Origin: Brumimicrobium sp.
Lineage (GTDB): Bacteria; Bacteroidota; Bacteroidia; Flavobacteriales_D; Crocinitomicaceae
Direction of reading: 5' to 3'
NCBI GenBank assembly: GCA_023957385.1
Contig: JAMLGZ010000001.1
Location: 854,923-918,922, forward strand
Length of the DNA: 64,000 nt
The notes beneath the pieces are model-generated. The model ran no database searches and was not told the DNA's origin. It saw only the letters and a program-made list of their open reading frames with translations. Shown here one piece after another: positions 1-64,000 of this stretch (the stretch's first letter is position 1; every line of letters starts with the position of its first letter). The position numbers and the translations under genes are program-made.

Positions 1-775
1 TAGATCTCTTTTAACTGACAAAGAGGTTATACATGTGATAGAATCTGTAATTTCAAAATTAGATAGTGGAGAATTACGTGTAGCAGAACCAAAAGATGGA
101 TCTTGGCAAGTGAATGAGTGGGTAAAAAAGGCAGTTGTGATGTATTTCCCTATTCGTAAGATGGAAACTATTGAGGTTGGACCTTTTGAATTTTACGATA
201 AAATGGCACTTAAAAGAAATTATAAAGAATTAGGTGTGCGCGTAGTGCCTCATGCTATTGCTCGTTATGGTTCTTATATTTCTAAAGGTGTTATTTTGAT
301 GCCTTCTTATGTAAATATTGGGGCGTATGTTGACGAAGGGACAATGGTGGATACATGGGCAACAGTTGGGTCTTGCGCTCAAATTGGTAAACATGTTCAT
401 TTGAGTGGAGGTGTAGGTATTGGTGGTGTATTAGAACCTTTGCAAGCATCTCCAGTAATTATTGAAGATGGAGCCTTTATTGGTTCTCGTTGCATTGTTG
501 TTGAAGGAGTTCGAGTGAGAAAAGAAGCAGTATTGGGAGCGAATGTAGTGTTAACGAAATCTACCAAAATTATTGATGTTACCGGTGCACAGCCTATTGA
601 AATGAAAGGTGAAATCCCCGAGAGAAGTGTTGTAATACCAGGTTCTTACACCAAGAAATTTAATGCAGGAGAGTTCCAAGTGCCTTGTGCGTTAATTATT
701 GGTAAACGCAAGGAAAGTACAGATTTAAAGACTTCTTTAAACGATGCTTTAAGAGAAAATGAAGTAGCTGTGTAA
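1..775 (+). CDS. dapD: DapD, tetrahydrodipicolinate N-succinyltransferase (5' end outside window)
   Basis: This enzyme transfers succinyl from succinyl-CoA to tetrahydrodipicolinate in lysine and diaminopimelate synthesis in the cytoplasm. The reading frame is open to the first base and continues the family's N-terminal helix upstream of the GTG at 35, so the true start lies outside the window and the gene is partial. The left-handed beta-helix hexapeptide region is nearly identical to E. coli DapD, including SYVNIGAYVDEGTMVDTWA and CAQIGKHVHLSGGVGIGGV. The C-terminal cap is present and complete. It converges with ffh, with only 7 bases between the stop codons and no clear terminator. The family call is very secure; only the start is unknown. 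Confidence 0.96.
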   Translation, partial: RSLLTDKEVIHVIESVISKLDSGELRVAEPKDGSWQVNEWVKKAVVMYFPIRKMETIEVGPFEFYDKMALKRNYKELGVRVVPHAIARYGSYISKGVILMPSYVNIGAYVDEGTMVDTWATVGSCAQIGKHVHLSGGVGIGGVLEPLQASPVIIEDGAFIGSRCIVVEGVRVRKEAVLGANVVLTKSTKIIDVTGAQPIEMKGEIPERSVVIPGSYTKKFNAGEFQVPCALIIGKRKESTDLKTSLNDALRENEVAV

Positions 776-782
776 GGGTTGA

Positions 783-2126
783 TTACATCCCCGGTATTCC
801 TCCTCCTTTCATGTTTTTCATTAAACTCATCATATTTTTACGGTCGCTTACAAAGCGCATCATTTTCTTTGTGTCTTCAAACTGTTTGATTAATTTATTA
901 ACCTCTTGAATGTTTTGCCCACTTCCTGAGGCAATTCTTTTCTTTCTACTATTGTCGAGAATAGCAGGATTTTCCCTCTCCTGTGGAGTCATAGAATAAA
1001 TAATGGCTTCAATAGGTTTGAATGCGTTGTCATCAATTTCTACATCTTTCATGGCTTTACCCATTCCAGGTAGCATCCCCATCAAATCCTTCATGCTTCC
1101 CATCTTTTTAACTTGTTGTAACTGAGAAAGGAAGTCGTTAAAATCAAATTGATTCTTTTTTATTTTCTTTTGAAGTTTTCTTGCTTCTTCTTCGTTGTAT
1201 TGTTCTTGAGCTCGTTCAACTAAAGAAACGACATCTCCCATTCCCAAGATTCTATCGGCCATTCTTTTTGGATAGAATACGTCAAGCGCATCCATCTTTT
1301 CACCTGTACCTACAAACTTAATAGGTTTATTTACAACAGCCTTGATGGAAATTGCAGCACCACCACGTGTATCACCATCTAATTTAGTAAGAATAACTCC
1401 GTCAAAATCAATGGCGTCGTTGAATGCCTTAGCTGTATTTACAGCATCTTGACCTGTCATGGAGTCCACAACAAATAAGGTTTCCGATGGACGTATCGTA
1501 TTCTTAAGTTCTGTAATCTCCGCCATCATTTGTGCGTCTACAGCCAAACGACCTGCGGTATCGATGATTACTACGTTAAATCCATTACTTTTTGCATATT
1601 GTAAAGCATCTTGTGCAATTTTAACTGGGTTCTTTTCTTCTTTATTTGAAAATACTTCTACACCTAGTTGCTCACCCAAAACATGTAATTGGTCGATAGC
1701 AGCAGGTCTGTAAACATCACCCGCAACTAATAGAGGTTTCTTCCCTTTTTTGTTCTTTAAATAATTTGCTAGTTTTCCAGAAAAAGTAGTCTTACCTGAA
1801 CCTTGTAATCCAGACATTAAAATGATGCCTGGACTTCCTTGATAATTTAACTCTGACTCATCTGTTCCCATTAATTCAACGAGCTCTTCATGACAAATTT
1901 TGATCATCAATTGTCCTGGAGATACTGCTGTTAATACATCCCTACCTAATGCTTTTTCTTTTACACGTGTAGTAAATTCTTTGGCTGTTTTGAAATTAAC
2001 GTCCGCATCCAATAAAGCACGACGTACTTCTTTCAATGTTTCTGCAACATTTATTTCTGTGATTTGCCCTTGGCCTTTTAATACTTTAAAGGCTCTCTCA
2101 AATTTGTCCGTTAAATTTTCAAACAT
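783..2126 (-). CDS. ffh: Ffh, signal recognition particle protein
   Basis: This is the GTPase subunit of the signal recognition particle, which binds 4.5S RNA and signal sequences and delivers ribosomes making membrane proteins to FtsY. The order is the N-domain (residues 1-95), the G-domain with P-loop GLQGSGKT at 106-113, DTAGR at 189-193 and TKLDGD at 247-252, and a methionine-rich M-domain from about 300. The tail MMSLMKNMKGGG is typical. The length of 447 residues is normal. A TAnnTTTG promoter element lies 23 bases upstream of the start, so it is probably transcribed alone. No SRP RNA gene was recognised nearby. Confidence 0.97.
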   Translation of the reverse strand: MFENLTDKFERAFKVLKGQGQITEINVAETLKEVRRALLDADVNFKTAKEFTTRVKEKALGRDVLTAVSPGQLMIKICHEELVELMGTDESELNYQGSPGIILMSGLQGSGKTTFSGKLANYLKNKKGKKPLLVAGDVYRPAAIDQLHVLGEQLGVEVFSNKEEKNPVKIAQDALQYAKSNGFNVVIIDTAGRLAVDAQMMAEITELKNTIRPSETLFVVDSMTGQDAVNTAKAFNDAIDFDGVILTKLDGDTRGGAAISIKAVVNKPIKFVGTGEKMDALDVFYPKRMADRILGMGDVVSLVERAQEQYNEEEARKLQKKIKKNQFDFNDFLSQLQQVKKMGSMKDLMGMLPGMGKAMKDVEIDDNAFKPIEAIIYSMTPQERENPAILDNSRKKRIASGSGQNIQEVNKLIKQFEDTKKMMRFVSDRKNMMSLMKNMKGGGIPGM

Positions 2127-2149
2127 GCAACTAATTTTTTAATTGTTTA

Positions 2150-2157
2150 CAAAGCTA
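2150..2157 (-). promoter_or_regulatory. -7 promoter element for ffh
   Basis: Read on the minus strand this is TAGCTTTG, an exact match to the Bacteroidota -7 consensus TAnnTTTG, 23 bases before the ffh start. No clear -33 TTG was found at the usual spacing. Confidence 0.5.
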
Positions 2158-2243
2158 ATAAATTCCTATAAATTTTATGAAAAATTTTGATGCAACACTT
2201 ATTTTTCAGATGTTTGTGTCGAATTTTTTAAATTAATTAATCT

Positions 2244-2654
2244 ATGAAACTAAATTTTAAATTACTGTCGTTATTATTAATGGTGTTTGTTGTGGTGAGT
2301 TGTAGTAAATACGAAGAGGGTGGAATCTCTATACTAACCAAAAAGGCAAGACTTTGTAAAACTTGGAAGCCTGTTCGATATATCTATAAGAATGGAACTT
2401 CTACAACAAACGTAGATAAGGGTTTGATTGAATTAAAGAAAGATCAAACTGCCAATTGGACAATTTATATGGGGTCAACTCCTGTTATTGCTACGGGAAA
2501 TTGGAACTTTATAAATGATAAAGCAGGACTTAATATTAATGTTACTGCTTTTGGATTTAATTTGAATAATGACTATGAAATTGTTCGTCTAGAGGCTAAA
2601 GATTTGAGAGTGAGAGATAAGGATGGAACGGTTATTTGTTTAATTCCTGCATAG
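2244..2654 (+). CDS. Lipocalin-like lipoprotein, function unknown
   Basis: A 136-residue protein with an SPII signal peptide ending in the lipobox VVSC (Cys20), so it is probably anchored in the outer membrane or exposed on the surface. The mature part has the pattern of small Bacteroidota lipocalin-like proteins: an early Trp in TWKPVRYIY, a charged beta-hairpin with LIELKKDQTANW, then GNWNF and a closing strand around DLRVRDKDGT. No catalytic motif is visible. It stands alone and is followed by a strong terminator. The family assignment rests on overall pattern only. Confidence 0.75.
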   Translation: MKLNFKLLSLLLMVFVVVSCSKYEEGGISILTKKARLCKTWKPVRYIYKNGTSTTNVDKGLIELKKDQTANWTIYMGSTPVIATGNWNFINDKAGLNINVTAFGFNLNNDYEIVRLEAKDLRVRDKDGTVICLIPA

Positions 2655-2680
2655 ACTGAAAGAGAGTATAAAATGATTAG

Positions 2681-2707
2681 AAGGCTATCAATTTGATAGC
2701 CTTTTTT
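2681..2707. terminator. Bidirectional rho-independent terminator
   Basis: A perfect 11-bp stem (AAGGCTATCAA with TTGATAGCCTT) with a very small loop and a run of T on the plus side. It sits between the lipoprotein gene and the convergent Lrp-type gene. Confidence 0.85.
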
Positions 2708-3152
2708 ACTCTTTCTTAACTACATCTAAAACGAAAGTACTTTTAATTTGATTTACGTGACTTAAGGCTGCCAATTTTCCTGAAGCAAACTGGTGATAAT
2801 TGTCTAGATTTTTAACCATCACCTTGAGTAAGAAATCATTGGCTCCTCCCATAAGGTAACATTCTAATACTTCTGGAAGTTTTTTAATTTCTTTTTTAAA
2901 TTCTTCAATTTCTTTTAATTTCTGTACATCTAAAGATACCGAACAAAAAACAAACATAACTTCTTGTATCTTTCGCTCATTGATAATAGCAACATATTTT
3001 TCAATAACACCTGATTTTTCCATTTTCTTGATGCGTTCAAATGTGGGGGTGTTACTCAATCCTATTGCGTCTGATATTTCTTTAATGCTTAGTTTGGCAT
3101 TTTTCTTTAGGAGTTTGATGATTTTAAAATCAATTTCATCTAGTTCTGGCAT
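2706..3152 (-). CDS. Lrp/AsnC-family transcriptional regulator
   Basis: A 148-residue feast/famine regulator. Residues 1-60 form the winged helix-turn-helix (LDEIDFKIIKLLKKNAKLS, then IKEISDAIGLSNTPTFERIKK). Residues 65-148 form the RAM ligand-binding domain, with the GGANDFLLKV strand that usually contacts amino acid effectors. It is divergent from a PLP-dependent sulfur amino acid enzyme at 3315, and the 162-base gap holds inverted repeats. The likely role is amino-acid-responsive control of that neighbour and of itself. The family is certain; the target is inferred from position. Confidence 0.93.
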   Translation of the reverse strand: MPELDEIDFKIIKLLKKNAKLSIKEISDAIGLSNTPTFERIKKMEKSGVIEKYVAIINERKIQEVMFVFCSVSLDVQKLKEIEEFKKEIKKLPEVLECYLMGGANDFLLKVMVKNLDNYHQFASGKLAALSHVNQIKSTFVLDVVKKE

Positions 3153-3205
3153 AGTGTAGCATTTTATTCTATTCTTAATTTTATTTTACAACAAATAAAG
3201 TGTAT

Positions 3206-3235
3206 TATTCTATATTATACGGATTGTATAGAATA
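3206..3235. promoter_or_regulatory. Candidate operator between the Lrp-type regulator and the PLP enzyme
   Basis: Inverted repeat with 9-bp arms, TATTCTATA (3206-3214) and TATAGAATA (3227-3235), separated by 12 bases. A second, shorter repeat (TATAC-GGATT-GTATA) is nested inside. AT-rich dyads of this kind in a divergent Lrp/AsnC region are usual operator sites. The assignment is inferred from position. Confidence 0.5.
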
Positions 3236-3280
3236 TTTTTCCAAAAATATAAAATATTTAGATAAAATACTATTAAATAT

Positions 3281-3288
3281 TAATTTTG
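3281..3288 (+). promoter_or_regulatory. -7 promoter element for the PLP enzyme gene
   Basis: TAATTTTG matches TAnnTTTG and lies 26 bases upstream of the start codon at 3315. Confidence 0.5.
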
Positions 3289-3314
3289 CTTAGAATCAAT
3301 AAATAGTAATTAAA

Positions 3315-4571
3315 ATGGCAAAATCTACCAATTTTAAACCTGAAAGCTTAATGATGAGCTATGGTTATAAACCGGAATTATCAGAAGGATCTGTAAAGTG
3401 TCCACTTTTTCAAACTTCTACCTTTGTTTTCAAGACTGCAGAGGAAGGAAAAGCATTCTTTTCTTTAGCGTATGGATTAAGGGAAAAGGAGAAAGGAGAA
3501 GAATTAGGTCTTATTTATAGTAGAATTAATAATCCAAATTTGGAAATTCTGGAAAACCGTTTATCACTTTGGGATAAAGCAGATGATAGCGCAGTGTTTG
3601 AAAGTGGGATGGCGGCTATTAGTACTGTTTTATTAGAGTTCCTAAAGCCAGGTGATTTGCTTTTATATAGTTCACCTACATACGGTGGTACAGACCATTT
3701 TATCTGTGATTTCCTTCCAAAAATTGGTGTTGAAGCAATTGCTTTTTACCCAGAAAATACACGGGAAGAAATTGAAGCAATGATTCAGAAAACCGGTAAA
3801 GCTGATCGTTTAGGACTAATTTACATTGAAACGCCTGCTAATCCTACCAATACCATTATTGATATTAAAATGTGTGCGGAAATTGCTGCTAAACATAAAA
3901 ATGGGAATGATAGAACCTATTTATGTGTAGATAATACCTATATGGGACCACTTTGGTCTAGACCTATGGAGTTAGGTGCTGATTTAGTTGTATATTCTGC
4001 TACCAAATATATTGGAGGCCATAGTGACTTAATTGCTGGTGCTGTATTGACAACCGCTCAAATTATGCCAAGAGTAAAAGCATTGAGGACTTTCTTAGGG
4101 AATATGGTAAGTCCACATACAGCTTGGTTGATGTTGAGAAGTATGGAGACACTAAAGATACGTATGGAGCGTCAAGCTACATCTGCTGAAAAGGTAGCAA
4201 CTTACTTAAGTAAGCATCCAAAAGTGGATAAGGTTCACTATTTGGGACTGATAGAAGAAAATGATCCTCAATATACTTTATATAAACAACAATATGATTC
4301 TCCTGGAGCTATGATTTCTTTCAATATTAAAGGAGGAGAAAAAGAAGCTTTTCAGTTTTTAAATAATCTAAGCTTAATCCAATTAGCTGTGAGTTTGGGA
4401 AGTACAGAGAGTTTAGCGCAACATCCAGCCACTATGACGCACTGTGCAGTAGCAGAAAACGAAAGAGAAAAAATGGGGGTAACTTCAAGTTTGATCCGAG
4501 TTTCTATTGGCGTTGAAGATGCGGATGACTTAATTAAAGACGTAGAACAAGCATTAGCTTCTGTTAGATAG
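3315..4571 (+). CDS. Cys/Met metabolism PLP-dependent enzyme (methionine gamma-lyase / cystathionine gamma-synthase family)
   Basis: A 418-residue fold-type I PLP enzyme that acts on sulfur amino acids (gamma-elimination or gamma-replacement). Visible sites are YSRINNPN (phosphate-binding Tyr69), the cofactor-stacking tyrosine in SSPTYGGT, Asp206 in VDNTY, and the Schiff-base lysine Lys231 in YSATKYIGGHSD. An insertion rich in Lys and Glu at about residues 52-66 (YGLREKEKGEELG) is typical of a subgroup usually annotated only as cystathionine gamma-synthase family protein. Divergence from an Lrp-type regulator supports an amino acid catabolic role, so lyase seems more likely than synthase. The exact substrate cannot be read from the sequence. 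Confidence 0.9.
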   Translation: MAKSTNFKPESLMMSYGYKPELSEGSVKCPLFQTSTFVFKTAEEGKAFFSLAYGLREKEKGEELGLIYSRINNPNLEILENRLSLWDKADDSAVFESGMAAISTVLLEFLKPGDLLLYSSPTYGGTDHFICDFLPKIGVEAIAFYPENTREEIEAMIQKTGKADRLGLIYIETPANPTNTIIDIKMCAEIAAKHKNGNDRTYLCVDNTYMGPLWSRPMELGADLVVYSATKYIGGHSDLIAGAVLTTAQIMPRVKALRTFLGNMVSPHTAWLMLRSMETLKIRMERQATSAEKVATYLSKHPKVDKVHYLGLIEENDPQYTLYKQQYDSPGAMISFNIKGGEKEAFQFLNNLSLIQLAVSLGSTESLAQHPATMTHCAVAENEREKMGVTSSLIRVSIGVEDADDLIKDVEQALASVR

Positions 4572-4594
4572 TTTCAAGAAATCTTAATGAAAAC

Positions 4595-4623
4595 AAAAAA
4601 GTGGAGAACTCTCCACTTTTTTT
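4595..4623. terminator. Bidirectional rho-independent terminator
   Basis: A 13-bp stem (AAAAAAGTGGAGA with TCTCCACTTTTTT) with a tight loop between two convergent genes. It has T-runs in both directions. Confidence 0.9.
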
Positions 4624-4624
4624 A

Positions 4625-5188
4625 TCACTTATATTCTTCAATTACTGTCCATTCAATTTTGTTAGATATTCCATCTAGATAGTCTTGGAATCTGAGTAAC
4701 CCCGGTGGAATCTCAAATCGAGCCATAATTGATTTGGATTTATCACCTACTGTAATATGTGTGTATGTTGAAGGAACATCCATCACACGCGTATCATTGT
4801 ACTCATCTTTAAAATCGAAATACCCTATCCCTAAAGCCTTCTCCTGGATGTCTTGCATGATTTCTTTAGAAACTGTAGCTTCATACTTTCCTAATTTATC
4901 TACATTTCCCAATCCTTCGTATGTTGCATGTCCATCCTTGTAGATGATCATTTCAAAGGTAGGGCATTTTCCAAAACAAGCTGTTCTTCGTATGGAAGCA
5001 AAAATTTCTCCGTCTGTGTTCATCTCCTCTTGTGCGTTATTGGATGTTGAATTACTATTATTGGAATTTGTGTTTTCCTTTACTTGAGTTTCGGTTTTGT
5101 TTGCATTGTTCTTTGATACCTCCTTTGAGTTGTTACAGGCAGAAAGAGCAACTGTAAAGATGCTTACGATGAAGATTATTTTTTTCAT
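4625..5188 (-). CDS. DUF6438-type lipoprotein
   Basis: A 187-residue lipoprotein with lipobox ALSAC (Cys18). A low-complexity Asn/Thr/Ser/Glu linker runs to about residue 60, followed by a DUF6438-like domain. The domain signature is seen as RRTACFGKCPTFEMIIYKDG, in which Cys71 and Cys75 could form a disulfide or bind metal. The later part predicts beta strands (ITVGDKSKSIMARF). The domain function is unknown. The gene is transcribed alone, converging with the PLP enzyme gene across a shared terminator. Confidence 0.8.
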   Translation of the reverse strand: MKKIIFIVSIFTVALSACNNSKEVSKNNANKTETQVKENTNSNNSNSTSNNAQEEMNTDGEIFASIRRTACFGKCPTFEMIIYKDGHATYEGLGNVDKLGKYEATVSKEIMQDIQEKALGIGYFDFKDEYNDTRVMDVPSTYTHITVGDKSKSIMARFEIPPGLLRFQDYLDGISNKIEWTVIEEYK

Positions 5189-5246
5189 ATCTAATTTTTT
5201 TTGAAGCGTTATTGCAAAAAGGATGCAATTTTTAAAATTACACTAT

Positions 5247-5639
5247 TTAGAATGGTAAATCGTCATCCTCTTCATTGCTAACAAATGTTTCTACATCCGT
5301 AGCATCAATTTTAGCCGCTGGTTGTTGAGCCTGTGTGTTAGCAGGTGCAGCTCCTCCATTTTGAGTTTTCTCTACTCTCCATGCATTTAAAGAGTTGAAA
5401 TATTTAACTTCTCCTTGTGGGCTTGTCCATTCTCTACCTCTAATATTGAAAGTTACCGTAACCAAATCGTTTAGATTGATATTATCTAATAAAGAAGTTT
5501 GGTCTTGAGTTAACTCAAACATAATGTCTTGCGGGTAATTCCCTGATCCATCTGTAACGACAAATTCTCTTTTTCTGAAAGAATCTGAAATTTGTTGTGT
5601 GTCTTTTTTTACTTTTAAAGTACCGTTCAAAGTATACAT
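5247..5639 (-). CDS. DUF3127 protein with SSB-like acidic C-terminus
   Basis: A 130-residue protein. The first 85 residues match the DUF3127 family (small OB-fold-like proteins common in Bacteroidota), with YTLNGTLKVKKDTQQIS, RKREFVVTDG and FNIRGREW. A Gln/Ala-rich linker follows. The last eight residues are EEDDDLPF, very like the DDDIPF tip with which single-stranded DNA-binding protein recruits repair and replication partners. This suggests a DNA-metabolism role by analogy, not by proof. It lies 12 bases downstream of the flavin reductase gene, probably in one transcript. Confidence 0.85.
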   Translation of the reverse strand: MYTLNGTLKVKKDTQQISDSFRKREFVVTDGSGNYPQDIMFELTQDQTSLLDNINLNDLVTVTFNIRGREWTSPQGEVKYFNSLNAWRVEKTQNGGAAPANTQAQQPAAKIDATDVETFVSNEEDDDLPF

Positions 5640-5651
5640 AATTTGTTGTTT

Positions 5652-6548
5652 TTATTGATTATTAAATGCGAGAAGCGTTTTCCATGCATCCTCTATATTG
5701 TTTCTTTCTAATAAATTTTTAGCTAGTTTGTGCAATTCAATTTCTAAATCTTTTGGATTTTCATTGAAAGATATAAAAATATCAGCTAATTCCAATAATT
5801 TATAGTCATTAACTTCTGTTTCATCAGGTAATGCTTCTATTCCTCCTAATTTCCCTAAGTCATTTCCACTTAAAATTGTACTCAAACGAATATCCTCAGG
5901 AATTGCATCATATCCAATTCCAATAGTGGTTATTGGTTTTGGAATTTCAAACATAGAGGCTGAATTTGAATGACAATACCAATTACCACCCATGCGAGAT
6001 ACCAAATCAATTTTGTGCTGGTCGATTAATCCATCTTCCCCTAATACATCTTCATTGATATGCATTTTAATTACTTCACAGATAATGAGATTACCAGCGG
6101 CTCCACCTGTTCCGGTTTCTCTTACTTCTAATACTTTGCACTCCATTTGAACGTGAGATTCTTTTACACGAAATGGCCTAACTAAGTCAGAAGGGATAGG
6201 GGTAAGTCCACTTTTCTGAAATTCATTTACTTCTGGTTGAAACGGGCAAGAAGCTAAACTGACTTGTTGTATAATATCATAGTTTACCGTATTGATGACT
6301 ACTTCAGGAATTTTCTTAACATTATTGTAAGTGTCTTTAGTGTTTCCTGTTCTGCCACTTCGTGCGGGACTAAAAATGAGTATTGGGGGATTAGCACCAA
6401 AACAATTAAAAAAACTAAAAGGAGATAAATTGGGTACTCCATTTTCATCAACTGTTGAAGCAAATGCAATAGGGCGAGGGCCTATCGCTCCTAATAAATG
6501 TTTATGTAGCAATGGAATAGGAGTCTCTTTTGGATCAATAGTTAACAT
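5652..6548 (-). CDS. Flavin reductase-like FMN-binding protein
   Basis: A 298-residue cytoplasmic protein of the flavin reductase/DIM6 family. The split-barrel FMN-binding domain covers about residues 10-200, with IGPRPIAFASTVDENG, NLSPFSFFN and the phosphate-contacting FSPARSGRTGNTKDT. The C-terminal hundred residues (PEDIRLSTILSGNDLGKLGG onward) are an extra helical part common in Bacteroidota members. It probably uses NAD(P)H to reduce flavin or a flavin-bound substrate; the partner is unknown. It sits between an outer membrane protein gene and the DUF3127 gene with short gaps. Confidence 0.85.
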   Translation of the reverse strand: MLTIDPKETPIPLLHKHLLGAIGPRPIAFASTVDENGVPNLSPFSFFNCFGANPPILIFSPARSGRTGNTKDTYNNVKKIPEVVINTVNYDIIQQVSLASCPFQPEVNEFQKSGLTPIPSDLVRPFRVKESHVQMECKVLEVRETGTGGAAGNLIICEVIKMHINEDVLGEDGLIDQHKIDLVSRMGGNWYCHSNSASMFEIPKPITTIGIGYDAIPEDIRLSTILSGNDLGKLGGIEALPDETEVNDYKLLELADIFISFNENPKDLEIELHKLAKNLLERNNIEDAWKTLLAFNNQ

Positions 6549-6568
6549 ATTTGTTTCTTTAAATGTTA

Positions 6569-7225
6569 TTATTGGCTATTAGTACTACCTTTTTTGCCAA
6601 AGAAATAGGAATATCCAAATCCAACAATAAAATAAGTGGTAATTTCATTTATTTTTGCATCATTAAAACCAGAGAATTGATCTATACCTGTTTGATGAGG
6701 CTGAAACTTAAATCCGTGAAAAGTATATCCTAATGTTAATCTAAAAGAAGAGTTTTCTGTACTTGTTAAACATAGTCCTAATACAGGCTCAACAAATCCA
6801 CCATCATTCATGTAAGCTTTACCTAGAAGCAGTTTGTTTTTATTGGTGTTAAAAATATTTACAGAGTATCCCACGCGAACTCCATAGTCAATTCCAAATC
6901 TTCCAAAATACTTCTCTTGCCCAATTTTTACAAATGCACCAAGCACATGGAGGCCACCAGACAATCCGATATTATTTTTAAATTGATTCACATTAAAATA
7001 TCCATAGCGAAGTCCTGCTCCAATAGAAAATGAGTTGTCAAGAGTATATTGAAAGTTGGGTGTTACAATTGCTAGTCCTTGCATTAACTCACGAAAGGCT
7101 CTGTTTGTAATATTGTTAGGCAATCCTAATTCGATATTAAAAGATGCATTTGGTGTAAACTCAGTCGTTTGCGCTTGTAGATAATATGTTGGTAAGAGTA
7201 ATAGGAGTAAGATAAATCGTTTCAT
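6569..7225 (-). CDS. Predicted outer membrane beta-barrel protein
   Basis: A 218-residue protein with an SPI signal peptide (MKRFILLLLLLPTYYLQAQ). The rest alternates polar and aromatic residues in strands such as SFSIGAGLRYGYF, FRLTLGYTFHGF and YFIVGFGYSYFFG, as in small porin-like or OmpW-like barrels. No specific family was recognised. The gene starts an apparent minus-strand operon with the flavin reductase and DUF3127 genes, 20 bases upstream of the former. The function is unknown. Confidence 0.7.
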   Translation of the reverse strand: MKRFILLLLLLPTYYLQAQTTEFTPNASFNIELGLPNNITNRAFRELMQGLAIVTPNFQYTLDNSFSIGAGLRYGYFNVNQFKNNIGLSGGLHVLGAFVKIGQEKYFGRFGIDYGVRVGYSVNIFNTNKNKLLLGKAYMNDGGFVEPVLGLCLTSTENSSFRLTLGYTFHGFKFQPHQTGIDQFSGFNDAKINEITTYFIVGFGYSYFFGKKGSTNSQ

Positions 7226-7280
7226 ACTGTTTAATTTCTGTTCACTAATATAACGAATGTTTTTTATTTTTAGTAGCTTG

Positions 7281-7673
7281 TTAATTTAATATTTCAAACT
7301 TTTTCCTGGTCTTTTGAAGTTCAGATTTAGCTTGGTAGAAATACATTCCATTTTCAAATTGAGTGGTATCTACTTGGATGATATTTCCACCTTTTTGATA
7401 CTCTTTCTTCTCAATTACTTTGTGAATACCTTTGTCTATTGAAAAGATAGTGATTTCAATCTCTTTTGGAAAATGCATTTCAATAAATATCTGAATTGTT
7501 CCTTTTGCAGGTTCGTTCTCTATAGGATGAAGAATAAAATAATTCTCACGATTAATCCTTCCTTCTTTAAATTTCTTAAGTAACAATCTGTATAAAATAA
7601 TAAAGATAATGATGGAAAATGTTGTCCATGCTATATATCGGGTGATGATTACTATATCAATAGCTAATAACAT
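7281..7673 (-). CDS. Membrane-anchored protein with a T9SS-tail-like beta domain
   Basis: A 130-residue protein with one strong transmembrane helix (residues 12-29, TTFSIIIFIILYRLLL) followed by a basic stop. The remaining 85 residues follow the strand pattern of type IX sorting tails: an HPIENEPAKGTIQI opening, ITIFSIDKGIHKVIEKKEY in place of the usual D-x-x-G-K-V hairpin, then FENGMYFYQAKSELQKT and a closing KFEIL strand. Sorting tails normally end secreted proteins with cleavable signals, so this inner-membrane anchoring is unusual. It lies one base from the DUF493 gene in a three-gene operon. The fold similarity is inferred. Confidence 0.6.
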   Translation of the reverse strand: MLLAIDIVIITRYIAWTTFSIIIFIILYRLLLKKFKEGRINRENYFILHPIENEPAKGTIQIFIEMHFPKEIEITIFSIDKGIHKVIEKKEYQKGGNIIQVDTTQFENGMYFYQAKSELQKTRKKFEILN

Positions 7674-7674
7674 A

Positions 7675-7941
7675 TTATATTACAATTACGCCTTTTATTT
7701 TTTCAGTATCTTGATAGATTTTAATCACACTATCTGAATCAGTCATTACTTCTTTTATCGTAATACTAGTGTAATTCCCTTTCGCAGAAGGTCGCATAGA
7801 TATTTCAGAAACTTGACTAAACATATTGGTAACACGAGCTATAAGTTGATTATCGCTTGGGACAATAAATTTAAACATATATACATTCGGCCATTCTAAT
7901 AAGTCCAATTGTTCTTTTAATTTTAGGTATTTTTCCTCCAT
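7675..7941 (-). CDS. DUF493 (YbeD-like) family protein
   Basis: An 88-residue soluble protein matching the DUF493/YbeD family of small ACT-like regulatory folds: WPNVYMFKFIVPSDN near residue 17, SMRPSAKGNYTSITIKEVM in the middle and a final beta strand. In E. coli YbeD lies next to lipB, but no lipoate gene is present here. It is flanked closely by unknown genes on both sides (2 bases upstream, 1 base downstream), indicating cotranscription. The biochemical role is unknown. Confidence 0.85.
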   Translation of the reverse strand: MEEKYLKLKEQLDLLEWPNVYMFKFIVPSDNQLIARVTNMFSQVSEISMRPSAKGNYTSITIKEVMTDSDSVIKIYQDTEKIKGVIVI

Positions 7942-7943
7942 AA

Positions 7944-8531
7944 CTATTTTTTCGCCAGCAAAGTTAGCCTTTTTACCTCTTTTTTTACACCCTCTGGAAG
8001 AATATTATAATTTTCTTTTAAACAATGGATCGAAGTTGATTTTAATATGATTTCTGCTTGTGATAGGTCTGCGATTATTGTCATGGGGTCAGGTTCTTGA
8101 CTTTGAGCGACTTTTATGTCATTTTCTAAACAAATTGGATGTGACCAATATGTAGCATAGTCTGTTTCAACTTTAAGCCATTGTTCAATAATGTTTGTTA
8201 ATTCATGTGGATTCTGAGTTTTAATGACTTGTCTCTTTTGTTGGGAACGTTCTGTTTGAAACACATGAAATGCTTCTAAAAAGTTTTCAGGATATTGAAT
8301 AGCTTGAGAAAAAATAGAAGTAATCTCTTCTTGTATTGCTGTTTGATCCGTTAAAGTCAAATAGGCTGTATATTCATTATTTAATTTCTTTAACTTAGAT
8401 TGCCATACCAATGGAATAGGGGCGTGAGTTAGAAAATAGTTTATTTGTTTAAAAAAAATAACCTCCCAGATTTCATCTAGGTCATCATCCTCATTGTGAG
8501 GTAATATAAGTTTTGCATATTCCTTAGTCAT
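7944..8531 (-). CDS. Hypothetical cytoplasmic protein
   Basis: A 195-residue acidic, mostly helical protein without signal peptide or membrane segment. I recognise no family. Visible features are an acidic N-terminal stretch (HNEDDDLDEIWEV) and a Trp/His-rich middle (YATYWSHPICLENDIKV). It is the first gene of the operon with DUF493 and the membrane-anchored protein. A TAnnTTTG element ends 5 bases before its ATG, which suggests a leaderless transcript. Confidence 0.7.
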   Translation of the reverse strand: MTKEYAKLILPHNEDDDLDEIWEVIFFKQINYFLTHAPIPLVWQSKLKKLNNEYTAYLTLTDQTAIQEEITSIFSQAIQYPENFLEAFHVFQTERSQQKRQVIKTQNPHELTNIIEQWLKVETDYATYWSHPICLENDIKVAQSQEPDPMTIIADLSQAEIILKSTSIHCLKENYNILPEGVKKEVKRLTLLAKK

Positions 8532-8536
8532 TTTAA

Positions 8537-8544
8537 CAAAATTA
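8537..8544 (-). promoter_or_regulatory. -7 promoter element for the hypothetical/DUF493 operon
   Basis: Minus-strand TAATTTTG (TAnnTTTG) with only 5 bases between its G and the start codon at 8531. The transcript would begin at or near the ATG. Confidence 0.5.
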
Positions 8545-8578
8545 AACCTTTAATCTTTCTATCTCCCTTATTTTTTTA

Positions 8579-8586
8579 TAAATTTG
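8579..8586 (+). promoter_or_regulatory. -7 promoter element for the copper-uptake operon
   Basis: TAAATTTG, with its G 5 bases before the ATG at 8592. It is back to back with the minus-strand element at 8537-8544. A leaderless start is implied. Confidence 0.5.
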
Positions 8587-8591
8587 CGTAT

Positions 8592-9023
8592 ATGTTCAAA
8601 AATGTACGTTTCCATATTGTTGCATTGTTGGTGCTTTTTGTGATTAGCACTTCTGGACTAACAGTGTATAAACATTTCTGCGCATTCAAAGGAGTTTCGT
8701 ACAATATCTCATTATTGTCTAGTGATGATAGTTGTAAAAAATCGAATTCGAAACAAGTAACACACACATGTTGCGTATCTACTCCTTCTCAAGATTTAAA
8801 ATTTGAAAAAAATTGTTGTAATGAAGAAGTGGATATTTTCCAAATCCATACGGATTTAAATACATTTCATCAGTTAGACTTTATAACTAATTTTGTAAAT
8901 ACTTACCCAATTGAAATTCACATTCCTGTTGAAAAAAGCATACAGTCTTTCTTGGCAGAAACAGTCCCTATCCCTATTCCTTTATATAAGCGCTTATCTT
9001 TAGTGCAATCCTATTTGATATGA
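8592..9023 (+). CDS. HYC_CC_PP-type Cys/His-rich protein, probable metal (copper) handling
   Basis: A 143-residue protein with an N-terminal signal or anchor helix (HIVALLVLFVISTSG), then a YKHFC motif (residues 26-30), THTCC (58-61) and NCC (74-76). It ends in a Pro/Ile-rich tail (VPIPIPL). This order of His-x-Cys, two Cys-Cys pairs and a Pro segment marks the HYC_CC_PP family of Bacteroidota, often next to TonB receptors and HMA proteins. The thiol pairs are consistent with Cu(I) binding in the periplasm. It precedes a TonB receptor by 72 bases. Metal specificity is inferred. Confidence 0.75.
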   Translation: MFKNVRFHIVALLVLFVISTSGLTVYKHFCAFKGVSYNISLLSSDDSCKKSNSKQVTHTCCVSTPSQDLKFEKNCCNEEVDIFQIHTDLNTFHQLDFITNFVNTYPIEIHIPVEKSIQSFLAETVPIPIPLYKRLSLVQSYLI

Positions 9024-9095
9024 TAAACTGTTTTTTTTTGTGAGTCTAAGATAGCAGACTTGCAAGCAGTTTTAATATTAATCAAATAGTGAAAA

Positions 9096-11342
9096 ATGAA
9101 ATATATACTAATTATTATAAGTTTATTATGGAGTTTTGGGTTGTTTTCCCAAAAAATCAAATTACAAGGAACTATCAATACCTATATTGATGGTAAGAGT
9201 ACCTCTCCTTTATTAGGTGCTGAGATATTCTTTAGGAATGCCAGAATTGGAGATGTGACAAATGAAAAAGGAGAATTTACCATTTCTGGAACTGTATCTT
9301 TCCCAGATACGCTTATTGTGAGAGCTGCCGACTATTATAATGACACTATTCCTATACATCATTGGGAGGATAAACAACTTCGAATTGTACTTTTCCCAGA
9401 ATTCGTAGCCGAAGAGGTGGTCATTCGTGCAAAGCGAGATAATTCTAATATTTTGCGCCTAGATCCTCGTCACGTGGAGCAATTAACGCAGGGAGAGTTG
9501 AAAAAGGCAGCTTGTTGCAATTTAGCAGAATCTTTCGAAACCAATGCCACTGTGGATGTAAGTATGTCTGATGGGGTGTCGGGTTCTAAACGTATCCAAA
9601 TGATGGGGTTGAGTGGACGTTATACACAGCTTCAGTTTGAAAATATTCCATTTATGCATAATGTCGATCAAGCATTTGGATTAGCAACTGTTCCGGGTAC
9701 GTGGATTAATTCCATTCAAATTACGAAAGGAACTGGAACGGTTGTAAACGGCTATGAATCTATGAATGGATTAATCAATCTCGAATATCATAAGCCGATG
9801 GATATGGACCCTCTTTTCGTGAATGGATATTTTAGTATTCAAGGTAGATCTGAGTTAAATTTACATGGTGGCTATAAATTAAAAAACGATAATTGGAGTA
9901 CGGGTTGGTTTATACATGGCTCTTCTTTATTTGTTGAAAATGATCGAAATAAGGATGGTTTTCGAGATATGCCTTTGGGGAATACTATTATAGGTATGAA
10001 TCGATGGAGTTATGTGTCTGACCATTTCGTTGGGCAAATCGGTGTAAAAGTGAACTATACTGATCAGCAAGGTGGGCAAATTGGATTTAAGCGATATGAA
10101 AAGAATCAAGGGTTGTATGGCGTTGGAATTCGGAATTTTAATGCAGAGCTTTTTGGAAAAACAGGATTTATCTTTGAAGACAAAGTGCATAGTTCACTTG
10201 GCATTATCTATTATGCAAAATATGATGAGTTGAGTACTTTGTATGGAAATAGAACGTTAGATGCCATTGAAAAACGTGGCTATATTAACATGGTATATGA
10301 ACGTATTTTAGGAAATACAAATCATAACCTTAAAACAGGCTTGAGCTTTGTATATGATGATTTGCGTCAGAAAATGGAAGATAAATTACCAACAGACACA
10401 ACGCTTCGAAGGTTGGATAGAACAGAGTTGGTTCCTGGTGCTTTTGCGGAATACACGTATTTAGGAAGGCTATCTACTTTAGTAATAGGAGTTAGAGGAG
10501 ATTATCACAATCTATTCGGGTTTCAATTTACACCAAGAGTTAATTATAAGTTAAACATTACCGAAAATATGGACTTTCGTGTGACAGCAGGTAGAGGTTT
10601 CCGCGTTTCAAACTATGCGATAGATAATTTATCTTTAATGGCTACCAATTTACCGTGGCTTGTTGAGACTAATTTACGACCTGAAATTTCTTGGAATTTT
10701 GGCGGTAGTTATGTGTGGAATTTTAAAATGTTTGATCATGCTGCAACCTGGTCTGCCGATTTCTATCATACTTTATTTGAAAATCAGTTAATAGCAGATA
10801 GAGACGAGTCGTTTAACTACATCCGTATGCGCAATTTAAATGGACAATCTTTTTCCAACGCATTCCAAACCGACTTTAAATTTGCACCATTTCACCAATT
10901 TACCATCAAATTGGCATATAAATGGTTAGAGGTTCGATCAACAATGGGAGGGAGTTTAAAATCAGAAATCATGGTTCCATCACATAGAGGATTTATTAAT
11001 TTTGAATACGAAACACGTAATAAAAAATGGAGTTACGATTTAACGTTTTCAATTTATAGCCAACAAAGATTAGCTGAGGTAAGGCGTCCTGATGGAAGTT
11101 TAACAACAGATAATATGAGTGGAGTTATTCCCATGTTAAATGCACAGGTGACATATCGATTTAAAAAGTTTGAAATATATTTAGGAGGTGAAAATCTCTT
11201 AGATCATAGATTAAAAAATCCATTAATAGATGCAGAGAATCCATTTAGTTCAACTTTTGATGCAACACGCGTTTATACATCTATTTTTGGGGTGAATGTT
11301 TATGGAGGTTTTAGGTTTAATTTAGAAAAGAAAAAGCAATGA
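9096..11342 (+). CDS. TonB-dependent receptor, probable copper uptake
   Basis: A 748-residue outer membrane receptor: signal peptide (1-18), carboxypeptidase-like beta-sandwich (about 20-105), plug (110-230) and a 22-strand barrel to the C-terminus. The plug carries KKAACCNLAESFETN, with adjacent Cys140-Cys141. As I recall, this motif recurs in Bacteroidota receptors linked to HMA proteins, and it could bind a soft metal. Its stop overlaps the start of the HMA-domain gene (ATGA), so the two are translationally coupled. It imports a ligand with TonB energy; copper or a copper chelate is the best guess from the neighbours. Confidence 0.88.
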   Translation: MKYILIIISLLWSFGLFSQKIKLQGTINTYIDGKSTSPLLGAEIFFRNARIGDVTNEKGEFTISGTVSFPDTLIVRAADYYNDTIPIHHWEDKQLRIVLFPEFVAEEVVIRAKRDNSNILRLDPRHVEQLTQGELKKAACCNLAESFETNATVDVSMSDGVSGSKRIQMMGLSGRYTQLQFENIPFMHNVDQAFGLATVPGTWINSIQITKGTGTVVNGYESMNGLINLEYHKPMDMDPLFVNGYFSIQGRSELNLHGGYKLKNDNWSTGWFIHGSSLFVENDRNKDGFRDMPLGNTIIGMNRWSYVSDHFVGQIGVKVNYTDQQGGQIGFKRYEKNQGLYGVGIRNFNAELFGKTGFIFEDKVHSSLGIIYYAKYDELSTLYGNRTLDAIEKRGYINMVYERILGNTNHNLKTGLSFVYDDLRQKMEDKLPTDTTLRRLDRTELVPGAFAEYTYLGRLSTLVIGVRGDYHNLFGFQFTPRVNYKLNITENMDFRVTAGRGFRVSNYAIDNLSLMATNLPWLVETNLRPEISWNFGGSYVWNFKMFDHAATWSADFYHTLFENQLIADRDESFNYIRMRNLNGQSFSNAFQTDFKFAPFHQFTIKLAYKWLEVRSTMGGSLKSEIMVPSHRGFINFEYETRNKKWSYDLTFSIYSQQRLAEVRRPDGSLTTDNMSGVIPMLNAQVTYRFKKFEIYLGGENLLDHRLKNPLIDAENPFSSTFDATRVYTSIFGVNVYGGFRFNLEKKKQ

Positions 11343-11686
11343 AAAATGTAAAAAAATTAATAGTATTAACTATTCTTATGGCTGTGTTTACTGGGTATTC
11401 ATTTAGTCAGGATTCGAAAAATGTGGTACAAATTCAAACCAATGCACAATGCACTGATTGCAAACAACGCCTTGAAAAAGAATTGAACTACACCAAGGGG
11501 ATTTCTTATGCAGAGCTAAATATGGCAACAAAACAATTGGAAATTAAATACAATCCAAAGAAAATATCAGTTGATGATATACGAAAAACGATATCTGAAA
11601 TTGGATATGATGCAGATAGTATTAAAGCGAATCCAGTCAAACAAGCAGCACTTCCTAGTTGTTGTCAACCAGGGGGAGGACATTAG
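11339..11686 (+). CDS. Periplasmic heavy-metal-associated (HMA) domain protein
   Basis: A 115-residue exported protein with a signal peptide (residues 1-23) and a ferredoxin-like HMA domain. The metal motif is AQCTDC (Cys38 and Cys41), a variant of the GMTCxxC loop. The later part (NPKKISVDDIRKTISEIGYD) is the standard second half of the fold. A C-terminal tail SCCQPGGGH adds Cys108, Cys109 and a terminal His, a possible second site. It is coupled by ATGA overlap to the TonB receptor, so it probably accepts metal after import. Cu(I) is likely; Hg or Zn is not excluded. Confidence 0.85.
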   Translation: MKNVKKLIVLTILMAVFTGYSFSQDSKNVVQIQTNAQCTDCKQRLEKELNYTKGISYAELNMATKQLEIKYNPKKISVDDIRKTISEIGYDADSIKANPVKQAALPSCCQPGGGH

Positions 11687-11784
11687 GAGTTATGTGCTTG
11701 ATTCTTCAATAATTAAGGAGGTAATCAGGAAAATATCACGCTTAATTTTTATTTGAATTATAGGGTGATAAGTATGGTCTTAGT

Positions 11785-11823
11785 AAAAGGGGGAGTAGTG
11801 ACTTTGTAGATACTCCCCTTTTT
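11785..11823 (+). terminator. Rho-independent terminator of the copper operon
   Basis: An 8-bp GC-rich stem (GGGGAGTA with TACTCCCC) flanked by four A-T pairs with one bulged G, a 13-base loop and a T-run. Confidence 0.85.
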
Positions 11824-11919
11824 AATGTTTTTTAAACATGAATGAAATAAGCAGAATTGATTTATAAATCATGATTATAGTAGTCTATTAATCAGTGAAT
11901 TAACAATTGTTGAAAATAA

Positions 11920-13497
<1,578 letters not shown>

Positions 13498-13508
13498 AAA
13501 TCTAAAAC

Positions 13509-13799
13509 ATGAAATTAGAAGTAATAACACCTGAGAAAAAATTGTTTAATGGAGAAGTGGACGCAGTTCAATTTCCCGGAGTGGATGGTTCTTTTCAGGT
13601 TTTAAATGGCCACGCTCCTATTATTTCTGCATTAAAGGAAGGTAAAATCAAAGCTCAATTGGCAAATGATGATATCGATTTTGATGATATTACTGGAGTT
13701 TTCGAAAGAGATACATCTAATGATAAAGTAATCCACATGCAGATTAAAGGTGGTGTAGTAGAAATGCAAAATGATAAAATCATTGTTCTTGCAGAATAA
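13509..13799 (+). CDS. atpC: AtpC, F1 ATP synthase subunit epsilon (short form)
   Basis: A 96-residue epsilon subunit, part of the F1 central stalk. The N-terminal beta-sandwich is clear (MKLEVITPEKKLFNGEVDAVQFPGVDGSFQVLNGHAPI, residues 1-38). The usual C-terminal helical hairpin that inhibits ATP hydrolysis is missing. Instead the chain ends in GGVVEMQNDKIIVLAE, after a small acidic insertion (NDDIDFDDITGVFERD). It lies 11 bases after atpD and before a terminator. Such short forms are known from other Bacteroidota, so this is not a truncation by mutation. Confidence 0.93.
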   Translation: MKLEVITPEKKLFNGEVDAVQFPGVDGSFQVLNGHAPIISALKEGKIKAQLANDDIDFDDITGVFERDTSNDKVIHMQIKGGVVEMQNDKIIVLAE

Positions 13800-13817
13800 T
13801 ATATGAAATAATTTATG

Positions 13818-13850
13818 AAAAAGGGAGTTGTAATTTACAATTCCCTTTTT
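13818..13850 (+). terminator. Rho-independent terminator of atpD-atpC
   Basis: Stem AAAAAGGGA with TCCCTTTTT, one G-T wobble, then TTGTAA with TTACAA, ending in five T. Confidence 0.88.
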
Positions 13851-13928
13851 CTGTTAAACAACGTTAAGGAAATTAAAATTTAATTAGAGTTAGTATTTTC
13901 TTTTTAAATTCGTTCCCAATAAGTAAAA

Positions 13929-14672
13929 ATGAGTCTTTTAAATCAAATAAATCTTGAAAAATGCCCAAAGCATATTGCTATCATTATGGATGGTAATGGG
14001 AGATGGGCTAAAATGCAAGGTCAATCAAGATTATTTGGACATTTACACGGTGTTGAATCTGTGCGAGAAGTGTTAAAAGCATGTGTAGAATTAGGCGTAA
14101 GGTATTTAACATTATATGCTTTTTCTACAGAAAATTGGAATAGACCAAAAGAGGAAGTTGATGGGCTTATGAATTTGATGGTTGAAACTTTAGCAAAAGA
14201 AATTCAAGAGCTTGGAGAAAACAACGTACGCGTTCGTAGTATGGGTGAGCAATTAGGACTGCCTCAAGCTTGCCAAAATGAATTAGACAAAGCTTCTCAA
14301 TCTACTCAATCCAATTCGAAAATAGATTTAATTCTTGCTTTGAATTATAGTTCCAGATGGGAAATTGTTGAAGCAACTAAAAAAATAGCCCAAAAAGTTA
14401 AAGCAGGTGAATTAACCATAGATGATATTACCACTGACACTTTTTCACAATCTTTAAATTTAAACGATGTCCCAGATCCAGAATTATTAATCAGAACTTC
14501 AGGTGAATTCAGAATTAGTAACTTTATGCTGTGGCAAATTGCTTATTCTGAATTATATTTCTCTGAGAAGTTGTGGCCCGACTTTAAAAAAGAAGATTTA
14601 TACCAAGCAGTAGTGAATTATCAAAATAGAGAACGTAGATTTGGGAAAATTTCCGAACAACTAAATAGTTAA
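13929..14672 (+). CDS. uppS: UppS, isoprenyl (undecaprenyl) diphosphate synthase
   Basis: This cis-prenyltransferase extends farnesyl-PP to undecaprenyl-PP, the lipid carrier for peptidoglycan and surface sugars. IIMDGNGRWAK (about residues 17-27) contains the catalytic aspartate. Also present are RYLTLYAFSTENWNRP and the C-terminal PELLIRTSGEFRISNFMLWQ and YSELYFSEKLWPDF boxes that bind the diphosphate. The length of 247 residues is normal. bamA starts one base after its stop, and skp-type genes follow, a conserved Bacteroidota envelope cluster. Confidence 0.96.
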   Translation: MSLLNQINLEKCPKHIAIIMDGNGRWAKMQGQSRLFGHLHGVESVREVLKACVELGVRYLTLYAFSTENWNRPKEEVDGLMNLMVETLAKEIQELGENNVRVRSMGEQLGLPQACQNELDKASQSTQSNSKIDLILALNYSSRWEIVEATKKIAQKVKAGELTIDDITTDTFSQSLNLNDVPDPELLIRTSGEFRISNFMLWQIAYSELYFSEKLWPDFKKEDLYQAVVNYQNRERRFGKISEQLNS

Positions 14673-14673
14673 T

Positions 14674-17184
14674 ATGAAATTCTGGAGTATCATCATAGTA
14701 GTATTCACGTTTGTTTCCTTTACTTGGGGACAAAAGATTGATTATACTTCACCTAAGGAATATGAACTTGGGCCTATCACTATTAACGGTGCAGATAACT
14801 TTGATCACCAAGCAATTAAATTAATCGCTGGTTTAAAACAAGGAAATAAAATTACTATTCCGGGAGAAGATGTTACAAAAGCTATCAAGAAATTATGGGA
14901 TGAGGGATTGTTTTCGGATGTTCAAATTCGATTAACCCAAGTAGTCGGAAATATAGCCTATTTAGAAATAGACTTAACTCCACGTCCAAAGCTGTCTCGT
15001 TTCAAATTCACTAATGTAAAGAAAAAGGATGCAGATAAGATTCGTGAAAAAATAAATCTTTTTGCAGGAAAAAATATCACAGAAGATCTGGTGTATGTGA
15101 CACAAACCATCATTGAAGATTTTTATAAAGAAAAAGGATTTAACAATGTTCAAGTAGATATTAGACGTATTACAGATACTCTAATGAATAATGCTGAGGT
15201 TTTTGATATTGTTGTCGAAAAAGGATACCATGTGAAAATTAAAAAAATCAATTTCTATGGAGCCGAATCTGTAAAGCATGGGAAACTACGTCGTAAGATG
15301 AAAGATACCAAGCAACGAGCAATTTGGAGGGTATTTAAAGCCTCAAAATACAATGAGGTAGCTTACGAACGCGATAAGAAAACGATGTTAGATCAGTTTA
15401 AAAAGATTGGTTTGCGTGATGCGCGTATCCTGCGTGACTCTGTGTATGATATTAATGCAAAAAACATTATGATTGACCTGTTCATAGATGAAGGAGAAAT
15501 ATATTATTTTGGAAAAATTAATTGGGTAGGTAATGCTAAATATTCTTCTGGATTCTTGGATACAATCTTAGGAATTAAATATGGTGATATTTATAATAAA
15601 GAACTGTTAGAAACTCGTTTGTATCAGAGTCAGGATGGTAGAGATATTACCTCCTTATACATGGATAGAGGTCACCTGTTCTTCCAAGTGATTCCTGTAG
15701 AAACAAAAGTAGAGAATCATCATATTGACTATGAAATCAGAATCATAGAAGGAAAAGAAGCAAGAATTCGTGATATCCTTATTAAAGGAAATCAAAAAAC
15801 CAATGATTATGTAATTCGCCGTGAAATACGTACACGCCCAGGTGACTTATTTAATCGAAATGATATTATACGTACGCAACGAGAATTAGCTCAATTGGGA
15901 TATTTTGACGAACAAGGTTTTCAAATAAACCCAATCCCAAACCCTGCGGATGGAACTGTTGATATTGAATACGTAGTAAAAGAAAAATCTTCTGACCAAA
16001 TTGAATTGTCTGGTGGATATGGATTAGGTCGTTTAATTGGAACCTTAGGGTTAACCTTTAATAATTTCTCTATCCAAAATATGTTTAACAAATCAGCTTG
16101 GCAGCCTCTTCCAACTGGTGATGGTCAAACATTATCTATCCGTGCTCAAACTAATGGTAGATATTATCAATCATATAATTTATCTTTTACTGAGCCATGG
16201 TTAGGAGGTAGAAAGCCAAATGCATTAACGGTTTGGTTGACTTATTCTCAATTTGGAAATAATTTTAGTAGAAAAAATCCAAATTACAATGGAATTTCTA
16301 TTTCGGGTACTGGTGTTGGTCTGCAGCGAAGAAAGAAAATTCCGGATGATTATTTTAGCGCATATTATGAGATAGGGTATAACTACTATGACGTTATTAA
16401 ATACGATAATATTTTTGTATTTAATAACGGATATTCTAATGATATTTCTTTTAAATATATATTAGCTAGAAATTCAGTGGATGCTCCAATTTTCCCAAGA
16501 ACTGGGTCAAATATAAAGTTTACAGCTAAAGCTACATTGCCTTATTCACTCTTTGATGGAGTAGATGATTATTCTAAACTGACTAGCCAAGAGAGATATA
16601 AATTTGTAGAATACTATAAATTTAAATTAACTGGAGAATGGTATTTCCCTTTAACACCAGATAAGAAATTGATTTTGATGCCTAAATTTGGATTTGGATT
16701 TATGGGTAGTTATTCCAAAGCAAAAGGATTATCTCCATTTGAACGTTTCTATTTAGGTGGTAACGCACTTTCTGGATACGCACAATTAGATGGTAGAGAG
16801 TTAATTTCTTTAAGAGGTTACGATGATCAAGTAGTTTCATCTACTTATGGAGATCCTATTATTACTCGATATACACTAGAGTTACGCTACCCTATATCCT
16901 TAAATCCTTCTGCTACTTTCTTTGCACTAGCTTTTGTTGAAGCAGGTAATACTTATCCAGGGTTTAAAGATTTTAATCCTTTCAATGTAAAACGAAGTGC
17001 AGGAGTAGGTGTGAGAATTTTCTTACCTATGTTTGGTTTACTTGGATTTGATTATGGATGGGGATTTGATCCGCTAGATCAGCATAGTAGAGGTGCAGGT
17101 GCAGGTGCTGATTTAAAAAGAAGAATGGGTAAACCAACAGGAGCTTTCCAATTTATTATTGGAGCAAATTTGGGTGATTTATAA
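14674..17184 (+). CDS. bamA: BamA, outer membrane protein assembly factor
   Basis: An 836-residue Omp85-family protein that inserts beta-barrels into the outer membrane. The signal peptide ends at FTWGQ (about residue 20). POTRA domains fill about residues 25-430; each shows the GN/GA-x-x-x loop and LKQG or RPGDLF repeats, for example RREIRTRPGDLFNRNDI. The surface-antigen barrel follows, with ELSGGYGLGRLIGTLGLTF, TEPWLGGRKPNA and the conserved loop 6 region (SLRGYDD). It is coupled to uppS and followed by two periplasmic chaperone genes that probably feed it. Confidence 0.95.
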   Translation: MKFWSIIIVVFTFVSFTWGQKIDYTSPKEYELGPITINGADNFDHQAIKLIAGLKQGNKITIPGEDVTKAIKKLWDEGLFSDVQIRLTQVVGNIAYLEIDLTPRPKLSRFKFTNVKKKDADKIREKINLFAGKNITEDLVYVTQTIIEDFYKEKGFNNVQVDIRRITDTLMNNAEVFDIVVEKGYHVKIKKINFYGAESVKHGKLRRKMKDTKQRAIWRVFKASKYNEVAYERDKKTMLDQFKKIGLRDARILRDSVYDINAKNIMIDLFIDEGEIYYFGKINWVGNAKYSSGFLDTILGIKYGDIYNKELLETRLYQSQDGRDITSLYMDRGHLFFQVIPVETKVENHHIDYEIRIIEGKEARIRDILIKGNQKTNDYVIRREIRTRPGDLFNRNDIIRTQRELAQLGYFDEQGFQINPIPNPADGTVDIEYVVKEKSSDQIELSGGYGLGRLIGTLGLTFNNFSIQNMFNKSAWQPLPTGDGQTLSIRAQTNGRYYQSYNLSFTEPWLGGRKPNALTVWLTYSQFGNNFSRKNPNYNGISISGTGVGLQRRKKIPDDYFSAYYEIGYNYYDVIKYDNIFVFNNGYSNDISFKYILARNSVDAPIFPRTGSNIKFTAKATLPYSLFDGVDDYSKLTSQERYKFVEYYKFKLTGEWYFPLTPDKKLILMPKFGFGFMGSYSKAKGLSPFERFYLGGNALSGYAQLDGRELISLRGYDDQVVSSTYGDPIITRYTLELRYPISLNPSATFFALAFVEAGNTYPGFKDFNPFNVKRSAGVGVRIFLPMFGLLGFDYGWGFDPLDQHSRGAGAGADLKRRMGKPTGAFQFIIGANLGDL

Positions 17185-17240
17185 TAAGAAAAGAAAATTA
17201 GAGTTATTATTGATTATTTTTGAAATCTAAAATTAGTAAT

Positions 17241-17762
17241 ATGAAAAAGATTATCGTAGTTTTCCTTGTTTGCCTTTTTGGTACAGCATTTGTTTCTATG
17301 GGACAGAAATATGCGTATATCGATTCTGAGTTTATTTTGGAAAGTATGCCTGAATATACTGAAGCAAAAGAAGAATTGAACAAATTAGCAGTTAGATGGC
17401 AAGCAGAAATTCAAGAAAGATATAAGCAAATTGAAGATAAGAAAACAGAATTTGTAAGAGTAGAAGCTATCCTGCCAGACGAGGAAAGAGATAGAAGAAA
17501 ACTAGAAATTGAAAAGTTAGAATCTGATGCAAGGGAAATGCAACAAGTAAGATTCGGTGTGAGTGGAGATTTATTTGCAAAAAGAAAAGAATTAATCGAA
17601 CCTATCCAAGATAAAGTATTCGAAGCAATTGGAGAAGTAGCAAGTAGTCGAAACTTTAGCTTTGTTTTTGATAAAGCAAACCAATCTAATCTTATATTTG
17701 CCGACCCTAAGATGGATATAAGTAAGCAAGTTTTACAAAAATTAGGAATAAAAGGAAAATAA
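17241..17762 (+). CDS. OmpH/Skp-family periplasmic chaperone (first copy)
   Basis: A 173-residue protein from the ATG at 17241. A TTG frame adds seven residues upstream, but MKKIIVVFLVCLFGTAF is the natural signal peptide start. The mature protein begins with KYAYIDSEFILESMPEY, the typical OmpH strand. A long charged coiled coil (about residues 40-120) follows, then the returning strand NFSFVFDKANQSNLIF. Skp trimers hold unfolded outer membrane proteins for BamA, which is encoded 56 bases upstream. A paralogue follows immediately. Confidence 0.9.
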   Translation: MKKIIVVFLVCLFGTAFVSMGQKYAYIDSEFILESMPEYTEAKEELNKLAVRWQAEIQERYKQIEDKKTEFVRVEAILPDEERDRRKLEIEKLESDAREMQQVRFGVSGDLFAKRKELIEPIQDKVFEAIGEVASSRNFSFVFDKANQSNLIFADPKMDISKQVLQKLGIKGK

Positions 17763-17787
17763 ATAATAATAAATTGAAATAAAAATC

Positions 17788-18312
17788 ATGAGAAATTTAA
17801 TGTTAATAGCACTAGTAGTTTTAGGATCTTTAGGAACTACATTTGGTCAAACTACAATCGCACACGTTGATTCACAAAAGGTCTTAGATACAATGCCTTC
17901 ACGTAAACAGGCTATGCAAGAGTTAGATAATTTTGAAGATAAGGCAGTAAAAGAATTACAAGAAACTCAACAAAAGCTGCAAGATGATTATAATAAATTG
18001 CAACAAGAAAAGAATACAATGAGTCCTACAGCTGCTCGTTTTGAAGAAGAAAGATTGATGAGAAAATCTCAAGAATTTCAAATGAGACAAGAGGAATTGG
18101 ATAGACAAATGAAGGTGTTAGGACAAGAGTTAAATGCTCCTATTCTAGAAAGAATTCAATCTGCTGTTGAGAAAGTTAGCAAAAGTTTAAAGATTGACTA
18201 TGTATTAGATACATCTTCTCTTTTATATAGCGCTGGAAAAGATATTACTGATTTAGTTATAAAAGAGGTATTAAAGATGGAGCAGGAAGCTACTGTTAAA
18301 ACAGAAAAATAA
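17788..18312 (+). CDS. OmpH/Skp-family periplasmic chaperone (second copy)
   Basis: A 174-residue paralogue of the preceding gene, 25 bases downstream. The signal peptide is MRNLMLIALVVLGSLGTTFGQ. The core TTIAHVDSQKVLDTMPSRK is followed by a Gln/Glu-rich coiled coil (about 45-120) and the final strand KIDYVLDTSSLLYSAGKDIT. The two copies differ greatly in sequence, so this is an old duplication that may separate client sets. The operon ends in a strong terminator. Confidence 0.9.
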   Translation: MRNLMLIALVVLGSLGTTFGQTTIAHVDSQKVLDTMPSRKQAMQELDNFEDKAVKELQETQQKLQDDYNKLQQEKNTMSPTAARFEEERLMRKSQEFQMRQEELDRQMKVLGQELNAPILERIQSAVEKVSKSLKIDYVLDTSSLLYSAGKDITDLVIKEVLKMEQEATVKTEK

Positions 18313-18332
18313 AATTGATAAATATATTTGAG

Positions 18333-18362
18333 GCCCTGATAAATTTTATCAGGGCTTTTTTG
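18333..18362 (+). terminator. Rho-independent terminator of the bamA-skp operon
   Basis: Perfect 11-bp stem GCCCTGATAAA with TTTATCAGGGC, then a T-run. It lies 11 bases before murI. Confidence 0.92.
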
Positions 18363-18373
18363 TATTTTTAGGC

Positions 18374-19195
18374 ATGCTAAAACACGGATTGATTGGATTT
18401 TTTGATTCAGGTTACGGTGGACTTACTGTACTGAAAGAAGTACAGGCACTTTTACCTCAGTATGATTATTTATATTTAGGGGATAATAAACGTGCGCCTT
18501 ATGGAGAAAAAACGCAACAAGAAGTGTATGAATATACATGGGAATCTATTCAATATTTGTTTTCACAAGGGTGTGAACTCGTGATACTCGCTTGCAATAC
18601 AGCTTCTGCTAAAGCATTAAGAAGAATTCAACAAAATGATTTATTGGCTTTTCCTGATAAGAGAGTATTGGGAGTGATACGTCCTAGTGCGGAAATAGTT
18701 GGAACCTATAGTCAAACAAATCAATTGGTTGTGCTGGGAACAAGAGGTACTATTTTATCCAATACTTATTTAGATGAATTCAATAACCATAGTCCACAAA
18801 CCATTGTGCATCAATATGCTTGCCCAAGTTGGGTACCTATTATTGAATCAGGAAAACATGCCTCCAAAGAAGGATTGAATTTGATTAAAGAGGATTTGGA
18901 TGCTATTATAAAATTATATCCGCAAGCAGATGTAATTTTATTAGGTTGTACACATTACCCGATTATTCAAGATTTTATACAAACATATTTGCCTTCAAAG
19001 ATAAAAGTTGTTAGCCAAGGTGAAATTGTAGCCGCATCATTAAAAGATTATTTGAATAGGCATGATTGGCTACAGAAAAAATTAACTCAGCATGCATCTA
19101 GTAAGTATCTCACGACTGGAAATCCAGCTGATTTTGAGAAACAAGCAAAAGATATATTGCGTTTAAATATTAAGGTTGAACAAATTAAATTATAA
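18374..19195 (+). CDS. murI: MurI, glutamate racemase
   Basis: A 273-residue cytoplasmic enzyme that makes D-glutamate for peptidoglycan by a two-cysteine proton relay. Motifs are GFFDSGYGGLTVLKEV (residues 8-23), LACNTASAKALR with the first catalytic Cys, and LLGCTHYPII with the second. The DxSG-type N-terminal loop is intact. It is followed 2 bases later by a gamma-carbonic anhydrase gene, presumably cotranscribed. The start at 18374 fits the family N-terminus. Confidence 0.95.
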   Translation: MLKHGLIGFFDSGYGGLTVLKEVQALLPQYDYLYLGDNKRAPYGEKTQQEVYEYTWESIQYLFSQGCELVILACNTASAKALRRIQQNDLLAFPDKRVLGVIRPSAEIVGTYSQTNQLVVLGTRGTILSNTYLDEFNNHSPQTIVHQYACPSWVPIIESGKHASKEGLNLIKEDLDAIIKLYPQADVILLGCTHYPIIQDFIQTYLPSKIKVVSQGEIVAASLKDYLNRHDWLQKKLTQHASSKYLTTGNPADFEKQAKDILRLNIKVEQIKL

Positions 19196-19197
19196 AA

Positions 19198-19707
19198 ATG
19201 GCTCTTATTAAAGAATGTAGAGGACATACTCCTTCTTACGGAAAAGCATGTTGGTTTGCTGAAAATGCTACCATTTTAGGAAATGTAAAGATGGGAGATC
19301 ACTGCTCCGTATGGTATAATGCTGTGGTTAGGGGAGATGTGAATAGCATTGAAATGGGTGATTATTGTAATGTACAAGATGGAGCTGTGATACATTGCAC
19401 GTATGAGCGTTCTAAAACCATTTTAGGACACTATGTTTCTATAGGTCATAATGCAATTGTGCATGGATGTGTTGTGGAAGATAATGTGTTGATAGGAATG
19501 GGGGCTATTGTAATGGATAATGCTAAAGTTGGCTCAAATGTCATTATAGCTGCTGGTGCTGTAGTTTTAGCAGATACAATTATCGAGTCAAATAGCATTT
19601 ATGCAGGTGTTCCAGCAAAAAAAATAAAAACATTATCGAAAGAAGCTTTTGAAGGAGAGGTGAGGAGGATTGCAGAGGCTTATGTAATGTACTCAACTTG
19701 GCAATAA
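19198..19707 (+). CDS. Gamma-carbonic anhydrase family protein
   Basis: A 169-residue left-handed beta-helix protein of hexapeptide repeats. Three zinc-ligand histidines are seen in GAVIHCTY and in SIGHNAIVHGC (a HxxxxH pair), with the substrate-site RGDVNSIEMGDYCNVQDG. Trimeric proteins of this type hydrate CO2 or act on carnitine-like CoA substrates (CaiE/PaaY), and activity varies among homologues. It sits 2 bases after murI. Confidence 0.9.
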   Translation: MALIKECRGHTPSYGKACWFAENATILGNVKMGDHCSVWYNAVVRGDVNSIEMGDYCNVQDGAVIHCTYERSKTILGHYVSIGHNAIVHGCVVEDNVLIGMGAIVMDNAKVGSNVIIAAGAVVLADTIIESNSIYAGVPAKKIKTLSKEAFEGEVRRIAEAYVMYSTWQ

Positions 19708-19772
19708 TTTAGTAAATGATTCAGATTTTAAAAGAATTTTGTTAAACAATTATGTATATAATTTTCACTTGT

Positions 19773-19780
19773 TATATTTG
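19773..19780 (+). promoter_or_regulatory. -7 promoter element for the TonB receptor/PorV-like operon
   Basis: TATATTTG, 111 bases upstream of the ATG at 19892, which would give a long AT-rich leader. A weaker TATATTTA at 19842-19849 is nearer. Which one is used cannot be told from sequence. Confidence 0.4.
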
Positions 19781-19891
19781 TGCAGATTAAAAAATATTTT
19801 TTTATTTTAGAAGAAGTGTTAAATATTCATAAAGAAATTATGTATATTTACCGCTTACAATTTATTTAGATAGTAATTAATATTTAAACTT

Positions 19892-22800
19892 ATGATACGA
19901 AAGCTCTACTTTGTGTTTCTAAGCATCACATTATCAGTAGGAATATCCTTTGGACAAGCTGGTAGTGGATCTATTAAAGGATCTGTTATTGATAGTAAGT
20001 CAAATAAGCCTATAGAAATGGTTAAGGTTGTTTTATACCAAGGAGGTATTATAAAAGGAGGAACAGATACAGATGAAAATGGAAAATTTGAATTCCCATC
20101 TATTACTGCAGGTTCCTATGATGTTGAATTTAGATCTTCTGAACATCAGCCATTAAAATTATCTGGTGTAGGTGTGTCTTCTGATCAAATCACATTCTTA
20201 GATAAAACCAAATTATCGAAACCAGATGATGTATTAAATCTAGAAGAGGTAGAGGTTGTAGCATATAAAGTCCCTTTGATTAAAAAAGATGGTGCTGCAC
20301 AAGGTTCTACGGTAACTAGAGAAGATATCGCAAAACTTCCTATTCGTACTGCTGCTGGTGTAGCTGCTACAGTTGGAGGGGTTAACGAAACAGATAATGG
20401 AGAAATATCAGTGAGAGGTTCTCGAGAAGGAGCAACTTACTATTATATTGATGGTATCAAAGTAAGAGGTTCTTCTAACTTACCAAAATCTGCATTAGAG
20501 GAAGTTCAGGTAATTACTGGGGGGGTTCCTGCTAGTTATGGTGACGTAACAGGTGGTATTATTGCAGTAACTACAAGAGGTCCTTCTTCCGTTTATTTTG
20601 GAAGTATTGAAGGAGTTACTTCAGGTTTTTATTTTAAAGGAAAAGACCCAATCGGATATGATGGTAAAGTTTATGGTTTAGATAACTATGCATATAATCT
20701 TGTAGAAGGTATGGTTTCTGGTCCACTATGGATGAGAAAAGATAAAGATGGTAATAAGACAGAACCTATTTTAGGATTTTTATTATCTGCCACTTATAAT
20801 TATCAAAAAGACCCAAGACCATTAGCTGGTGGTTCTTGGAGAATTAAGAAAGAAGCAAGAGAAGCTTTATTAAATGAACCTTTACGTCCGTCTTCTAGTG
20901 GTTCTGGTAATTTTGATAACTCTAACTTCTTAAGAATGGATGATTTTGAAAAGACAAAATTCAAAATGAATTCTCAGCGTACAGTTATTTCTGCTGCTGG
21001 TAAGATTGATGTAAATACAGGACCAACTGTAAACTTGACATTCGGAGGATCTTTGAACTATAACTATGGTAAAGTTTATAGCTACTATAATTCACTTTTC
21101 AACTTTGAAAATTTTGGTAATCAAGATGTGCTAGACTGGAGAGTTTATGGTCGTTTTAGACAAAGTTTTAAAAATACAACTGAAGGTTCTAGCTCAAAAG
21201 TAAAAAGCTTCTATTATAACTTAATGGTTGACTATTCTAAGTCTTATAATAAGTTATATGATGACAAACATGGGTATGATATATTTAATTATGGACATGT
21301 TGGATACTATAATACTACATGGGAACCAACTTTCTCATTTAATTCTTCTGGTGATAGTTTAGTGCAAGATGGTTTTAAATCTGTTATTGTAGATTATACA
21401 CCTTCTGATATAAATCCAACATTTGCTGCTATTACTAGTCAGTATTATAAAATGAATCCAGATCCAATTGGAAAATATGAAAACTTACAGCAGATTAACC
21501 AAAATGGAGCGTTGAGAAATGGAGATAGATTGTCTGATGTGTATGGTCTATGGTATAGTTTAGGTACTCCTTATGGAGATCTTTATAAATCAGAAAATGA
21601 TCAGTTAAGAGTAACAGGTTCTGCCTCAATTGTTGTAGGAGGACACAACATCTCTTTGGGAGTAGAATATGAACAGAGATGGGATAGAGGATGGGGGTCA
21701 GGAAGAAACTTCTCTTCATCAGGACAAGACCCAATAGGAATTTGGACTATTGCACGTCAGTATATGAATAGCCATATTTCTGAGTTAGATCTAGATAATC
21801 CTATTCTTTTAGGTAGTGTGGGTGGTTATCCAAAAATTGGTTATAACAGATTGAATACAGGATATGCAGCAAATGCTGGTAATGGTAATTATGGAGGTGC
21901 TGCTCACAATGATGAGCAATATTTCTTTGATTATAATTTCAGAAAAGAAATTGGTTTAAATCCTGCCGGTAATGACTTCGTAGATATCGATGAATATGAC
22001 CCAAATGTTTTTAGTCTAGATATGTTCTCAGCTGATGAGTTATTTAATCAAGGGCAAAACTTTATCGGATATTACGGATACGATAAAAATGGTAAGAAAG
22101 TAAAAGGAGTAACTGATATTAATAAGTATTTCAATGACTTTGATGAGAATGGTAACTATAAGAGATTTGTAGGTGCATTCCAGCCAACTTATATTGCGGG
22201 ATACATTATGGATAAATTCTCTTTTGATAATATCGTATTTAACGTAGGTGTACGTGTGGACGTATTTGATGCAAATCAACCAAAATTGAAAGACCCATTC
22301 TTATTCTTCAATGCAAGAGACGTTAGAGAGGCTAAGAAAGTAAAATCACAAGATCCATCTAACTATGACTGGGTAAATATTCCAGGAAGTATGGGAGAAG
22401 ATTATGTAGTGTACGTGAACGATGTTACAAATCCAACTCAAATCAATGGATTTAGAAGTGGAGAAACTTGGTATGATGCAAATGGAGATCAAGTGCAAGA
22501 CCCTTCTGTTATCAGAGGTAGTGCAGGTATTGCTCCTTGGCTAACTAATCCAAGTCAAACAACACCAACTGCTGATGCATTTGAAGATTATAAAGTAGCT
22601 ATAAACGTAATGCCTCGAATAGCTTTCTCTTTCCCTATTTCGGATGAGGCTAACTTCTTTGCTAACTATGATATCTTGACAAGAAGACCAAATACAGGAA
22701 TACGTTTTGATCCAATCGATTATCAATTTATCACTACAAGAAGTGGATCTATTATTAATAATGCAAACTTACGACCTGAAAAAACTATTGATTACTCTTT

Positions 22801-23665
22801 CGGTTTCCAACAAGTTGTAACAAGAACTTCTTCTATTAAAGTAAGTGCATTCTATCGTGAACAAAGAGATATGATTCAGATTAGAAACTTATTTGAAGCA
22901 TATCCTTCTACATATAAAACTTATGGTAACAGAGACTTCGGTACTGTAAAAGGTGTTACTATAGAATATGATTTAAGAAGAACAGGCAATATCCGTTTGA
23001 CTGCAAACTATACCCTACAGTTTGCTGATGGTACAGGGTCTGATGCTAATTCAGCATTATCTTTTGTTAACTCAAACCAGCCTGACTTAAGAACTATTTA
23101 TCCTCTTTCTTATGATCAAAGACACTCTTTTGCATTTACAATTGACTATCGTTATGGTGATGGTGCTGACTATAATGGTCCTTCGATTAAAGGTGTAAAA
23201 TTATTTGAGAATATGGGACTTAATATCGTAACCTTAATTAATTCAGGTTCACCTTATTCTAAGCAAAAGAATATTAACTCTGCTGCTATGATTAGTCCTA
23301 GCTCTAGTCAAATGACAGGAACTTTAAATGGTTCTAGAAAACCTTGGACGTATAGTTTAGATTTACAAATTGATAGAACTTGGGAGTTACAATTTGGTAA
23401 AGATGAAAATAAGAAAAAATACGCTTATTTGAATGTTTATTTAAGAATCACCAACCTTTTAAATCATAAAAACGTAATCAATGTGTATAGAGCAACAGGT
23501 ACTCCAAATGATGATGGATACTTAGCTGCAGCTGAATGGCAAAACTCTATCCAAAGTAAATTGGATGAGCAGTCTTTCAGAGATTTATATAAAATGTCTG
23601 TAGAAAACCCATACAATTATAGTATGCCTAGAACTATCAGATTAGGAGTTAAATTTGATTTTTAA
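19892..23665 (+). CDS. Large TonB-dependent receptor of unknown ligand
   Basis: A 1257-residue outer membrane protein. It has a signal peptide (1-22), a carboxypeptidase-like regulatory beta-sandwich (SGSIKGSVIDSKSNKP onward to about 115), a plug (120-240, with RTAAGVAATVGGVNETDNG and IDGIKVRGSS) and a long barrel ending in RTIRLGVKFDF with terminal Phe. It is larger than siderophore receptors and resembles the protein- or peptide-linked receptors of Bacteroidota. It is followed after 30 bases by a 1399-residue exported protein and then a PorV/PorQ-family gene, so its job is probably tied to them. It has no SusD partner. Confidence 0.88.
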   Translation: MIRKLYFVFLSITLSVGISFGQAGSGSIKGSVIDSKSNKPIEMVKVVLYQGGIIKGGTDTDENGKFEFPSITAGSYDVEFRSSEHQPLKLSGVGVSSDQITFLDKTKLSKPDDVLNLEEVEVVAYKVPLIKKDGAAQGSTVTREDIAKLPIRTAAGVAATVGGVNETDNGEISVRGSREGATYYYIDGIKVRGSSNLPKSALEEVQVITGGVPASYGDVTGGIIAVTTRGPSSVYFGSIEGVTSGFYFKGKDPIGYDGKVYGLDNYAYNLVEGMVSGPLWMRKDKDGNKTEPILGFLLSATYNYQKDPRPLAGGSWRIKKEAREALLNEPLRPSSSGSGNFDNSNFLRMDDFEKTKFKMNSQRTVISAAGKIDVNTGPTVNLTFGGSLNYNYGKVYSYYNSLFNFENFGNQDVLDWRVYGRFRQSFKNTTEGSSSKVKSFYYNLMVDYSKSYNKLYDDKHGYDIFNYGHVGYYNTTWEPTFSFNSSGDSLVQDGFKSVIVDYTPSDINPTFAAITSQYYKMNPDPIGKYENLQQINQNGALRNGDRLSDVYGLWYSLGTPYGDLYKSENDQLRVTGSASIVVGGHNISLGVEYEQRWDRGWGSGRNFSSSGQDPIGIWTIARQYMNSHISELDLDNPILLGSVGGYPKIGYNRLNTGYAANAGNGNYGGAAHNDEQYFFDYNFRKEIGLNPAGNDFVDIDEYDPNVFSLDMFSADELFNQGQNFIGYYGYDKNGKKVKGVTDINKYFNDFDENGNYKRFVGAFQPTYIAGYIMDKFSFDNIVFNVGVRVDVFDANQPKLKDPFLFFNARDVREAKKVKSQDPSNYDWVNIPGSMGEDYVVYVNDVTNPTQINGFRSGETWYDANGDQVQDPSVIRGSAGIAPWLTNPSQTTPTADAFEDYKVAINVMPRIAFSFPISDEANFFANYDILTRRPNTGIRFDPIDYQFITTRSGSIINNANLRPEKTIDYSFGFQQVVTRTSSIKVSAFYREQRDMIQIRNLFEAYPSTYKTYGNRDFGTVKGVTIEYDLRRTGNIRLTANYTLQFADGTGSDANSALSFVNSNQPDLRTIYPLSYDQRHSFAFTIDYRYGDGADYNGPSIKGVKLFENMGLNIVTLINSGSPYSKQKNINSAAMISPSSSQMTGTLNGSRKPWTYSLDLQIDRTWELQFGKDENKKKYAYLNVYLRITNLLNHKNVINVYRATGTPNDDGYLAAAEWQNSIQSKLDEQSFRDLYKMSVENPYNYSMPRTIRLGVKFDF

Positions 23666-23695
23666 GTATTGAGATAAAATAAGAAACATAAAATT

Positions 23696-26600
23696 ATGAT
23701 TATGAAAGTTTTTTTAGCAACGTTTTTCTTTTTAGGCTTATCAATCGGTATATATGCCGAACAAGATCCTACGAGTATAGGAAATAAGAATGGTACGAAG
23801 CCAACTGGAAATATATACGATAAAGCAAATTGTCCACCTTCTAATGCTAGACTCTTTATGGACTTCAATGATGTTAAAGCACTTGTAGAAGTTGGGGGGT
23901 CTCTTTGGCAAAATAGACAGACTAATTCGGCTTCTTATGAAGTTCCTGCAGGAAGTGGTAATAGAGTTTTATATTCTGGATCTATCTGGATGGGAGGTAC
24001 AGACGTTAATAACCAATTAAAGTTGGCTGCAATCTTATTTAGACAGGGTGAAGAATTTTGGGCTGGACCTCTTTCTCAAAATGTGGGCTCTGGTAACTAT
24101 GACCCTATGCAACCTGTGGGATTTGATGCAATCCGTGATTATGGTGCGGCCACTATCGATCCAGATGTTTGTATGCAATATGATAAATTCTTTACTATTG
24201 CTAAACAAGAAGTAATCAACTATACATTAGCATTCCAATGTAATCAAAATCCGGATTGTGATGATGAATTCCCACTTTCTAATGATGCATTAAATAGAAT
24301 TAATAATTGGCCAGCACACGGAGATGTAAGTAGAGGGCAAGATTTTTACTTAGCTCCTTTTTATGATGCGGCAATTGGTGGCGGTACAGGTGATGGTATA
24401 TATGATCCTACTCAAGGAGATACTCCTTGGTTTGATGATATTTTAGGAAGAGATGATGTTGAATGTGGTATTGATAGACGTGTTACATTATTCGGTGACG
24501 TTACGAATTGGTGGGTATTTAATGATAAAGGAAATATTCATACTGAGACAGGAGCAGATCCTATTGGTATGGAAATTCACGCACAAGCATTCTCATTTGC
24601 CACAAATGATGAGGTGAATCGTATGACTTTCTATAATTATGAAATGATTAACCGTAGTACACAGACTTTATACAATACTTACTTCACACAATATGCTGAC
24701 CCAGATGTTGGTTTCTCTGAGGATGACTATATTGCTTGTGATGTATCTAGAGGTCTTGGTATTGCTTATAATGGTGATAATTTTGATGAAGGACAAAGCG
24801 GTGCTCCTGGATATGGTGATAACCCTCCTGCGGTAGGTATTGATTTCTTTGAAGGACCTTATCAGGATGCTGATGGAAAAGATAACTTAGGACCACATAG
24901 AATTACAAATCCTGATGGCACTAAAACTTATGTTGTACCTACTGTTGCTGATGCTATTGCAGACAAAGGTATTGTGTACGAGGGAATTGGTATTGGTTAT
25001 TCAGATGGTATTATTGATAATGAGCGTTTCGGTATGCGTCGTTTCAATTACTTTAGTCGTCCAGACCTTGCCCCATCTTCTGCAGAGGATGATCCTAAAA
25101 CTGCAGGAGACTTCTACAACTATATGACAGGAAAATGGAAAGATAATTCCAAAATTTACTATGGAGGTACAGGATATACAGGAAGTAATGGGGTAACTTC
25201 TATTGAATCTAGATATACTTATCCTGGTGATTCTGACCCACTTCATTGGGGAACAGATGGTGTTGATCCTGGATTTAAATGGTCAGAAATCAATATCGAT
25301 GGAAATAATGCTTCGAATACGAAGAATGACCGTCGTTTCTTACAAACAGCTGGACCATTTACTCTAACTCCTGGTGCGGTAAATAACTTAACAGTTGGAG
25401 TTGTTTATGGACGTGCATTTGAAGGGGATGCTTCAAAATCTATTGATGTGGTTAGAAAGAATGATACTAAAGCGCAAGCTTTATTTGATAATTGTTTCAA
25501 AATTATGGATCCTCCTACAGCTCCAGTTTTGAAAATTGTTGAGTTGGAAAATGAGTTAGTTCTTTTATTGGATAACCCTTATGGAAATAATGTTAATGAA
25601 ACTTTTGCTGAAGAAGATAATATTAATATTCCTGATCCAGTTGACGGCTCTTCAATAGATAAAGTATATACGTTTGAAGGATATCAGATTTACCAAATGA
25701 AAGATCTTGAATCAGGCGTTTCTGATATTGGAGATGTAGATAAGGCTCGTCTAGTTGCACAATGTGATATTGAGAATGATATTAAGCGAATCATTAATTT
25801 TGAATACAATGAAAGTCTCGGATTTTCTGTGCCTGTTGAAAAGGTGAATGGAGAAAATCGTGGCATCAGACACTCATTTAGTATCACACAAGATGCGTTT
25901 ACTAATAAGAAATTAGTAAATCATAAGACATACTATTATATTGCTATAGCTTATGCTCATAATGAGTTTAAGCCTTATAGCCCAACTGACCCTGATTTAG
26001 TTGATGGACAGCAAATTCCATATATCAGTTCTCGTTTAGGTTCTGACGGAAAAGCTATTAAAGCAAAAGCAGGTATTCCACATTCTCCTAAGCCAAATAA
26101 TGATGGTACAATTGCTGGTTTGCCTTATGGCTCTTCTCCTCAAATTACAACTCTTGATGGTAGAGGAAATGGTGGTCGCGCAATTGATTTAACAAAAGCG
26201 TCTGAAGACTTTATTGTAAAAAATGGTTCCATAGATACTCCTACTTATCAAGTTGGTAAAGGACCTATTGATGTTAAAGTAATAGATCCAATTAATCTAG
26301 TTGGTGGTTATTTCTTGTTAACTTTTGATAACTACACAAAAATTGATACTGCTAGTTGGACACTTTCTAGATATTCTTCTAAAGGAGGTGAACTTCTGGG
26401 TTCTATTAAATCTCAACGTTCTATTAGTTATAAAAATGAGCAATTGATTCCTGAATGGGGTATATCTGTAGCTATAAATCAAGATTTCTATCCTTGTGCA
26501 GATGGTAGCCCAAATTGTAATTTTAGAGCACGTTTAGCTATTCCAATTGAATCTTCTATTTCTTTTGCTGACTCTTCAAAGAGATGGTTGTCTGGAGTTC

Positions 26601-27895
26601 CAGATGTTACATCTTTTGATCCTAGAAACTGGATTATGTCTGGTAGCTATAATGAAACTTCTGCATGTAATCCTGATGCTGGCATTTATAACCCTTGTTG
26701 CTATAATGATTTAGTTGGTGCCGATCCACAAAGATTATTTGCAAAATTAATTAATGGTACTGTAACGCTAGGACAGGTTGCTCGAAGAAATGATTGTGGA
26801 TATACTCCTATTGGTTTACCGACTACTGCAGGAATAACTAATTCAACTTTCAGTTCTTTATCTTCTCTCGAGATGCCTTCAGTTTATCAAACGAGTGTGG
26901 ATATTGTATATACCTCTGATAAATCTAAATGGACACGATGCCCTGTTATAGAATTAGGTATAGATCCAAACTTAAACTTAAATGGAGGTAAACCTGGTTT
27001 ATTGCGTAAGAGCCCTTCTGTAGATAAGAATGGTAAAAAAGTTGGTGATGCAGGATATAATGCTTCTGAGGCTGACCCTGATGGAACAACTCCTACAGGT
27101 ATGGGTTGGTTCCCTGGATATGCTATCGATGTTGAAACTGGTAGAAGATTGAATATGGCTTTTGGAGAAAATTCCTTCTTATCCGGACAAAACGGTGCTG
27201 ATATGATTTGGAATCCTACCACTGATATATTTAATCAAGATGGATTCCCTGTATTAGGAGGACAACATATTGTATATGTATTTGGTAAAATTAATGGTAC
27301 AATGCCTGTGTATGATGAGGGTGTATTTGTACATACAAATCTAAAAGCTGAGAATTCAACTGGATACAAAGAAGTATATAAAAATTTATCTTGGGTTGTG
27401 AATCCATTATTGGCTACTGGACAAAAGTTATTATCTACTGATGTTAGAATGAGAATTCGAATTAATCAACAGTATGATAATTATTCAATGACTGGTGCTT
27501 TTGGAGGTAAGCCAACTTATGAGTGGAATATGAATAAATTCCAAACTATTAAGAATGATAAGGAAACCCTAGCTGATGTATTAGATATGATTAATGTAGT
27601 TCCAAACCCTTATTATGCTTATTCCGAGTATGAAAGAGGTCGTTTGGATACAAGAGTGAAAATTACAAACTTACCTGAAAGATGTAAAGTGAGAATCTAT
27701 AACACTTCTGGTAAATTAATTAGAGCTTTTGATAAAGATAGCCCAATAACTTCTATTGATTGGGATTTGAAAAATGGAGATAATATTCCTGTAGCTGGTG
27801 GTGTATATATCATTCATGTTACTGTGGAAGGTGTGGGAGAGAAGGTTGTTAAATTCTTTGGTGGAATGAGAGCACCAGATTTGGAAAACTTATAA
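23696..27895 (+). CDS. Giant exported protein with T9SS/FlgD-like C-terminal domain
   Basis: A 1399-residue protein with a signal peptide (to about residue 22, ending IGIYAEQ; a second ATG two codons in is also possible). The body is rich in Asp, Asn, Gly and Thr, suggesting beta-propeller or calcium-binding folds, but no catalytic family was recognised. Early Cys and Trp motifs include KANCPPSNARLFMDFNDV and SIWMGGTDVNNQLK. The last hundred residues begin MINVVPNPYYAY and continue RVKITNLPERCKVRIYNTSG and GGVYIIHVTVEG, a T9SS-tail-like sandwich. It lies between a TonB receptor and a PorV-like protein, so surface display through T9SS is likely. Confidence 0.8.
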   Translation: MIMKVFLATFFFLGLSIGIYAEQDPTSIGNKNGTKPTGNIYDKANCPPSNARLFMDFNDVKALVEVGGSLWQNRQTNSASYEVPAGSGNRVLYSGSIWMGGTDVNNQLKLAAILFRQGEEFWAGPLSQNVGSGNYDPMQPVGFDAIRDYGAATIDPDVCMQYDKFFTIAKQEVINYTLAFQCNQNPDCDDEFPLSNDALNRINNWPAHGDVSRGQDFYLAPFYDAAIGGGTGDGIYDPTQGDTPWFDDILGRDDVECGIDRRVTLFGDVTNWWVFNDKGNIHTETGADPIGMEIHAQAFSFATNDEVNRMTFYNYEMINRSTQTLYNTYFTQYADPDVGFSEDDYIACDVSRGLGIAYNGDNFDEGQSGAPGYGDNPPAVGIDFFEGPYQDADGKDNLGPHRITNPDGTKTYVVPTVADAIADKGIVYEGIGIGYSDGIIDNERFGMRRFNYFSRPDLAPSSAEDDPKTAGDFYNYMTGKWKDNSKIYYGGTGYTGSNGVTSIESRYTYPGDSDPLHWGTDGVDPGFKWSEINIDGNNASNTKNDRRFLQTAGPFTLTPGAVNNLTVGVVYGRAFEGDASKSIDVVRKNDTKAQALFDNCFKIMDPPTAPVLKIVELENELVLLLDNPYGNNVNETFAEEDNINIPDPVDGSSIDKVYTFEGYQIYQMKDLESGVSDIGDVDKARLVAQCDIENDIKRIINFEYNESLGFSVPVEKVNGENRGIRHSFSITQDAFTNKKLVNHKTYYYIAIAYAHNEFKPYSPTDPDLVDGQQIPYISSRLGSDGKAIKAKAGIPHSPKPNNDGTIAGLPYGSSPQITTLDGRGNGGRAIDLTKASEDFIVKNGSIDTPTYQVGKGPIDVKVIDPINLVGGYFLLTFDNYTKIDTASWTLSRYSSKGGELLGSIKSQRSISYKNEQLIPEWGISVAINQDFYPCADGSPNCNFRARLAIPIESSISFADSSKRWLSGVPDVTSFDPRNWIMSGSYNETSACNPDAGIYNPCCYNDLVGADPQRLFAKLINGTVTLGQVARRNDCGYTPIGLPTTAGITNSTFSSLSSLEMPSVYQTSVDIVYTSDKSKWTRCPVIELGIDPNLNLNGGKPGLLRKSPSVDKNGKKVGDAGYNASEADPDGTTPTGMGWFPGYAIDVETGRRLNMAFGENSFLSGQNGADMIWNPTTDIFNQDGFPVLGGQHIVYVFGKINGTMPVYDEGVFVHTNLKAENSTGYKEVYKNLSWVVNPLLATGQKLLSTDVRMRIRINQQYDNYSMTGAFGGKPTYEWNMNKFQTIKNDKETLADVLDMINVVPNPYYAYSEYERGRLDTRVKITNLPERCKVRIYNTSGKLIRAFDKDSPITSIDWDLKNGDNIPVAGGVYIIHVTVEGVGEKVVKFFGGMRAPDLENL

Positions 27896-27927
27896 TAATT
27901 AGAAACTGATACTAAATTTTGTAAATA

Positions 27928-28992
27928 ATGAAAATAACAAAATCGATAATTAGTAGTTCCTTAATTCTTGGATCATTCTTGTTGAATTTGAATCTTTATG
28001 CGGGAAATGAAGACCGAATTGGTTCGGCAGGTGCTAGTGAAATTTTAGTAAACCCTTGGGCACGTTCATCTGCTTTTGGTTCAGCAGGTGTTGCTAGCAC
28101 AGAAGGAATTGAAGCTCAATTCTCTAATATTGCAGGACTAGCCTTTGTGGATAAAACTCAAATTAAGTTTAATTATACAAATTGGTTGGGGAGTGCTGGT
28201 ATTTCTTTAAATTCTGCCGGTATAGCACAGCGTGTTGGAGCACAAACTGTTATAGGTGTTTCATTTCAAGCTTTTGGCTACGGGGCAATTGATATAACAA
28301 CAGTTGATTTGCCAGAAGGAGGTATTGGACAATTTACACCTAGAAAAAATATAATCAATGTTGGTGTAGCACATACTTTCTCTAATTCTATCTATGCAGG
28401 TTTGAACATGAAGATTGTTACTGAAAATATAGCGAACCTTCGTACTTCTGGAGTGGCTTTTGATGCAGGTGTTCGTTATATTACAGGTAAAGAAGAGCAA
28501 GTTAAGTTTGGTATTACATTACGTAACGTTGGAACTCCGATGACCTATAAAGGTGACGGACTTTCTAAAGAAATTATGTATCAATCAACTAGTGGTGTTG
28601 CTACTATGGTTCAAAGATCTGCTTCTTTTGAAATGCCTTCTTCTTTAGCTCTTGGTTTTGCTTATGATTTTAATTTCAATGAAAATAATAAGTTGACATT
28701 AGGACTTGCTTTTGTGGCTAATTCATTTACTAATGACCAATTAAATGTTGGTTTAGATTATGGTTTGTCTTTTGGTAAAGCCGCATTAAATATTCGTGCT
28801 GGTTATGTAGGTGAAAAGACAATCTTTAGTAAAGATAAAAGATCTACTAGTCTAACTGGATTTACAGCAGGTGTATCTGTAGATGCTCTTTTAGGAGAAA
28901 AGAAAATGCCGCTTGGATTTGAATATGCAATGCGCTTATCTAATCCATTTGGTGTTATTCACTCTTTTGGAGTTTCTTTTAGTCTAAAATAA
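27928..28992 (+). CDS. PorV/PorQ-family outer membrane protein
   Basis: A 354-residue FadL-like barrel protein of the PorV/PorQ family. It has a signal peptide (1-25), then the N-terminal signature GSAGASEILVNPWARSSAFG and GIEAQFSNIAGLAF, followed by repeated barrel strands. PorV shuttles T9SS cargo to the attachment complex, and PorQ relatives have related or unknown roles. This copy follows the 1399-residue exported protein by 32 bases and looks dedicated to it. A terminator follows. It is not the core porV of the T9SS locus as far as context shows. Confidence 0.85.
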   Translation: MKITKSIISSSLILGSFLLNLNLYAGNEDRIGSAGASEILVNPWARSSAFGSAGVASTEGIEAQFSNIAGLAFVDKTQIKFNYTNWLGSAGISLNSAGIAQRVGAQTVIGVSFQAFGYGAIDITTVDLPEGGIGQFTPRKNIINVGVAHTFSNSIYAGLNMKIVTENIANLRTSGVAFDAGVRYITGKEEQVKFGITLRNVGTPMTYKGDGLSKEIMYQSTSGVATMVQRSASFEMPSSLALGFAYDFNFNENNKLTLGLAFVANSFTNDQLNVGLDYGLSFGKAALNIRAGYVGEKTIFSKDKRSTSLTGFTAGVSVDALLGEKKMPLGFEYAMRLSNPFGVIHSFGVSFSLK

Positions 28993-29031
28993 ATTCGTCA
29001 AAAAAAATTAAAGTAATTAATATGTTTTATT

Positions 29032-29066
29032 GCGAGAGAGTCATTGGCTCTCTTGCTTTTTGTTTT
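29032..29066 (+). terminator. Rho-independent terminator of the PorV-like operon
   Basis: A 9-bp stem (GCGAGAGAG with CTCTCTTGC, one G-T pair), a 7-base loop and a T-run. It falls inside an upstream TTG-initiated extension of greA, which rules that extension out. Confidence 0.85.
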
Positions 29067-29080
29067 ATAAACTTGAAAAT

Positions 29081-29554
29081 ATGGCACAAGTAAATTATTA
29101 TACAAAAGAAGGCCTAAATAAATTAAAGGAACAATTAGTGGATATGGAAAGTGTTCAGCGGCCAAGAATATCCCAACAAATAGCGGAAGCAAGGGATAAA
29201 GGAGATTTGTCTGAAAACGCTGAATATGATGCTGCTAAAGAGGCGCAAGGACTCCTTGAAATGCAAATTGCTAAGTTAAAAGAGGTAATTGCTAATGCAC
29301 GTTTGGTTGATGAATCAGATATTGATGCTTCAAAGGCACTTATTCTATCTACTGTCCGTATTAAAAATATGACTAATAAAGCAGAAATGACATATACCTT
29401 AGTTGCTGAGAATGAGGCTAATTTACAAGAGAAGAAAATTTCAGTAGAATCACCTATTGGAAAAGGCTTGCTCGGTAAATCTGTGGGTGAAATTGCAGAT
29501 GTTGAAACTCCACGCGGTATTATTCAGTTTGAAATTATGGAAATTACCAGATAA
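29081..29554 (+). CDS. greA: GreA, transcript cleavage factor
   Basis: A 157-residue elongation factor that rescues backtracked RNA polymerase by stimulating transcript cleavage. The start is the ATG at 29081 (MAQVNYYTKEGLNKLKEQL), because a longer frame would run through the preceding terminator. The coiled-coil tip carries the acidic ARDKGDLSENAEYDAAKEAQ. The C-terminal FKBP-like domain ends with SPIGKGLLGKSVGEIADV. A weak TAAACTTG element lies just upstream. It overlaps the HIT gene by one base (TAATG), so the two are coupled. Confidence 0.95.
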   Translation: MAQVNYYTKEGLNKLKEQLVDMESVQRPRISQQIAEARDKGDLSENAEYDAAKEAQGLLEMQIAKLKEVIANARLVDESDIDASKALILSTVRIKNMTNKAEMTYTLVAENEANLQEKKISVESPIGKGLLGKSVGEIADVETPRGIIQFEIMEITR

Positions 29555-29943
29555 TGGCAACAATCTTTTCAAAAATTGTAAGTGGTGAAATTCCTTGTTA
29601 TAAGATAGCAGAGAATGATGAATTCTTAGCCTTTTTAGATATTCAACCTCTTGTAAAAGGGCATACACTTGTTATTCCTAAAATCGAAATTGATTATATT
29701 TTTGATATCGATGATGCACTCCTAGGTAGGTATATCAATTTCTCTAAAGAGGTTGCTAAAAAGATGAAACGTGTCCTTGAGTGTAAAAAGATTGGGATGA
29801 CTGTCATTGGTCTTGAAGTTCCTCATGCACATATACATTTAATGCCAATTAATGGGATTGCTGATATGGATTTCAACCAGCCTAAACTAAATCTTGCTGC
29901 TTCAGAAATGGAAATCATTGCTAAGATGATTCGAGAAGCTTAG
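29554..29943 (+). CDS. HIT-family nucleotide hydrolase
   Basis: A 129-residue histidine-triad protein. The catalytic triad is visible as PHAHIHLMP (His91, His93 and His95), and the N-terminal half has IFSKIVSGEIPCYKIAE and GHTLVIPK, typical of the Hint/Fhit branch that hydrolyses purine nucleotide phosphoramidates or dinucleoside polyphosphates. Start and greA stop overlap as TAATG, indicating translational coupling, a pairing common in Bacteroidota. The physiological substrate is unknown. Confidence 0.94.
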   Translation: MATIFSKIVSGEIPCYKIAENDEFLAFLDIQPLVKGHTLVIPKIEIDYIFDIDDALLGRYINFSKEVAKKMKRVLECKKIGMTVIGLEVPHAHIHLMPINGIADMDFNQPKLNLAASEMEIIAKMIREA

Positions 29944-29945
29944 AC

Positions 29946-30509
29946 TTATTTTGGGGTTTTATCTCTTTTAGGATTTTCTGAAATGAAGGCTTCCCAATTG
30001 GAAGTCTTATTTTTGTTGTTTTCTCCTACTCCTTTTGAGTTATAATGGCATATTGCGGCAGCTAACCCATCAGTTGCATCTAAATACTCAGGGAGTTCTT
30101 TCATGCCTAATAAACGTTGAATCATGGCAGCAACCTGTTCTTTACTGGCAGCTCCTTGCCCTGTAACTGATTGTTTGATACGTCGTGGAGTATATTCTTC
30201 ATAGGGAACATTGTGACTCAGAGAGGCTGCTATACAAACTCCTTGTGCTCTTCCTAACTTCAACATAGATTGCACATTGTTACCAAAAAATGGAGCCTCA
30301 ATAGCCATCTCGTCCGGTCTAAATTCTTTAATTAAACTATCAATGCGATCATATATTTTTTTGAGCTTATCTGGTTGATTGGACAATTTCTTTAGTTGTA
30401 TGACTCCATAGGTAAGTAAGGTCATCTTGGTGGCCTGAATATGAATGATACCATATCCCAAGACAGTCGTGCCCGGGTCAATTCCAAGTATTATCCTATC
30501 TTCTTTCAT
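29946..30509 (-). CDS. ruvC: RuvC, Holliday junction resolvase
   Basis: A 187-residue endonuclease that cuts Holliday junctions with RuvAB. I chose the ATG at 30509 (MKEDRIILGIDPGT), because a longer frame to 30584 would start upstream of the promoter element at 30528-30535. Acidic active-site residues are Asp11 in GIDPGT, the Glu in MAIEAPFFG and the Asp pair in YLDATDGLAAAICH. It ends 2 bases from the convergent HIT gene. The C-terminal tail after residue 160 is longer and more basic than in E. coli. Confidence 0.95.
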   Translation of the reverse strand: MKEDRIILGIDPGTTVLGYGIIHIQATKMTLLTYGVIQLKKLSNQPDKLKKIYDRIDSLIKEFRPDEMAIEAPFFGNNVQSMLKLGRAQGVCIAASLSHNVPYEEYTPRRIKQSVTGQGAASKEQVAAMIQRLLGMKELPEYLDATDGLAAAICHYNSKGVGENNKNKTSNWEAFISENPKRDKTPK

Positions 30510-30527
30510 ACAAGTATCTTGTTTAAA

Positions 30528-30535
30528 CAAATGTA
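30528..30535 (-). promoter_or_regulatory. -7 promoter element for ruvC
   Basis: Minus-strand TACATTTG (TAnnTTTG), 18 bases before the ATG at 30509. It decides that start over the longer frame. Confidence 0.55.
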
Positions 30536-30607
30536 CAAAGACTTTGACTCTTTTCTCCTTATAAACTGAATAAATAATCTCCATATCTTAATTTAGAGAT
30601 AATTAAC

Positions 30608-30615
30608 TATCTTTG
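30608..30615 (+). promoter_or_regulatory. -7 promoter element for the glycosyltransferase gene
   Basis: TATCTTTG lies 13 bases before the ATG at 30629 and only 1 base before an alternative TTG at 30617, favouring the ATG. Confidence 0.5.
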
Positions 30616-30628
30616 ATTGAGTTATTGT

Positions 30629-31723
30629 ATGCTGTATTTTTCATTTATTTATATTCTTTTTGTTTCTTTTTGCCTCCTCTTTTTAAGCGGATTGTATTTT
30701 ATTTCAAAAAGACGAAAAATTCAAAGATATAGCCTGAAATTAGATGATATTACTTTACTAATTCCATTCAAAAATGAAGAATCTAATTTACCTCAATTAT
30801 TATCTGCTTTAAGTAAACAAAGTGAACATCCAAGTCAAATTATTTTTGTTGATGATCATTCTTCAGATGCTTCTGTAGAGTTAATTTCCAAATTTATTGA
30901 AGGAAAAGACCATTTCCAGCTCTTGTCCTTGCCAACTTTTCTTGAAGGGAAGAAAGCGGCTTTGAATTATGCAATACAGTCAATTGAAACGGAATATATT
31001 TATACAATAGATGCTGATGTTAGTTTTGAAGCTATGTTGTTTTCTTCACTTGCTACACTTCCTTCAGTAGATTTGATATCTCTGCCTGTTAAAATGAATG
31101 GTAGTTCATGGATTGGGAAATTGGCAGCCCTAGAATATCATCAATTTAATGCTTTAAATTATCTTTTATCTGCTGTTTATCCAATTTCTATAAGCGGAGC
31201 AAATCTTCTAGCGAAAGTAAATAAAAAAGAATATCAAATTCAACTTGAAAATCATAAGCATATCGCATCTGGTGATGATTATTTCCTATTGAAAGATATG
31301 CGTATGAAAAGGAAAGATATTATGTATGTAAATTCATCTCAAATGTTGGTTGAAACCCCATCTCCTAATACATTCAAAAAATATCTTATACAAAGAGTGC
31401 GATGGTTATCCAAAACAAAATCAACTATGGAATGGGGAGAAGCAATTATTGGATTTAATATTACCTTTTACTTTTTAGGAGGTTTCTTTGCATTAATTAT
31501 TTCAGGTTTAAACCAAGCATGGGATACTTTATTTCTTATTTTTTGTTTACGATTTCTAATAGATGGAATGGTGTATGTACATTATACTCATGTTTGGAAG
31601 CATAAGAAAGAAATATTTTTACTTCCATCTATGCAATTCGTGTATCCAATTCTGTTTTTAGTTGTATTTATATTATCACTTTTTTATATTCCTTCGTGGA
31701 AGGTGAAATCAATCAAGTCTTGA
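30629..31723 (+). CDS. Membrane glycosyltransferase, family 2
   Basis: A 364-residue inner membrane glycosyltransferase, from the ATG at 30629. The first 25 residues form a membrane helix. The GT-A domain follows, with TLLIPFKNEESNLPQLL, VDDHSSD, IDADV (DxD-like), GDDYFLLKD and QRVRWLS, a close relative of the QxxRW motif of processive synthases. Three more membrane helices end the protein. It probably transfers sugars to a lipid or polysaccharide; the substrate is unknown. Its end overlaps the convergent membrane protein gene by 15 bases. Confidence 0.88.
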   Translation: MLYFSFIYILFVSFCLLFLSGLYFISKRRKIQRYSLKLDDITLLIPFKNEESNLPQLLSALSKQSEHPSQIIFVDDHSSDASVELISKFIEGKDHFQLLSLPTFLEGKKAALNYAIQSIETEYIYTIDADVSFEAMLFSSLATLPSVDLISLPVKMNGSSWIGKLAALEYHQFNALNYLLSAVYPISISGANLLAKVNKKEYQIQLENHKHIASGDDYFLLKDMRMKRKDIMYVNSSQMLVETPSPNTFKKYLIQRVRWLSKTKSTMEWGEAIIGFNITFYFLGGFFALIISGLNQAWDTLFLIFCLRFLIDGMVYVHYTHVWKHKKEIFLLPSMQFVYPILFLVVFILSLFYIPSWKVKSIKS

Positions 31724-32938
31724 TGAATAATCTTTCTTAAAAAATTGTGAAAATAAAATAACTGTTATGGAACCTACAAGGAGTAAGCTTGCTAAAAATA
31801 AGGATACATTAAATATTTGAAAAGGAATAACATACAAGCCAAAAATAACAGAGGCAGGTTTATAGAAAATAAGTATTTCTGTTAAGCTAAACCCCAGAAC
31901 ATAAGCGATAAGATATTTTTTAGATAGATATATAAATTTAAAATGTTTAAGTAATACTAATAGAGGCATTGTAATAACTCCTAAAAATACCCAATGTATA
32001 AATCCAATAGTTAAGAACTTGTTTTTTACAATTAGAGCAGCAATATCTGGAAAAGCTCCAATGAGTTGCATGAATAACTTAATGCTGGCTAGTACAAACC
32101 CCCATTTTAAAACAATAATAATGCGTTTATCAATAAATTGATAAGCTTTTTTAATTCCATCTCGTAAGGTATGATATAGATATACGAATGAGCCAATTTG
32201 GATGGCAGCACCAACAATAGCTAATATATAAATAATAGAAGGGGGTTCAACGAATAGTATAGATAATAAATAAGTAATATTCACACCTATATTAAAAGAG
32301 ATAAGGAATTTCCTAAATAGATTCTTATCAATTTCTATGTGATTGTCTTCAAGTAATTTTACAACAATACCAATAACTCCAAGTAGCATCCATGCATTAT
32401 ATTGATAGTGTAAATATAAATAGATGGTTGAATGATAAAGGGGAGAAGAAGAACCTAAAGTTCCCATTACCGCTCCAATACCCCAAGGTCCAATACTTGA
32501 AATAATCAAGTATATGACAGCATATTTTATAAGCTTATAGGAATTTGTGCTTTTAATTTCCTTGGGGGTATATTTAAAGAATGCCCAAGCATAAAAGTAA
32601 CTTGCAATTAAATATAGAGTGGAAAATATGATTGAGATAAGTGCATATCCCTGAAAAGGAAAGCTTGCTAACATTCCTACAATTGAGACAAGCGTATTGC
32701 CAAATATAAATCGATATGTTTTTTTTGGAATGGAATTATTAAGATATAATTTGGTGATTATAGTGATTAAGGCTAAATAAACCCATCCAGACATAGCTAT
32801 ATGTGAATGTGTATGTACAACGTATTTATATACAAAATTCAAATTTTCAACTGCAGTATATCTTAACATTAATCCTAACATGATAGCTGCTAAAAATGAA
32901 CTTAGAGCTATTTGAATATGTTTGTCATATCTTATCAT
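31709..32938 (-). CDS. Polytopic membrane protein with heme-copper-oxidase-like His motifs, in the nos cluster
   Basis: A 409-residue protein with about 11-12 predicted membrane helices. Helix 2 holds VVHTHSHIAMSGWVYLAL (His42, His44 and His46), a pattern like the HAHxNxxGWV signature of small cytochrome oxidase subunit I-like proteins. Other helix histidines are in YHSTIYLYLHYQYNAW and FIHWVFLGV. It is shorter than true oxidase subunits, and I do not see the full set of six metal ligands. It follows the cytochrome c gene of the nos cluster, which hints at electron transfer to NosZ or nitrogen oxide handling. The function is inferred only. Confidence 0.65.
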   Translation of the reverse strand: MIRYDKHIQIALSSFLAAIMLGLMLRYTAVENLNFVYKYVVHTHSHIAMSGWVYLALITIITKLYLNNSIPKKTYRFIFGNTLVSIVGMLASFPFQGYALISIIFSTLYLIASYFYAWAFFKYTPKEIKSTNSYKLIKYAVIYLIISSIGPWGIGAVMGTLGSSSPLYHSTIYLYLHYQYNAWMLLGVIGIVVKLLEDNHIEIDKNLFRKFLISFNIGVNITYLLSILFVEPPSIIYILAIVGAAIQIGSFVYLYHTLRDGIKKAYQFIDKRIIIVLKWGFVLASIKLFMQLIGAFPDIAALIVKNKFLTIGFIHWVFLGVITMPLLVLLKHFKFIYLSKKYLIAYVLGFSLTEILIFYKPASVIFGLYVIPFQIFNVSLFLASLLLVGSITVILFSQFFKKDYSSRLD

Positions 32939-33004
32939 CTGTTATTAATCTAAATTGTTGTATCAATATAAGTTATTTTGGGTAGGTTACAGTATGAAAG
33001 TTTA

Positions 33005-33059
33005 AAAAGAGAAAGAGATAAAACGTAGTGTAACATGTAAACCTCGCTCTATCTCTTTC
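33005..33059 (-). terminator. Probable terminator after the cytochrome c gene
   Basis: A perfect 10-bp stem (33011-33020 with 33050-33059) with a 29-base loop. Read on the minus strand the 3' arm is followed by TCTTTTTAAA. It may separate cytochrome c from the downstream membrane protein or allow partial readthrough. Confidence 0.6.
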
Positions 33060-33126
33060 TTAAAAATCAATCGCTAAATTCGATTAATTCATATTTATAC
33101 GTCTATTTCTTAATTTTCAGTTCTTA

Positions 33127-33636
33127 TTATAAAGTTCTGAAGTATTCAAGAATAGCGCGAGCTTCTTCCTCGTCAATTCCTTGGTTAGACATAGGAGAAC
33201 CGTTAAATTCTTCTAATAGTTCTTTAGCCAAAGCATTTTCTTGAAGCATTTTATCAGGATTGATAATCATGTTCATAACCCATTCAGGAGATCTACGCTC
33301 TAAGATTCCTTTTGGAGCTGGACCAATGAATTTTTCAGCTGGCTTATGGCAAGAAGTACAGTGAGATTCGTAAATTTCTTGACCTTCAGCAGCCATTGCT
33401 TGATCAATGTCATCAGAAATTGTTAAGCTAGTAACTGGACCTACACCTTTGTCGTCTAATACAACTCTGTGAGAAGGAAGGTCGCTATTAGCATCACTAC
33501 CACCTGTAGATTCAGTTGCAGATGCATTAGGATTTGCAGGTGTGTTTCCACCGTCATTGTTAGCCTCGCTTCCGCCTCCACAGCTATAAAGAGAGATTGC
33601 TAGTAAAACTAATCCAAGTTTAAAATAATTTTTCAT
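33127..33636 (-). CDS. Lipoprotein cytochrome c of the nos cluster
   Basis: A 169-residue class I cytochrome c from the ATG at 33636. A longer frame begins upstream without a signal peptide. The lipobox ISLYSC gives lipidated Cys19. A Gly/Asn/Ser-rich tether (20-52) precedes the heme domain, with CTSCH (Cys93, Cys96 and His97) and the probable axial Met in GSPMSNQG. Anchored in the periplasm, it is well placed to pass electrons from the quinol chain to NosZ. It lies 223 bases after nosY, with its own upstream hairpin. Confidence 0.92.
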   Translation of the reverse strand: MKNYFKLGLVLLAISLYSCGGGSEANNDGGNTPANPNASATESTGGSDANSDLPSHRVVLDDKGVGPVTSLTISDDIDQAMAAEGQEIYESHCTSCHKPAEKFIGPAPKGILERRSPEWVMNMIINPDKMLQENALAKELLEEFNGSPMSNQGIDEEEARAILEYFRTL

Positions 33637-33757
33637 AATACTTTTTTTGTTTTGATTAAAATATAACACTTGCACAAAATAGACGTATTTATCTTGCACG
33701 GCCGAAATTTACTAAATTTATAGGAGAAAATCTGCAACTTTCATAAAAAGATATGTG

Positions 33758-33789
33758 AATCTTCTATCAAGAAAATTTCATAGAAGATT
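33758..33789. promoter_or_regulatory. Inverted repeat upstream of the cytochrome c gene
   Basis: Perfect 10-bp arms AATCTTCTAT (33758-33767) and ATAGAAGATT (33780-33789) around a 12-base centre that contains its own palindrome GAAAATTTC. It lies in the gap between nosY and the cytochrome c gene. It lacks an adjacent T-run, so an operator or RNA-stability role is as likely as termination. Confidence 0.45.
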
Positions 33790-33859
33790 ATCTGTCGTAT
33801 GTTGTGCAAAAACAGGTGTTTACCGAAAGGACAAAATAAGGTGTAATGAAAAAAACTGT

Positions 33860-34642
33860 TTAAAAGTCCTTTTTATTACATTTTCGAGTTATTACAAATA
33901 AGGGAATAATGCACCAAGCCAATAAAGTAGAGAAAGCTGCAATAAAACCTAAGGATGATCCAAAGAATTTATTAAAGACAGCACCAGTATATCCTAATAA
34001 AGCAGAAATATCAAGCTTTAGTATAATTAAGATACGTGATAAATCAATGGGGTTGAACAACGTAGCAAATAAGGTGAATTTATCTAAAGGATATTCTTCA
34101 AACATAACTAAGAACATTAGAAAAATACCGTCGTATATAACTGAAAAGAATAACCATGCTAAGATGGCATAGCTAAATCCTTTTATTTTGTTTTCATTGT
34201 AAAGTGCTATAATAAACGAAATGGCAGTAAATATAAATGTCAATATGGAACCTGTCACTAATAAAAGAATAAAATTCCAGATTGCTGTTGATTCAAATAA
34301 CCCATAGATAATAAATGGAATTCCTATTCCTAAGATAAGACTCATAATAAGAGAAAAAGCAATTCCTAAGAACTGCCCTAAGAAAATGGAAGATCTCTTG
34401 ATGGGTTGTGCTAATAGCAATTCAGTAAATTCTTTGGCATTATAGTAATACATTACTCCAAAGATTGTCCCAATTAGTGGAACCAAAATAGTAATCACAT
34501 TCATTAAGGTGATAACTGCCTTGCTAATATCATTATTTAAGAATAATAAAGTGATACTAAGAAGGAAATAAAAAATGAGGTAAACGTAACTCCATCTACT
34601 TCTCATTAAATCGTAAAAACTATATTTTAATATCTTAAGCAT
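33860..34642 (-). CDS. nosY: NosY, ABC transporter permease for NosZ maturation
   Basis: A 260-residue inner membrane protein with six predicted helices. It matches the NosY/ABC-2 type permeases: FYDLMRSRWSYVYLIFYF at the N-terminus, LLAQPIKRSSIFLGQFLG in the middle and FNPIDLSRI near residue 197. With NosF and NosD it forms the complex needed to assemble the CuZ centre of nitrous oxide reductase, probably by moving a sulfur species. It overlaps nosF by 8 bases. The identity rests on the cluster as well as on the sequence. Confidence 0.9.
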   Translation of the reverse strand: MLKILKYSFYDLMRSRWSYVYLIFYFLLSITLLFLNNDISKAVITLMNVITILVPLIGTIFGVMYYYNAKEFTELLLAQPIKRSSIFLGQFLGIAFSLIMSLILGIGIPFIIYGLFESTAIWNFILLLVTGSILTFIFTAISFIIALYNENKIKGFSYAILAWLFFSVIYDGIFLMFLVMFEEYPLDKFTLFATLFNPIDLSRILIILKLDISALLGYTGAVFNKFFGSSLGFIAAFSTLLAWCIIPLFVITRKCNKKDF

Positions 34643-35342
34643 GATTGTGATTTAAAATTTTTGCAATTGCATGTTCAAAGTCAATCTCGTTCGTCTTTTC
34701 TCGTAAATCATTCGCTGTTCCTTGGAAGTAGATAACTCCATCCAAAATAAAAATAATTTCGTCAGAAATCTCTTCTACAAAACTCATAATATGAGAGGTT
34801 ACCAAAATGATTTTTCCTTTTTCTCTTTCTTGAAAAATAAGTTTTTTTAAACTCAACATAGCCACAGGATCTAATCCGGTTGTAGGCTCGTCTAAAATTA
34901 GAATGGGGCTGTCAAACATAAATGTGAGTACAATATTTACCTTTTGCTTAGTTCCCCCAGAAAGATTGGCTAATTTTTTATCTAAAAATGGTTGAAGAAG
35001 AAATAATTGTATAAGTTCTTCTTCTCTAGAAGGAGTACCTCTTAAATCTTTGATCATTTTAATCAATTCCTTGACAGTAAGTTGATTTGGAAAATTTGCA
35101 ATTTGTGGCAGGTAATCAATATCTCGTCTATAAACTCCTTTCTTGTCTATTGGTTTTCCATTAAGTGATATCATTCCCGTGTCTGGCACGACCATACCCA
35201 GGATGCATTTAATAAGTGTAGTTTTCCCAGATCCATTTGGACCAAGAATAGTGAAAATCCCACTATCAGGAGTTTTAAGGTTCACCCCTTTGAGCACTTC
35301 ATTTTTTCTAAATTTCTTGTATAAATTTTCAACTTTTACCAT
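34635..35342 (-). CDS. nosF: NosF, ABC transporter ATPase for NosZ maturation
   Basis: A 235-residue ABC ATPase. Walker A is GPNGSGKTT (residues 34-42), the signature is LSGGTKQKVN and Walker B is ILILDEPTTGLDPVA, followed by the H-loop in VTSHIMS. It is the motor of the NosDFY complex. The gene overlaps nosD by 7 bases upstream and nosY by 8 bases downstream. Taken alone it could be any ABC-2 exporter ATPase; the context of nosZ, nosL and nosD settles it. Confidence 0.93.
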   Translation of the reverse strand: MVKVENLYKKFRKNEVLKGVNLKTPDSGIFTILGPNGSGKTTLIKCILGMVVPDTGMISLNGKPIDKKGVYRRDIDYLPQIANFPNQLTVKELIKMIKDLRGTPSREEELIQLFLLQPFLDKKLANLSGGTKQKVNIVLTFMFDSPILILDEPTTGLDPVAMLSLKKLIFQEREKGKIILVTSHIMSFVEEISDEIIFILDGVIYFQGTANDLREKTNEIDFEHAIAKILNHNHA

Positions 35343-36577
35343 TTGTTTTGTTTCATTAAGGGTTGATCATCAAATAGGTTGTCGGGTGTATATGTGGGAG
35401 ATACATTTTCAGAAAATTCGATAATATCGATAAATAGACTACGTAACAATATGATAGATTGAGGTACTCTGTCAACCACATAATTAAATAGTTTCACCGG
35501 TCTATACGGCACATCTCCCAAGCCATTTTTATCTAAATCGTATCCTGTATATTTGCTCCAATAGTTCTTGGTAAATACATTGTCATTTAATCGCCCAGTA
35601 TAGCTAATGTCAAATGAATTATTAATAAAGTTATTTCCTGAAAAGACATTCTTATAACATGCACCATTTACTTTAGCCGCCCAGCCATTTCCTATGAAAT
35701 TATTATTTGTATAGGTTATTCTATTACAATTCTCCACATTAATTCCAGTTGTATTTTCTTCGAAAGTATTATTTTCTATTTTGGAATCATGAAGTTCTTT
35801 GAGTAATAAGCCGTATGCTGCAGCACCCCAATTTTTCTTAAATCTATTCCGAATCATTGTTACATTCTTTGAAAACATGACGGCTACACCAGCCCCACTA
35901 CTTTCAAAAGTGTTTCCAATGTATATGTTATCATTGGCAAACATAAAATGTAATCCATAGCGAAGATTCCCTTTACTTCGATTGTAGGTTATTCTGCAAC
36001 TATCAGAAAACTCAAGATAAATTCCATCTCTTGCTTGATTGATAAGATTGTTGTTTATATTAATTTTTTTTGCATACCAAAGGTGAATGCCATTTCCGGA
36101 GTTATATTCATTCTCAGCATTTGCGTGAATTACATTATTTCGGACAATTCCATTTCTAGACTTTGCAAGATAAATCCCAAAGAAAATATCTTTTAAATCT
36201 AAATTCTGAATAATGAAATTTTGATACTTATTTACTCGAATGGCAGCATAGTCATTTGTATAACTAGAGCCTACATTGATAAGTTTAAAACCATCAACGG
36301 TTACATTGTCTGAATTAATAATGATTATATCTCCTTTCTTTTTTCCGTCTATTGTTGCTTTTTCTTCAGTAATTAACTTAATAGGTTTATCTATGCTTAT
36401 AAAATTTTCATAGTAGATACCAGCCTTAACAATTACTTTTTGATATGGCTTGGCTTTCTTTATTCCTTCAGTGATTGTCTTGGTCTCGCATGTCTTACAC
36501 ACTATGATCTCTGCATGAGTATAGAAACCATAAAAAAGTATTAAAATAAAAAAGTATATCCGAAATAAATTAGCCAT
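35336..36577 (-). CDS. nosD: NosD, periplasmic copper-site maturation protein
   Basis: A 413-residue exported right-handed beta-helix protein. It has a signal peptide (1-22) and a short Cys motif IVCKTCETKT (Cys27 and Cys30) that could bind metal. Parallel beta-helix coils follow with repeating Asn ladders, such as GIYLAKSRNGIVRNNVIHAN and YGLHFMFANDNIYIGNTF. NosD works with NosF and NosY in forming the CuZ cluster of NosZ. Its start overlaps the nosL stop by one base and its end overlaps nosF. The length is typical. Confidence 0.93.
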   Translation of the reverse strand: MANLFRIYFFILILFYGFYTHAEIIVCKTCETKTITEGIKKAKPYQKVIVKAGIYYENFISIDKPIKLITEEKATIDGKKKGDIIIINSDNVTVDGFKLINVGSSYTNDYAAIRVNKYQNFIIQNLDLKDIFFGIYLAKSRNGIVRNNVIHANAENEYNSGNGIHLWYAKKININNNLINQARDGIYLEFSDSCRITYNRSKGNLRYGLHFMFANDNIYIGNTFESSGAGVAVMFSKNVTMIRNRFKKNWGAAAYGLLLKELHDSKIENNTFEENTTGINVENCNRITYTNNNFIGNGWAAKVNGACYKNVFSGNNFINNSFDISYTGRLNDNVFTKNYWSKYTGYDLDKNGLGDVPYRPVKLFNYVVDRVPQSIILLRSLFIDIIEFSENVSPTYTPDNLFDDQPLMKQNKW

Positions 36578-37008
36578 TATTTAGAAGATAGATGATGAAT
36601 CAGCTCTTGCCATGAATATACTTGACCTTCATATTTCTGTAATTCTTCCTGACCTTTTTCTGTATTAGGAAATGCGGTAATATTTTCTCCCATAGGACTT
36701 GGTAACTCCTCACTTACAAGAAAAGATACTTCATTTACAGAGGTTAACTCTTTTGGATTTGAAATATGATTGGTAAGAAAGATTTCAGGCTTTTCCTTCT
36801 CCATTGCATTTGTAAAATGCACAAGACATTCAGTAGCATCAAATTTATATATCTTACCAGTTGTAGTAATTAACTCTGCACCATGTATAGGATCAACAAT
36901 GGTCATCTTGCAAAAATTACAAGCATCCTTACCGTAGTCTATTGGTTGAGGCTCCTTACTACAAGCAAATAAGAAAGCAATCACAAGAATTAAACTTATC
37001 TTTTTCAT
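36577..37008 (-). CDS. nosL: NosL, copper chaperone lipoprotein
   Basis: A 143-residue lipoprotein from the ATG at 37008. A longer frame lacks a signal at its start. The lipobox LFAC gives Cys16. The copper-binding segment DACNFCKMTIVDPIHGAEL has Cys30, Cys33 and Met35, as in the NosL family, which delivers Cu(I) to apo-NosZ in the periplasm. Its end overlaps nosD by one base. An extended frame would overlap the nosB-like gene, which also argues for the shorter start. Confidence 0.93.
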   Translation of the reverse strand: MKKISLILVIAFLFACSKEPQPIDYGKDACNFCKMTIVDPIHGAELITTTGKIYKFDATECLVHFTNAMEKEKPEIFLTNHISNPKELTSVNEVSFLVSEELPSPMGENITAFPNTEKGQEELQKYEGQVYSWQELIHHLSSK

Positions 37009-37018
37009 ACTTTCAAAA

Positions 37019-37651
37019 TTAATGAAAAGCAAGTGATAAATTCTCTTTTTTAGCTGCTTTTCGTCCAATAAAGAAGGAGATAAAGATTAAAAACATACCT
37101 GCACCCATTAAATATCCACCTACGCCAGGTAAAGATATAGCAGTAAAGTTTAGGATATCTTTAGTGCCTAATAAAGGTGGTTTGTAAGACATTGGATTTC
37201 CAAAATCATCAACTACTTTAATAATAGCATGAGGATCTAGATTTGAACCGTAATCTACTAACCATTGATTGAAATCATACATACCTAAGATTCCTAAAAC
37301 ACTCATTACTACAAACCACCCCATGAACCATTTATAAGTCGAATGCTTGAAGAATCCAACAATTCCAATTAAAATACCTATTAAAGCCATAATAGCGATA
37401 ATAATTGGGAAAGTGGTAAATTCCCACATATCTCCTTTTTCTGGTAATGTTTGCATACCAATGTAGTGGTTTAATCCATCTATATTCATTAAATCGTGCT
37501 CAGTATATCCTTCCAATCCATCGATAAATATATGCATACCTAAACCTTTTGGATACTGAGGCGCAAGTAATTCGATATTCCAAAGAGGAAAGATAAATAG
37601 ACTTAGTAGTAGAGTTGATCCGATTATCATTAAAACACTTGCTTTTTTCAT
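37019..37651 (-). CDS. nosB: NosB-like membrane protein of clade II nos clusters
   Basis: A 210-residue protein with four predicted membrane helices and a large loop after the first helix, with YPKGLGMHIFIDGLEGYTEH and the motif DGLNHYIGMQTL. A TM gene named nosB is known immediately after nosZ in clade II clusters. Position, size and topology fit, and the name rests on that. The His, Met and Glu residues in the loop could touch copper. A hairpin separates it from nosZ, and nosL follows after 10 bases. Its biochemical role is not established. Confidence 0.75.
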   Translation of the reverse strand: MKKASVLMIIGSTLLLSLFIFPLWNIELLAPQYPKGLGMHIFIDGLEGYTEHDLMNIDGLNHYIGMQTLPEKGDMWEFTTFPIIIAIMALIGILIGIVGFFKHSTYKWFMGWFVVMSVLGILGMYDFNQWLVDYGSNLDPHAIIKVVDDFGNPMSYKPPLLGTKDILNFTAISLPGVGGYLMGAGMFLIFISFFIGRKAAKKENLSLAFH

Positions 37652-37667
37652 GGCTCTTATTTTTTGT

Positions 37668-37701
37668 AAAAGGAGGACGGATGTTATTCCATCCTCCTTT
37701 T
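37668..37701. terminator. Hairpin between nosZ and nosB, possible partial terminator
   Basis: Arms AAAAGGAGGA (37668-37677) and TCCTCCTTTT (37692-37701) with a small inner GGA/TCC pair. It lies in the 70-base gap after the nosZ stop. It may protect nosZ mRNA or reduce transcription of the maturation genes. Confidence 0.65.
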
Positions 37702-37721
37702 GATTATTTCAATCTAGTTCT

Positions 37722-39689
37722 TTATTTTATTTGTTCACCAACTGACCATTTTAAATCTATATTTGAGTTTTCTGGGGATACTCTGATATATCCTTGCATC
37801 TCTTGGTGTAGGGCAGAGCAGAAGTCAGTACAATAGAATGGCCATACTCCCACTTTTTTAGGATACCATACTGAAGTTCTAGTTTGGCCTGGCATGATTA
37901 ATAATTCTGCTGTATTTTGACCTATCATGGAGAATCCATGAGGTACGTCAAAGTCTTGTTCCATGTTTGTAATATGGAAGTAAACTTTATCTCCTACTTT
38001 AACTCCTTCGATATTATCAGGTGTAAAGTGACTTCGGATAGTTGTCATATAAATATGTACTTCTTTACCGTTTCTCTCTACACGAGCTTCGTTGTTCTTA
38101 TTTACTCTGTATGGATGCTTATTATCCTTCAACTGGTAAATCTCACGAGGTTTATTGTTTATCACAATATCGGCTCTGATGGCAGCAGCATAGTGAGGCT
38201 CTCCGTGAGTTGGGAAGTCAAGTAATAACTCCATTTTTTCTCCAGAGATGTCATATAATTGTGCAGAATGCTCCAATTCAGGTCCAACAGGTAAGTATCG
38301 ATCTTTTGTAATCTTATTCATCGCAAACATGTATTTACCGAAAGGCTTACCAGAATTACCACCAGGGATAGTTAAGTGTCCAACTGAGTAATAAGTAGGT
38401 TGTCTATCCACAACTTCCCAAGTACCTAATTTCCATTTTACAACTTCAGAAGAGATAAAGAAAGAAGTATATGCATATCCTTTATCATCAAATTCTGTAT
38501 GCAATGGACCTAATCCTGGCTTCTGAACAACTCCGCCTAAAGTAGCATCGAAATTTAAGATTGGAATACCATAAGCATCACCAGTAAAGTTCTTTTCTTC
38601 AATCGCTTTAATCATTTTAGAGAAAGAGTGAACAGTTAAGTCAGCAGATAATTTACCATTACCAATGATATATTCACCATCAGGAGACACGTCGCATCCG
38701 TGAGGTGATTTTGGAGTTGGCATTAAATAAACAGCACCTGGAACTTCAGAAGGATCAACTACTAATACTTCTTTATTCATAGTTGTTGTTGTAGAATGTG
38801 TTTCATGATTATATACGTTATGCGCATATTCTGCAGGTATTTTTGTTCCTCCGCCATTCCTTACATACTCTTGGATCTTCATCCAGTTAATAGCTGCGAT
38901 AAAGTCTTTGTCATTTTGAGAAGCATTCACTTCTAATAAAGTGTTTGCTTCTTCAGAATTATATGTAGAGAAGAAGAACCATCCATGAGATTTTCCACGC
39001 CCTGGATGTGCTAGGTCATAGTTGAATCCAGGCATTAATACTTGGAAATCCATATTCATTCGTCCACTTTCAGGATCTACTGCGATAAAAGATAGAGCCC
39101 CTTTAAAATTCCCTTTGTATTCGCTGATACTCATGTCTCTTTGGGGTACGGGTACTCCAAAACGAGTTCCAGCTACTACATATTCTGTATTCTCAGTTAC
39201 AAATGAAGAACTGTGGTTACCTGCACTATTAGGTACTTCGATGATTTCAGTTGTTTCAAATGTTTGAAGATCAATACGAGCAATACGTGGTGTATTGTTC
39301 TCATTCACAAACAACCATCTTCCATCTAATTCTCCTTTTGTTTGAGAAACATCAGGATGGTGAAGGTCACCCCATGGAATTTCTCCGTATGAAGTCATCA
39401 ACATTCCTTTTGTTTCTTCTGAATATCCATAACCATTCGTTGGAAACTGACTAAATACGGGAACTTCTTTAAATAATCGACCAGATGGAAGACCATAAAC
39501 AAGTAAATTTCCAGAGTATCCTCCTGAGATGAATGCATAATATTCATCATGTTCACCTGGAGCGATGTAAACCTTTTCTGCGGCATTCTTACTCAGGGCT
39601 CCTTTTCGTTCGCCTTGACCACCAGAACAACTAGCAAGCAATATTACTGCTCCTAGAAATGCTCCTAAAAATAACTTCGTTCTTTTCAT
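37722..39689 (-). CDS. nosZ: NosZ, nitrous oxide reductase (clade II, lipoprotein type)
   Basis: A 655-residue enzyme reducing N2O to N2 in the periplasm. It has an SPII signal (lipobox LLASC, Cys21) rather than the twin-arginine signal of clade I enzymes. The seven-bladed propeller holds CuZ histidines, seen in GDLHHPDVS (110-111), GKSHGWFF, SPHGCDVSPDGEY and LGPLHTEFDDKG. The cupredoxin CuA domain is at the C-terminus: FYCTDFCSALHQEMQGY, with Cys620, Cys624, His628 and Met631. All key motifs look intact. It heads the nos operon and has a promoter element and palindrome upstream. Confidence 0.97.
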   Translation of the reverse strand: MKRTKLFLGAFLGAVILLASCSGGQGERKGALSKNAAEKVYIAPGEHDEYYAFISGGYSGNLLVYGLPSGRLFKEVPVFSQFPTNGYGYSEETKGMLMTSYGEIPWGDLHHPDVSQTKGELDGRWLFVNENNTPRIARIDLQTFETTEIIEVPNSAGNHSSSFVTENTEYVVAGTRFGVPVPQRDMSISEYKGNFKGALSFIAVDPESGRMNMDFQVLMPGFNYDLAHPGRGKSHGWFFFSTYNSEEANTLLEVNASQNDKDFIAAINWMKIQEYVRNGGGTKIPAEYAHNVYNHETHSTTTTMNKEVLVVDPSEVPGAVYLMPTPKSPHGCDVSPDGEYIIGNGKLSADLTVHSFSKMIKAIEEKNFTGDAYGIPILNFDATLGGVVQKPGLGPLHTEFDDKGYAYTSFFISSEVVKWKLGTWEVVDRQPTYYSVGHLTIPGGNSGKPFGKYMFAMNKITKDRYLPVGPELEHSAQLYDISGEKMELLLDFPTHGEPHYAAAIRADIVINNKPREIYQLKDNKHPYRVNKNNEARVERNGKEVHIYMTTIRSHFTPDNIEGVKVGDKVYFHITNMEQDFDVPHGFSMIGQNTAELLIMPGQTRTSVWYPKKVGVWPFYCTDFCSALHQEMQGYIRVSPENSNIDLKWSVGEQIK

Positions 39690-39724
39690 GACTTAAATTT
39701 TAGTTTTATTCTTATTTCTTTTGA

Positions 39725-39732
39725 CAAAGGTA
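39725..39732 (-). promoter_or_regulatory. -7 promoter element for nosZ
   Basis: Minus-strand TACCTTTG (TAnnTTTG), 35 bases before the nosZ start. The nearest -33 TTG is at short spacing (15 bases), which suits a promoter that needs an activator. Confidence 0.55.
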
Positions 39733-39762
39733 GCGTGTCAAAATCCTCAATTTTATGAGTTT

Positions 39763-39787
39763 TATCATGTTTGAGAGAAACATGATA
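39763..39787. promoter_or_regulatory. Perfect palindrome upstream of nosZ, candidate operator
   Basis: Arms TATCATGTTT (39763-39772) and AAACATGATA (39778-39787) with a 5-base centre. A further ATCATG lies at 39791-39796. The centre is about 55 bases upstream of the expected nosZ transcription start, a position used by activators. It is not a plain FNR TTGAT-N4-ATCAA box. The regulator is unknown. Confidence 0.6.
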
Positions 39788-39924
39788 TAAATCATGTGGA
39801 GACCTGATTTTTGCTTGTTTAAATAGCCTGATTTGCAATTCTATTTAAAGAAAAATAGGAATAAAAGGAAAGCATTCTAAAATGAATAATTAGTAAATTT
39901 TTATCTTATCCCCCATTCTGGGGA

Positions 39925-39955
39925 TTGTAGATAAACCCTAACTATCCTAGGTTTG
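39925..39955 (+). promoter_or_regulatory. Promoter of the T9SS cargo genes
   Basis: TTG (39925-39927), a 20-base spacer and TAGGTTTG (39948-39955), a full -33/-7 match, 27 bases before the ATG at 39983. A small palindrome CCCCATTCTGGGG (39911-39923) abuts the -33 element. Confidence 0.65.
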
Positions 39956-39982
39956 TATCATAAATTCTAAAGAAGAAATGAT

Positions 39983-41515
39983 ATGAAGAAAAAATTACTA
40001 ATAGGTTCATTATTATTTACTACTACTTTATTTGGCCAATTATCTATGGAGTGGAGCAAATCAACTAATCCTGGAAGTGGGGATGTGAATTTTAATGACG
40101 TGGCTGAAATGGCAGATGGAGGAAGTATAGCTGTTGGCTGGGCATACCATGATGTATATTCTGATGATTTGCCAGCTACAGGTTACCAAGGGGGAAAGGA
40201 TATCTTAATACAAATAAGAGATGCGGATGGAAACATCGATTATGAAGATAATACAAAAAATTATTATTGGGGAGGTACAAAGAATGAAGAAGCATATCGT
40301 GTCAAAAAAACTTCAGATGGAGGTTTCATTATTTGTGGGTATTCTATATCAGTTATAGATGGACAAGGAGATGGTAGTCACAAATGTGGTTTAGTAATTA
40401 AATTAGACAATCAAGGCCAGCAAGAGTGGTTTAAACTTCGTAAAATAGGATCTAACGATTTTGAAATTCGAGATATTATAGAAAACATGGATGGTTCTTT
40501 TACGTATGTTGGCTATGTTCAATCAGGAACAACTCCACGGCTTTATGTTGCGAAGTTAGATACAGATGGGTCTATTATTTGGAGTAATACCTATTTTGAT
40601 GGGCCACAATATTATAGGGTCAAAGGACATTCTATCGCAGAAACCTCAGATGGCGATTTTATTGTTTTAGGGTCTTCTGATGATATGATTAGTTATTCAG
40701 GTAAAGTATCTGGAGACTATGATCTCTGCCTTATACATCTAAGTTCAAGTGGTGCTGTTATTTCTAAGAAAGGATTTGGAGGTTCTGGGGTAGAGAAGTT
40801 TGCACAGATTCAACGTACTTCAGATAATAATTTCGTTATTATAGGTACCACGACTTCAAATAATGAAGCTTTCTCAATGAACACAGCTGGAAATATGCAG
40901 GTGTATGTGTTAAAGGTAGATGCAGACTTAACCAAATTATCTCTAAAAACATTTGGAGGTTCATTGGAAGAATATGTTTGGGATACGATGAGTTTTGTGG
41001 AAGAAGCAGATGGAAAACTTACTATTTGTGCAGATACAAAATCAAATAATGGGAATGTTGTAGGATCACAAGGAGAAAGAAATATATGGATATTTCGTAT
41101 ATCAGCAAATGGTAATGTATTATATTCAAGTAATTGTTTTGGAGGAAGTAATCTTCTATATGCCAGAGGATTTACAAACTTGTCTACTGGGGGCTATCTA
41201 ATTGTGGGTGCAGATGGAACAAATGATAATTATTGGCAAGGATATACTATGAAAATTAATGAAAACACTTCTGGATTTGATATTAATATGGATAATGCAA
41301 TTAGTATTTATCCGAACCCAACTAGAAATATACTGCATGTAGAAGGTCTAGAGAAGAGTGAAAAGTTTGTTTTGACCAATATGCTTGGACAAGAAATGAT
41401 GCGTATTAGTTTGGATGAAAATAATTCTAAATTCTCAATGGAAACTCTTCCGAATGGTATTTATTTCTTGAGAAATTCAGACTTATCTATCTCAAAGAAA
41501 ATTATAAAAGAATAA
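39983..41515 (+). CDS. T9SS-secreted protein with repeat domain
   Basis: A 510-residue secreted protein. The signal peptide is MKKKLLIGSLLFTTTLFGQ. The body consists of about seven blade-like repeats with the pattern T-x-DGGFIICGYS, DGSFTYVGYVQSG and DNNFVIIGTTTS, as in delta-60 or propeller repeats of Bacteroidota surface proteins. The last 75 residues are a T9SS type A sorting domain (ISIYPNPTRNILHV, LTNMLGQEMM and NGIYFLRNSD). The role is unknown; adhesion or extracellular sensing is possible. It is followed by a similar cargo gene behind a perfect palindrome. Confidence 0.85.
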   Translation: MKKKLLIGSLLFTTTLFGQLSMEWSKSTNPGSGDVNFNDVAEMADGGSIAVGWAYHDVYSDDLPATGYQGGKDILIQIRDADGNIDYEDNTKNYYWGGTKNEEAYRVKKTSDGGFIICGYSISVIDGQGDGSHKCGLVIKLDNQGQQEWFKLRKIGSNDFEIRDIIENMDGSFTYVGYVQSGTTPRLYVAKLDTDGSIIWSNTYFDGPQYYRVKGHSIAETSDGDFIVLGSSDDMISYSGKVSGDYDLCLIHLSSSGAVISKKGFGGSGVEKFAQIQRTSDNNFVIIGTTTSNNEAFSMNTAGNMQVYVLKVDADLTKLSLKTFGGSLEEYVWDTMSFVEEADGKLTICADTKSNNGNVVGSQGERNIWIFRISANGNVLYSSNCFGGSNLLYARGFTNLSTGGYLIVGADGTNDNYWQGYTMKINENTSGFDINMDNAISIYPNPTRNILHVEGLEKSEKFVLTNMLGQEMMRISLDENNSKFSMETLPNGIYFLRNSDLSISKKIIKE

Positions 41516-41527
41516 AACTTAACCATT

Positions 41528-41557
41528 AAGTAGCATGACAATATTGTCATGCTACTT
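41528..41557 (+). terminator. Perfect 30-base palindrome between two T9SS cargo genes
   Basis: Two 15-base arms meet without spacer (41528-41542 and 41543-41557). The hairpin ends 14 bases before the next ATG, and only three T follow. It could be a weak terminator or an mRNA element limiting translation of the second gene. Confidence 0.6.
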
Positions 41558-41571
41558 TAACAATTAGCAGT

Positions 41572-43359
41572 ATGAAAACACGGTTACTTATACTATTACT
41601 TTTTATAGGGACATCTTTTATCAATGCACAGAATTATTCCATACAATTGTTGAAGAATATTAATCCGAATGGTAGTTCTAGCCCGAATTCATTTTTTGAA
41701 TTCAATGATAAAGTATATTTTGCAGCAGATGATGGCATAAATGGATCAGAATTATGGGTAACTGATGGTACTGCGTTAGGTACTAAGATGGTTAAAGATT
41801 TAAACCCTTCTGAGAGCAGCAATCCGCATAATTTTTTTGTATTTAATAATAAACTCTACTTCATCGCATCTAATCACACGAATACCAACCCAGAATTTAT
41901 TAATGATGAGATATGGATGACGGATGGTACGGCTTCTGGGACTCAAATGTTGAAGGATATAAAACCAGGTATCTTTTCCAGTGACCCACAAATCTTATAT
42001 GTAGATCAGGATATCTTCTATTTTTCTGCAGATGATGGAGTAAACGGTGTTGAACTGTGGGTGTCTGATGGAACACCACTAGGTACAAAGTTGTTAAAGA
42101 ATATAAATCCAGGTAGTGGAGGTAGTAATCCACGTTCATTTATTTTATTTGAGAATAATTTATTCTTTGTAGCTACTAATGGTATAAATGGTTATGAAAT
42201 TTGGCAAACAGATGGAACAATGTCAGGGACACAGCTTTTAAAAGATATAAACCCAGGCAATGCAAGTTCTAACCCCAACAATTTTACCATTTTGAATAAT
42301 AAACTCTATTTTTCTGCAAATGATGATATGAATGGTATGGAATTATGGGTTACTGATGGTACTTATACTGGAACAACTTTAGTTAAAGATATTCGTGTTG
42401 GTGGAGATGGTAGTAATCCTTCTAATCTTGCTGTTTGGAATAATAAAATCTATTTTGCAGCAGATGATGGTGCAAATGGAGTAGAGTTGTGGGTGACAGA
42501 TGGTACGGCATTAGGTACAAATATGGTTAAAGATTTAAACTCTTCTCAGAGCAGCAATCCACATAATTTTTTTGTATTTAATAATAAACTTTATTTCATC
42601 GCTTCTAACCATACGAATACCAACCCAGATTTTATTAATGATGAGATATGGATGACGGATGGTACGGCTACTGGGACTCAAATGTTGAAGGATATAAGAC
42701 CAGGTATCTTTTCTAGTAACCCACAAATCATATACGTAGATCAGGATATCTTCTATTTTTCTGCAGATGATGGAATGAATGGAGTTGAATTATGGAAGTC
42801 AGATGGGACTACAATTGGGACTCAAATGTTAAAAGATATAAATGGTCCTGGTGGTAGTAACCCAATGGGAATGCTTGTATGGAATGGAAATTTTTTCTTT
42901 ACTGCAGATGGAGGTAGTTCTTTTAGCGATATTCAATTATGGAGGACAGATGGAACCTATTCTGGTACAGAGATGCTCCTTCCTAGCTTCAATCCTAAAT
43001 ATAATTCATTAGCGACAACAAACTATTTTGTTTATCAAGGGGACTTCTATTTTACTGCAAATTATAATAATACTATTGGACTTGAATTGTATAAGTTTAC
43101 GGATTTAACATTAGACATATCAGATGATACAGCAATAGGAACGATTGCGATATATCCAAATCCAACTCAAGATATATTGACTGTGGAAGGATTAACTAAA
43201 GTAGAGATATTTAGTATCACAAATGATCTTGGTCAGGAGGTATGGAGATCTATATTAGGAAAAGATAAAAATACTTTCTCTATTGAGAATTTACCAAATG
43301 GAATCTACCTATTACATAACCGAGATTATACTATCCAGAAAAAGGTGATTAAAGAATAG
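41572..43359 (+). CDS. ELWxxDGT-repeat T9SS-secreted protein
   Basis: A 595-residue protein with signal peptide (1-19). It is built of ELWxxDGT repeats: each unit shows FNNKLYF, ADDGxNGxELWVTDGT, a Gly-Thr turn and KDINPG, about eleven times, implying a beta-propeller or solenoid. The T9SS type A sorting tail starts at IAIYPNPTQDIL. Two long blocks, 245 codons apart, are nearly identical in DNA and protein, a recent internal duplication. It probably sits on or leaves the cell surface; the ligand is unknown. Confidence 0.88.
   Translation: MKTRLLILLLFIGTSFINAQNYSIQLLKNINPNGSSSPNSFFEFNDKVYFAADDGINGSELWVTDGTALGTKMVKDLNPSESSNPHNFFVFNNKLYFIASNHTNTNPEFINDEIWMTDGTASGTQMLKDIKPGIFSSDPQILYVDQDIFYFSADDGVNGVELWVSDGTPLGTKLLKNINPGSGGSNPRSFILFENNLFFVATNGINGYEIWQTDGTMSGTQLLKDINPGNASSNPNNFTILNNKLYFSANDDMNGMELWVTDGTYTGTTLVKDIRVGGDGSNPSNLAVWNNKIYFAADDGANGVELWVTDGTALGTNMVKDLNSSQSSNPHNFFVFNNKLYFIASNHTNTNPDFINDEIWMTDGTATGTQMLKDIRPGIFSSNPQIIYVDQDIFYFSADDGMNGVELWKSDGTTIGTQMLKDINGPGGSNPMGMLVWNGNFFFTADGGSSFSDIQLWRTDGTYSGTEMLLPSFNPKYNSLATTNYFVYQGDFYFTANYNNTIGLELYKFTDLTLDISDDTAIGTIAIYPNPTQDILTVEGLTKVEIFSITNDLGQEVWRSILGKDKNTFSIENLPNGIYLLHNRDYTIQKKVIKE
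41753..42056 (+). repeat. Internal direct repeat, first copy
   Basis: A stretch of about 300 bases repeated with few substitutions at a constant offset of 735 bases (second copy 42488-42791). No frame change occurs. It includes codons for SSNPHNFFVFNNKLYFIAS in both copies. Confidence 0.85.
42488..42791 (+). repeat. Internal direct repeat, second copy
   Basis: The partner of 41753-42056 within the same ELWxxDGT gene. Most differences are silent or conservative, for example Glu to Asp and Lys to Arg. Confidence 0.85.
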
Positions 43360-43382
43360 AATCATAACTATTTAAGTATGTG

Positions 43383-43413
43383 ATAACCCAGGGGATTCCT
43401 CTGGGTTATTTTT
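43383..43413 (+). terminator. Rho-independent terminator of the T9SS cargo genes
   Basis: A 9-bp stem (ATAACCCAG with CTGGGTTAT) and a T-run, 24 bases after the stop. Confidence 0.88.
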
Positions 43414-43497
43414 CTAAACTATTTCTTTGTTTTTAAATAAAAGGATACTACTATCTTAAATTTATTGAATATTTCTTTTATTTATAAGTAGATTTAT

Positions 43498-43505
43498 TAC
43501 ATTTG
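43498..43505 (+). promoter_or_regulatory. -7 promoter element for the Rrf2 regulator gene
   Basis: TACATTTG (TAnnTTTG), 22 bases before the ATG at 43528. Confidence 0.5.
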
Positions 43506-43527
43506 AAACTTTACTAAAAATAAACTG

Positions 43528-43965
43528 ATGTTTTCTAAATCGTGTGAATACGGAATAAAAGCTACATTATATCTTGCAAAACATTCTTTGAATAGTGAAG
43601 ATAAAGTAGGAGTTAAGGATATTGCTAAAGAGATTGAATCTCCTGAAGCATTTACAGCAAAAATTTTACAGATTCTTTCACGTGCTAAGGTAGTTCATTC
43701 TCTAAAAGGCCCTACAGGTGGTTTTTATATTCCTAAGGATAAGTTAAAAGAAATAAAATTAGTTGATATTGTAAATGCAATCGATGGAGATACTATCTAT
43801 GAAGGATGTGGCTTAGGTTTATCAGATTGTAACGATGAAACTCCTTGCCCTGTTCATAATCAGTTTAAAATTATAAAGGAAAAACTAAAGCGTATGTTAG
43901 TTAAAACTTCCTTATATGAATTAGCTACAGACCTTGATTCTGGATTCACATTCTTAAAAAGATAG
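43528..43965 (+). CDS. Rrf2-family regulator with three conserved cysteines
   Basis: A 145-residue winged-helix regulator. The N-terminus FSKSCEYGIKATLYLAKHS and the wing LKGPTGGFYIPKD are typical of Rrf2 proteins. CGLGLSDCNDETPCPVH carries Cys94, Cys101 and Cys107, matching the [Fe-S]-binding loop of IscR and NsrR, so it probably senses NO, redox state or iron-sulfur status. It lies 3.8 kb from nosZ with a small membrane protein gene after it. NsrR-like control of the nos genes is plausible but not shown. Confidence 0.9.
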   Translation: MFSKSCEYGIKATLYLAKHSLNSEDKVGVKDIAKEIESPEAFTAKILQILSRAKVVHSLKGPTGGFYIPKDKLKEIKLVDIVNAIDGDTIYEGCGLGLSDCNDETPCPVHNQFKIIKEKLKRMLVKTSLYELATDLDSGFTFLKR

Positions 43966-44046
43966 TTATTTATTTGTATCTTTTAAACTTATTTGCTTTA
44001 TTTGTTCTGAAAAAACTGATTTATCAAAACAAATAACAATTAATTT

Positions 44047-44319
44047 ATGGAGTGGTTCGTAAAACAAGAAGCGACTTTTGAAAAGTATAGATTTGGTCTA
44101 ATGATAGCTATGCTTTTATTTCAAAGTTGTATAGGGTCTATCGCAGCTATGTATGCTATTAATCATGAAATTTGGCCATTAATGAGCTTATCAGCAGCTT
44201 TGTCAATGGGCTCAAACGCAATGTTTATCGCACAAGCCAAAGCAAATGTATGTCTAATTACCTTTTATTTAAGTGTTGTGATTAACTCAATCATAATGTT
44301 TGCTTTAATGATGATGTAA
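44047..44319 (+). CDS. Small hydrophobic membrane protein
   Basis: A 90-residue protein with three predicted membrane helices (about 17-37, 43-62 and 66-89), joined by short loops (INHEIWP and QAKANV). The N-terminus is charged (KQEATFEKYRFG). No family was recognised. It lies 81 bases after the Rrf2 gene and before a terminator, so the two probably form an operon. A 9-bp inverted repeat (43998-44006 with 44028-44036) lies between them. It may be a target or partner in redox response; this is inference only. Confidence 0.7.
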   Translation: MEWFVKQEATFEKYRFGLMIAMLLFQSCIGSIAAMYAINHEIWPLMSLSAALSMGSNAMFIAQAKANVCLITFYLSVVINSIIMFALMMM

Positions 44320-44345
44320 GATATTTATTCCAAATAAAAAGGAAG

Positions 44346-44374
44346 TCCACTCTTAATTAAAGAGTGGATTTTTT
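44346..44374. terminator. Rho-independent terminator between convergent genes
   Basis: A 9-bp stem TCCACTCTT with AAGAGTGGA, a 5-base loop and six T, at the convergence of the small membrane gene and the AtoE-like gene. Confidence 0.88.
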
Positions 44375-44377
44375 ATT

Positions 44378-45793
44378 TTAAAAAATCAATAATACTGTAC
44401 TAAATATAAGCACTCCAACAAGCATTAAGAGAAAGGTGTAGGGGAGTAATTGTTGAGGTTTTAATTTAGTTATTCCTAAAAGGGGAAGTGCCCAAAAAGG
44501 TTGCATCATATTCGTTAACTGATCCCCATAAGCCATTGCTAAAATAGATTTTGGTAAGCTCGCATTTAATTGTTGTCCAGTTTCAATGATAATTGGACCT
44601 TGAATAGCCCATTGCCCACCACCACTTGGGACAAAGAAATTTACAATTCCAGCACTATAAAATGTAAATAAGGGTAGCGTATAATCAGTAGCAATAGAGG
44701 TAATACTATTTGATAAGATAGCGATTAATCCACTATTACTCATTATTGCCAAAATACCAAAATAGAGCGGGAATTGGATTAGAATCCCGGAAACATCTTC
44801 AATTGAAGTTTGCAGCGCCTTTGAAAAATTAGTAATGTTTTTATGTAGCGTCAGTGATAGCCCTAAAAAGATAAGGTTAATGAAATTGAGCTGGATAAAA
44901 CCTAAGGAGCTTTGTCCTTGATAGCTTATAGCTTTATAAATTCCTATAAGCAAGATGCCTATTCCAAGAGCTATTCCAAAGATTTTACTATAGTCTAATT
45001 TTTCAGCGCCTCTTACAAGATTCTCCTCTTCCAATAGAGATTCTTCTTTATTGTTTTCTTGTTGGAAAATAGTAATCTTTTCTTCTTTTGCTTTCTTTGA
45101 GATAAAGTAAATTGCCAAAGGAATTAAGATTAAGCAAGCAAGAGTTGCAGAAATATTCATGAGTGAGCCAATGGTTTCTTCAAAAGGAACATTATCTGGG
45201 TAATTACCCTCAATCCCCATTTGCTTCATCATAGCTGGAATATAGCCTTCTTCCATACATTTTGTTGTGGCACTGCCAGATAAGCCTCCGTGCCAAACCA
45301 TCATGGTAACATAGCCTGCAGCTCCTACTAAACCATAGTTTAGTGGCTTGTCCTCGAGTGCGAATTTTTCTCCTACCTTTCGGGCGATGATTGCACCAAA
45401 TATTAACCCTAAACCCCAATTAATTAATCCTAAAACCATTGCACCTAATGCAACGGTAATAGCACTAGAAGCCGTAGTATTGCAATATTTTAAAAGCGAT
45501 TGTATGAGTTTGTCGACAATAGGGGTAAGTGCAAGAATATGACCCAATACGAGTATTAACATCATTTGAAAGGCAAAATATAATCCACCTCCTGAACTAT
45601 CCCATAATCCACCTTCCCAAGAAGTTACTAGCTTTAAGAAATAAGCGCCGTGTGAAACATCTGTTGGTTTGGTTAAAAATTGAGCTAATAGTAATGTAAA
45701 TAAAGTTAATAGTATTGCAATCGTAAAAGGACTAGGAAGTATTGATTTAAAAATTTGAATAATTCGAGTAGAACGTTGATTTATTTCTTTCAT
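44378..45793 (-). CDS. AtoE-like short-chain fatty acid transporter
   Basis: A 471-residue inner membrane protein with about 11-12 helices, matching the AtoE/TIGR00366 family that takes up short-chain fatty acids such as butyrate or acetoacetate. Conserved features are LPSPFTIAILLTLFTLLLA, GLINWGLGLIFGAIIAR, WHGGLSGSATTK and the loop FFVPSGGGQWAIQGPI. It is monocistronic, with a good promoter upstream. The substrate is by family; there are no neighbouring acyl-CoA genes to narrow it. Confidence 0.9.
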   Translation of the reverse strand: MKEINQRSTRIIQIFKSILPSPFTIAILLTLFTLLLAQFLTKPTDVSHGAYFLKLVTSWEGGLWDSSGGGLYFAFQMMLILVLGHILALTPIVDKLIQSLLKYCNTTASSAITVALGAMVLGLINWGLGLIFGAIIARKVGEKFALEDKPLNYGLVGAAGYVTMMVWHGGLSGSATTKCMEEGYIPAMMKQMGIEGNYPDNVPFEETIGSLMNISATLACLILIPLAIYFISKKAKEEKITIFQQENNKEESLLEEENLVRGAEKLDYSKIFGIALGIGILLIGIYKAISYQGQSSLGFIQLNFINLIFLGLSLTLHKNITNFSKALQTSIEDVSGILIQFPLYFGILAIMSNSGLIAILSNSITSIATDYTLPLFTFYSAGIVNFFVPSGGGQWAIQGPIIIETGQQLNASLPKSILAMAYGDQLTNMMQPFWALPLLGITKLKPQQLLPYTFLLMLVGVLIFSTVLLIF

Positions 45794-45815
45794 TAAATTA
45801 TAGTTTGATCATGTG

Positions 45816-45846
45816 CAAATTTACTGTTATTTTATTTGTGGTGCAA
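45816..45846 (-). promoter_or_regulatory. Promoter of the AtoE-like gene
   Basis: Minus-strand TTG (45844-45846), a 20-base spacer and TAAATTTG (45816-45823), 22 bases before the start. Confidence 0.6.
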
Positions 45847-45853
45847 TACTAGT

Positions 45854-46219
45854 TTAACCGTGATAGACCCTTGATGCTATAATCTTTCCATTCTCAATTT
45901 CTAAAACTTCTGCAACTATTAAGTCTTCTTCGTTATTAACTTGACGAATATATTCCATAAATACACGTGTATCATTTGCTGTAATGGTTAATACAGTATA
46001 AGTTAAATCTGGTAGTCGATCAAAAGCATCTTGCCACCAAGTATGTAATGCTTCTTTTCCTTGTATGATTCCTTTTGTTTCGGGTTGTCGTATTTTTAGT
46101 TTTGGACTAAAATGTTGAGCATTGTCATCGTATAAGGATAACAAATTATCTAAATGATGTTCATTAAATGCCTTAAACCAATTAGCTGCTATTTGCTCAT
46201 TATTTTTAGAATTATCCAT
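45854..46219 (-). CDS. NTF2/SnoaL-like protein
   Basis: A 121-residue cytoplasmic protein of the NTF2-like cone fold: WFKAFNEHHLDNLLSLYDDNA, then IIQGKEALHTWWQDAFDRLPDL and a final beta sheet (VAEVLEIENGKIIASRVYHG). Members include ketosteroid isomerase-like and polyketide cyclase-like enzymes and many of unknown role. The Asp/His pairs in the pocket do not identify a reaction. It stands alone, 60 bases upstream (on its strand) of the AtoE-like gene start. Confidence 0.85.
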   Translation of the reverse strand: MDNSKNNEQIAANWFKAFNEHHLDNLLSLYDDNAQHFSPKLKIRQPETKGIIQGKEALHTWWQDAFDRLPDLTYTVLTITANDTRVFMEYIRQVNNEEDLIVAEVLEIENGKIIASRVYHG

Positions 46220-46308
46220 TGCGTTATAATTTAAACCGAAATTAAGTATAATTTGAATAAAATATAGAATGGAACCTCATATTTCAACTGTAAATAAAAG
46301 TAATCTAC

Positions 46309-46316
46309 TATATTTG
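46309..46316 (+). promoter_or_regulatory. -7 promoter element for the DUF2147 gene
   Basis: TATATTTG, 16 bases before the ATG at 46333. Confidence 0.5.
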
Positions 46317-46332
46317 TTGCAAACATGCTTTT

Positions 46333-46752
46333 ATGAAACTATTTACAACCTTTATTTTTATACTCATTTATTTTTGTTCTTATACACAGATTGAAGGTGT
46401 CTGGAAAACTGTAGATGATGAAACAGGAGAGAAGAAAGCTGTTGTAAAAATTTACAAGAAGAAGGACGGGAAATATTACGGAAAAATTTTAGAAATTTTA
46501 AAAGATTTACCATTTGATTCTTGTGATAAATGCGAAGGAGAGTTAAAAGGTAAGCCTCTTATTGGTCTTGAATTTGTTCAGAGATTAGAAAAAAAAGGAA
46601 CTGTTTGGGTTAATGGAACTATTACAGAACCTAAATCAGGAAAATCATACGATTGTAAGGCAGAAATCAATAATAAAGGTCAATTAGAAATTAGGGCATA
46701 TATTGGTATTCCTTTTATTGGACGAACCCAAACCTGGATTCGGATGAATTAA
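46333..46752 (+). CDS. DUF2147 exported protein
   Basis: A 139-residue periplasmic protein with a signal peptide (1-20). It matches DUF2147, a small lipocalin-like beta-barrel family: IEGVWKTVDDETGEKKAVVK at the start, KDLPFDSCDKCEGELKGKPL with a Cys-x-x-Cys pair, and the closing LEIRAYIGIPFIGRTQTW. Distant members are found beside polyester or fatty acid genes, but the function is unknown. It is monocistronic. Confidence 0.88.
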   Translation: MKLFTTFIFILIYFCSYTQIEGVWKTVDDETGEKKAVVKIYKKKDGKYYGKILEILKDLPFDSCDKCEGELKGKPLIGLEFVQRLEKKGTVWVNGTITEPKSGKSYDCKAEINNKGQLEIRAYIGIPFIGRTQTWIRMN

Positions 46753-46808
46753 TCTATTATATATTTTCCAAAAATTCTGATTTTTTTAGTTTATTTATTT
46801 GCTGATAC

Positions 46809-46838
46809 TTGTCTGCATGAATCTATCCTTTATCTTTG
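46809..46838 (+). promoter_or_regulatory. Promoter of the L-2-hydroxyglutarate oxidase gene
   Basis: TTG (46809-46811), a 19-base spacer and TATCTTTG (46831-46838), 15 bases before the GTG start at 46854. Confidence 0.65.
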
Positions 46839-46853
46839 TGAAAATTCAATTTC

Positions 46854-48074
46854 GTGGAAGAGACAGTTTTTGATATCGCAATAATTGGTGGTGGAATCGT
46901 TGGAGCCGCTACTTTCTATAAATTACAAAAGAGAAATCCTCAATTAAAGATTGTAATTATTGAAAAAGAAAAGCATTTTGCAGATCATCAAACAGGAAAT
47001 AATTCGGGCGTTATTCACTCGGGATTATATTACAAACCAGGATCTCTAAAAGCTAAAAATTGTGTAGAAGGAAGACATGAATTGGTTGCTTTTGCAAAAG
47101 AAAACCACGTTCCTCATGATGTGTGTGGAAAAGTAGTAGTTGCTAAAAATGAATCGGAACTACCTTATTTAGAAAAAATATTTGGAATTGGTCAACAGAA
47201 CAATATTGAAGGAATTGAAAAAATTAACGCACAACAAATCAAAGATATTGAACCTTTTGTAGAAGGAGTTTCAGGAATATGGGTTCCTTGTACTGGGATT
47301 ATTGATTATCGATGTGCCACAGAGAAAATGGTGGAGAATGCATTAGGTGCTAACCCTGATTCCAAAACTGTTCTCGGAGAGGAAGTGGTAGCTATTGAAA
47401 AAGATGGTAACGTCAATACAGTTGTGTGCGCTACTCAAAGATTTAAGGCAAAATATTTAGTATTTTGTGGTGGACTTCAGGCAGATCGATTAGCTAAAAA
47501 AGATGGAGTTAGTATTAAAGAAAAGGTAGTTGGCTTTAGAGGGGATTATTATGAACTGACTGAACAAGGTAAGCATAAAGTAAAAAATCTAATTTACCCT
47601 GTGCCAAACCCTGACTTCCCTTTCTTGGGAGTGCATTTTACTCGTATGACCAATGGTGAAATTGAATGCGGACCAAATGCAGTTTTTACGTTTAAGAGAG
47701 AGGGATATAACAAAACAGATTTTAACCTAAAGGATACTTTGGATGCTTTAAGTTATAAAGGAACGTGGAAGCTGTTTTTTAACAACATGTCATTTGGCAT
47801 CAATGAATATAGGAGAGCATTTTCTAAAAAACTATTCTTAAAAACACTACAAGGACTAATACCTTCGTTAACGATGGATGATTTAAAACCTGGTAGATCT
47901 GGAGTAAGAGCCTTATTATTGTCACAAGATGGAGATACGCGTGATGACTTTAGAATTGAATATCACGGACACTCGATTCATGTGCTAAACGCTCCATCCC
48001 CCGCAGCAACAGCTTCATTGGCTATTGGAGGATATATTGCAGAGGAAGCAGAAAAACATTTTAGTCTAAAATAA
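46854..48074 (+). CDS. lhgO: L-2-hydroxyglutarate oxidase
   Basis: A 406-residue FAD-dependent oxidoreductase of the DAO family, starting with GTG. The FAD-binding motif is IIGGGIVGAATFYKL (residues 10-24). GNNSGVIHSGLYYKPGSLKAK and GPNAVFTFKREGY are characteristic of LhgO/YgaF, which oxidises L-2-hydroxyglutarate to 2-oxoglutarate and passes electrons to the quinone pool. The C-terminus RSGVRALLLSQDGDTRDDF is also diagnostic. It is transcribed alone and ends in a terminator. Confidence 0.94.
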   Translation: MEETVFDIAIIGGGIVGAATFYKLQKRNPQLKIVIIEKEKHFADHQTGNNSGVIHSGLYYKPGSLKAKNCVEGRHELVAFAKENHVPHDVCGKVVVAKNESELPYLEKIFGIGQQNNIEGIEKINAQQIKDIEPFVEGVSGIWVPCTGIIDYRCATEKMVENALGANPDSKTVLGEEVVAIEKDGNVNTVVCATQRFKAKYLVFCGGLQADRLAKKDGVSIKEKVVGFRGDYYELTEQGKHKVKNLIYPVPNPDFPFLGVHFTRMTNGEIECGPNAVFTFKREGYNKTDFNLKDTLDALSYKGTWKLFFNNMSFGINEYRRAFSKKLFLKTLQGLIPSLTMDDLKPGRSGVRALLLSQDGDTRDDFRIEYHGHSIHVLNAPSPAATASLAIGGYIAEEAEKHFSLK

Positions 48075-48078
48075 AAAG

Positions 48079-48102
48079 AACGCAATTTACTGCGTTTTTT
48101 TT
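48079..48102. terminator. Rho-independent terminator
   Basis: AACGCA with TGCGTT around a 6-base loop, followed by T-runs. It lies between convergent lhgO and the lipoprotein gene. Confidence 0.85.
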
Positions 48103-48118
48103 ATTGAATGCTATCAGT

Positions 48119-48580
48119 TTATTTCTTCATGTTTTTTAAACATTGCTTTACCTTTTTCTCATGCTTTAGGCGTTCTTCCGGAGTGGAATTTGGTTGTATC
48201 AGCATGGTTTTACATTTACTATCAATAAATTCCGAGCGAGCCATAACTTTATCAAACTCATCATCATTCGCTGCCATTAAAGCATTATTAACAGAATCAC
48301 TTTTCTGAATACAAGTACAAAAATCCCATTGCTCACCATATTTCTTTTCGATTTCCTTTTGAGCTTCCTTTACATCAGCATTATCTGATGTATTTTTTGT
48401 TACTCCAGCAGTTGTAACAGTAGTCTCATCTTCATTGTTTTCATCTTCTAAAGAAGTGTGATCTTCTTGAATAGTGTCGTTTAGATTGTTTGCATCTTCG
48501 ATAGAATTACTTTTACATGATGTAAAAAATAATATACTCAAAATAAAAAATAAGCAAGAAATAAGTGTAATTGGTCTCAT
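48119..48580 (-). CDS. Hypothetical lipoprotein with C-terminal Cys motif domain
   Basis: A 153-residue lipoprotein with lipobox FFTSC (Cys22). An acidic Asn/Glu/Asp/Thr-rich linker reaches about residue 75. A small helical domain follows, with YGEQWDFCTCIQKSDSVNNA and SKCKTML and the closing VKQCLKNMKK; its four cysteines could form two disulfides. I recall similar domains from other Bacteroidota without a known function. It is transcribed alone. Confidence 0.75.
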   Translation of the reverse strand: MRPITLISCLFFILSILFFTSCKSNSIEDANNLNDTIQEDHTSLEDENNEDETTVTTAGVTKNTSDNADVKEAQKEIEKKYGEQWDFCTCIQKSDSVNNALMAANDDEFDKVMARSEFIDSKCKTMLIQPNSTPEERLKHEKKVKQCLKNMKK

Positions 48581-48628
48581 GGTGTAATATTTGTATAAAA
48601 AAACTCGTTAACAGGTTATGCTAATATA

Positions 48629-49309
48629 ATGATAAAACAAATGAAATATCTATTTTTTTTATTTTTTATTTTATTGCACGGAGTTTTTTTTGCCCAAAAT
48701 GAGGAGGATACTACTATTAGACGTATCCAAGTATATGATGGCTTTAGCATCTCGAATCGTTTTCATAGCGAGTATAGAAATTTACTTCCTAAAGTACAGA
48801 AAGTATATCCTTTGGCATTAGAAGCAGCTAAAATTATAGATTCTTTGAATCAAGAATTAGGAGAATCAAAGAATAAAAGACAACAAAAAAAGATTAAGAC
48901 TCAAACAAAAAAAGATTTAAAAGAGAATTTTAAATTCTTAGTGAAAGATTTATATGTTTCAGAAGGTCAGGTGTTAATGAAATTAATCTATCGAGAAACT
49001 GGTATGTCTGTCAATGAAATAATACGAAAATATGGAAGTGGAGCTCAAGCTGCTTTCTATTCAGGTATGGCTTATTTCTTTGAACAAGATTTAGATGCTG
49101 TTTATCACCCTAACGATGAAGATTTTGTTATAGAATGTATAGTTCAAGATATTAAATCAGGAAAAGTTTATTGTAATAAGGTGATTAAAACAATTAATAA
49201 ACAGGAATATAAAGAAAACATGAAAGAGTATAGGATACAACGCAAGAAAACGAGTAAAGTGGTTAAAGACCAAAAGAAAAAGGATAAATCTTCTAAAAAG
49301 AAGAAATAA
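48629..49309 (+). CDS. DUF4294 protein, exported
   Basis: A 226-residue protein with a signal peptide (MIKQMKYLFFLFFILLHGVFFAQ; a second ATG four codons in is also possible). It matches DUF4294, a Bacteroidota family of unknown role: YRNLLPKVQKVYPLALEAAK, then VSEGQVLMKLIYRETGMS and a GSGAQAAFYSGMAYFF helix. The tail is very basic (KKKDKSSKKKK), which may bind a negatively charged partner or the envelope. It is monocistronic, with an unusual hairpin about 50 bases downstream. Confidence 0.85.
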   Translation: MIKQMKYLFFLFFILLHGVFFAQNEEDTTIRRIQVYDGFSISNRFHSEYRNLLPKVQKVYPLALEAAKIIDSLNQELGESKNKRQQKKIKTQTKKDLKENFKFLVKDLYVSEGQVLMKLIYRETGMSVNEIIRKYGSGAQAAFYSGMAYFFEQDLDAVYHPNDEDFVIECIVQDIKSGKVYCNKVIKTINKQEYKENMKEYRIQRKKTSKVVKDQKKKDKSSKKKK

Positions 49310-49361
49310 AATGTGTATCCGTTTGTTTACCCCAAAAAACAGGTTATAAAGTAAAGATGCT

Positions 49362-49420
49362 GGAAGTTTTGCCTTAAAGTTAAATACCGTTATTGACCTT
49401 CAACTTTAAGGCAGTCTTCC
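49362..49420. repeat. Long imperfect hairpin, 59 bases
   Basis: The inner 12-bp arms are perfect (49370-49381 with 49402-49413). A further 5-bp GGAAG/CTTCC pair lies outside them after 2-3 unpaired bases, and the loop is 20 bases. It lacks a T-run on either side, so it is not a standard terminator. It lies between the convergent DUF4294 and yajC genes. Confidence 0.7.
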
Positions 49421-49430
49421 AATGAATCTC

Positions 49431-49718
49431 TTACTTGTCTGTGCTAGCTAATTGCTGCTCGTCAATTCCTGTTGAGATAGCGCTTTTTTCTACTCGAATT
49501 TTAGAGCTTCCTTCGCAACTCAACAATACGTTTGTATCACCGATTTCCAAAATTTTCCCATGTAAACCGCCAATAGTCACAACTTTATCACCGACAGCTA
49601 ACCCTTCTCTAAATTTCTTTAATTCTTTTTGTTTTTTCATCTGTGGGCGTATCATTAAGAAATAAAATACTCCTAAGATTAAAACTAACATTATTAATTG
49701 TGATCCTCCTTGTCCCAT
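49431..49718 (-). CDS. yajC: YajC, preprotein translocase subunit
   Basis: A 95-residue single-span inner membrane protein associated with SecDF and the Sec translocon. The membrane helix is LIMLVLILGVFYFLMIRP, and the soluble part has FREGLAVGDKVVTIGGLHGK, the YajC signature. It is the last gene of an operon with a dehydrogenase, nusB and a DUF1573 gene. No secDF genes are nearby. Confidence 0.94.
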   Translation of the reverse strand: MGQGGSQLIMLVLILGVFYFLMIRPQMKKQKELKKFREGLAVGDKVVTIGGLHGKILEIGDTNVLLSCEGSSKIRVEKSAISTGIDEQQLASTDK

Positions 49719-49744
49719 GTTTTTCTTTTTTATATAATTATTAA

Positions 49745-50137
49745 TTAATTTACTGTTGCTTTGATGGTTACAGTTGTAGTAGAAGGGCGTGTATTTGCCG
49801 TAATATTGATAGGCTTCATAATTTTCCCTTTTCCAGTTTTATCCGTATCTACTTCTGTTTTGATAATACTTGTTTTTCCTGGATCAATTGGATCTTCATC
49901 ATATTCAGAAACCGTACAACTGCATGCGGGCTCAATATTTGCGATAACCAATGGATATTTCCCAGTATTCTTAATTATAATATCTGCTTTAATAATTTCT
50001 CCCTTTGCAACGGTTCCTGCATCATAAACTTCCTCTACCTCTATGGTAGTATATTGCCCTACTTGCATTTCGTTGTCTCCTTTTCCGGAGCAAGAAACAA
50101 GCGCAATAAGAAACAAACAAATTAATATTTTCTTCAT
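49745..50137 (-). CDS. DUF1573 lipoprotein
   Basis: A 130-residue lipoprotein with lipobox LVSC (Cys16). The DUF1573 Ig-like sandwich is clear: YDAGTVAKGEIIKADIIIKN, the NTGKYPLVIANIEPACSCTV motif with its Cys-Ser-Cys, and PGKTSIIKTEVDTDKTGKG. These small domains are frequent in Bacteroidota envelopes with no defined role. It lies 3 bases after nusB and 26 bases before yajC. Confidence 0.9.
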   Translation of the reverse strand: MKKILICLFLIALVSCSGKGDNEMQVGQYTTIEVEEVYDAGTVAKGEIIKADIIIKNTGKYPLVIANIEPACSCTVSEYDEDPIDPGKTSIIKTEVDTDKTGKGKIMKPINITANTRPSTTTVTIKATVN

Positions 50138-50140
50138 AGC

Positions 50141-51097
50141 TTATTCTTTGATTAAACCTCTTCCTGTTTTTTTGATTCTCCCTTCTTTCTCTAATAATTC
50201 AATCGCTTTATCAAGAATACCATTGATAAATACATTACTTTTTGGAGTACTATAATATTTAGAAATATCAATGTATTCATTCAGGGTAACCTTTGTTGGG
50301 ATATTGTTAAAGTGAATCAATTCAGTAATGGCTAATTCCATTAATAAAACATCCATTTTAGCAATACGCTCAAGTTCCCAGTTCTTAGTAAGTTGATCAA
50401 TTATCCGTAGATTATCTTCTCTGTTCTGGATAGCTTCCCGTAATAATGTAACAATGAATTCTTGCTCGTCATCATCTGCTTTGTATAAAGGAAGAATTTC
50501 ATTTCTATTTTCTTTATTTTCCTCAAATGATTTAATCGTTTTCAAGACCATGGAGCAAGTTAAATCTATATCATCCATCCAATACACACTTTGTTCCTCA
50601 AAAAAATCATAAAGGAGTTCAAAATTGGCTATTTCAGTTTTGAATAATTGCACCATAAATTCTTTGTCCTCTTCAAATCCTTCTTTGTTGTTGTTCATGA
50701 ATTCGAAATAGGTTTCAGACTGTAGAATTTGCATAAATAATTTGCGCATCAATTCTTGCTTTTCAGCCCCCATCCAATTAGCCTTGATGATTTCGGTCTG
50801 ACGGCGTAACTCCGTGTTTCCCTCAATAAGTTGAATGACTTTGTTATTTACAAACTTTTCATTGGGATGCAAATCTTCTTCTGATGGCAGATACTTATTT
50901 TTGTTGTCATCAATTCTTCTTTCAGCTTTTACTTTTAATTCCGGGAAAATCTGAAGCAATGAGATGTATAAAACATACATCTGATCTATTGCTTTCAGCA
51001 ATTCTTTTTTAGCCCATAGAAACTCTACGCCTTCAGTTTGCGTGAAGGCGTAGAGAGTTTGTAAGACTTTAATACGTAAATGTCTTCTGTTTAGCAT
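50141..51097 (-). CDS. nusB: NusB, transcription antitermination factor (long Bacteroidota form)
   Basis: A 318-residue protein. The N-terminal MLNRRHLRIKVLQTLYAF and the C-terminal half (residues 215-305, with RIAKMDVLLMELAITELIHF, VTLNEYIDISKYYSTPKSN and FINGILDKAIELL) form the NusB helical bundle that acts with NusE on boxA RNA. The middle 150 acidic residues are an insertion seen in Bacteroidota homologues; the E. coli protein is only 139 residues. It follows the dehydrogenase by 5 bases. Confidence 0.92.
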   Translation of the reverse strand: MLNRRHLRIKVLQTLYAFTQTEGVEFLWAKKELLKAIDQMYVLYISLLQIFPELKVKAERRIDDNKNKYLPSEEDLHPNEKFVNNKVIQLIEGNTELRRQTEIIKANWMGAEKQELMRKLFMQILQSETYFEFMNNNKEGFEEDKEFMVQLFKTEIANFELLYDFFEEQSVYWMDDIDLTCSMVLKTIKSFEENKENRNEILPLYKADDDEQEFIVTLLREAIQNREDNLRIIDQLTKNWELERIAKMDVLLMELAITELIHFNNIPTKVTLNEYIDISKYYSTPKSNVFINGILDKAIELLEKEGRIKKTGRGLIKE

Positions 51098-51102
51098 TGA
51101 TA

Positions 51103-52200
51103 TTAATAAGGTAATTTTAATTTTCCAACTGCCTCTATTCTTTCTTCTGCTACCTTATTTGCAATAGCATAAGTTGGGATCTTTTCTTTTGCCGAACGGT
51201 CAATAATTTGGTAGATAGTATCGTAGATACCTTCAGCTTTTCTTAGTGCCCATTCAGAAGAAACTCCTACTACTTCTGCATATACGTTGATAACACCTCC
51301 TGCATTGATAGCAAAGTCAGGTGCATAAATGATTCCTTTATCTAAGATATCATTTCCTTGTTTTACTTCGTTGGCCAATTGGTTGTTTGCAGAACCAGCG
51401 ATAATAGAACATTTTAGACGAGAAAGTGTATCATCATTTACAGTAGCTCCTAATGCACAAGGTGCATAGATGTCCATGTCAATATCATAAATTTCGTCTA
51501 TTCCAACTACTTTTGCTCCATATGTGTTAGCTACTCTTTTTAAAGCATCTTGATTAATATCAGTGATAAATACTTCTGCATTTTCATCTCTTAAGTGCTT
51601 TACTAAATATTCACCAACATGACCAATACCTTGAACAGCAACTTTCTTTCCTGCCAAACTATCATTTCCAGTTTGCTTTTTAACACAAGCTTTCATCCCA
51701 ACATATACTCCCAATGCTGTAATTGGAGATGGATCACCACTTTTTCCTGGTAAACCAACTACGTGATTTGTTTCCATATTCACATAAGACATATCGTTTG
51801 GATTGATACCTACGTCTTCAGCTGTGATATATTTCCCTCCTAAACTGTTAACGAATTGTCCAAAACGTCTAAATAATGCTTCAGATTTCATAGTTTTAGA
51901 ATCTCCAATGATAACTGCTTTACCTCCTCCAAGGTTTAATCCGGAGATAGAATTCTTGTAAGTCATACCTCTTGAAAGACGTAATACATCGTTTAAAGCT
52001 TCTAACTCGTTGTTATACATCCACATACGAGTTCCTCCTAATGCAGGTCCCAATGTGGTGTTATGAACTGCTATAATTGCTTTTAAACCTGTAGCATTAT
52101 CATTACAAAATAAAAGTTGTTCGTGATTGTACTCACTCATTGCAGCAATAACAGGATTATCTTTCAAATCCTCTTTGCTAATTTTTCTAGTTTCTATCAT
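51103..52200 (-). CDS. Leu/Phe/Val (branched-chain) amino acid dehydrogenase
   Basis: An NAD-dependent oxidative deaminase of 365 residues from the ATG at 52200 (MIETRKISKED); the frame is open a little further upstream. Catalytic features are GPALGGTRMW, the lysine region ending in SGLNLGGGKAVIIGD, the NAD fold GIGHVGEYLVKHL and the GSANNQLA box. It converts branched-chain or aromatic amino acids to 2-oxoacids for branched fatty acid synthesis or catabolism. It is the first gene of the operon with nusB, DUF1573 and yajC. Confidence 0.93.
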   Translation of the reverse strand: MIETRKISKEDLKDNPVIAAMSEYNHEQLLFCNDNATGLKAIIAVHNTTLGPALGGTRMWMYNNELEALNDVLRLSRGMTYKNSISGLNLGGGKAVIIGDSKTMKSEALFRRFGQFVNSLGGKYITAEDVGINPNDMSYVNMETNHVVGLPGKSGDPSPITALGVYVGMKACVKKQTGNDSLAGKKVAVQGIGHVGEYLVKHLRDENAEVFITDINQDALKRVANTYGAKVVGIDEIYDIDMDIYAPCALGATVNDDTLSRLKCSIIAGSANNQLANEVKQGNDILDKGIIYAPDFAINAGGVINVYAEVVGVSSEWALRKAEGIYDTIYQIIDRSAKEKIPTYAIANKVAEERIEAVGKLKLPY

Positions 52201-52228
52201 TCTGTCTTGTTTTATAATCAAACATTCA

Positions 52229-52264
52229 ATGCAATTGACTATTTTTGTACGCTAGAAATTGCAT
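52229..52264. promoter_or_regulatory. Inverted repeat enclosing the ABC exporter promoter
   Basis: Arms ATGCAATT (52229-52236) and AATTGCAT (52257-52264) flank the plus-strand -7 element TATTTTTG (52240-52247). The layout suits a repressor that covers the promoter. It lies in the divergent region between the dehydrogenase operon and the exporter gene. Confidence 0.45.
52240..52247 (+). promoter_or_regulatory. -7 promoter element for the ABC exporter and uvrA
   Basis: TATTTTTG, 44 bases before the ATG at 52292. Confidence 0.45.
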
Positions 52265-52291
52265 TTTCCATGCAAAAATAACAAATTATAG

Positions 52292-54052
52292 ATGAAGTCT
52301 CTTAGTTATTTAAACAAATATTTTTTAAAATATAAATGGTATCTTTTATTAGGAACGCTATTTATTATTGGGACAAATTATCTATATGTTGAAATGCCTT
52401 TGATTGTCAAGGATGCAGTGAATAAGTTTCAGGAAGGATTTGATGTGGAGAATTGGTTAAGTATTACACTTAGACTGGGTGGAATCTATATTCTTTTATC
52501 TATTGGGAAAGGTGTTTTTCTCTTTTTTACTCGACAAACAATTATTATCATGTCGCGGTATATCGAGTATGATCTAAAGAATGAAATTTATACACATTAT
52601 CAAAAACTTAACTTTAATTTTTATAAGAAAAATAGCACAGGAGACTTGTTAAATCGTATCTCGGAGGATGTAACCTTAGTAAGACAATACCTAGGACCGG
52701 GTGTAATGTACACGATTAACTTATTAGTACTATTTGGGTTTACTTTAGCATTTATGTTACGAATAAGTGTGGAGCTTACTATTTATACGCTACTTCCACT
52801 ACCTATTATGTCTATTCTTATTTATAAAGTTTCTAGCATAGTTAATAGGTTGAGTGATAAGGTGCAAAGTCAGCAATCCAAGATTTCTACTATTGTTCAA
52901 GAAACTTTTTCAGGAATTTCGGTTCTTAAGACTTATAGCGGAGAGAAGAAGGTACAAAGTGCTTTTGAAAAAGAATCAGATGAATATTTGGGTCGTCACA
53001 TGAGTTTGGTAAAGGTAGATGCTTTCTTTATGCCTACGATTACCTTCTTGATAGGTTTGAGTACAATTTTAACTATCTATTATGGAGGTATCTTAACTTT
53101 TGATACGCAAGAGGCAATCACCTCAGGAGATATTGTTGCATTTATTTTTTATGTAAATATGTTAACCTGGCCGTTTGCAAGTATTGGCTGGGTAACCTCA
53201 GTTGTGCAACGTGCTGCGGCTAGTCAAGAACGTATCAACGAGTTTTTAAGAGAGGAGCCAGAAGTGAAGAACTCAACGAATGATATATTTGATTTTCAAG
53301 GTGGAATTTCATTTAAAAATGTAAGCTATACTTTTCCGAATTCAGGAATTCAAGCAATAAAAAATGTAAGTTTTGATATTCAAAAAGGAGAGACTTTAGC
53401 TATTCTAGGGAGAACTGGTTCAGGGAAAAGCACCATCTTGAATTTATTGATGCGTCATTTTGACCCAGTGGAAGGAAGTATAGAGCTTGATGGTAAAAAT
53501 TTGAGAGATATTAATCTCTATGATTATCGCAAACAGGTCGGGATTGTGCCGCAAGAAGTATTGCTATTTTCTGACTCCATCCGAAATAATGTGAGTTTTG
53601 GTTTATTAGACGATGAACATGTAAGTGAAACTGAAATTATTGAAGCTCTAACACATAGTCATGTATGGCATAATATAGAAGAATTCAGAGATGGTTTAGA
53701 TACCTTGTTAGGGGAAAGAGGGGTTAATTTGAGTGGGGGACAAAAACAACGTATTAGTATTGCTCGAGCACTCATTCGTAAGCCGAAATTACTCATCCTA
53801 GACGACTGTCTATCAGCTGTGGATACAGAAACAGAAGAAATTATCTTGAAAAATCTGGATACATTTTCAAAAGATTCTACTAAGCTCATTGTGAGTCATA
53901 GAGTATCTTCTATACGCAATGCTCATCGTATTTTAGTGCTTGAAAATGGAGAAAAAATAGAGGAAGGAACACATGATGAACTTTTGGCTTTAAATGGTGT
54001 TTATGCTGATGTATATCATAAGCAATTATTAGAAGAACAAAAAGAAGTATAA
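52292..54052 (+). CDS. ABC transporter, fused permease and ATPase
   Basis: A 586-residue half-transporter of the MsbA/LmrA type. Residues 1-320 have six membrane helices, with NSTGDLLNRISEDVTLVRQ in the coupling-helix region. The ATPase has Walker A GRTGSGKST, the Q-loop VGIVPQEVLLF, the signature LSGGQKQR and Walker B LLILDDCLSAVD, then the H-loop SHR. It probably exports lipids or drugs as a homodimer. uvrA starts with no gap after its stop, so the two are cotranscribed. The substrate is unknown. Confidence 0.92.
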   Translation: MKSLSYLNKYFLKYKWYLLLGTLFIIGTNYLYVEMPLIVKDAVNKFQEGFDVENWLSITLRLGGIYILLSIGKGVFLFFTRQTIIIMSRYIEYDLKNEIYTHYQKLNFNFYKKNSTGDLLNRISEDVTLVRQYLGPGVMYTINLLVLFGFTLAFMLRISVELTIYTLLPLPIMSILIYKVSSIVNRLSDKVQSQQSKISTIVQETFSGISVLKTYSGEKKVQSAFEKESDEYLGRHMSLVKVDAFFMPTITFLIGLSTILTIYYGGILTFDTQEAITSGDIVAFIFYVNMLTWPFASIGWVTSVVQRAAASQERINEFLREEPEVKNSTNDIFDFQGGISFKNVSYTFPNSGIQAIKNVSFDIQKGETLAILGRTGSGKSTILNLLMRHFDPVEGSIELDGKNLRDINLYDYRKQVGIVPQEVLLFSDSIRNNVSFGLLDDEHVSETEIIEALTHSHVWHNIEEFRDGLDTLLGERGVNLSGGQKQRISIARALIRKPKLLILDDCLSAVDTETEEIILKNLDTFSKDSTKLIVSHRVSSIRNAHRILVLENGEKIEEGTHDELLALNGVYADVYHKQLLEEQKEV

Positions 54053-56833
54053 GTGAAAGAGGTATTCATTCATATAAAAGGCGCTCGAGAGCATAACCTG
54101 AAGAATATTGATGTCAAAATCCCACATGGAAAGATGACAGTTATCACTGGACTTTCAGGTTCAGGTAAATCCTCACTTGCTTTTGATACTTTATATGCAG
54201 AAGGTCAACGAAGATATATTGAAAGTTTGTCGGCTTATGCGCGCCAATTCCTAGGGAAATTAGACAAGCCAAAAGTAGATTTTATTAAGGGGATTTCTCC
54301 TGCCATTGCTATACAACAAAAGGTGAGTTCTACGAACCCTCGCTCTACCGTCGGAACTGTTACCGAGGTTTATGATTATCTCAAGGTTTTATATGCGAGA
54401 ATCGGGAAAACTTATTCCCCTGTTAGTGGAGAAGAAGTAAAAAAACATACGGTAGAAGATGTAGTTAATTTTATCAAAAAACATAAACAAGGGGAGAAAT
54501 TCATGGTGCTTGCACCAAATACGAATTTTCAGCGTTATGGTTTAAAACATCAGTTAGAAGTATATAAAGATCAAGGGTATGTACGTGTCAAAATAGATAA
54601 GACGATATATACAATTGAGGAAGCTCTAGCAAATATGCCTGAAAAAATTAAGCATTTTTATTTGGTAATTGATCGATTGAGTGTTCCTGTGGATGATACA
54701 TACTACGCGCGTATCGCAGATTCAATTCAGTTGAGTTTTGCTGAAGGTAGTGGAGAAAGTATCATTTATTTTCCAGATACAGATAAAGCACATAGTTTTT
54801 CTAATCGTTTTGAATTAGATGGAATGGTTTTCGTGGAACCAAACTTACATTTTTTTACATTCAATAACCCGTATGGGGCTTGCCCTACCTGTGAAGGTTT
54901 TGGTTCTGTTTTAGGAATTGATGAGAATTTAGTTATTCCTGATAAGTCAAAATCTGTTTATGAAGAAGCAGTAGTTCCTTGGCGGGGAGAGAAGATGAAG
55001 AAATATTTAAAGAAATTTATAACTGCTGCTGTAGATGTTGATTTCCCAGTACATCGACCTATTGATAAACTTTCTGAAGAAGAATATGATATTCTTTGGA
55101 ATGGAAAAGGGAAAGTGTTTGGTATCAATCATTTTTTTGATTATCTAAATACAAAGAAATATAAGATTCATGTGCGTGTAATGCTTGCACGTTATCGTGG
55201 AAAAACCAAATGCCCTGACTGTAAGGGTACTCGCCTACGAAAAGATGCCAATTACGTAAAAGTCGGTGGAAAGTCTATCAAGGAAATTATGCTATCGTCT
55301 ATCGAGGATAATTTGGATTTTTTTAATCATATTCAATTATCCAAGCATGATTTGGAAATCGGAAAACGAATTTTAACTGAGATTCGCAATCGTTTAAATT
55401 GGTTGAATGAAGTAGGTTTAGGCTATCTTACCTTAAATCGACAAGCTAATACACTCTCAGGGGGAGAATCTCAACGTATTAATTTGGCAACATCACTAGG
55501 AAGTAGTTTGGTAGGATCTATGTATATTTTAGATGAGCCAAGTATAGGTTTGCACCCAAAGGATACGCAGCGACTCCTCAAGGTATTACATGAATTACGC
55601 GATTTGGGAAATACAGTTATTGTAGTAGAACATGAAGAGGCAATCATGCGAGCAGCAGATGGGATTTTGGATATTGGACCTTTAGCTGGAATAAATGGAG
55701 GGGAAGTTGTTTTCCAAGGCACACATAACCAGTTAATTTTATCAAAAAATAGTCTGACTGCTGATTATTTAACGGGAAGAAAGCGTATTGAAGTTCCTGC
55801 CAAACGTAGAAACTTAAAAAATGCTATTCACATTATTGGGGCAACTGAAAATAATTTAAAAAATATCAATGTACGGATTCCTTTAGAAGGAATGGTTTGC
55901 ATTACAGGAGTGAGTGGTTCAGGTAAATCTACTTTAGTCCGCAATATTTTATATCCATCCATCGAAAAACACTTGGATATCCATACACATACACCAGGGA
56001 AATTCCAAGAATTAACAGGGGATTTATCATTGGTGGAAGCAGTAGAGTTTGTAGATCAAAATCCGATTGGCCGCTCTTCTCGTAGTAACCCGGTTACTTA
56101 TGTAAAAGCCTTTGATGATATCCGCAACCTATTTGCCAATCAACATGCTGCCAAAATTAATAATCTAAAAGCAGGTTACTTTAGTTTTAATGTACCAGGC
56201 GGGAGGTGTGAAGTATGTGAAGGAGAGGGAGTTATTACGGTTCCCATGCAATTTATGGCTGATGTAGAACTAAAATGTGATACTTGTCATGGAACACGAT
56301 ACAAGACAGAAACTTTAGAGATTAAATACAATGGGAAATCAATCTCGGATATCTTAGAAATGGATATCGATGAAGCATTAACTTTTTTCTCATCAGGGAA
56401 AGGGAATTTGGAGTCAAAAATTGTGGAGAAACTCCAACCTTTAATAGATGTGGGCTTAGGATATTTAAAATTAGGGCAATCTTCTTCTACATTATCTGGT
56501 GGAGAAGCTCAACGTGTAAAATTGGCTTCCTTCTTAATTAAGGGGAAAAACCCAAAAAAGACATTGTTTATTTTTGATGAACCCACAACTGGATTGCATT
56601 TTGATGATGTGAATAAATTATTGATTTCCTTAAATAGACTCATTGAGATTGGACATTCTATAGTGATCATAGAACATGATTTAGATGTTGTTAAGAATGC
56701 AGATTGGGTAATAGATTTGGGACCAGAGGGTGGTGAGAAAGGGGGGGGGCTAGTTGCTCAGGGAACACCCGAACAAGTTGCTACTTGCAAAGAGAGTTAT
56801 ACAGGGAACTATTTAGCAGAAAAACTGACCTAA
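54053..56833 (+). CDS. uvrA: UvrA, excision repair ATPase
   Basis: The damage-recognition subunit of nucleotide excision repair, 926 residues, GTG start. There are two ABC ATPase halves: Walker A GLSGSGKS at 33-40 and GVSGSGKST at about 619, with signatures [12 protein letters not shown] and [12 protein letters not shown]. The second zinc module is intact (CEVCEGEG and CDTCHGTRY). The first zinc module keeps CPTC (277-280), but its usual upstream Cys pair is absent, replaced by [20 protein letters not shown] believe this reduced form is common in Flavobacteria. It is coupled directly to the ABC exporter gene. Confidence 0.96.
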
Positions 56834-56853
56834 CCCCAATCAATTCATAGTTC

Positions 56854-56900
56854 AAAAGAGAAGGCCGATGCAACTAAAATGAAGCTTTGTCTTTTTTTTT
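56854..56900 (+). terminator. Probable terminator after uvrA
   Basis: AAAAGAGAAGGC (56854-56865) pairs imperfectly with GCTTTGTCTTTT (56884-56895), and a long T-run follows. Confidence 0.5.
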
Positions 56901-56978
56901 AAAAGAAATACACTTTATATTTTTTTTTCTATAGTTTTTTTGTAACTTTAGATTGCTTAAACAATAAAACTATTCATT

Positions 56979-59900
56979 ATGAAACTGATGTTCTATACTC
57001 TTGTATTCCTATTTTTTGGATTTCTAACAACAAGCATTTACGCTGATTCGTATGTTTTAACTGGAGAGGATGCCTCTAAAAGAATTGAAAATACTCAAGT
57101 TATTCGATACAATGATCGAAGTCCATTACCCAATTATATTCAGTTTAAAGTTGGGTATTATTTACCAAAACAAAATTTTAATACTTGGACAGCTCAATTC
57201 TTTCGAGGAAGTGGGGGTAATACAACATTTCAATATGTAAATCAAGTAAATGATCAAATAGGATATACACATGATGTATATCAACAGATGATTTATGGAA
57301 TTCCTGTTCAGTTTGGTGTTATTAAAACACATGCTAGAGGGAATGATATCTATTCTATTAGTGGGGAAATGTATCCTGCTACTGTGAATGTATCTATAGC
57401 TGCTATAAGTGAGCAAGCAGCTTTAAATAAAGCACTAACGTTTATTGGAGCTCAAAAATATATGTGGCAAGATGCAGATCAAGAGAAACATTTTAAGTGG
57501 GAACAAGAAAATCCGGATACAACATATTTTCCCACAGGAAGTCTTACCTATATATATAAAGATAATGAACCATCCAATCTTATGCGTTTAGCATATAAGT
57601 TTGACGTGTATGCCGAAATTCCTTTGAGTAGAAGATATATTTGGGTAGATGCAGTTACAGGTGAGATTTTATATGAGAATAATATATTATGTCATGCAAA
57701 CGCTACGGGTACAGCTCAAACACAATACAGTGGAACTCAAACAATCACAACAGATAAGGTAAATAACAACCAATATCGTTTGAGAGAAACTGGGAGAGGA
57801 GCGGGAAATACGGATGTTCAAACCTTTAATATGAAGAAAGGAACCAATTATGGAAATTCTGTGGATTTTACCGATACAGATAATAATTGGAACAATGTAA
57901 ATGCAAATAAGGATCAATACGCTACGGATGCACATTGGGGGCAAGAGATGACAGTTGATTATTTTTGGTTAAAACATAACAGAAATAGTATCAATGGGAA
58001 TGGTATGGCAGTTAAAGGCTATGTTCATTACAGTACTAACTATTTGAATGCCTTCTGGGATGGGTCAAGAATGACCTATGGAGATGGATCTCAAGGATAT
58101 AATCCATTAACATCTATTGATATCGCTGCACATGAAATTACACACGGGGTGACTCAATATACAGCGGGATTAAATTACCAAAACCAATCTGGGGCATTGA
58201 ATGAATCATTTAGTGATATTTTTGGAAATAGTATTGAATATTTTGCAAAACCAGGTGGGGCTAGCTGGCAAGTCGGAGAAGGTTTGGGTGGAGCTGCTTT
58301 TAGAAGTATGTCTAATCCTAAAAGTTTTGGAGATCCCAATTGCTATCAGGGGCAATATTGGTACACAGGTACGGGAGATAATGGAGGTGTTCATCAAAAT
58401 AGTGGTGTTCAAAATTTTTGGTATTATTTGATGGTCCAAGGAGGTGCTGCAACCAATGATTTGGGAAATGCTTACAATGTTACAGGAATTGGTTGGACTT
58501 CTGCTTCTGAGATTGCTTATAGAAATCTAGCACATTATTTAAGTGCAAATAGTACCTATGCTGATGCAAGATTCTATGCAATACAATCTGCAGAGGATTT
58601 GTTTGGACCATGCTCTCAAGAATATGTTACCACTACCAATGCATGGTATGCGGTTGGAGTTGGAAGTGCATATTCTGGATCAGCTGTTAACGCGAGTTTT
58701 GCAGGAACTCAAACTACTTGGTGCTCAGTGCCTCATCAAGTAGATTTTGCTAATACGGGTTCTTCGGGTAGTGGAATTACTTATTTATGGGACTTTGGTG
58801 ACGGAACAACTTCAACGAACCAAAATCCGTCACACACCTATACAAGCTTTGGACAATATGATGTAACACTTACAGTTACATCTACCTCTTGTGGTTCAGA
58901 TGTAGAAACTATAACAAATTTTATTAATATTGACCCAAACAATGATTGTTATAGTTGTGATACCTTAAATTTACCACCTCCAGGCACCTTAACAGTATAT
59001 GGTACTCAGCAAGGAGGTTATATAACAGGATGGAATGGTTATCATGATAAATGTATTACCAATAAATTTACCAATTTCACACCTTATTCTCAGGTTACGG
59101 GAGCCTTTATCTATTTCTATTATTTGTATGATGGAGGCAACAATGCGCAAGTTGAGATTAATATATGGGATAATACAGGTACAGGAGGAAATCCTGGAAA
59201 CATCATAGGTACAGAAACAATTTCTCTCTTAAATTTAGCGAATATATTAAATGGACATGGAATTTTGTACATTGATTATCCATCTCCAATAACTGTGACA
59301 CCAGAATATTACCTTGGTGTAAGAATGCTAGGTTTTGGTGCAACAGATTCACTTGCCATTGTGTCTAATAAAGATGGAGACTCACCAGTGGATATGGTAT
59401 GGATCCAGGAGAGTAATAATACATGGGGTAGTTTTTCTAGTCAGTGGGGTGGGACTTCCTTAGATTGTTATATTTCACCAATAATGACAGAAACTCCTCC
59501 ACAGGCTATTATAACTCCAAGCGCACTTACTATTTGTACAGGTTCTTCTATTCATTTTGATGGAACGGGTTCTCTGAATGTGGGTAGCTATTCTTGGAAT
59601 TTCCCCAATGGAAGTGTTACCAACTCTACAGATGGTGAAATAGATGTTTCTTATGCTACACCAGGAACTTATAAGGCTTATTTACATGTAGTTGGTGGTT
59701 GTTCAGGGGTTGATGTTGACTCTGTTACCATCACAGTAACGAATGGATCTAATATAAACATTGCAGCTTCTCAGACAACGATTTGTGAAGGCGAAAGTGT
59801 AACCTTAGTAGCAAGTGGAGGATCAAATTATTCTTGGGATAATGGGTTGGGGAATGGATCAACAAAGACTGTATCTCCGACTTCAACGACAACTTATACA

Positions 59901-62177
59901 GTTTCTTCAAGTGTAGGTGGATGTACCTCAGTAAAAACAATTCAAATTACTGTGAATTCCATCCCTGATGTCATAATTAACGCATCTCAAACTTCTATTT
60001 GTGAAGGTGAGAGTGTTACGCTGGAGGCTAGTGGAGCTTCCACATATTCATGGAGTAACGGTCTAGGTAATGGTGCAAATAAAACTGTTACACCAACTCA
60101 AACTACAAGTTATACTGTAACTGGAACTACTGGATCTTGCTTTGATACTGAAACAATACAAATTCTAGTTAATCCTACTCCTATTGTTTCAATCACTGCT
60201 TCACAAGCAGTTATTTGTGCAGGTGATGATGTTACTCTGGAAGCTAGTGGCGCATCTATATATACATGGGACAATGGTTTAGGTGGTGGATTTTCACACG
60301 TAGTTTCTCCAACATCAACTACAACATATGTAGTAACAGGAACTATGGGAGGATGCTCAGCAACCGCTTCGATAGAAATAACTGTTGTTCCAGCTATCGA
60401 TGTAAATATTGCTGCATCTCAAACGACAATTTGTCCAGGTGATGATGTAACGCTAACTGCTAGTGGTGCATCTAATTATGCCTGGGCTGATGGTTTGGGT
60501 ACTGGATCTAGTATTGTTGTGACTCCTACTCAAACTACAACTTATGAGGTAACTGGTACTTCCGGCGGTTGTGTTGATACAGAGACAATTGAAATTGTTG
60601 TTGCACCATCCATAGATATTCAAGTTGTAGCATCCCAGACAACTATTTGCTCTGGAGAAGATGTTACTTTAACGGCTAGTGGAGCTTCTAGTTATTCGTG
60701 GGATAATGGTTTAGGCTCTGGAGCAGTTCAAGTTGTGTCTCCAACCCAAACTACAACTTATGAGGTGACTGGTACTTCAGGAAACTGTGTTGATACTGAG
60801 ACGATTGAAATTATAGTTGAGCCTGGTGTTAATTTAAGTATCACCGCTTCTCAATTGACTATTTGCACAGGTGATGATGTTGTGCTTACTGCTAGTGGAG
60901 CAGCTTCATATTCATGGGATAATGGATTGGGTACAAATAGCTCCATTACTGTTTCACCTACTTCAACTACAACGTATAGTGTAACAGGTACTTCTGGAAA
61001 TTGTTCTGATAGTGAAACGATTGAAATTATTGTAGTTCCTGGAGTTGCTGTTTCTATTTCTTCTTCTCAGCCTGCCGCATGTATGGGTGATACAATTACT
61101 TTAACGGCAAGTGGAGCTGGTACTTATACATGGTCGAATGGTTACGGAACGGGCACATCTATTCAAGTAACTCCTTCTCAAACAACAACCTATGAGGTGA
61201 CTGGAGTTGCTGGTTCATGTAGCGGATCTGAAACCATAGAAATTGTGGTAAATCCATTACCGACTGTTAATTTATCAGCATCTGAAACTAGTATATGTAA
61301 CAATGAAGATGTTACTTTAATGGCTAGTGGAGCTGATAGTTATGTTTGGAATAATGGTTTGGGAAATGGTTCTATTCAAATTGTTTCACCAACTCAAACT
61401 ACAGTTTATACTGTATATGGAGCGGATAACTCGACAGGATGTGAAAATTCGGCATCTGTTACAATTTATGTGGGAGAAGGACAGGTTGTTTCGGCAACTG
61501 CTTCTACTCTATCTATTTGTGCTGGTGATACTGTTTATATGAATGCTTCAGGAGCTAATAATTATTCTTGGACACCTTCAGGTGATATTGTTGAAACTTC
61601 AGTTGATGGTTCTAATATTACTGCAGTTCCTAGTCAATCTACTGATTATACGGTCATAGGTAGTGGAAATTGTGGAGCTGGTTTTCAAACTATTCATATT
61701 ACTGTCTATGATTATCCAAATCCAAGCATTACCCAATATGGAAATACTTTGGTGGTGAATCTTCAAATTGGCGAGTCTGCTGAATGGTTCTTAAATGGTG
61801 TGTCTATAGGAAATGAGCCTAGTATAAATATTACTGAAGATGGCGATTATACAGTGATAGTTAATAATGGTGGTTCATGCTCTTCTACTCTTAGTGGTCA
61901 TTTTATCTACGATACAACTAGCTTACTAGAAGAAATAGCAAATAATCTTAAGATTTATCCTAATCCAACAAATGGTAAGTTTATTGTCGAATGGAGTACT
62001 TCTATTCACATGAAAGATATTATTGTAATGGATGTAATTGGTCGGGTTATTATGAATCTCCAAACAGATAATTCAACTACTCAATCGATTGATTTAACTG
62101 AATTTGAAACTGGAGTATATGTGTTACAAATGATTACTGAGAATGGAGCAATCAATAGAAAAGTAACGAAAAGATAA
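56979..62177 (+). CDS. Secreted M4 (thermolysin-like) metalloprotease with PKD/Ig repeats and T9SS tail
   Basis: A 1732-residue secreted protease. Order: signal peptide (1-22), FTP/PepSY propeptide (about 30-235), then the M4 domain with HEITHGVTQY (zinc His385 and His389), NESFSDIFG (zinc Glu409, 24 residues after His385 as in thermolysin) and NGGVHQNSGVQ (transition-state His). A PKD domain (YLWDFGDGTTSTNQNP), a jelly-roll-like region and a second PKD domain follow. Nine Ig-like repeats and a T9SS type A tail (IYPNPTNGKF) end it. It degrades protein outside the cell. It is transcribed alone and ends in a terminator. Confidence 0.93.
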   Translation: MKLMFYTLVFLFFGFLTTSIYADSYVLTGEDASKRIENTQVIRYNDRSPLPNYIQFKVGYYLPKQNFNTWTAQFFRGSGGNTTFQYVNQVNDQIGYTHDVYQQMIYGIPVQFGVIKTHARGNDIYSISGEMYPATVNVSIAAISEQAALNKALTFIGAQKYMWQDADQEKHFKWEQENPDTTYFPTGSLTYIYKDNEPSNLMRLAYKFDVYAEIPLSRRYIWVDAVTGEILYENNILCHANATGTAQTQYSGTQTITTDKVNNNQYRLRETGRGAGNTDVQTFNMKKGTNYGNSVDFTDTDNNWNNVNANKDQYATDAHWGQEMTVDYFWLKHNRNSINGNGMAVKGYVHYSTNYLNAFWDGSRMTYGDGSQGYNPLTSIDIAAHEITHGVTQYTAGLNYQNQSGALNESFSDIFGNSIEYFAKPGGASWQVGEGLGGAAFRSMSNPKSFGDPNCYQGQYWYTGTGDNGGVHQNSGVQNFWYYLMVQGGAATNDLGNAYNVTGIGWTSASEIAYRNLAHYLSANSTYADARFYAIQSAEDLFGPCSQEYVTTTNAWYAVGVGSAYSGSAVNASFAGTQTTWCSVPHQVDFANTGSSGSGITYLWDFGDGTTSTNQNPSHTYTSFGQYDVTLTVTSTSCGSDVETITNFINIDPNNDCYSCDTLNLPPPGTLTVYGTQQGGYITGWNGYHDKCITNKFTNFTPYSQVTGAFIYFYYLYDGGNNAQVEINIWDNTGTGGNPGNIIGTETISLLNLANILNGHGILYIDYPSPITVTPEYYLGVRMLGFGATDSLAIVSNKDGDSPVDMVWIQESNNTWGSFSSQWGGTSLDCYISPIMTETPPQAIITPSALTICTGSSIHFDGTGSLNVGSYSWNFPNGSVTNSTDGEIDVSYATPGTYKAYLHVVGGCSGVDVDSVTITVTNGSNINIAASQTTICEGESVTLVASGGSNYSWDNGLGNGSTKTVSPTSTTTYTVSSSVGGCTSVKTIQITVNSIPDVIINASQTSICEGESVTLEASGASTYSWSNGLGNGANKTVTPTQTTSYTVTGTTGSCFDTETIQILVNPTPIVSITASQAVICAGDDVTLEASGASIYTWDNGLGGGFSHVVSPTSTTTYVVTGTMGGCSATASIEITVVPAIDVNIAASQTTICPGDDVTLTASGASNYAWADGLGTGSSIVVTPTQTTTYEVTGTSGGCVDTETIEIVVAPSIDIQVVASQTTICSGEDVTLTASGASSYSWDNGLGSGAVQVVSPTQTTTYEVTGTSGNCVDTETIEIIVEPGVNLSITASQLTICTGDDVVLTASGAASYSWDNGLGTNSSITVSPTSTTTYSVTGTSGNCSDSETIEIIVVPGVAVSISSSQPAACMGDTITLTASGAGTYTWSNGYGTGTSIQVTPSQTTTYEVTGVAGSCSGSETIEIVVNPLPTVNLSASETSICNNEDVTLMASGADSYVWNNGLGNGSIQIVSPTQTTVYTVYGADNSTGCENSASVTIYVGEGQVVSATASTLSICAGDTVYMNASGANNYSWTPSGDIVETSVDGSNITAVPSQSTDYTVIGSGNCGAGFQTIHITVYDYPNPSITQYGNTLVVNLQIGESAEWFLNGVSIGNEPSINITEDGDYTVIVNNGGSCSSTLSGHFIYDTTSLLEEIANNLKIYPNPTNGKFIVEWSTSIHMKDIIVMDVIGRVIMNLQTDNSTTQSIDLTEFETGVYVLQMITENGAINRKVTKR
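59751..61717 (+). repeat. Nine tandem Ig-like repeats in the M4 protease gene
   Basis: Nine units of about 71 codons, each with ASQTTIC-x-GDDVTL-x-ASGAS-Y-x-WDNGLG, TPTQTTTYEVTGTSG and a closing ETIEIVV strand. Each has one early and one late Cys, probably a disulfide. Units 4 to 6 are most alike, suggesting recent expansion; units 8 and 9 are most divergent. Confidence 0.9.
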
Positions 62178-62197
62178 AATTGATTAAGATAAAAGGG

Positions 62198-62236
62198 AAG
62201 AGGCTGTTTCGAAATTAAATTTGAACAGCCTCTTTT
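62198..62236. terminator. Rho-independent terminator
   Basis: An 11-bp stem AAGAGGCTGTT with AACAGCCTCTT plus inner pairs. T-runs lie on the plus side and A-rich sequence on the other. It lies between convergent genes. Confidence 0.9.
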
Positions 62237-62237
62237 A

Positions 62238-62807
62238 TTATTTTGCTAGTTCTTTATCGAGTAAATCATGAATATCTTGGCTATCCCAATTTTTGGTACC
62301 AACCTCTTTGATGATAATTTTTCCTTGTTTGTCTACTACAAAGGAAGTGGGTAATAAGTCTGATTCTAATTCTTTTGGAGGATTATTTACTTGAAAATAA
62401 ATGGGTAAATCATATTCGTTTTTTATCATAAATTGCGAAACTTTGGAAGGGTCATCACTAGCTACAAAATAAAAATCTACTTTGTCTTTATAGCTATTAT
62501 ATAATTTCTGAAAGGAAGGCATTTCCGCCACACAAGGGGGACACCAAGTAGCCCATGAATTAATGATAATAACTTTCCCTTCAGAGATAGAAAGATTAGT
62601 TTGTTTCCCTTTTAAATCAACGAGTATCCAATTATAAGAATTCAAAGATTCTCGCTTATCTTCAGCTATTTCAGACGGAGAAAATGCAATCATACGCTGT
62701 ACGAATGCCACTACAGGAATACGGACAGATGGAATGAGTAATAAGCCAAGCAACAAGGCAAAAAAGATGTCCCATTTTCGTTTCCAAATCCATTTTTTGT
62801 AATCCAT
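62238..62807 (-). CDS. TlpA-like membrane-anchored thiol-disulfide reductase
   Basis: A 189-residue protein from the ATG at 62807, chosen because it overlaps the stop of the upstream gene as TAATG. A short basic N-terminus and one membrane helix (about 12-36) anchor a periplasmic thioredoxin domain. The active site is WATWCPPCVAEMPSF (Cys89 and Cys92), and the cis-Pro is in LLPTSFVVDKQG. TlpA/ResA proteins reduce cysteines for cytochrome c maturation or CuA assembly. The client is unknown. Confidence 0.92.
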   Translation of the reverse strand: MDYKKWIWKRKWDIFFALLLGLLLIPSVRIPVVAFVQRMIAFSPSEIAEDKRESLNSYNWILVDLKGKQTNLSISEGKVIIINSWATWCPPCVAEMPSFQKLYNSYKDKVDFYFVASDDPSKVSQFMIKNEYDLPIYFQVNNPPKELESDLLPTSFVVDKQGKIIIKEVGTKNWDSQDIHDLLDKELAK

Positions 62808-63172
62808 TAGTATGATTTTGTGGTTAATAAAACTAAAGTACAAGCAATCTCTGTCTCAATTCCATTGTCTTTAAGCATTTTCTGGAATTCTGCATTTTCG
62901 GTTCCAGGATTAAAGATTACACGCTTTGGATGTAGCTTTATGATTTGCTCATAATAAGGCTCCTGATTACTCGCAGAAAGATAGAGAGTAACCGTATCAA
63001 AGTCGGGATCTGTTGGGAAATTAGTTTTAATTTCTACTCCATTAATCTTACCCATTTTATTGCCGTATGCCACGACAGGCATTCTATTTTCTTGTAACAT
63101 ACGGACAGCTTTGTTAGAATATCGTTCTTCTTTCACGCTTGCCCCTATGACCAATGTCTTTTTCTTTTCCAT
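62807..63172 (-). CDS. CoA-binding protein (CoA_binding_2/YccU family)
   Basis: A 121-residue single Rossmann domain: TLVIGASVKEERYSNKAVRML, VVAYGNKMGKINGVEI, then VTLYLSASNQEPYYEQII and VIFNPGTENAEF. This matches the YccU-type CoA-binding proteins related to the N-terminal part of succinyl-CoA synthetase. It may be regulatory; no enzyme activity is evident. It is translationally coupled to the TlpA-like gene. A TAnnTTTG element ends 4 bases before its ATG. Confidence 0.9.
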   Translation of the reverse strand: MEKKKTLVIGASVKEERYSNKAVRMLQENRMPVVAYGNKMGKINGVEIKTNFPTDPDFDTVTLYLSASNQEPYYEQIIKLHPKRVIFNPGTENAEFQKMLKDNGIETEIACTLVLLTTKSY

Positions 63173-63176
63173 GTTA

Positions 63177-63184
63177 CAAAGATA
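63177..63184 (-). promoter_or_regulatory. -7 promoter element for the CoA-binding/TlpA pair
   Basis: Minus-strand TATCTTTG with its G 4 bases before the start at 63172, implying a leaderless transcript. Confidence 0.5.
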
Positions 63185-63193
63185 GGGAAAGTA

Positions 63194-63227
63194 TTTGAGT
63201 CAACTTTTTAAGAATTTTGTATCTTTG
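63194..63227 (+). promoter_or_regulatory. Promoter of the lipoprotein gene
   Basis: TTTG (63194-63197), a 22-base spacer and TATCTTTG (63220-63227), 27 bases before the ATG at 63255. A longer reading frame begins at 63195 inside this promoter and is rejected. Confidence 0.6.
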
Positions 63228-63254
63228 AGATTCTTGCTAAATTTTATTAAAAAT

Positions 63255-63659
63255 ATGAGATTCCTTATACTGTTATTTTCCTTTCTATTTTTATTTTCTT
63301 GTACTAATCATTCAGAAAATAAACCAATAGATAAAAGACAATTATTACTTCAGGGAGAATGGCGTTTGGTGCAATCCGATAAGCCTTTTAAAATTTTTAG
63401 AGTTGGAATGAAATTCTCTGAAGATAGTCATGTCTTTGCCATTGATTCTCAAGGACATACTATTCCTCCAACACATGAGATAGAATATTCTATCCAAGAG
63501 GATACTTTAAAAATTGTTGATTACAAATATGATGTAAATACGATCTTTGAAAAAGGGACGATTATATTCATTATCAAGGAAATTTCGCAAGATAAGTTAG
63601 TGTTAGAGATGCTACATCCAGATACTCCTAATCAATTAATTTTTGAAGATTTGAAATAA
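63255..63659 (+). CDS. Lipocalin-like lipoprotein
   Basis: A 134-residue lipoprotein from the ATG at 63255, with lipobox LFSC (Cys16). The mature part begins with the GEWRLVQSDKPFKIF strand typical of small lipocalin-like or DUF4923-like Bacteroidota proteins. It continues with FSEDSHVFAIDSQG and a closing beta sheet (KLVLEMLHPDTPNQLIF). There is no visible ligand or catalytic site. It is divergent from the CoA-binding gene and upstream of a Crp/Fnr gene. Confidence 0.75.
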   Translation: MRFLILLFSFLFLFSCTNHSENKPIDKRQLLLQGEWRLVQSDKPFKIFRVGMKFSEDSHVFAIDSQGHTIPPTHEIEYSIQEDTLKIVDYKYDVNTIFEKGTIIFIIKEISQDKLVLEMLHPDTPNQLIFEDLK

Positions 63660-63743
63660 TGGTATTTAATTATCAAGCATTATTGTTTGTAAATGTTTTC
63701 AGTAGCTTTCCAATGATTTTTATCATTTAACCAAAGAATTTAT

Positions 63744-63751
63744 TAATTTTG
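63744..63751 (+). promoter_or_regulatory. -7 promoter element for the Crp/Fnr gene
   Basis: TAATTTTG (TAnnTTTG), 33 bases before the ATG at 63785. Confidence 0.45.
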
Positions 63752-63784
63752 TTGAAATTTAAAGAGATAAAAAAACTCAAATCT

Positions 63785-64000
63785 ATGGAGCATATTGTTT
63801 TTGAGAAAATTAACGCTGAAAAATCACTTTTAAAATACCACAAAGGAGAATTTATTTTTAAGGAAGGAACAAATACCTATGGTGTTTATTGCCTACTTAA
63901 AGGAAAGGTAAAATTAGTGAAAAGGGGTGAGGATGGTAGAGACCATATTTTAAGATTATATCGTACAGGAGATATATTAGGATATCGTTCCTTTTTTGGA
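63785..64000 (+). CDS. Crp/Fnr-family regulator (3' end outside window)
   Basis: The first 72 codons of a regulator, cut by the window edge. The visible part is the cyclic-nucleotide-binding beta-roll: HKGEFIFKEGTNTYGVYCLL, then GKVKLVKRGEDGRDHILRLY and RTGDILGYRSFFG. The helix-turn-helix lies beyond the window. No N-terminal Cys cluster for an Fe-S centre is seen, so it is not a classical FNR; Bacteroidota members include stress and denitrification regulators. The specific role is unknown. Confidence 0.88.
   Translation, partial: MEHIVFEKINAEKSLLKYHKGEFIFKEGTNTYGVYCLLKGKVKLVKRGEDGRDHILRLYRTGDILGYRSFFG

What the first reader, a model, noticed from the sequence alone, without database searches (positions are those of the whole stretch)
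19892..28992. TonB receptor, giant exported protein and PorV/PorQ-like protein form a three-gene surface system of unknown function
Three plus-strand genes with gaps of 30 and 32 bases, an upstream promoter and a terminator at the end encode a 1257-residue TonB receptor, a 1399-residue exported protein with a T9SS/FlgD-like tail, and a PorV/PorQ-family barrel. PorV shuttles T9SS cargo, so a PorV-like protein next to one giant cargo and a TonB receptor suggests a dedicated secretion-and-uptake machine. The cargo's body matches no family I recognise.
Basis: partly seen in the sequence, partly recalled or inferred. Interest (0 to 1): 0.65.

Follow-up and report, generated by a model that had tools for sequence, protein, structure and literature searches.

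The report
Conserved receptor–surface protein–anchor gene trio
Three neighbouring genes of a marine Bacteroidota bacterium form a gene set kept together across much of the phylum, and they probably build a surface uptake device in which a large exported protein is held by its own membrane anchor above a nutrient receptor, a layout that does not seem to have been described as a family before.

Summary
TBDR 19892-23665, giant 23696-27895 and PorV/PorQ-family barrel 27928-28992 lie in tandem (gaps 30 and 32 bases), followed by a strong terminator. The trio is ancient: 37 of 40 giants sampled across the phylum show TBDR-giant-barrel on one strand; the other 3 run off a contig. All 52 sampled genomes with the giant have the T9SS channel gene sprA; none of 82 sprA-less genomes has the giant. 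Cassette barrels form their own clade, apart from PorV, PorQ and PorV2. The giant's first ~600 residues model as a sugar-enzyme-type beta-supersandwich. Its tail is a T9SS signal domain closest to that of PorZ, which stays uncleaved and is held by PorQ. Diverged cassettes sit in sugar loci (GH2/GH3/GH94, LacI), and a published Rhodothermus alginate locus carries the same trio. Best reading: the T9SS exports the giant, its uncleaved tail docks in the dedicated barrel, and it captures ligand for the TBDR, like SusCD but unrelated by family. Order, clade, sprA link and folds are computed; docking, uptake and ligand are inferred. The window copy lies beside housekeeping genes; its ligand is unknown. 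New variant of a known kind.

The parts
19892..23665 (+). TonB-dependent receptor, 1257 aa: N-terminal signal, CarboxypepD_reg extension (res 27-120), plug (res 135-222), barrel ending in F
   Evidence: found directly upstream of all 40 giants over 150 bits sampled across the phylum; no SusC/RagA (TIGR04056) match
23696..27895 (+). giant exported protein, 1399 aa
   Evidence: relatives in 99 of 100 genomes of the family, full-length matches mostly 46-74% identical
23828..25510 (+). giant, residues about 45-605: galactose-mutarotase-like beta-supersandwich, as in the N-domains of GH15/GH65/GH94/GH116
   Evidence: AF2 model (pLDDT 70, pTM 0.68) and VIA-align Z 17.7 to about 14, about 250 residues, rmsd 3-4; Foldseek E 1.4e-4
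25511..27580 (+). giant, residues about 606-1295: beta-rich linker and middle region, fold not assigned, least conserved part from 791
   Evidence: 58% and 45% mean identity; fold searches inconclusive here
27581..27892 (+). giant, residues about 1296-1399: T9SS C-terminal domain of PorZ type, with a conserved extension after the last strand; best conserved part of the protein (71%)
27928..28992 (+). PorV/PorQ-family outer-membrane barrel, 354 aa, own clade: proposed dedicated carrier and anchor
29032..29066 (+). intrinsic terminator closing the three-gene unit before greA

Best explanation
[quoted passage not shown] (1) The giant crosses the inner membrane by its N-terminal signal and the outer membrane through the common SprA translocon, using its C-terminal domain (inferred from the tail fold and strict co-occurrence with sprA). 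(2) Its PorZ-type tail is picked up by the barrel encoded next to it rather than by general PorV, and stays docked there uncleaved, as PorZ does on PorQ and SprB on SprF (inferred). (3) Held this way, the giant, with its sugar-enzyme-type supersandwich, stands over the neighbouring TonB-dependent receptor and captures or presents a ligand that the receptor imports with TonB energy (inferred). It thus works like SusCD, with a T9SS-delivered, barrel-anchored surface protein in the place of the SusD lipoprotein. Diverged copies do this for particular sugars; the window holds the conserved core copy, whose ligand is unknown.
For: Gene order and strand kept in 40 full loci from named genomes (DNA) and for 37 of 40 phylum-wide giants plus 3 at contig edges, with gaps of about 0-150 bases. 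All 52 giant-bearing genomes have sprA, 0 of 82 sprA-less genomes have the giant (hypergeometric p 1.9e-6, not corrected for kinship). Cassette barrels are one clade (53 rows, SH-aLRT 100) apart from PorV (99), PorQ (99) and PorV2 (100). Tail closest to PorZ by sequence (30.9 bits; in the own genome second only to PorZ itself) and by structure (5m11, Z 10.6, rmsd 2.0, 89 residues, 29% identity, other T9SS tails 7.2-7.7). The tail is the best conserved domain. PorZ keeps its tail and is anchored by PorQ (PMC5562754). Supersandwich fold. Diverged cassettes lie next to GH94, GH3, GH2, CBM9, CBM20/48, LacI, ROK and sodium:solute symporters. Published Rhodothermus marinus alginate locus: tonB, T9SS-tail protein, PorV/PorQ protein, alginate lyases (PMC9530828). 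SusD absent from the window genome and 9 of 22 other cassette genomes.
Against: No binding, localisation or uptake was measured. The core cassette lies beside housekeeping genes (greA, HIT, ruvC here; serA, greA elsewhere), not sugar genes. Second copies of the giant stand alone, without TBDR or barrel, in the same family (L235-L241), so the giant need not always pair with its own TBDR; one tandem copy follows the barrel (L052). A few diverged loci have TBDR and barrel without a recognisable giant (L222, L230, L249) or another order (L250). Supersandwich domains also occur without sugar function (YidC periplasmic domain, Z 11.8). Genomes rich in SusD can also hold the cassette (G260, 66 SusD matches).
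Confidence: 0.55

Rival explanations
1. The core cassette is an envelope-maintenance module rather than an uptake module: like PorQ-PorZ it holds a surface protein that handles lipopolysaccharide or other envelope sugars, and the TonB-dependent receptor supplies energy or a structural site.
For: Single conserved core copy next to housekeeping genes in several classes; PorZ-type tail and PorQ-like score of the barrel (77.6 bits against 70.5 for PorV); giant present in 99 of 100 genomes of the family.
Against: Absent from large T9SS-bearing families of the same class (f3-f6), so not required for T9SS or the outer membrane in general; diverged copies are tied to sugar loci (PMC9530828).
Confidence: 0.2
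2. The giant is an ordinary type A T9SS cargo, collected by general PorV, cleaved by PorU and fixed to LPS; the neighbouring barrel and TBDR are merely co-expressed.
For: Tail reaches the TIGR04183 cut-off at frame level (24.7 bits); two further relatives of the giant's N-terminal region in the genome carry ordinary tails and no barrel neighbour (L258, L259).
Against: The trio is conserved as a unit over the phylum with its own barrel clade; the tail is atypical for cargo (rank near the bottom of 128) and the most conserved part of the protein.
Confidence: 0.15
3. The barrel acts only as a secretion carrier for the giant, and the giant is an adhesin or an enzyme; the TBDR takes up something that the giant releases (enzyme plus transporter, not a complex).
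For: Fold relatives of the N-terminal region are parts of sugar enzymes; T9SS-tailed proteins flank diverged cassettes.
Against: The matched parts are the N-domains of these enzymes, not their catalytic (alpha/alpha)6 domains, and the models are mostly beta with no such domain; lyases and hydrolases are separate genes in the sugar loci (PMC9530828).
Confidence: 0.1

Closest known systems
SusC-SusD type glycan uptake pairs of Bacteroidota
   Same: TBDR with carboxypeptidase-like extension next to a surface protein; diverged copies in sugar-utilisation loci
   Different: TBDR matches no SusC model, surface protein is not SusD and not a lipoprotein but T9SS-tailed, and a third gene codes for a PorV/PorQ-family barrel
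PorZ-PorQ half of the T9SS attachment complex (P. gingivalis)
   Same: PorZ-type C-terminal domain paired with a PorV/PorQ-family barrel that anchors it
   Different: Body is a supersandwich, not PorZ's beta-propellers; barrel is a separate clade; a TBDR is part of the unit; own PorZ and PorQ exist elsewhere in the genome
SprB-SprF and other type B cargo with cognate PorP/SprF-like carriers
   Same: Giant cargo encoded next to its own FadL-type barrel; stand-alone cargo copies that may share a carrier
   Different: Type B tail and PorP-type barrel there, PorZ/type A-like tail and PorV-type barrel here; no TBDR in the SprB unit
Alginate utilisation locus of Rhodothermus marinus (tonB-hypA-hypB, PMC9530828)
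   Same: The same three gene types in the same order, among alginate lyases
   Different: hypA is only about 726 aa; annotated, with no function assigned to hypA or hypB; not recognised there as a wider family

Membership tests
PorV/PorQ family (NF033709) | score over the curated cut-off | tested here: met
   147.5 bits, cut-off 90
T9SS PorV, PorQ or PorV2 proper (NF033710, NF033711, NF052325) | score over the equivalog cut-offs; place in that clade | tested here: not met
   70.5/250, 77.6/220, 32.4/325 bits; own clade in the tree; the genome has each of the three elsewhere
T9SS cargo, type A-like | C-terminal domain of the T9SS fold / TIGR04183 | tested here: inconclusive
   19.5 bits against 23 for the protein, 24.7 for the frame; fold match to PorZ tail Z 10.6, to RgpB, PorU and other T9SS tails 7.2-7.7
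T9SS cargo, type A-like | found only where the T9SS translocon exists | tested here: met
   52 of 52 genomes with the giant have sprA; 0 of 82 without sprA have it
T9SS cargo, type A-like | surface location | not testable with these tools
   needs surface proteomics
T9SS cargo, type B (gliding C-terminal domain) | match to the type B tail model | tested here: not met
   no such model among NCBIfam matches up to E 1
PorZ | full-length PorZ model | tested here: not met
   only the tail matches, 30.9 bits against 260; a true PorZ is at C1:359297-361615
SusC/SusD | SusC/RagA model on the TBDR | tested here: not met
   no SusC model among NCBIfam matches up to E 1; Plug and CarboxypepD_reg present
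SusC/SusD | SusD protein beside the TBDR | tested here: not met
   no SusD_RagB match in the window genome
SusC/SusD (works like) | sugar-locus context | tested here: inconclusive
   met for diverged cassettes (PMC9530828), not for the core cassette of the window
TonB-dependent receptor | plug domain and outer-membrane barrel | tested here: met
   Plug PF07715 34.9 bits; barrel judged by length and ending only

The most novel reading that the evidence does not exclude
[quoted passage not shown] the window holds the conserved core copy.
Probability: 0.45. Interest if true: 0.8.

Novelty: new variant of a known kind. Interest (0 to 1): 0.62.

Why it matters
It would join two fields, TonB-dependent glycan uptake and type IX secretion, which are usually treated apart, and would give a role to many 'PorV/PorQ family' and 'T9SS sorting domain' proteins that now have none (8-21 such barrels per genome in 19 of the 22 cassette genomes searched). 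A 2025 study states that type A tails are all recognised by PorV (PMC12618676); dedicated PorV-like carriers for PorZ-type tails would qualify that rule, and a 2023 review proposed such barrels as the reason why some tails stay uncleaved (PMC10202324). It also suggests how lineages without SusD may take up glycans.

Tried and rejected
Sigma-70 promoter scan: no excess over shuffles. Link to the new Bacteroidota BAM complex (BamG is also FadL-type): rejected, since BamG/BamH are universal in the phylum while the cassette is missing from whole T9SS-bearing families (PMC12611786). Sequence profile of the N-terminal half against the PDB: nothing; TBDR against the PDB by single sequence: nothing. 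Fold of residues about 606-1295: no listed match that stands out, which does not show a new fold. The adiponectin hit of the tail profile is spread over three weak repeats and taken as chance. A heptaheme cytochrome-TPR gene looked like a fourth member, but it is lineage-limited and only its TPR part finds matches in the window genome. No complex could be modelled (single chains only).

Full report
What is there. The window lies at G000:C1:854923-918922 of a 3.3 Mb genome whose nearest named relatives are Brumimicrobium species (Crocinitomicaceae, Flavobacteriales). The promoter claim is not supported by the scan. greA, whose likely start is the ATG at 29081, follows the terminator.

Domains. 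Gene 1 has a CarboxypepD_reg extension and a plug but matches no SusC/RagA model. Gene 2 matches no Pfam family over cut-off. Its residues 26-790 and 781-1399 were modelled from alignments of 22 and 21 sequences (mean pLDDT 70 and 78). Such a fold hints at sugars but does not prove it. The tail matches the PorZ C-terminal domain best (Z 10.6, rmsd 2.0 over 89 residues, 29% identity; Foldseek E 5.5e-7), above RgpB, mirolase, PorU and NucA tails (7.2-7.7). A tail profile also finds PorZ in the PDB by sequence (E 0.0026). In the own genome it is the best match to the PorZ tail after PorZ itself, while among 128 TIGR04183 tails it ranks near the bottom. The tail is the best conserved domain (71% mean identity to the window, against 58, 58 and 45%).

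The barrel. Gene 3 is a PorV/PorQ-family member (147.5 bits) but far under the PorV, PorQ and PorV2 cut-offs. The genome has its own core PorV (next to a PorU-like gene with a T9SS tail), PorQ and PorV2, plus one small relative. In a tree of 118 rows, barrels of the core cassette from the window's family, its order, its class and other classes form one clade of 53 rows (support 100), separate from PorV (99), PorQ (99) and PorV2 (100). The tree is unrooted and made by the quick method.

Conservation of the trio. The giant is in 99 of 100 genomes of the family. In loci from named genomes, 40 giants have the TBDR upstream and the barrel downstream, 12 more have the TBDR and a contig edge, and one has an edge and the barrel. 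The exceptions are stand-alone or tandem second copies (for example L047, L061, L072, L085, and L052's second) plus L048. Across 392 phylum genomes, 52 have the giant at E <= 1e-30. Of 40 giants over 150 bits in the sampled phylum loci, 37 show the full order and 3 stop at a contig edge. A region with four weaker relatives and no TBDR or barrel (L123) lies below that threshold. All 52 genomes have sprA and none of the 82 genomes without sprA has the giant (p 1.9e-6, not corrected for kinship). Conversely, large T9SS-bearing families of the same class lack it.

Diverged cassettes. The 22 giant-bearing genomes searched hold 4 to 21 barrels of this family each. In G129, nine of the twelve extra barrels examined sit behind a TBDR and a protein with a giant-type tail; most extra barrels sampled in G214, G115 and G177 do as well. 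Their bodies vary from about 600 to 1420 residues. Around them lie GH94, GH3, GH2, CBM9, CBM20/48, LacI, ROK, sodium:solute symporters, SurA-like isomerases and further T9SS-tailed proteins. No background set was scanned for comparison other than the core cassettes, whose flanks include D-3-phosphoglycerate dehydrogenase, TPR/cytochrome genes, GTPases and greA. Independently, the alginate locus of Rhodothermus marinus was published with tonB, a T9SS type A protein (hypA) and a PorV/PorQ protein (hypB) among alginate lyases, with no role given to hypA or hypB (PMC9530828).

How it likely works. Known parallels are PorQ anchoring PorZ, whose tail is retained (PMC5562754), and type B cargo held by cognate PorP/SprF-like barrels (PMC9143113, PMC12618676). 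A review has suggested that cognate PorV-like barrels protect tails from cleavage (PMC10202324). On this basis I propose that the giant is exported by the common T9SS, docks by its uncleaved tail in its own barrel, and serves the neighbouring TBDR as outer capture protein. Shown by computation: order, clade, co-occurrence with sprA, folds, sugar context of diverged copies. Inferred: docking, tail retention, complex with the TBDR, import, ligand. The stand-alone giants of the family could share the barrel, as three orphan type B cargos share one carrier in F. johnsoniae (PMC12618676); this is untested.

Limits. The core copy's own surroundings are housekeeping genes, so uptake of a sugar is not shown for it. 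The literature search covered only openly licensed papers, so the statement that the family is undescribed holds for that library only.

Verdict. A real, ancient and probably general module; it may work like SusCD but is not a member by the SusC and SusD features tested. New variant of a known kind; interest 0.62.

Noticed in passing
L111, L113, L119, L120, L121, L122, L135, L140, L146, L147, L148 (gene after the barrel): In 11 sampled core cassettes of other classes a fourth gene codes for a TPR protein with seven CXXCH haem motifs and a lipoprotein-like start; in a few others the gene after the barrel carries a GWxTD domain.
   Followed up: partly
L235-L241: Crocinitomicaceae genomes carry a second, stand-alone giant of about 1340 aa without TBDR or barrel neighbours; the window genome lacks it.
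   Followed up: partly
L072, L065, L075, L061, L085: Several second copies of the giant are split into pieces or followed by further partial copies, as if decaying or misassembled.
   Followed up: no
window 39983-41515, 41572-43359, 56979-62177 (+) and 7281-7673 (-): Further T9SS-tailed proteins in the window, among 128 TIGR04183 matches in the genome; one is 1732 aa.
   Followed up: no
L258 7696-9264 and L259 6502-9393: Two own-genome relatives of the giant's N-terminal region carry ordinary T9SS tails and have no TBDR or barrel neighbours.
   Followed up: partly
L097 (G000:C1:2115799-2116779): PorV2 of the own genome sits directly before a large secreted protein that reads like a second PorU-type protein (name by eye, not scanned).
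   Followed up: no
L123: Four weaker giant relatives in a row with no TBDR or barrel in 20 kb.
   Followed up: no
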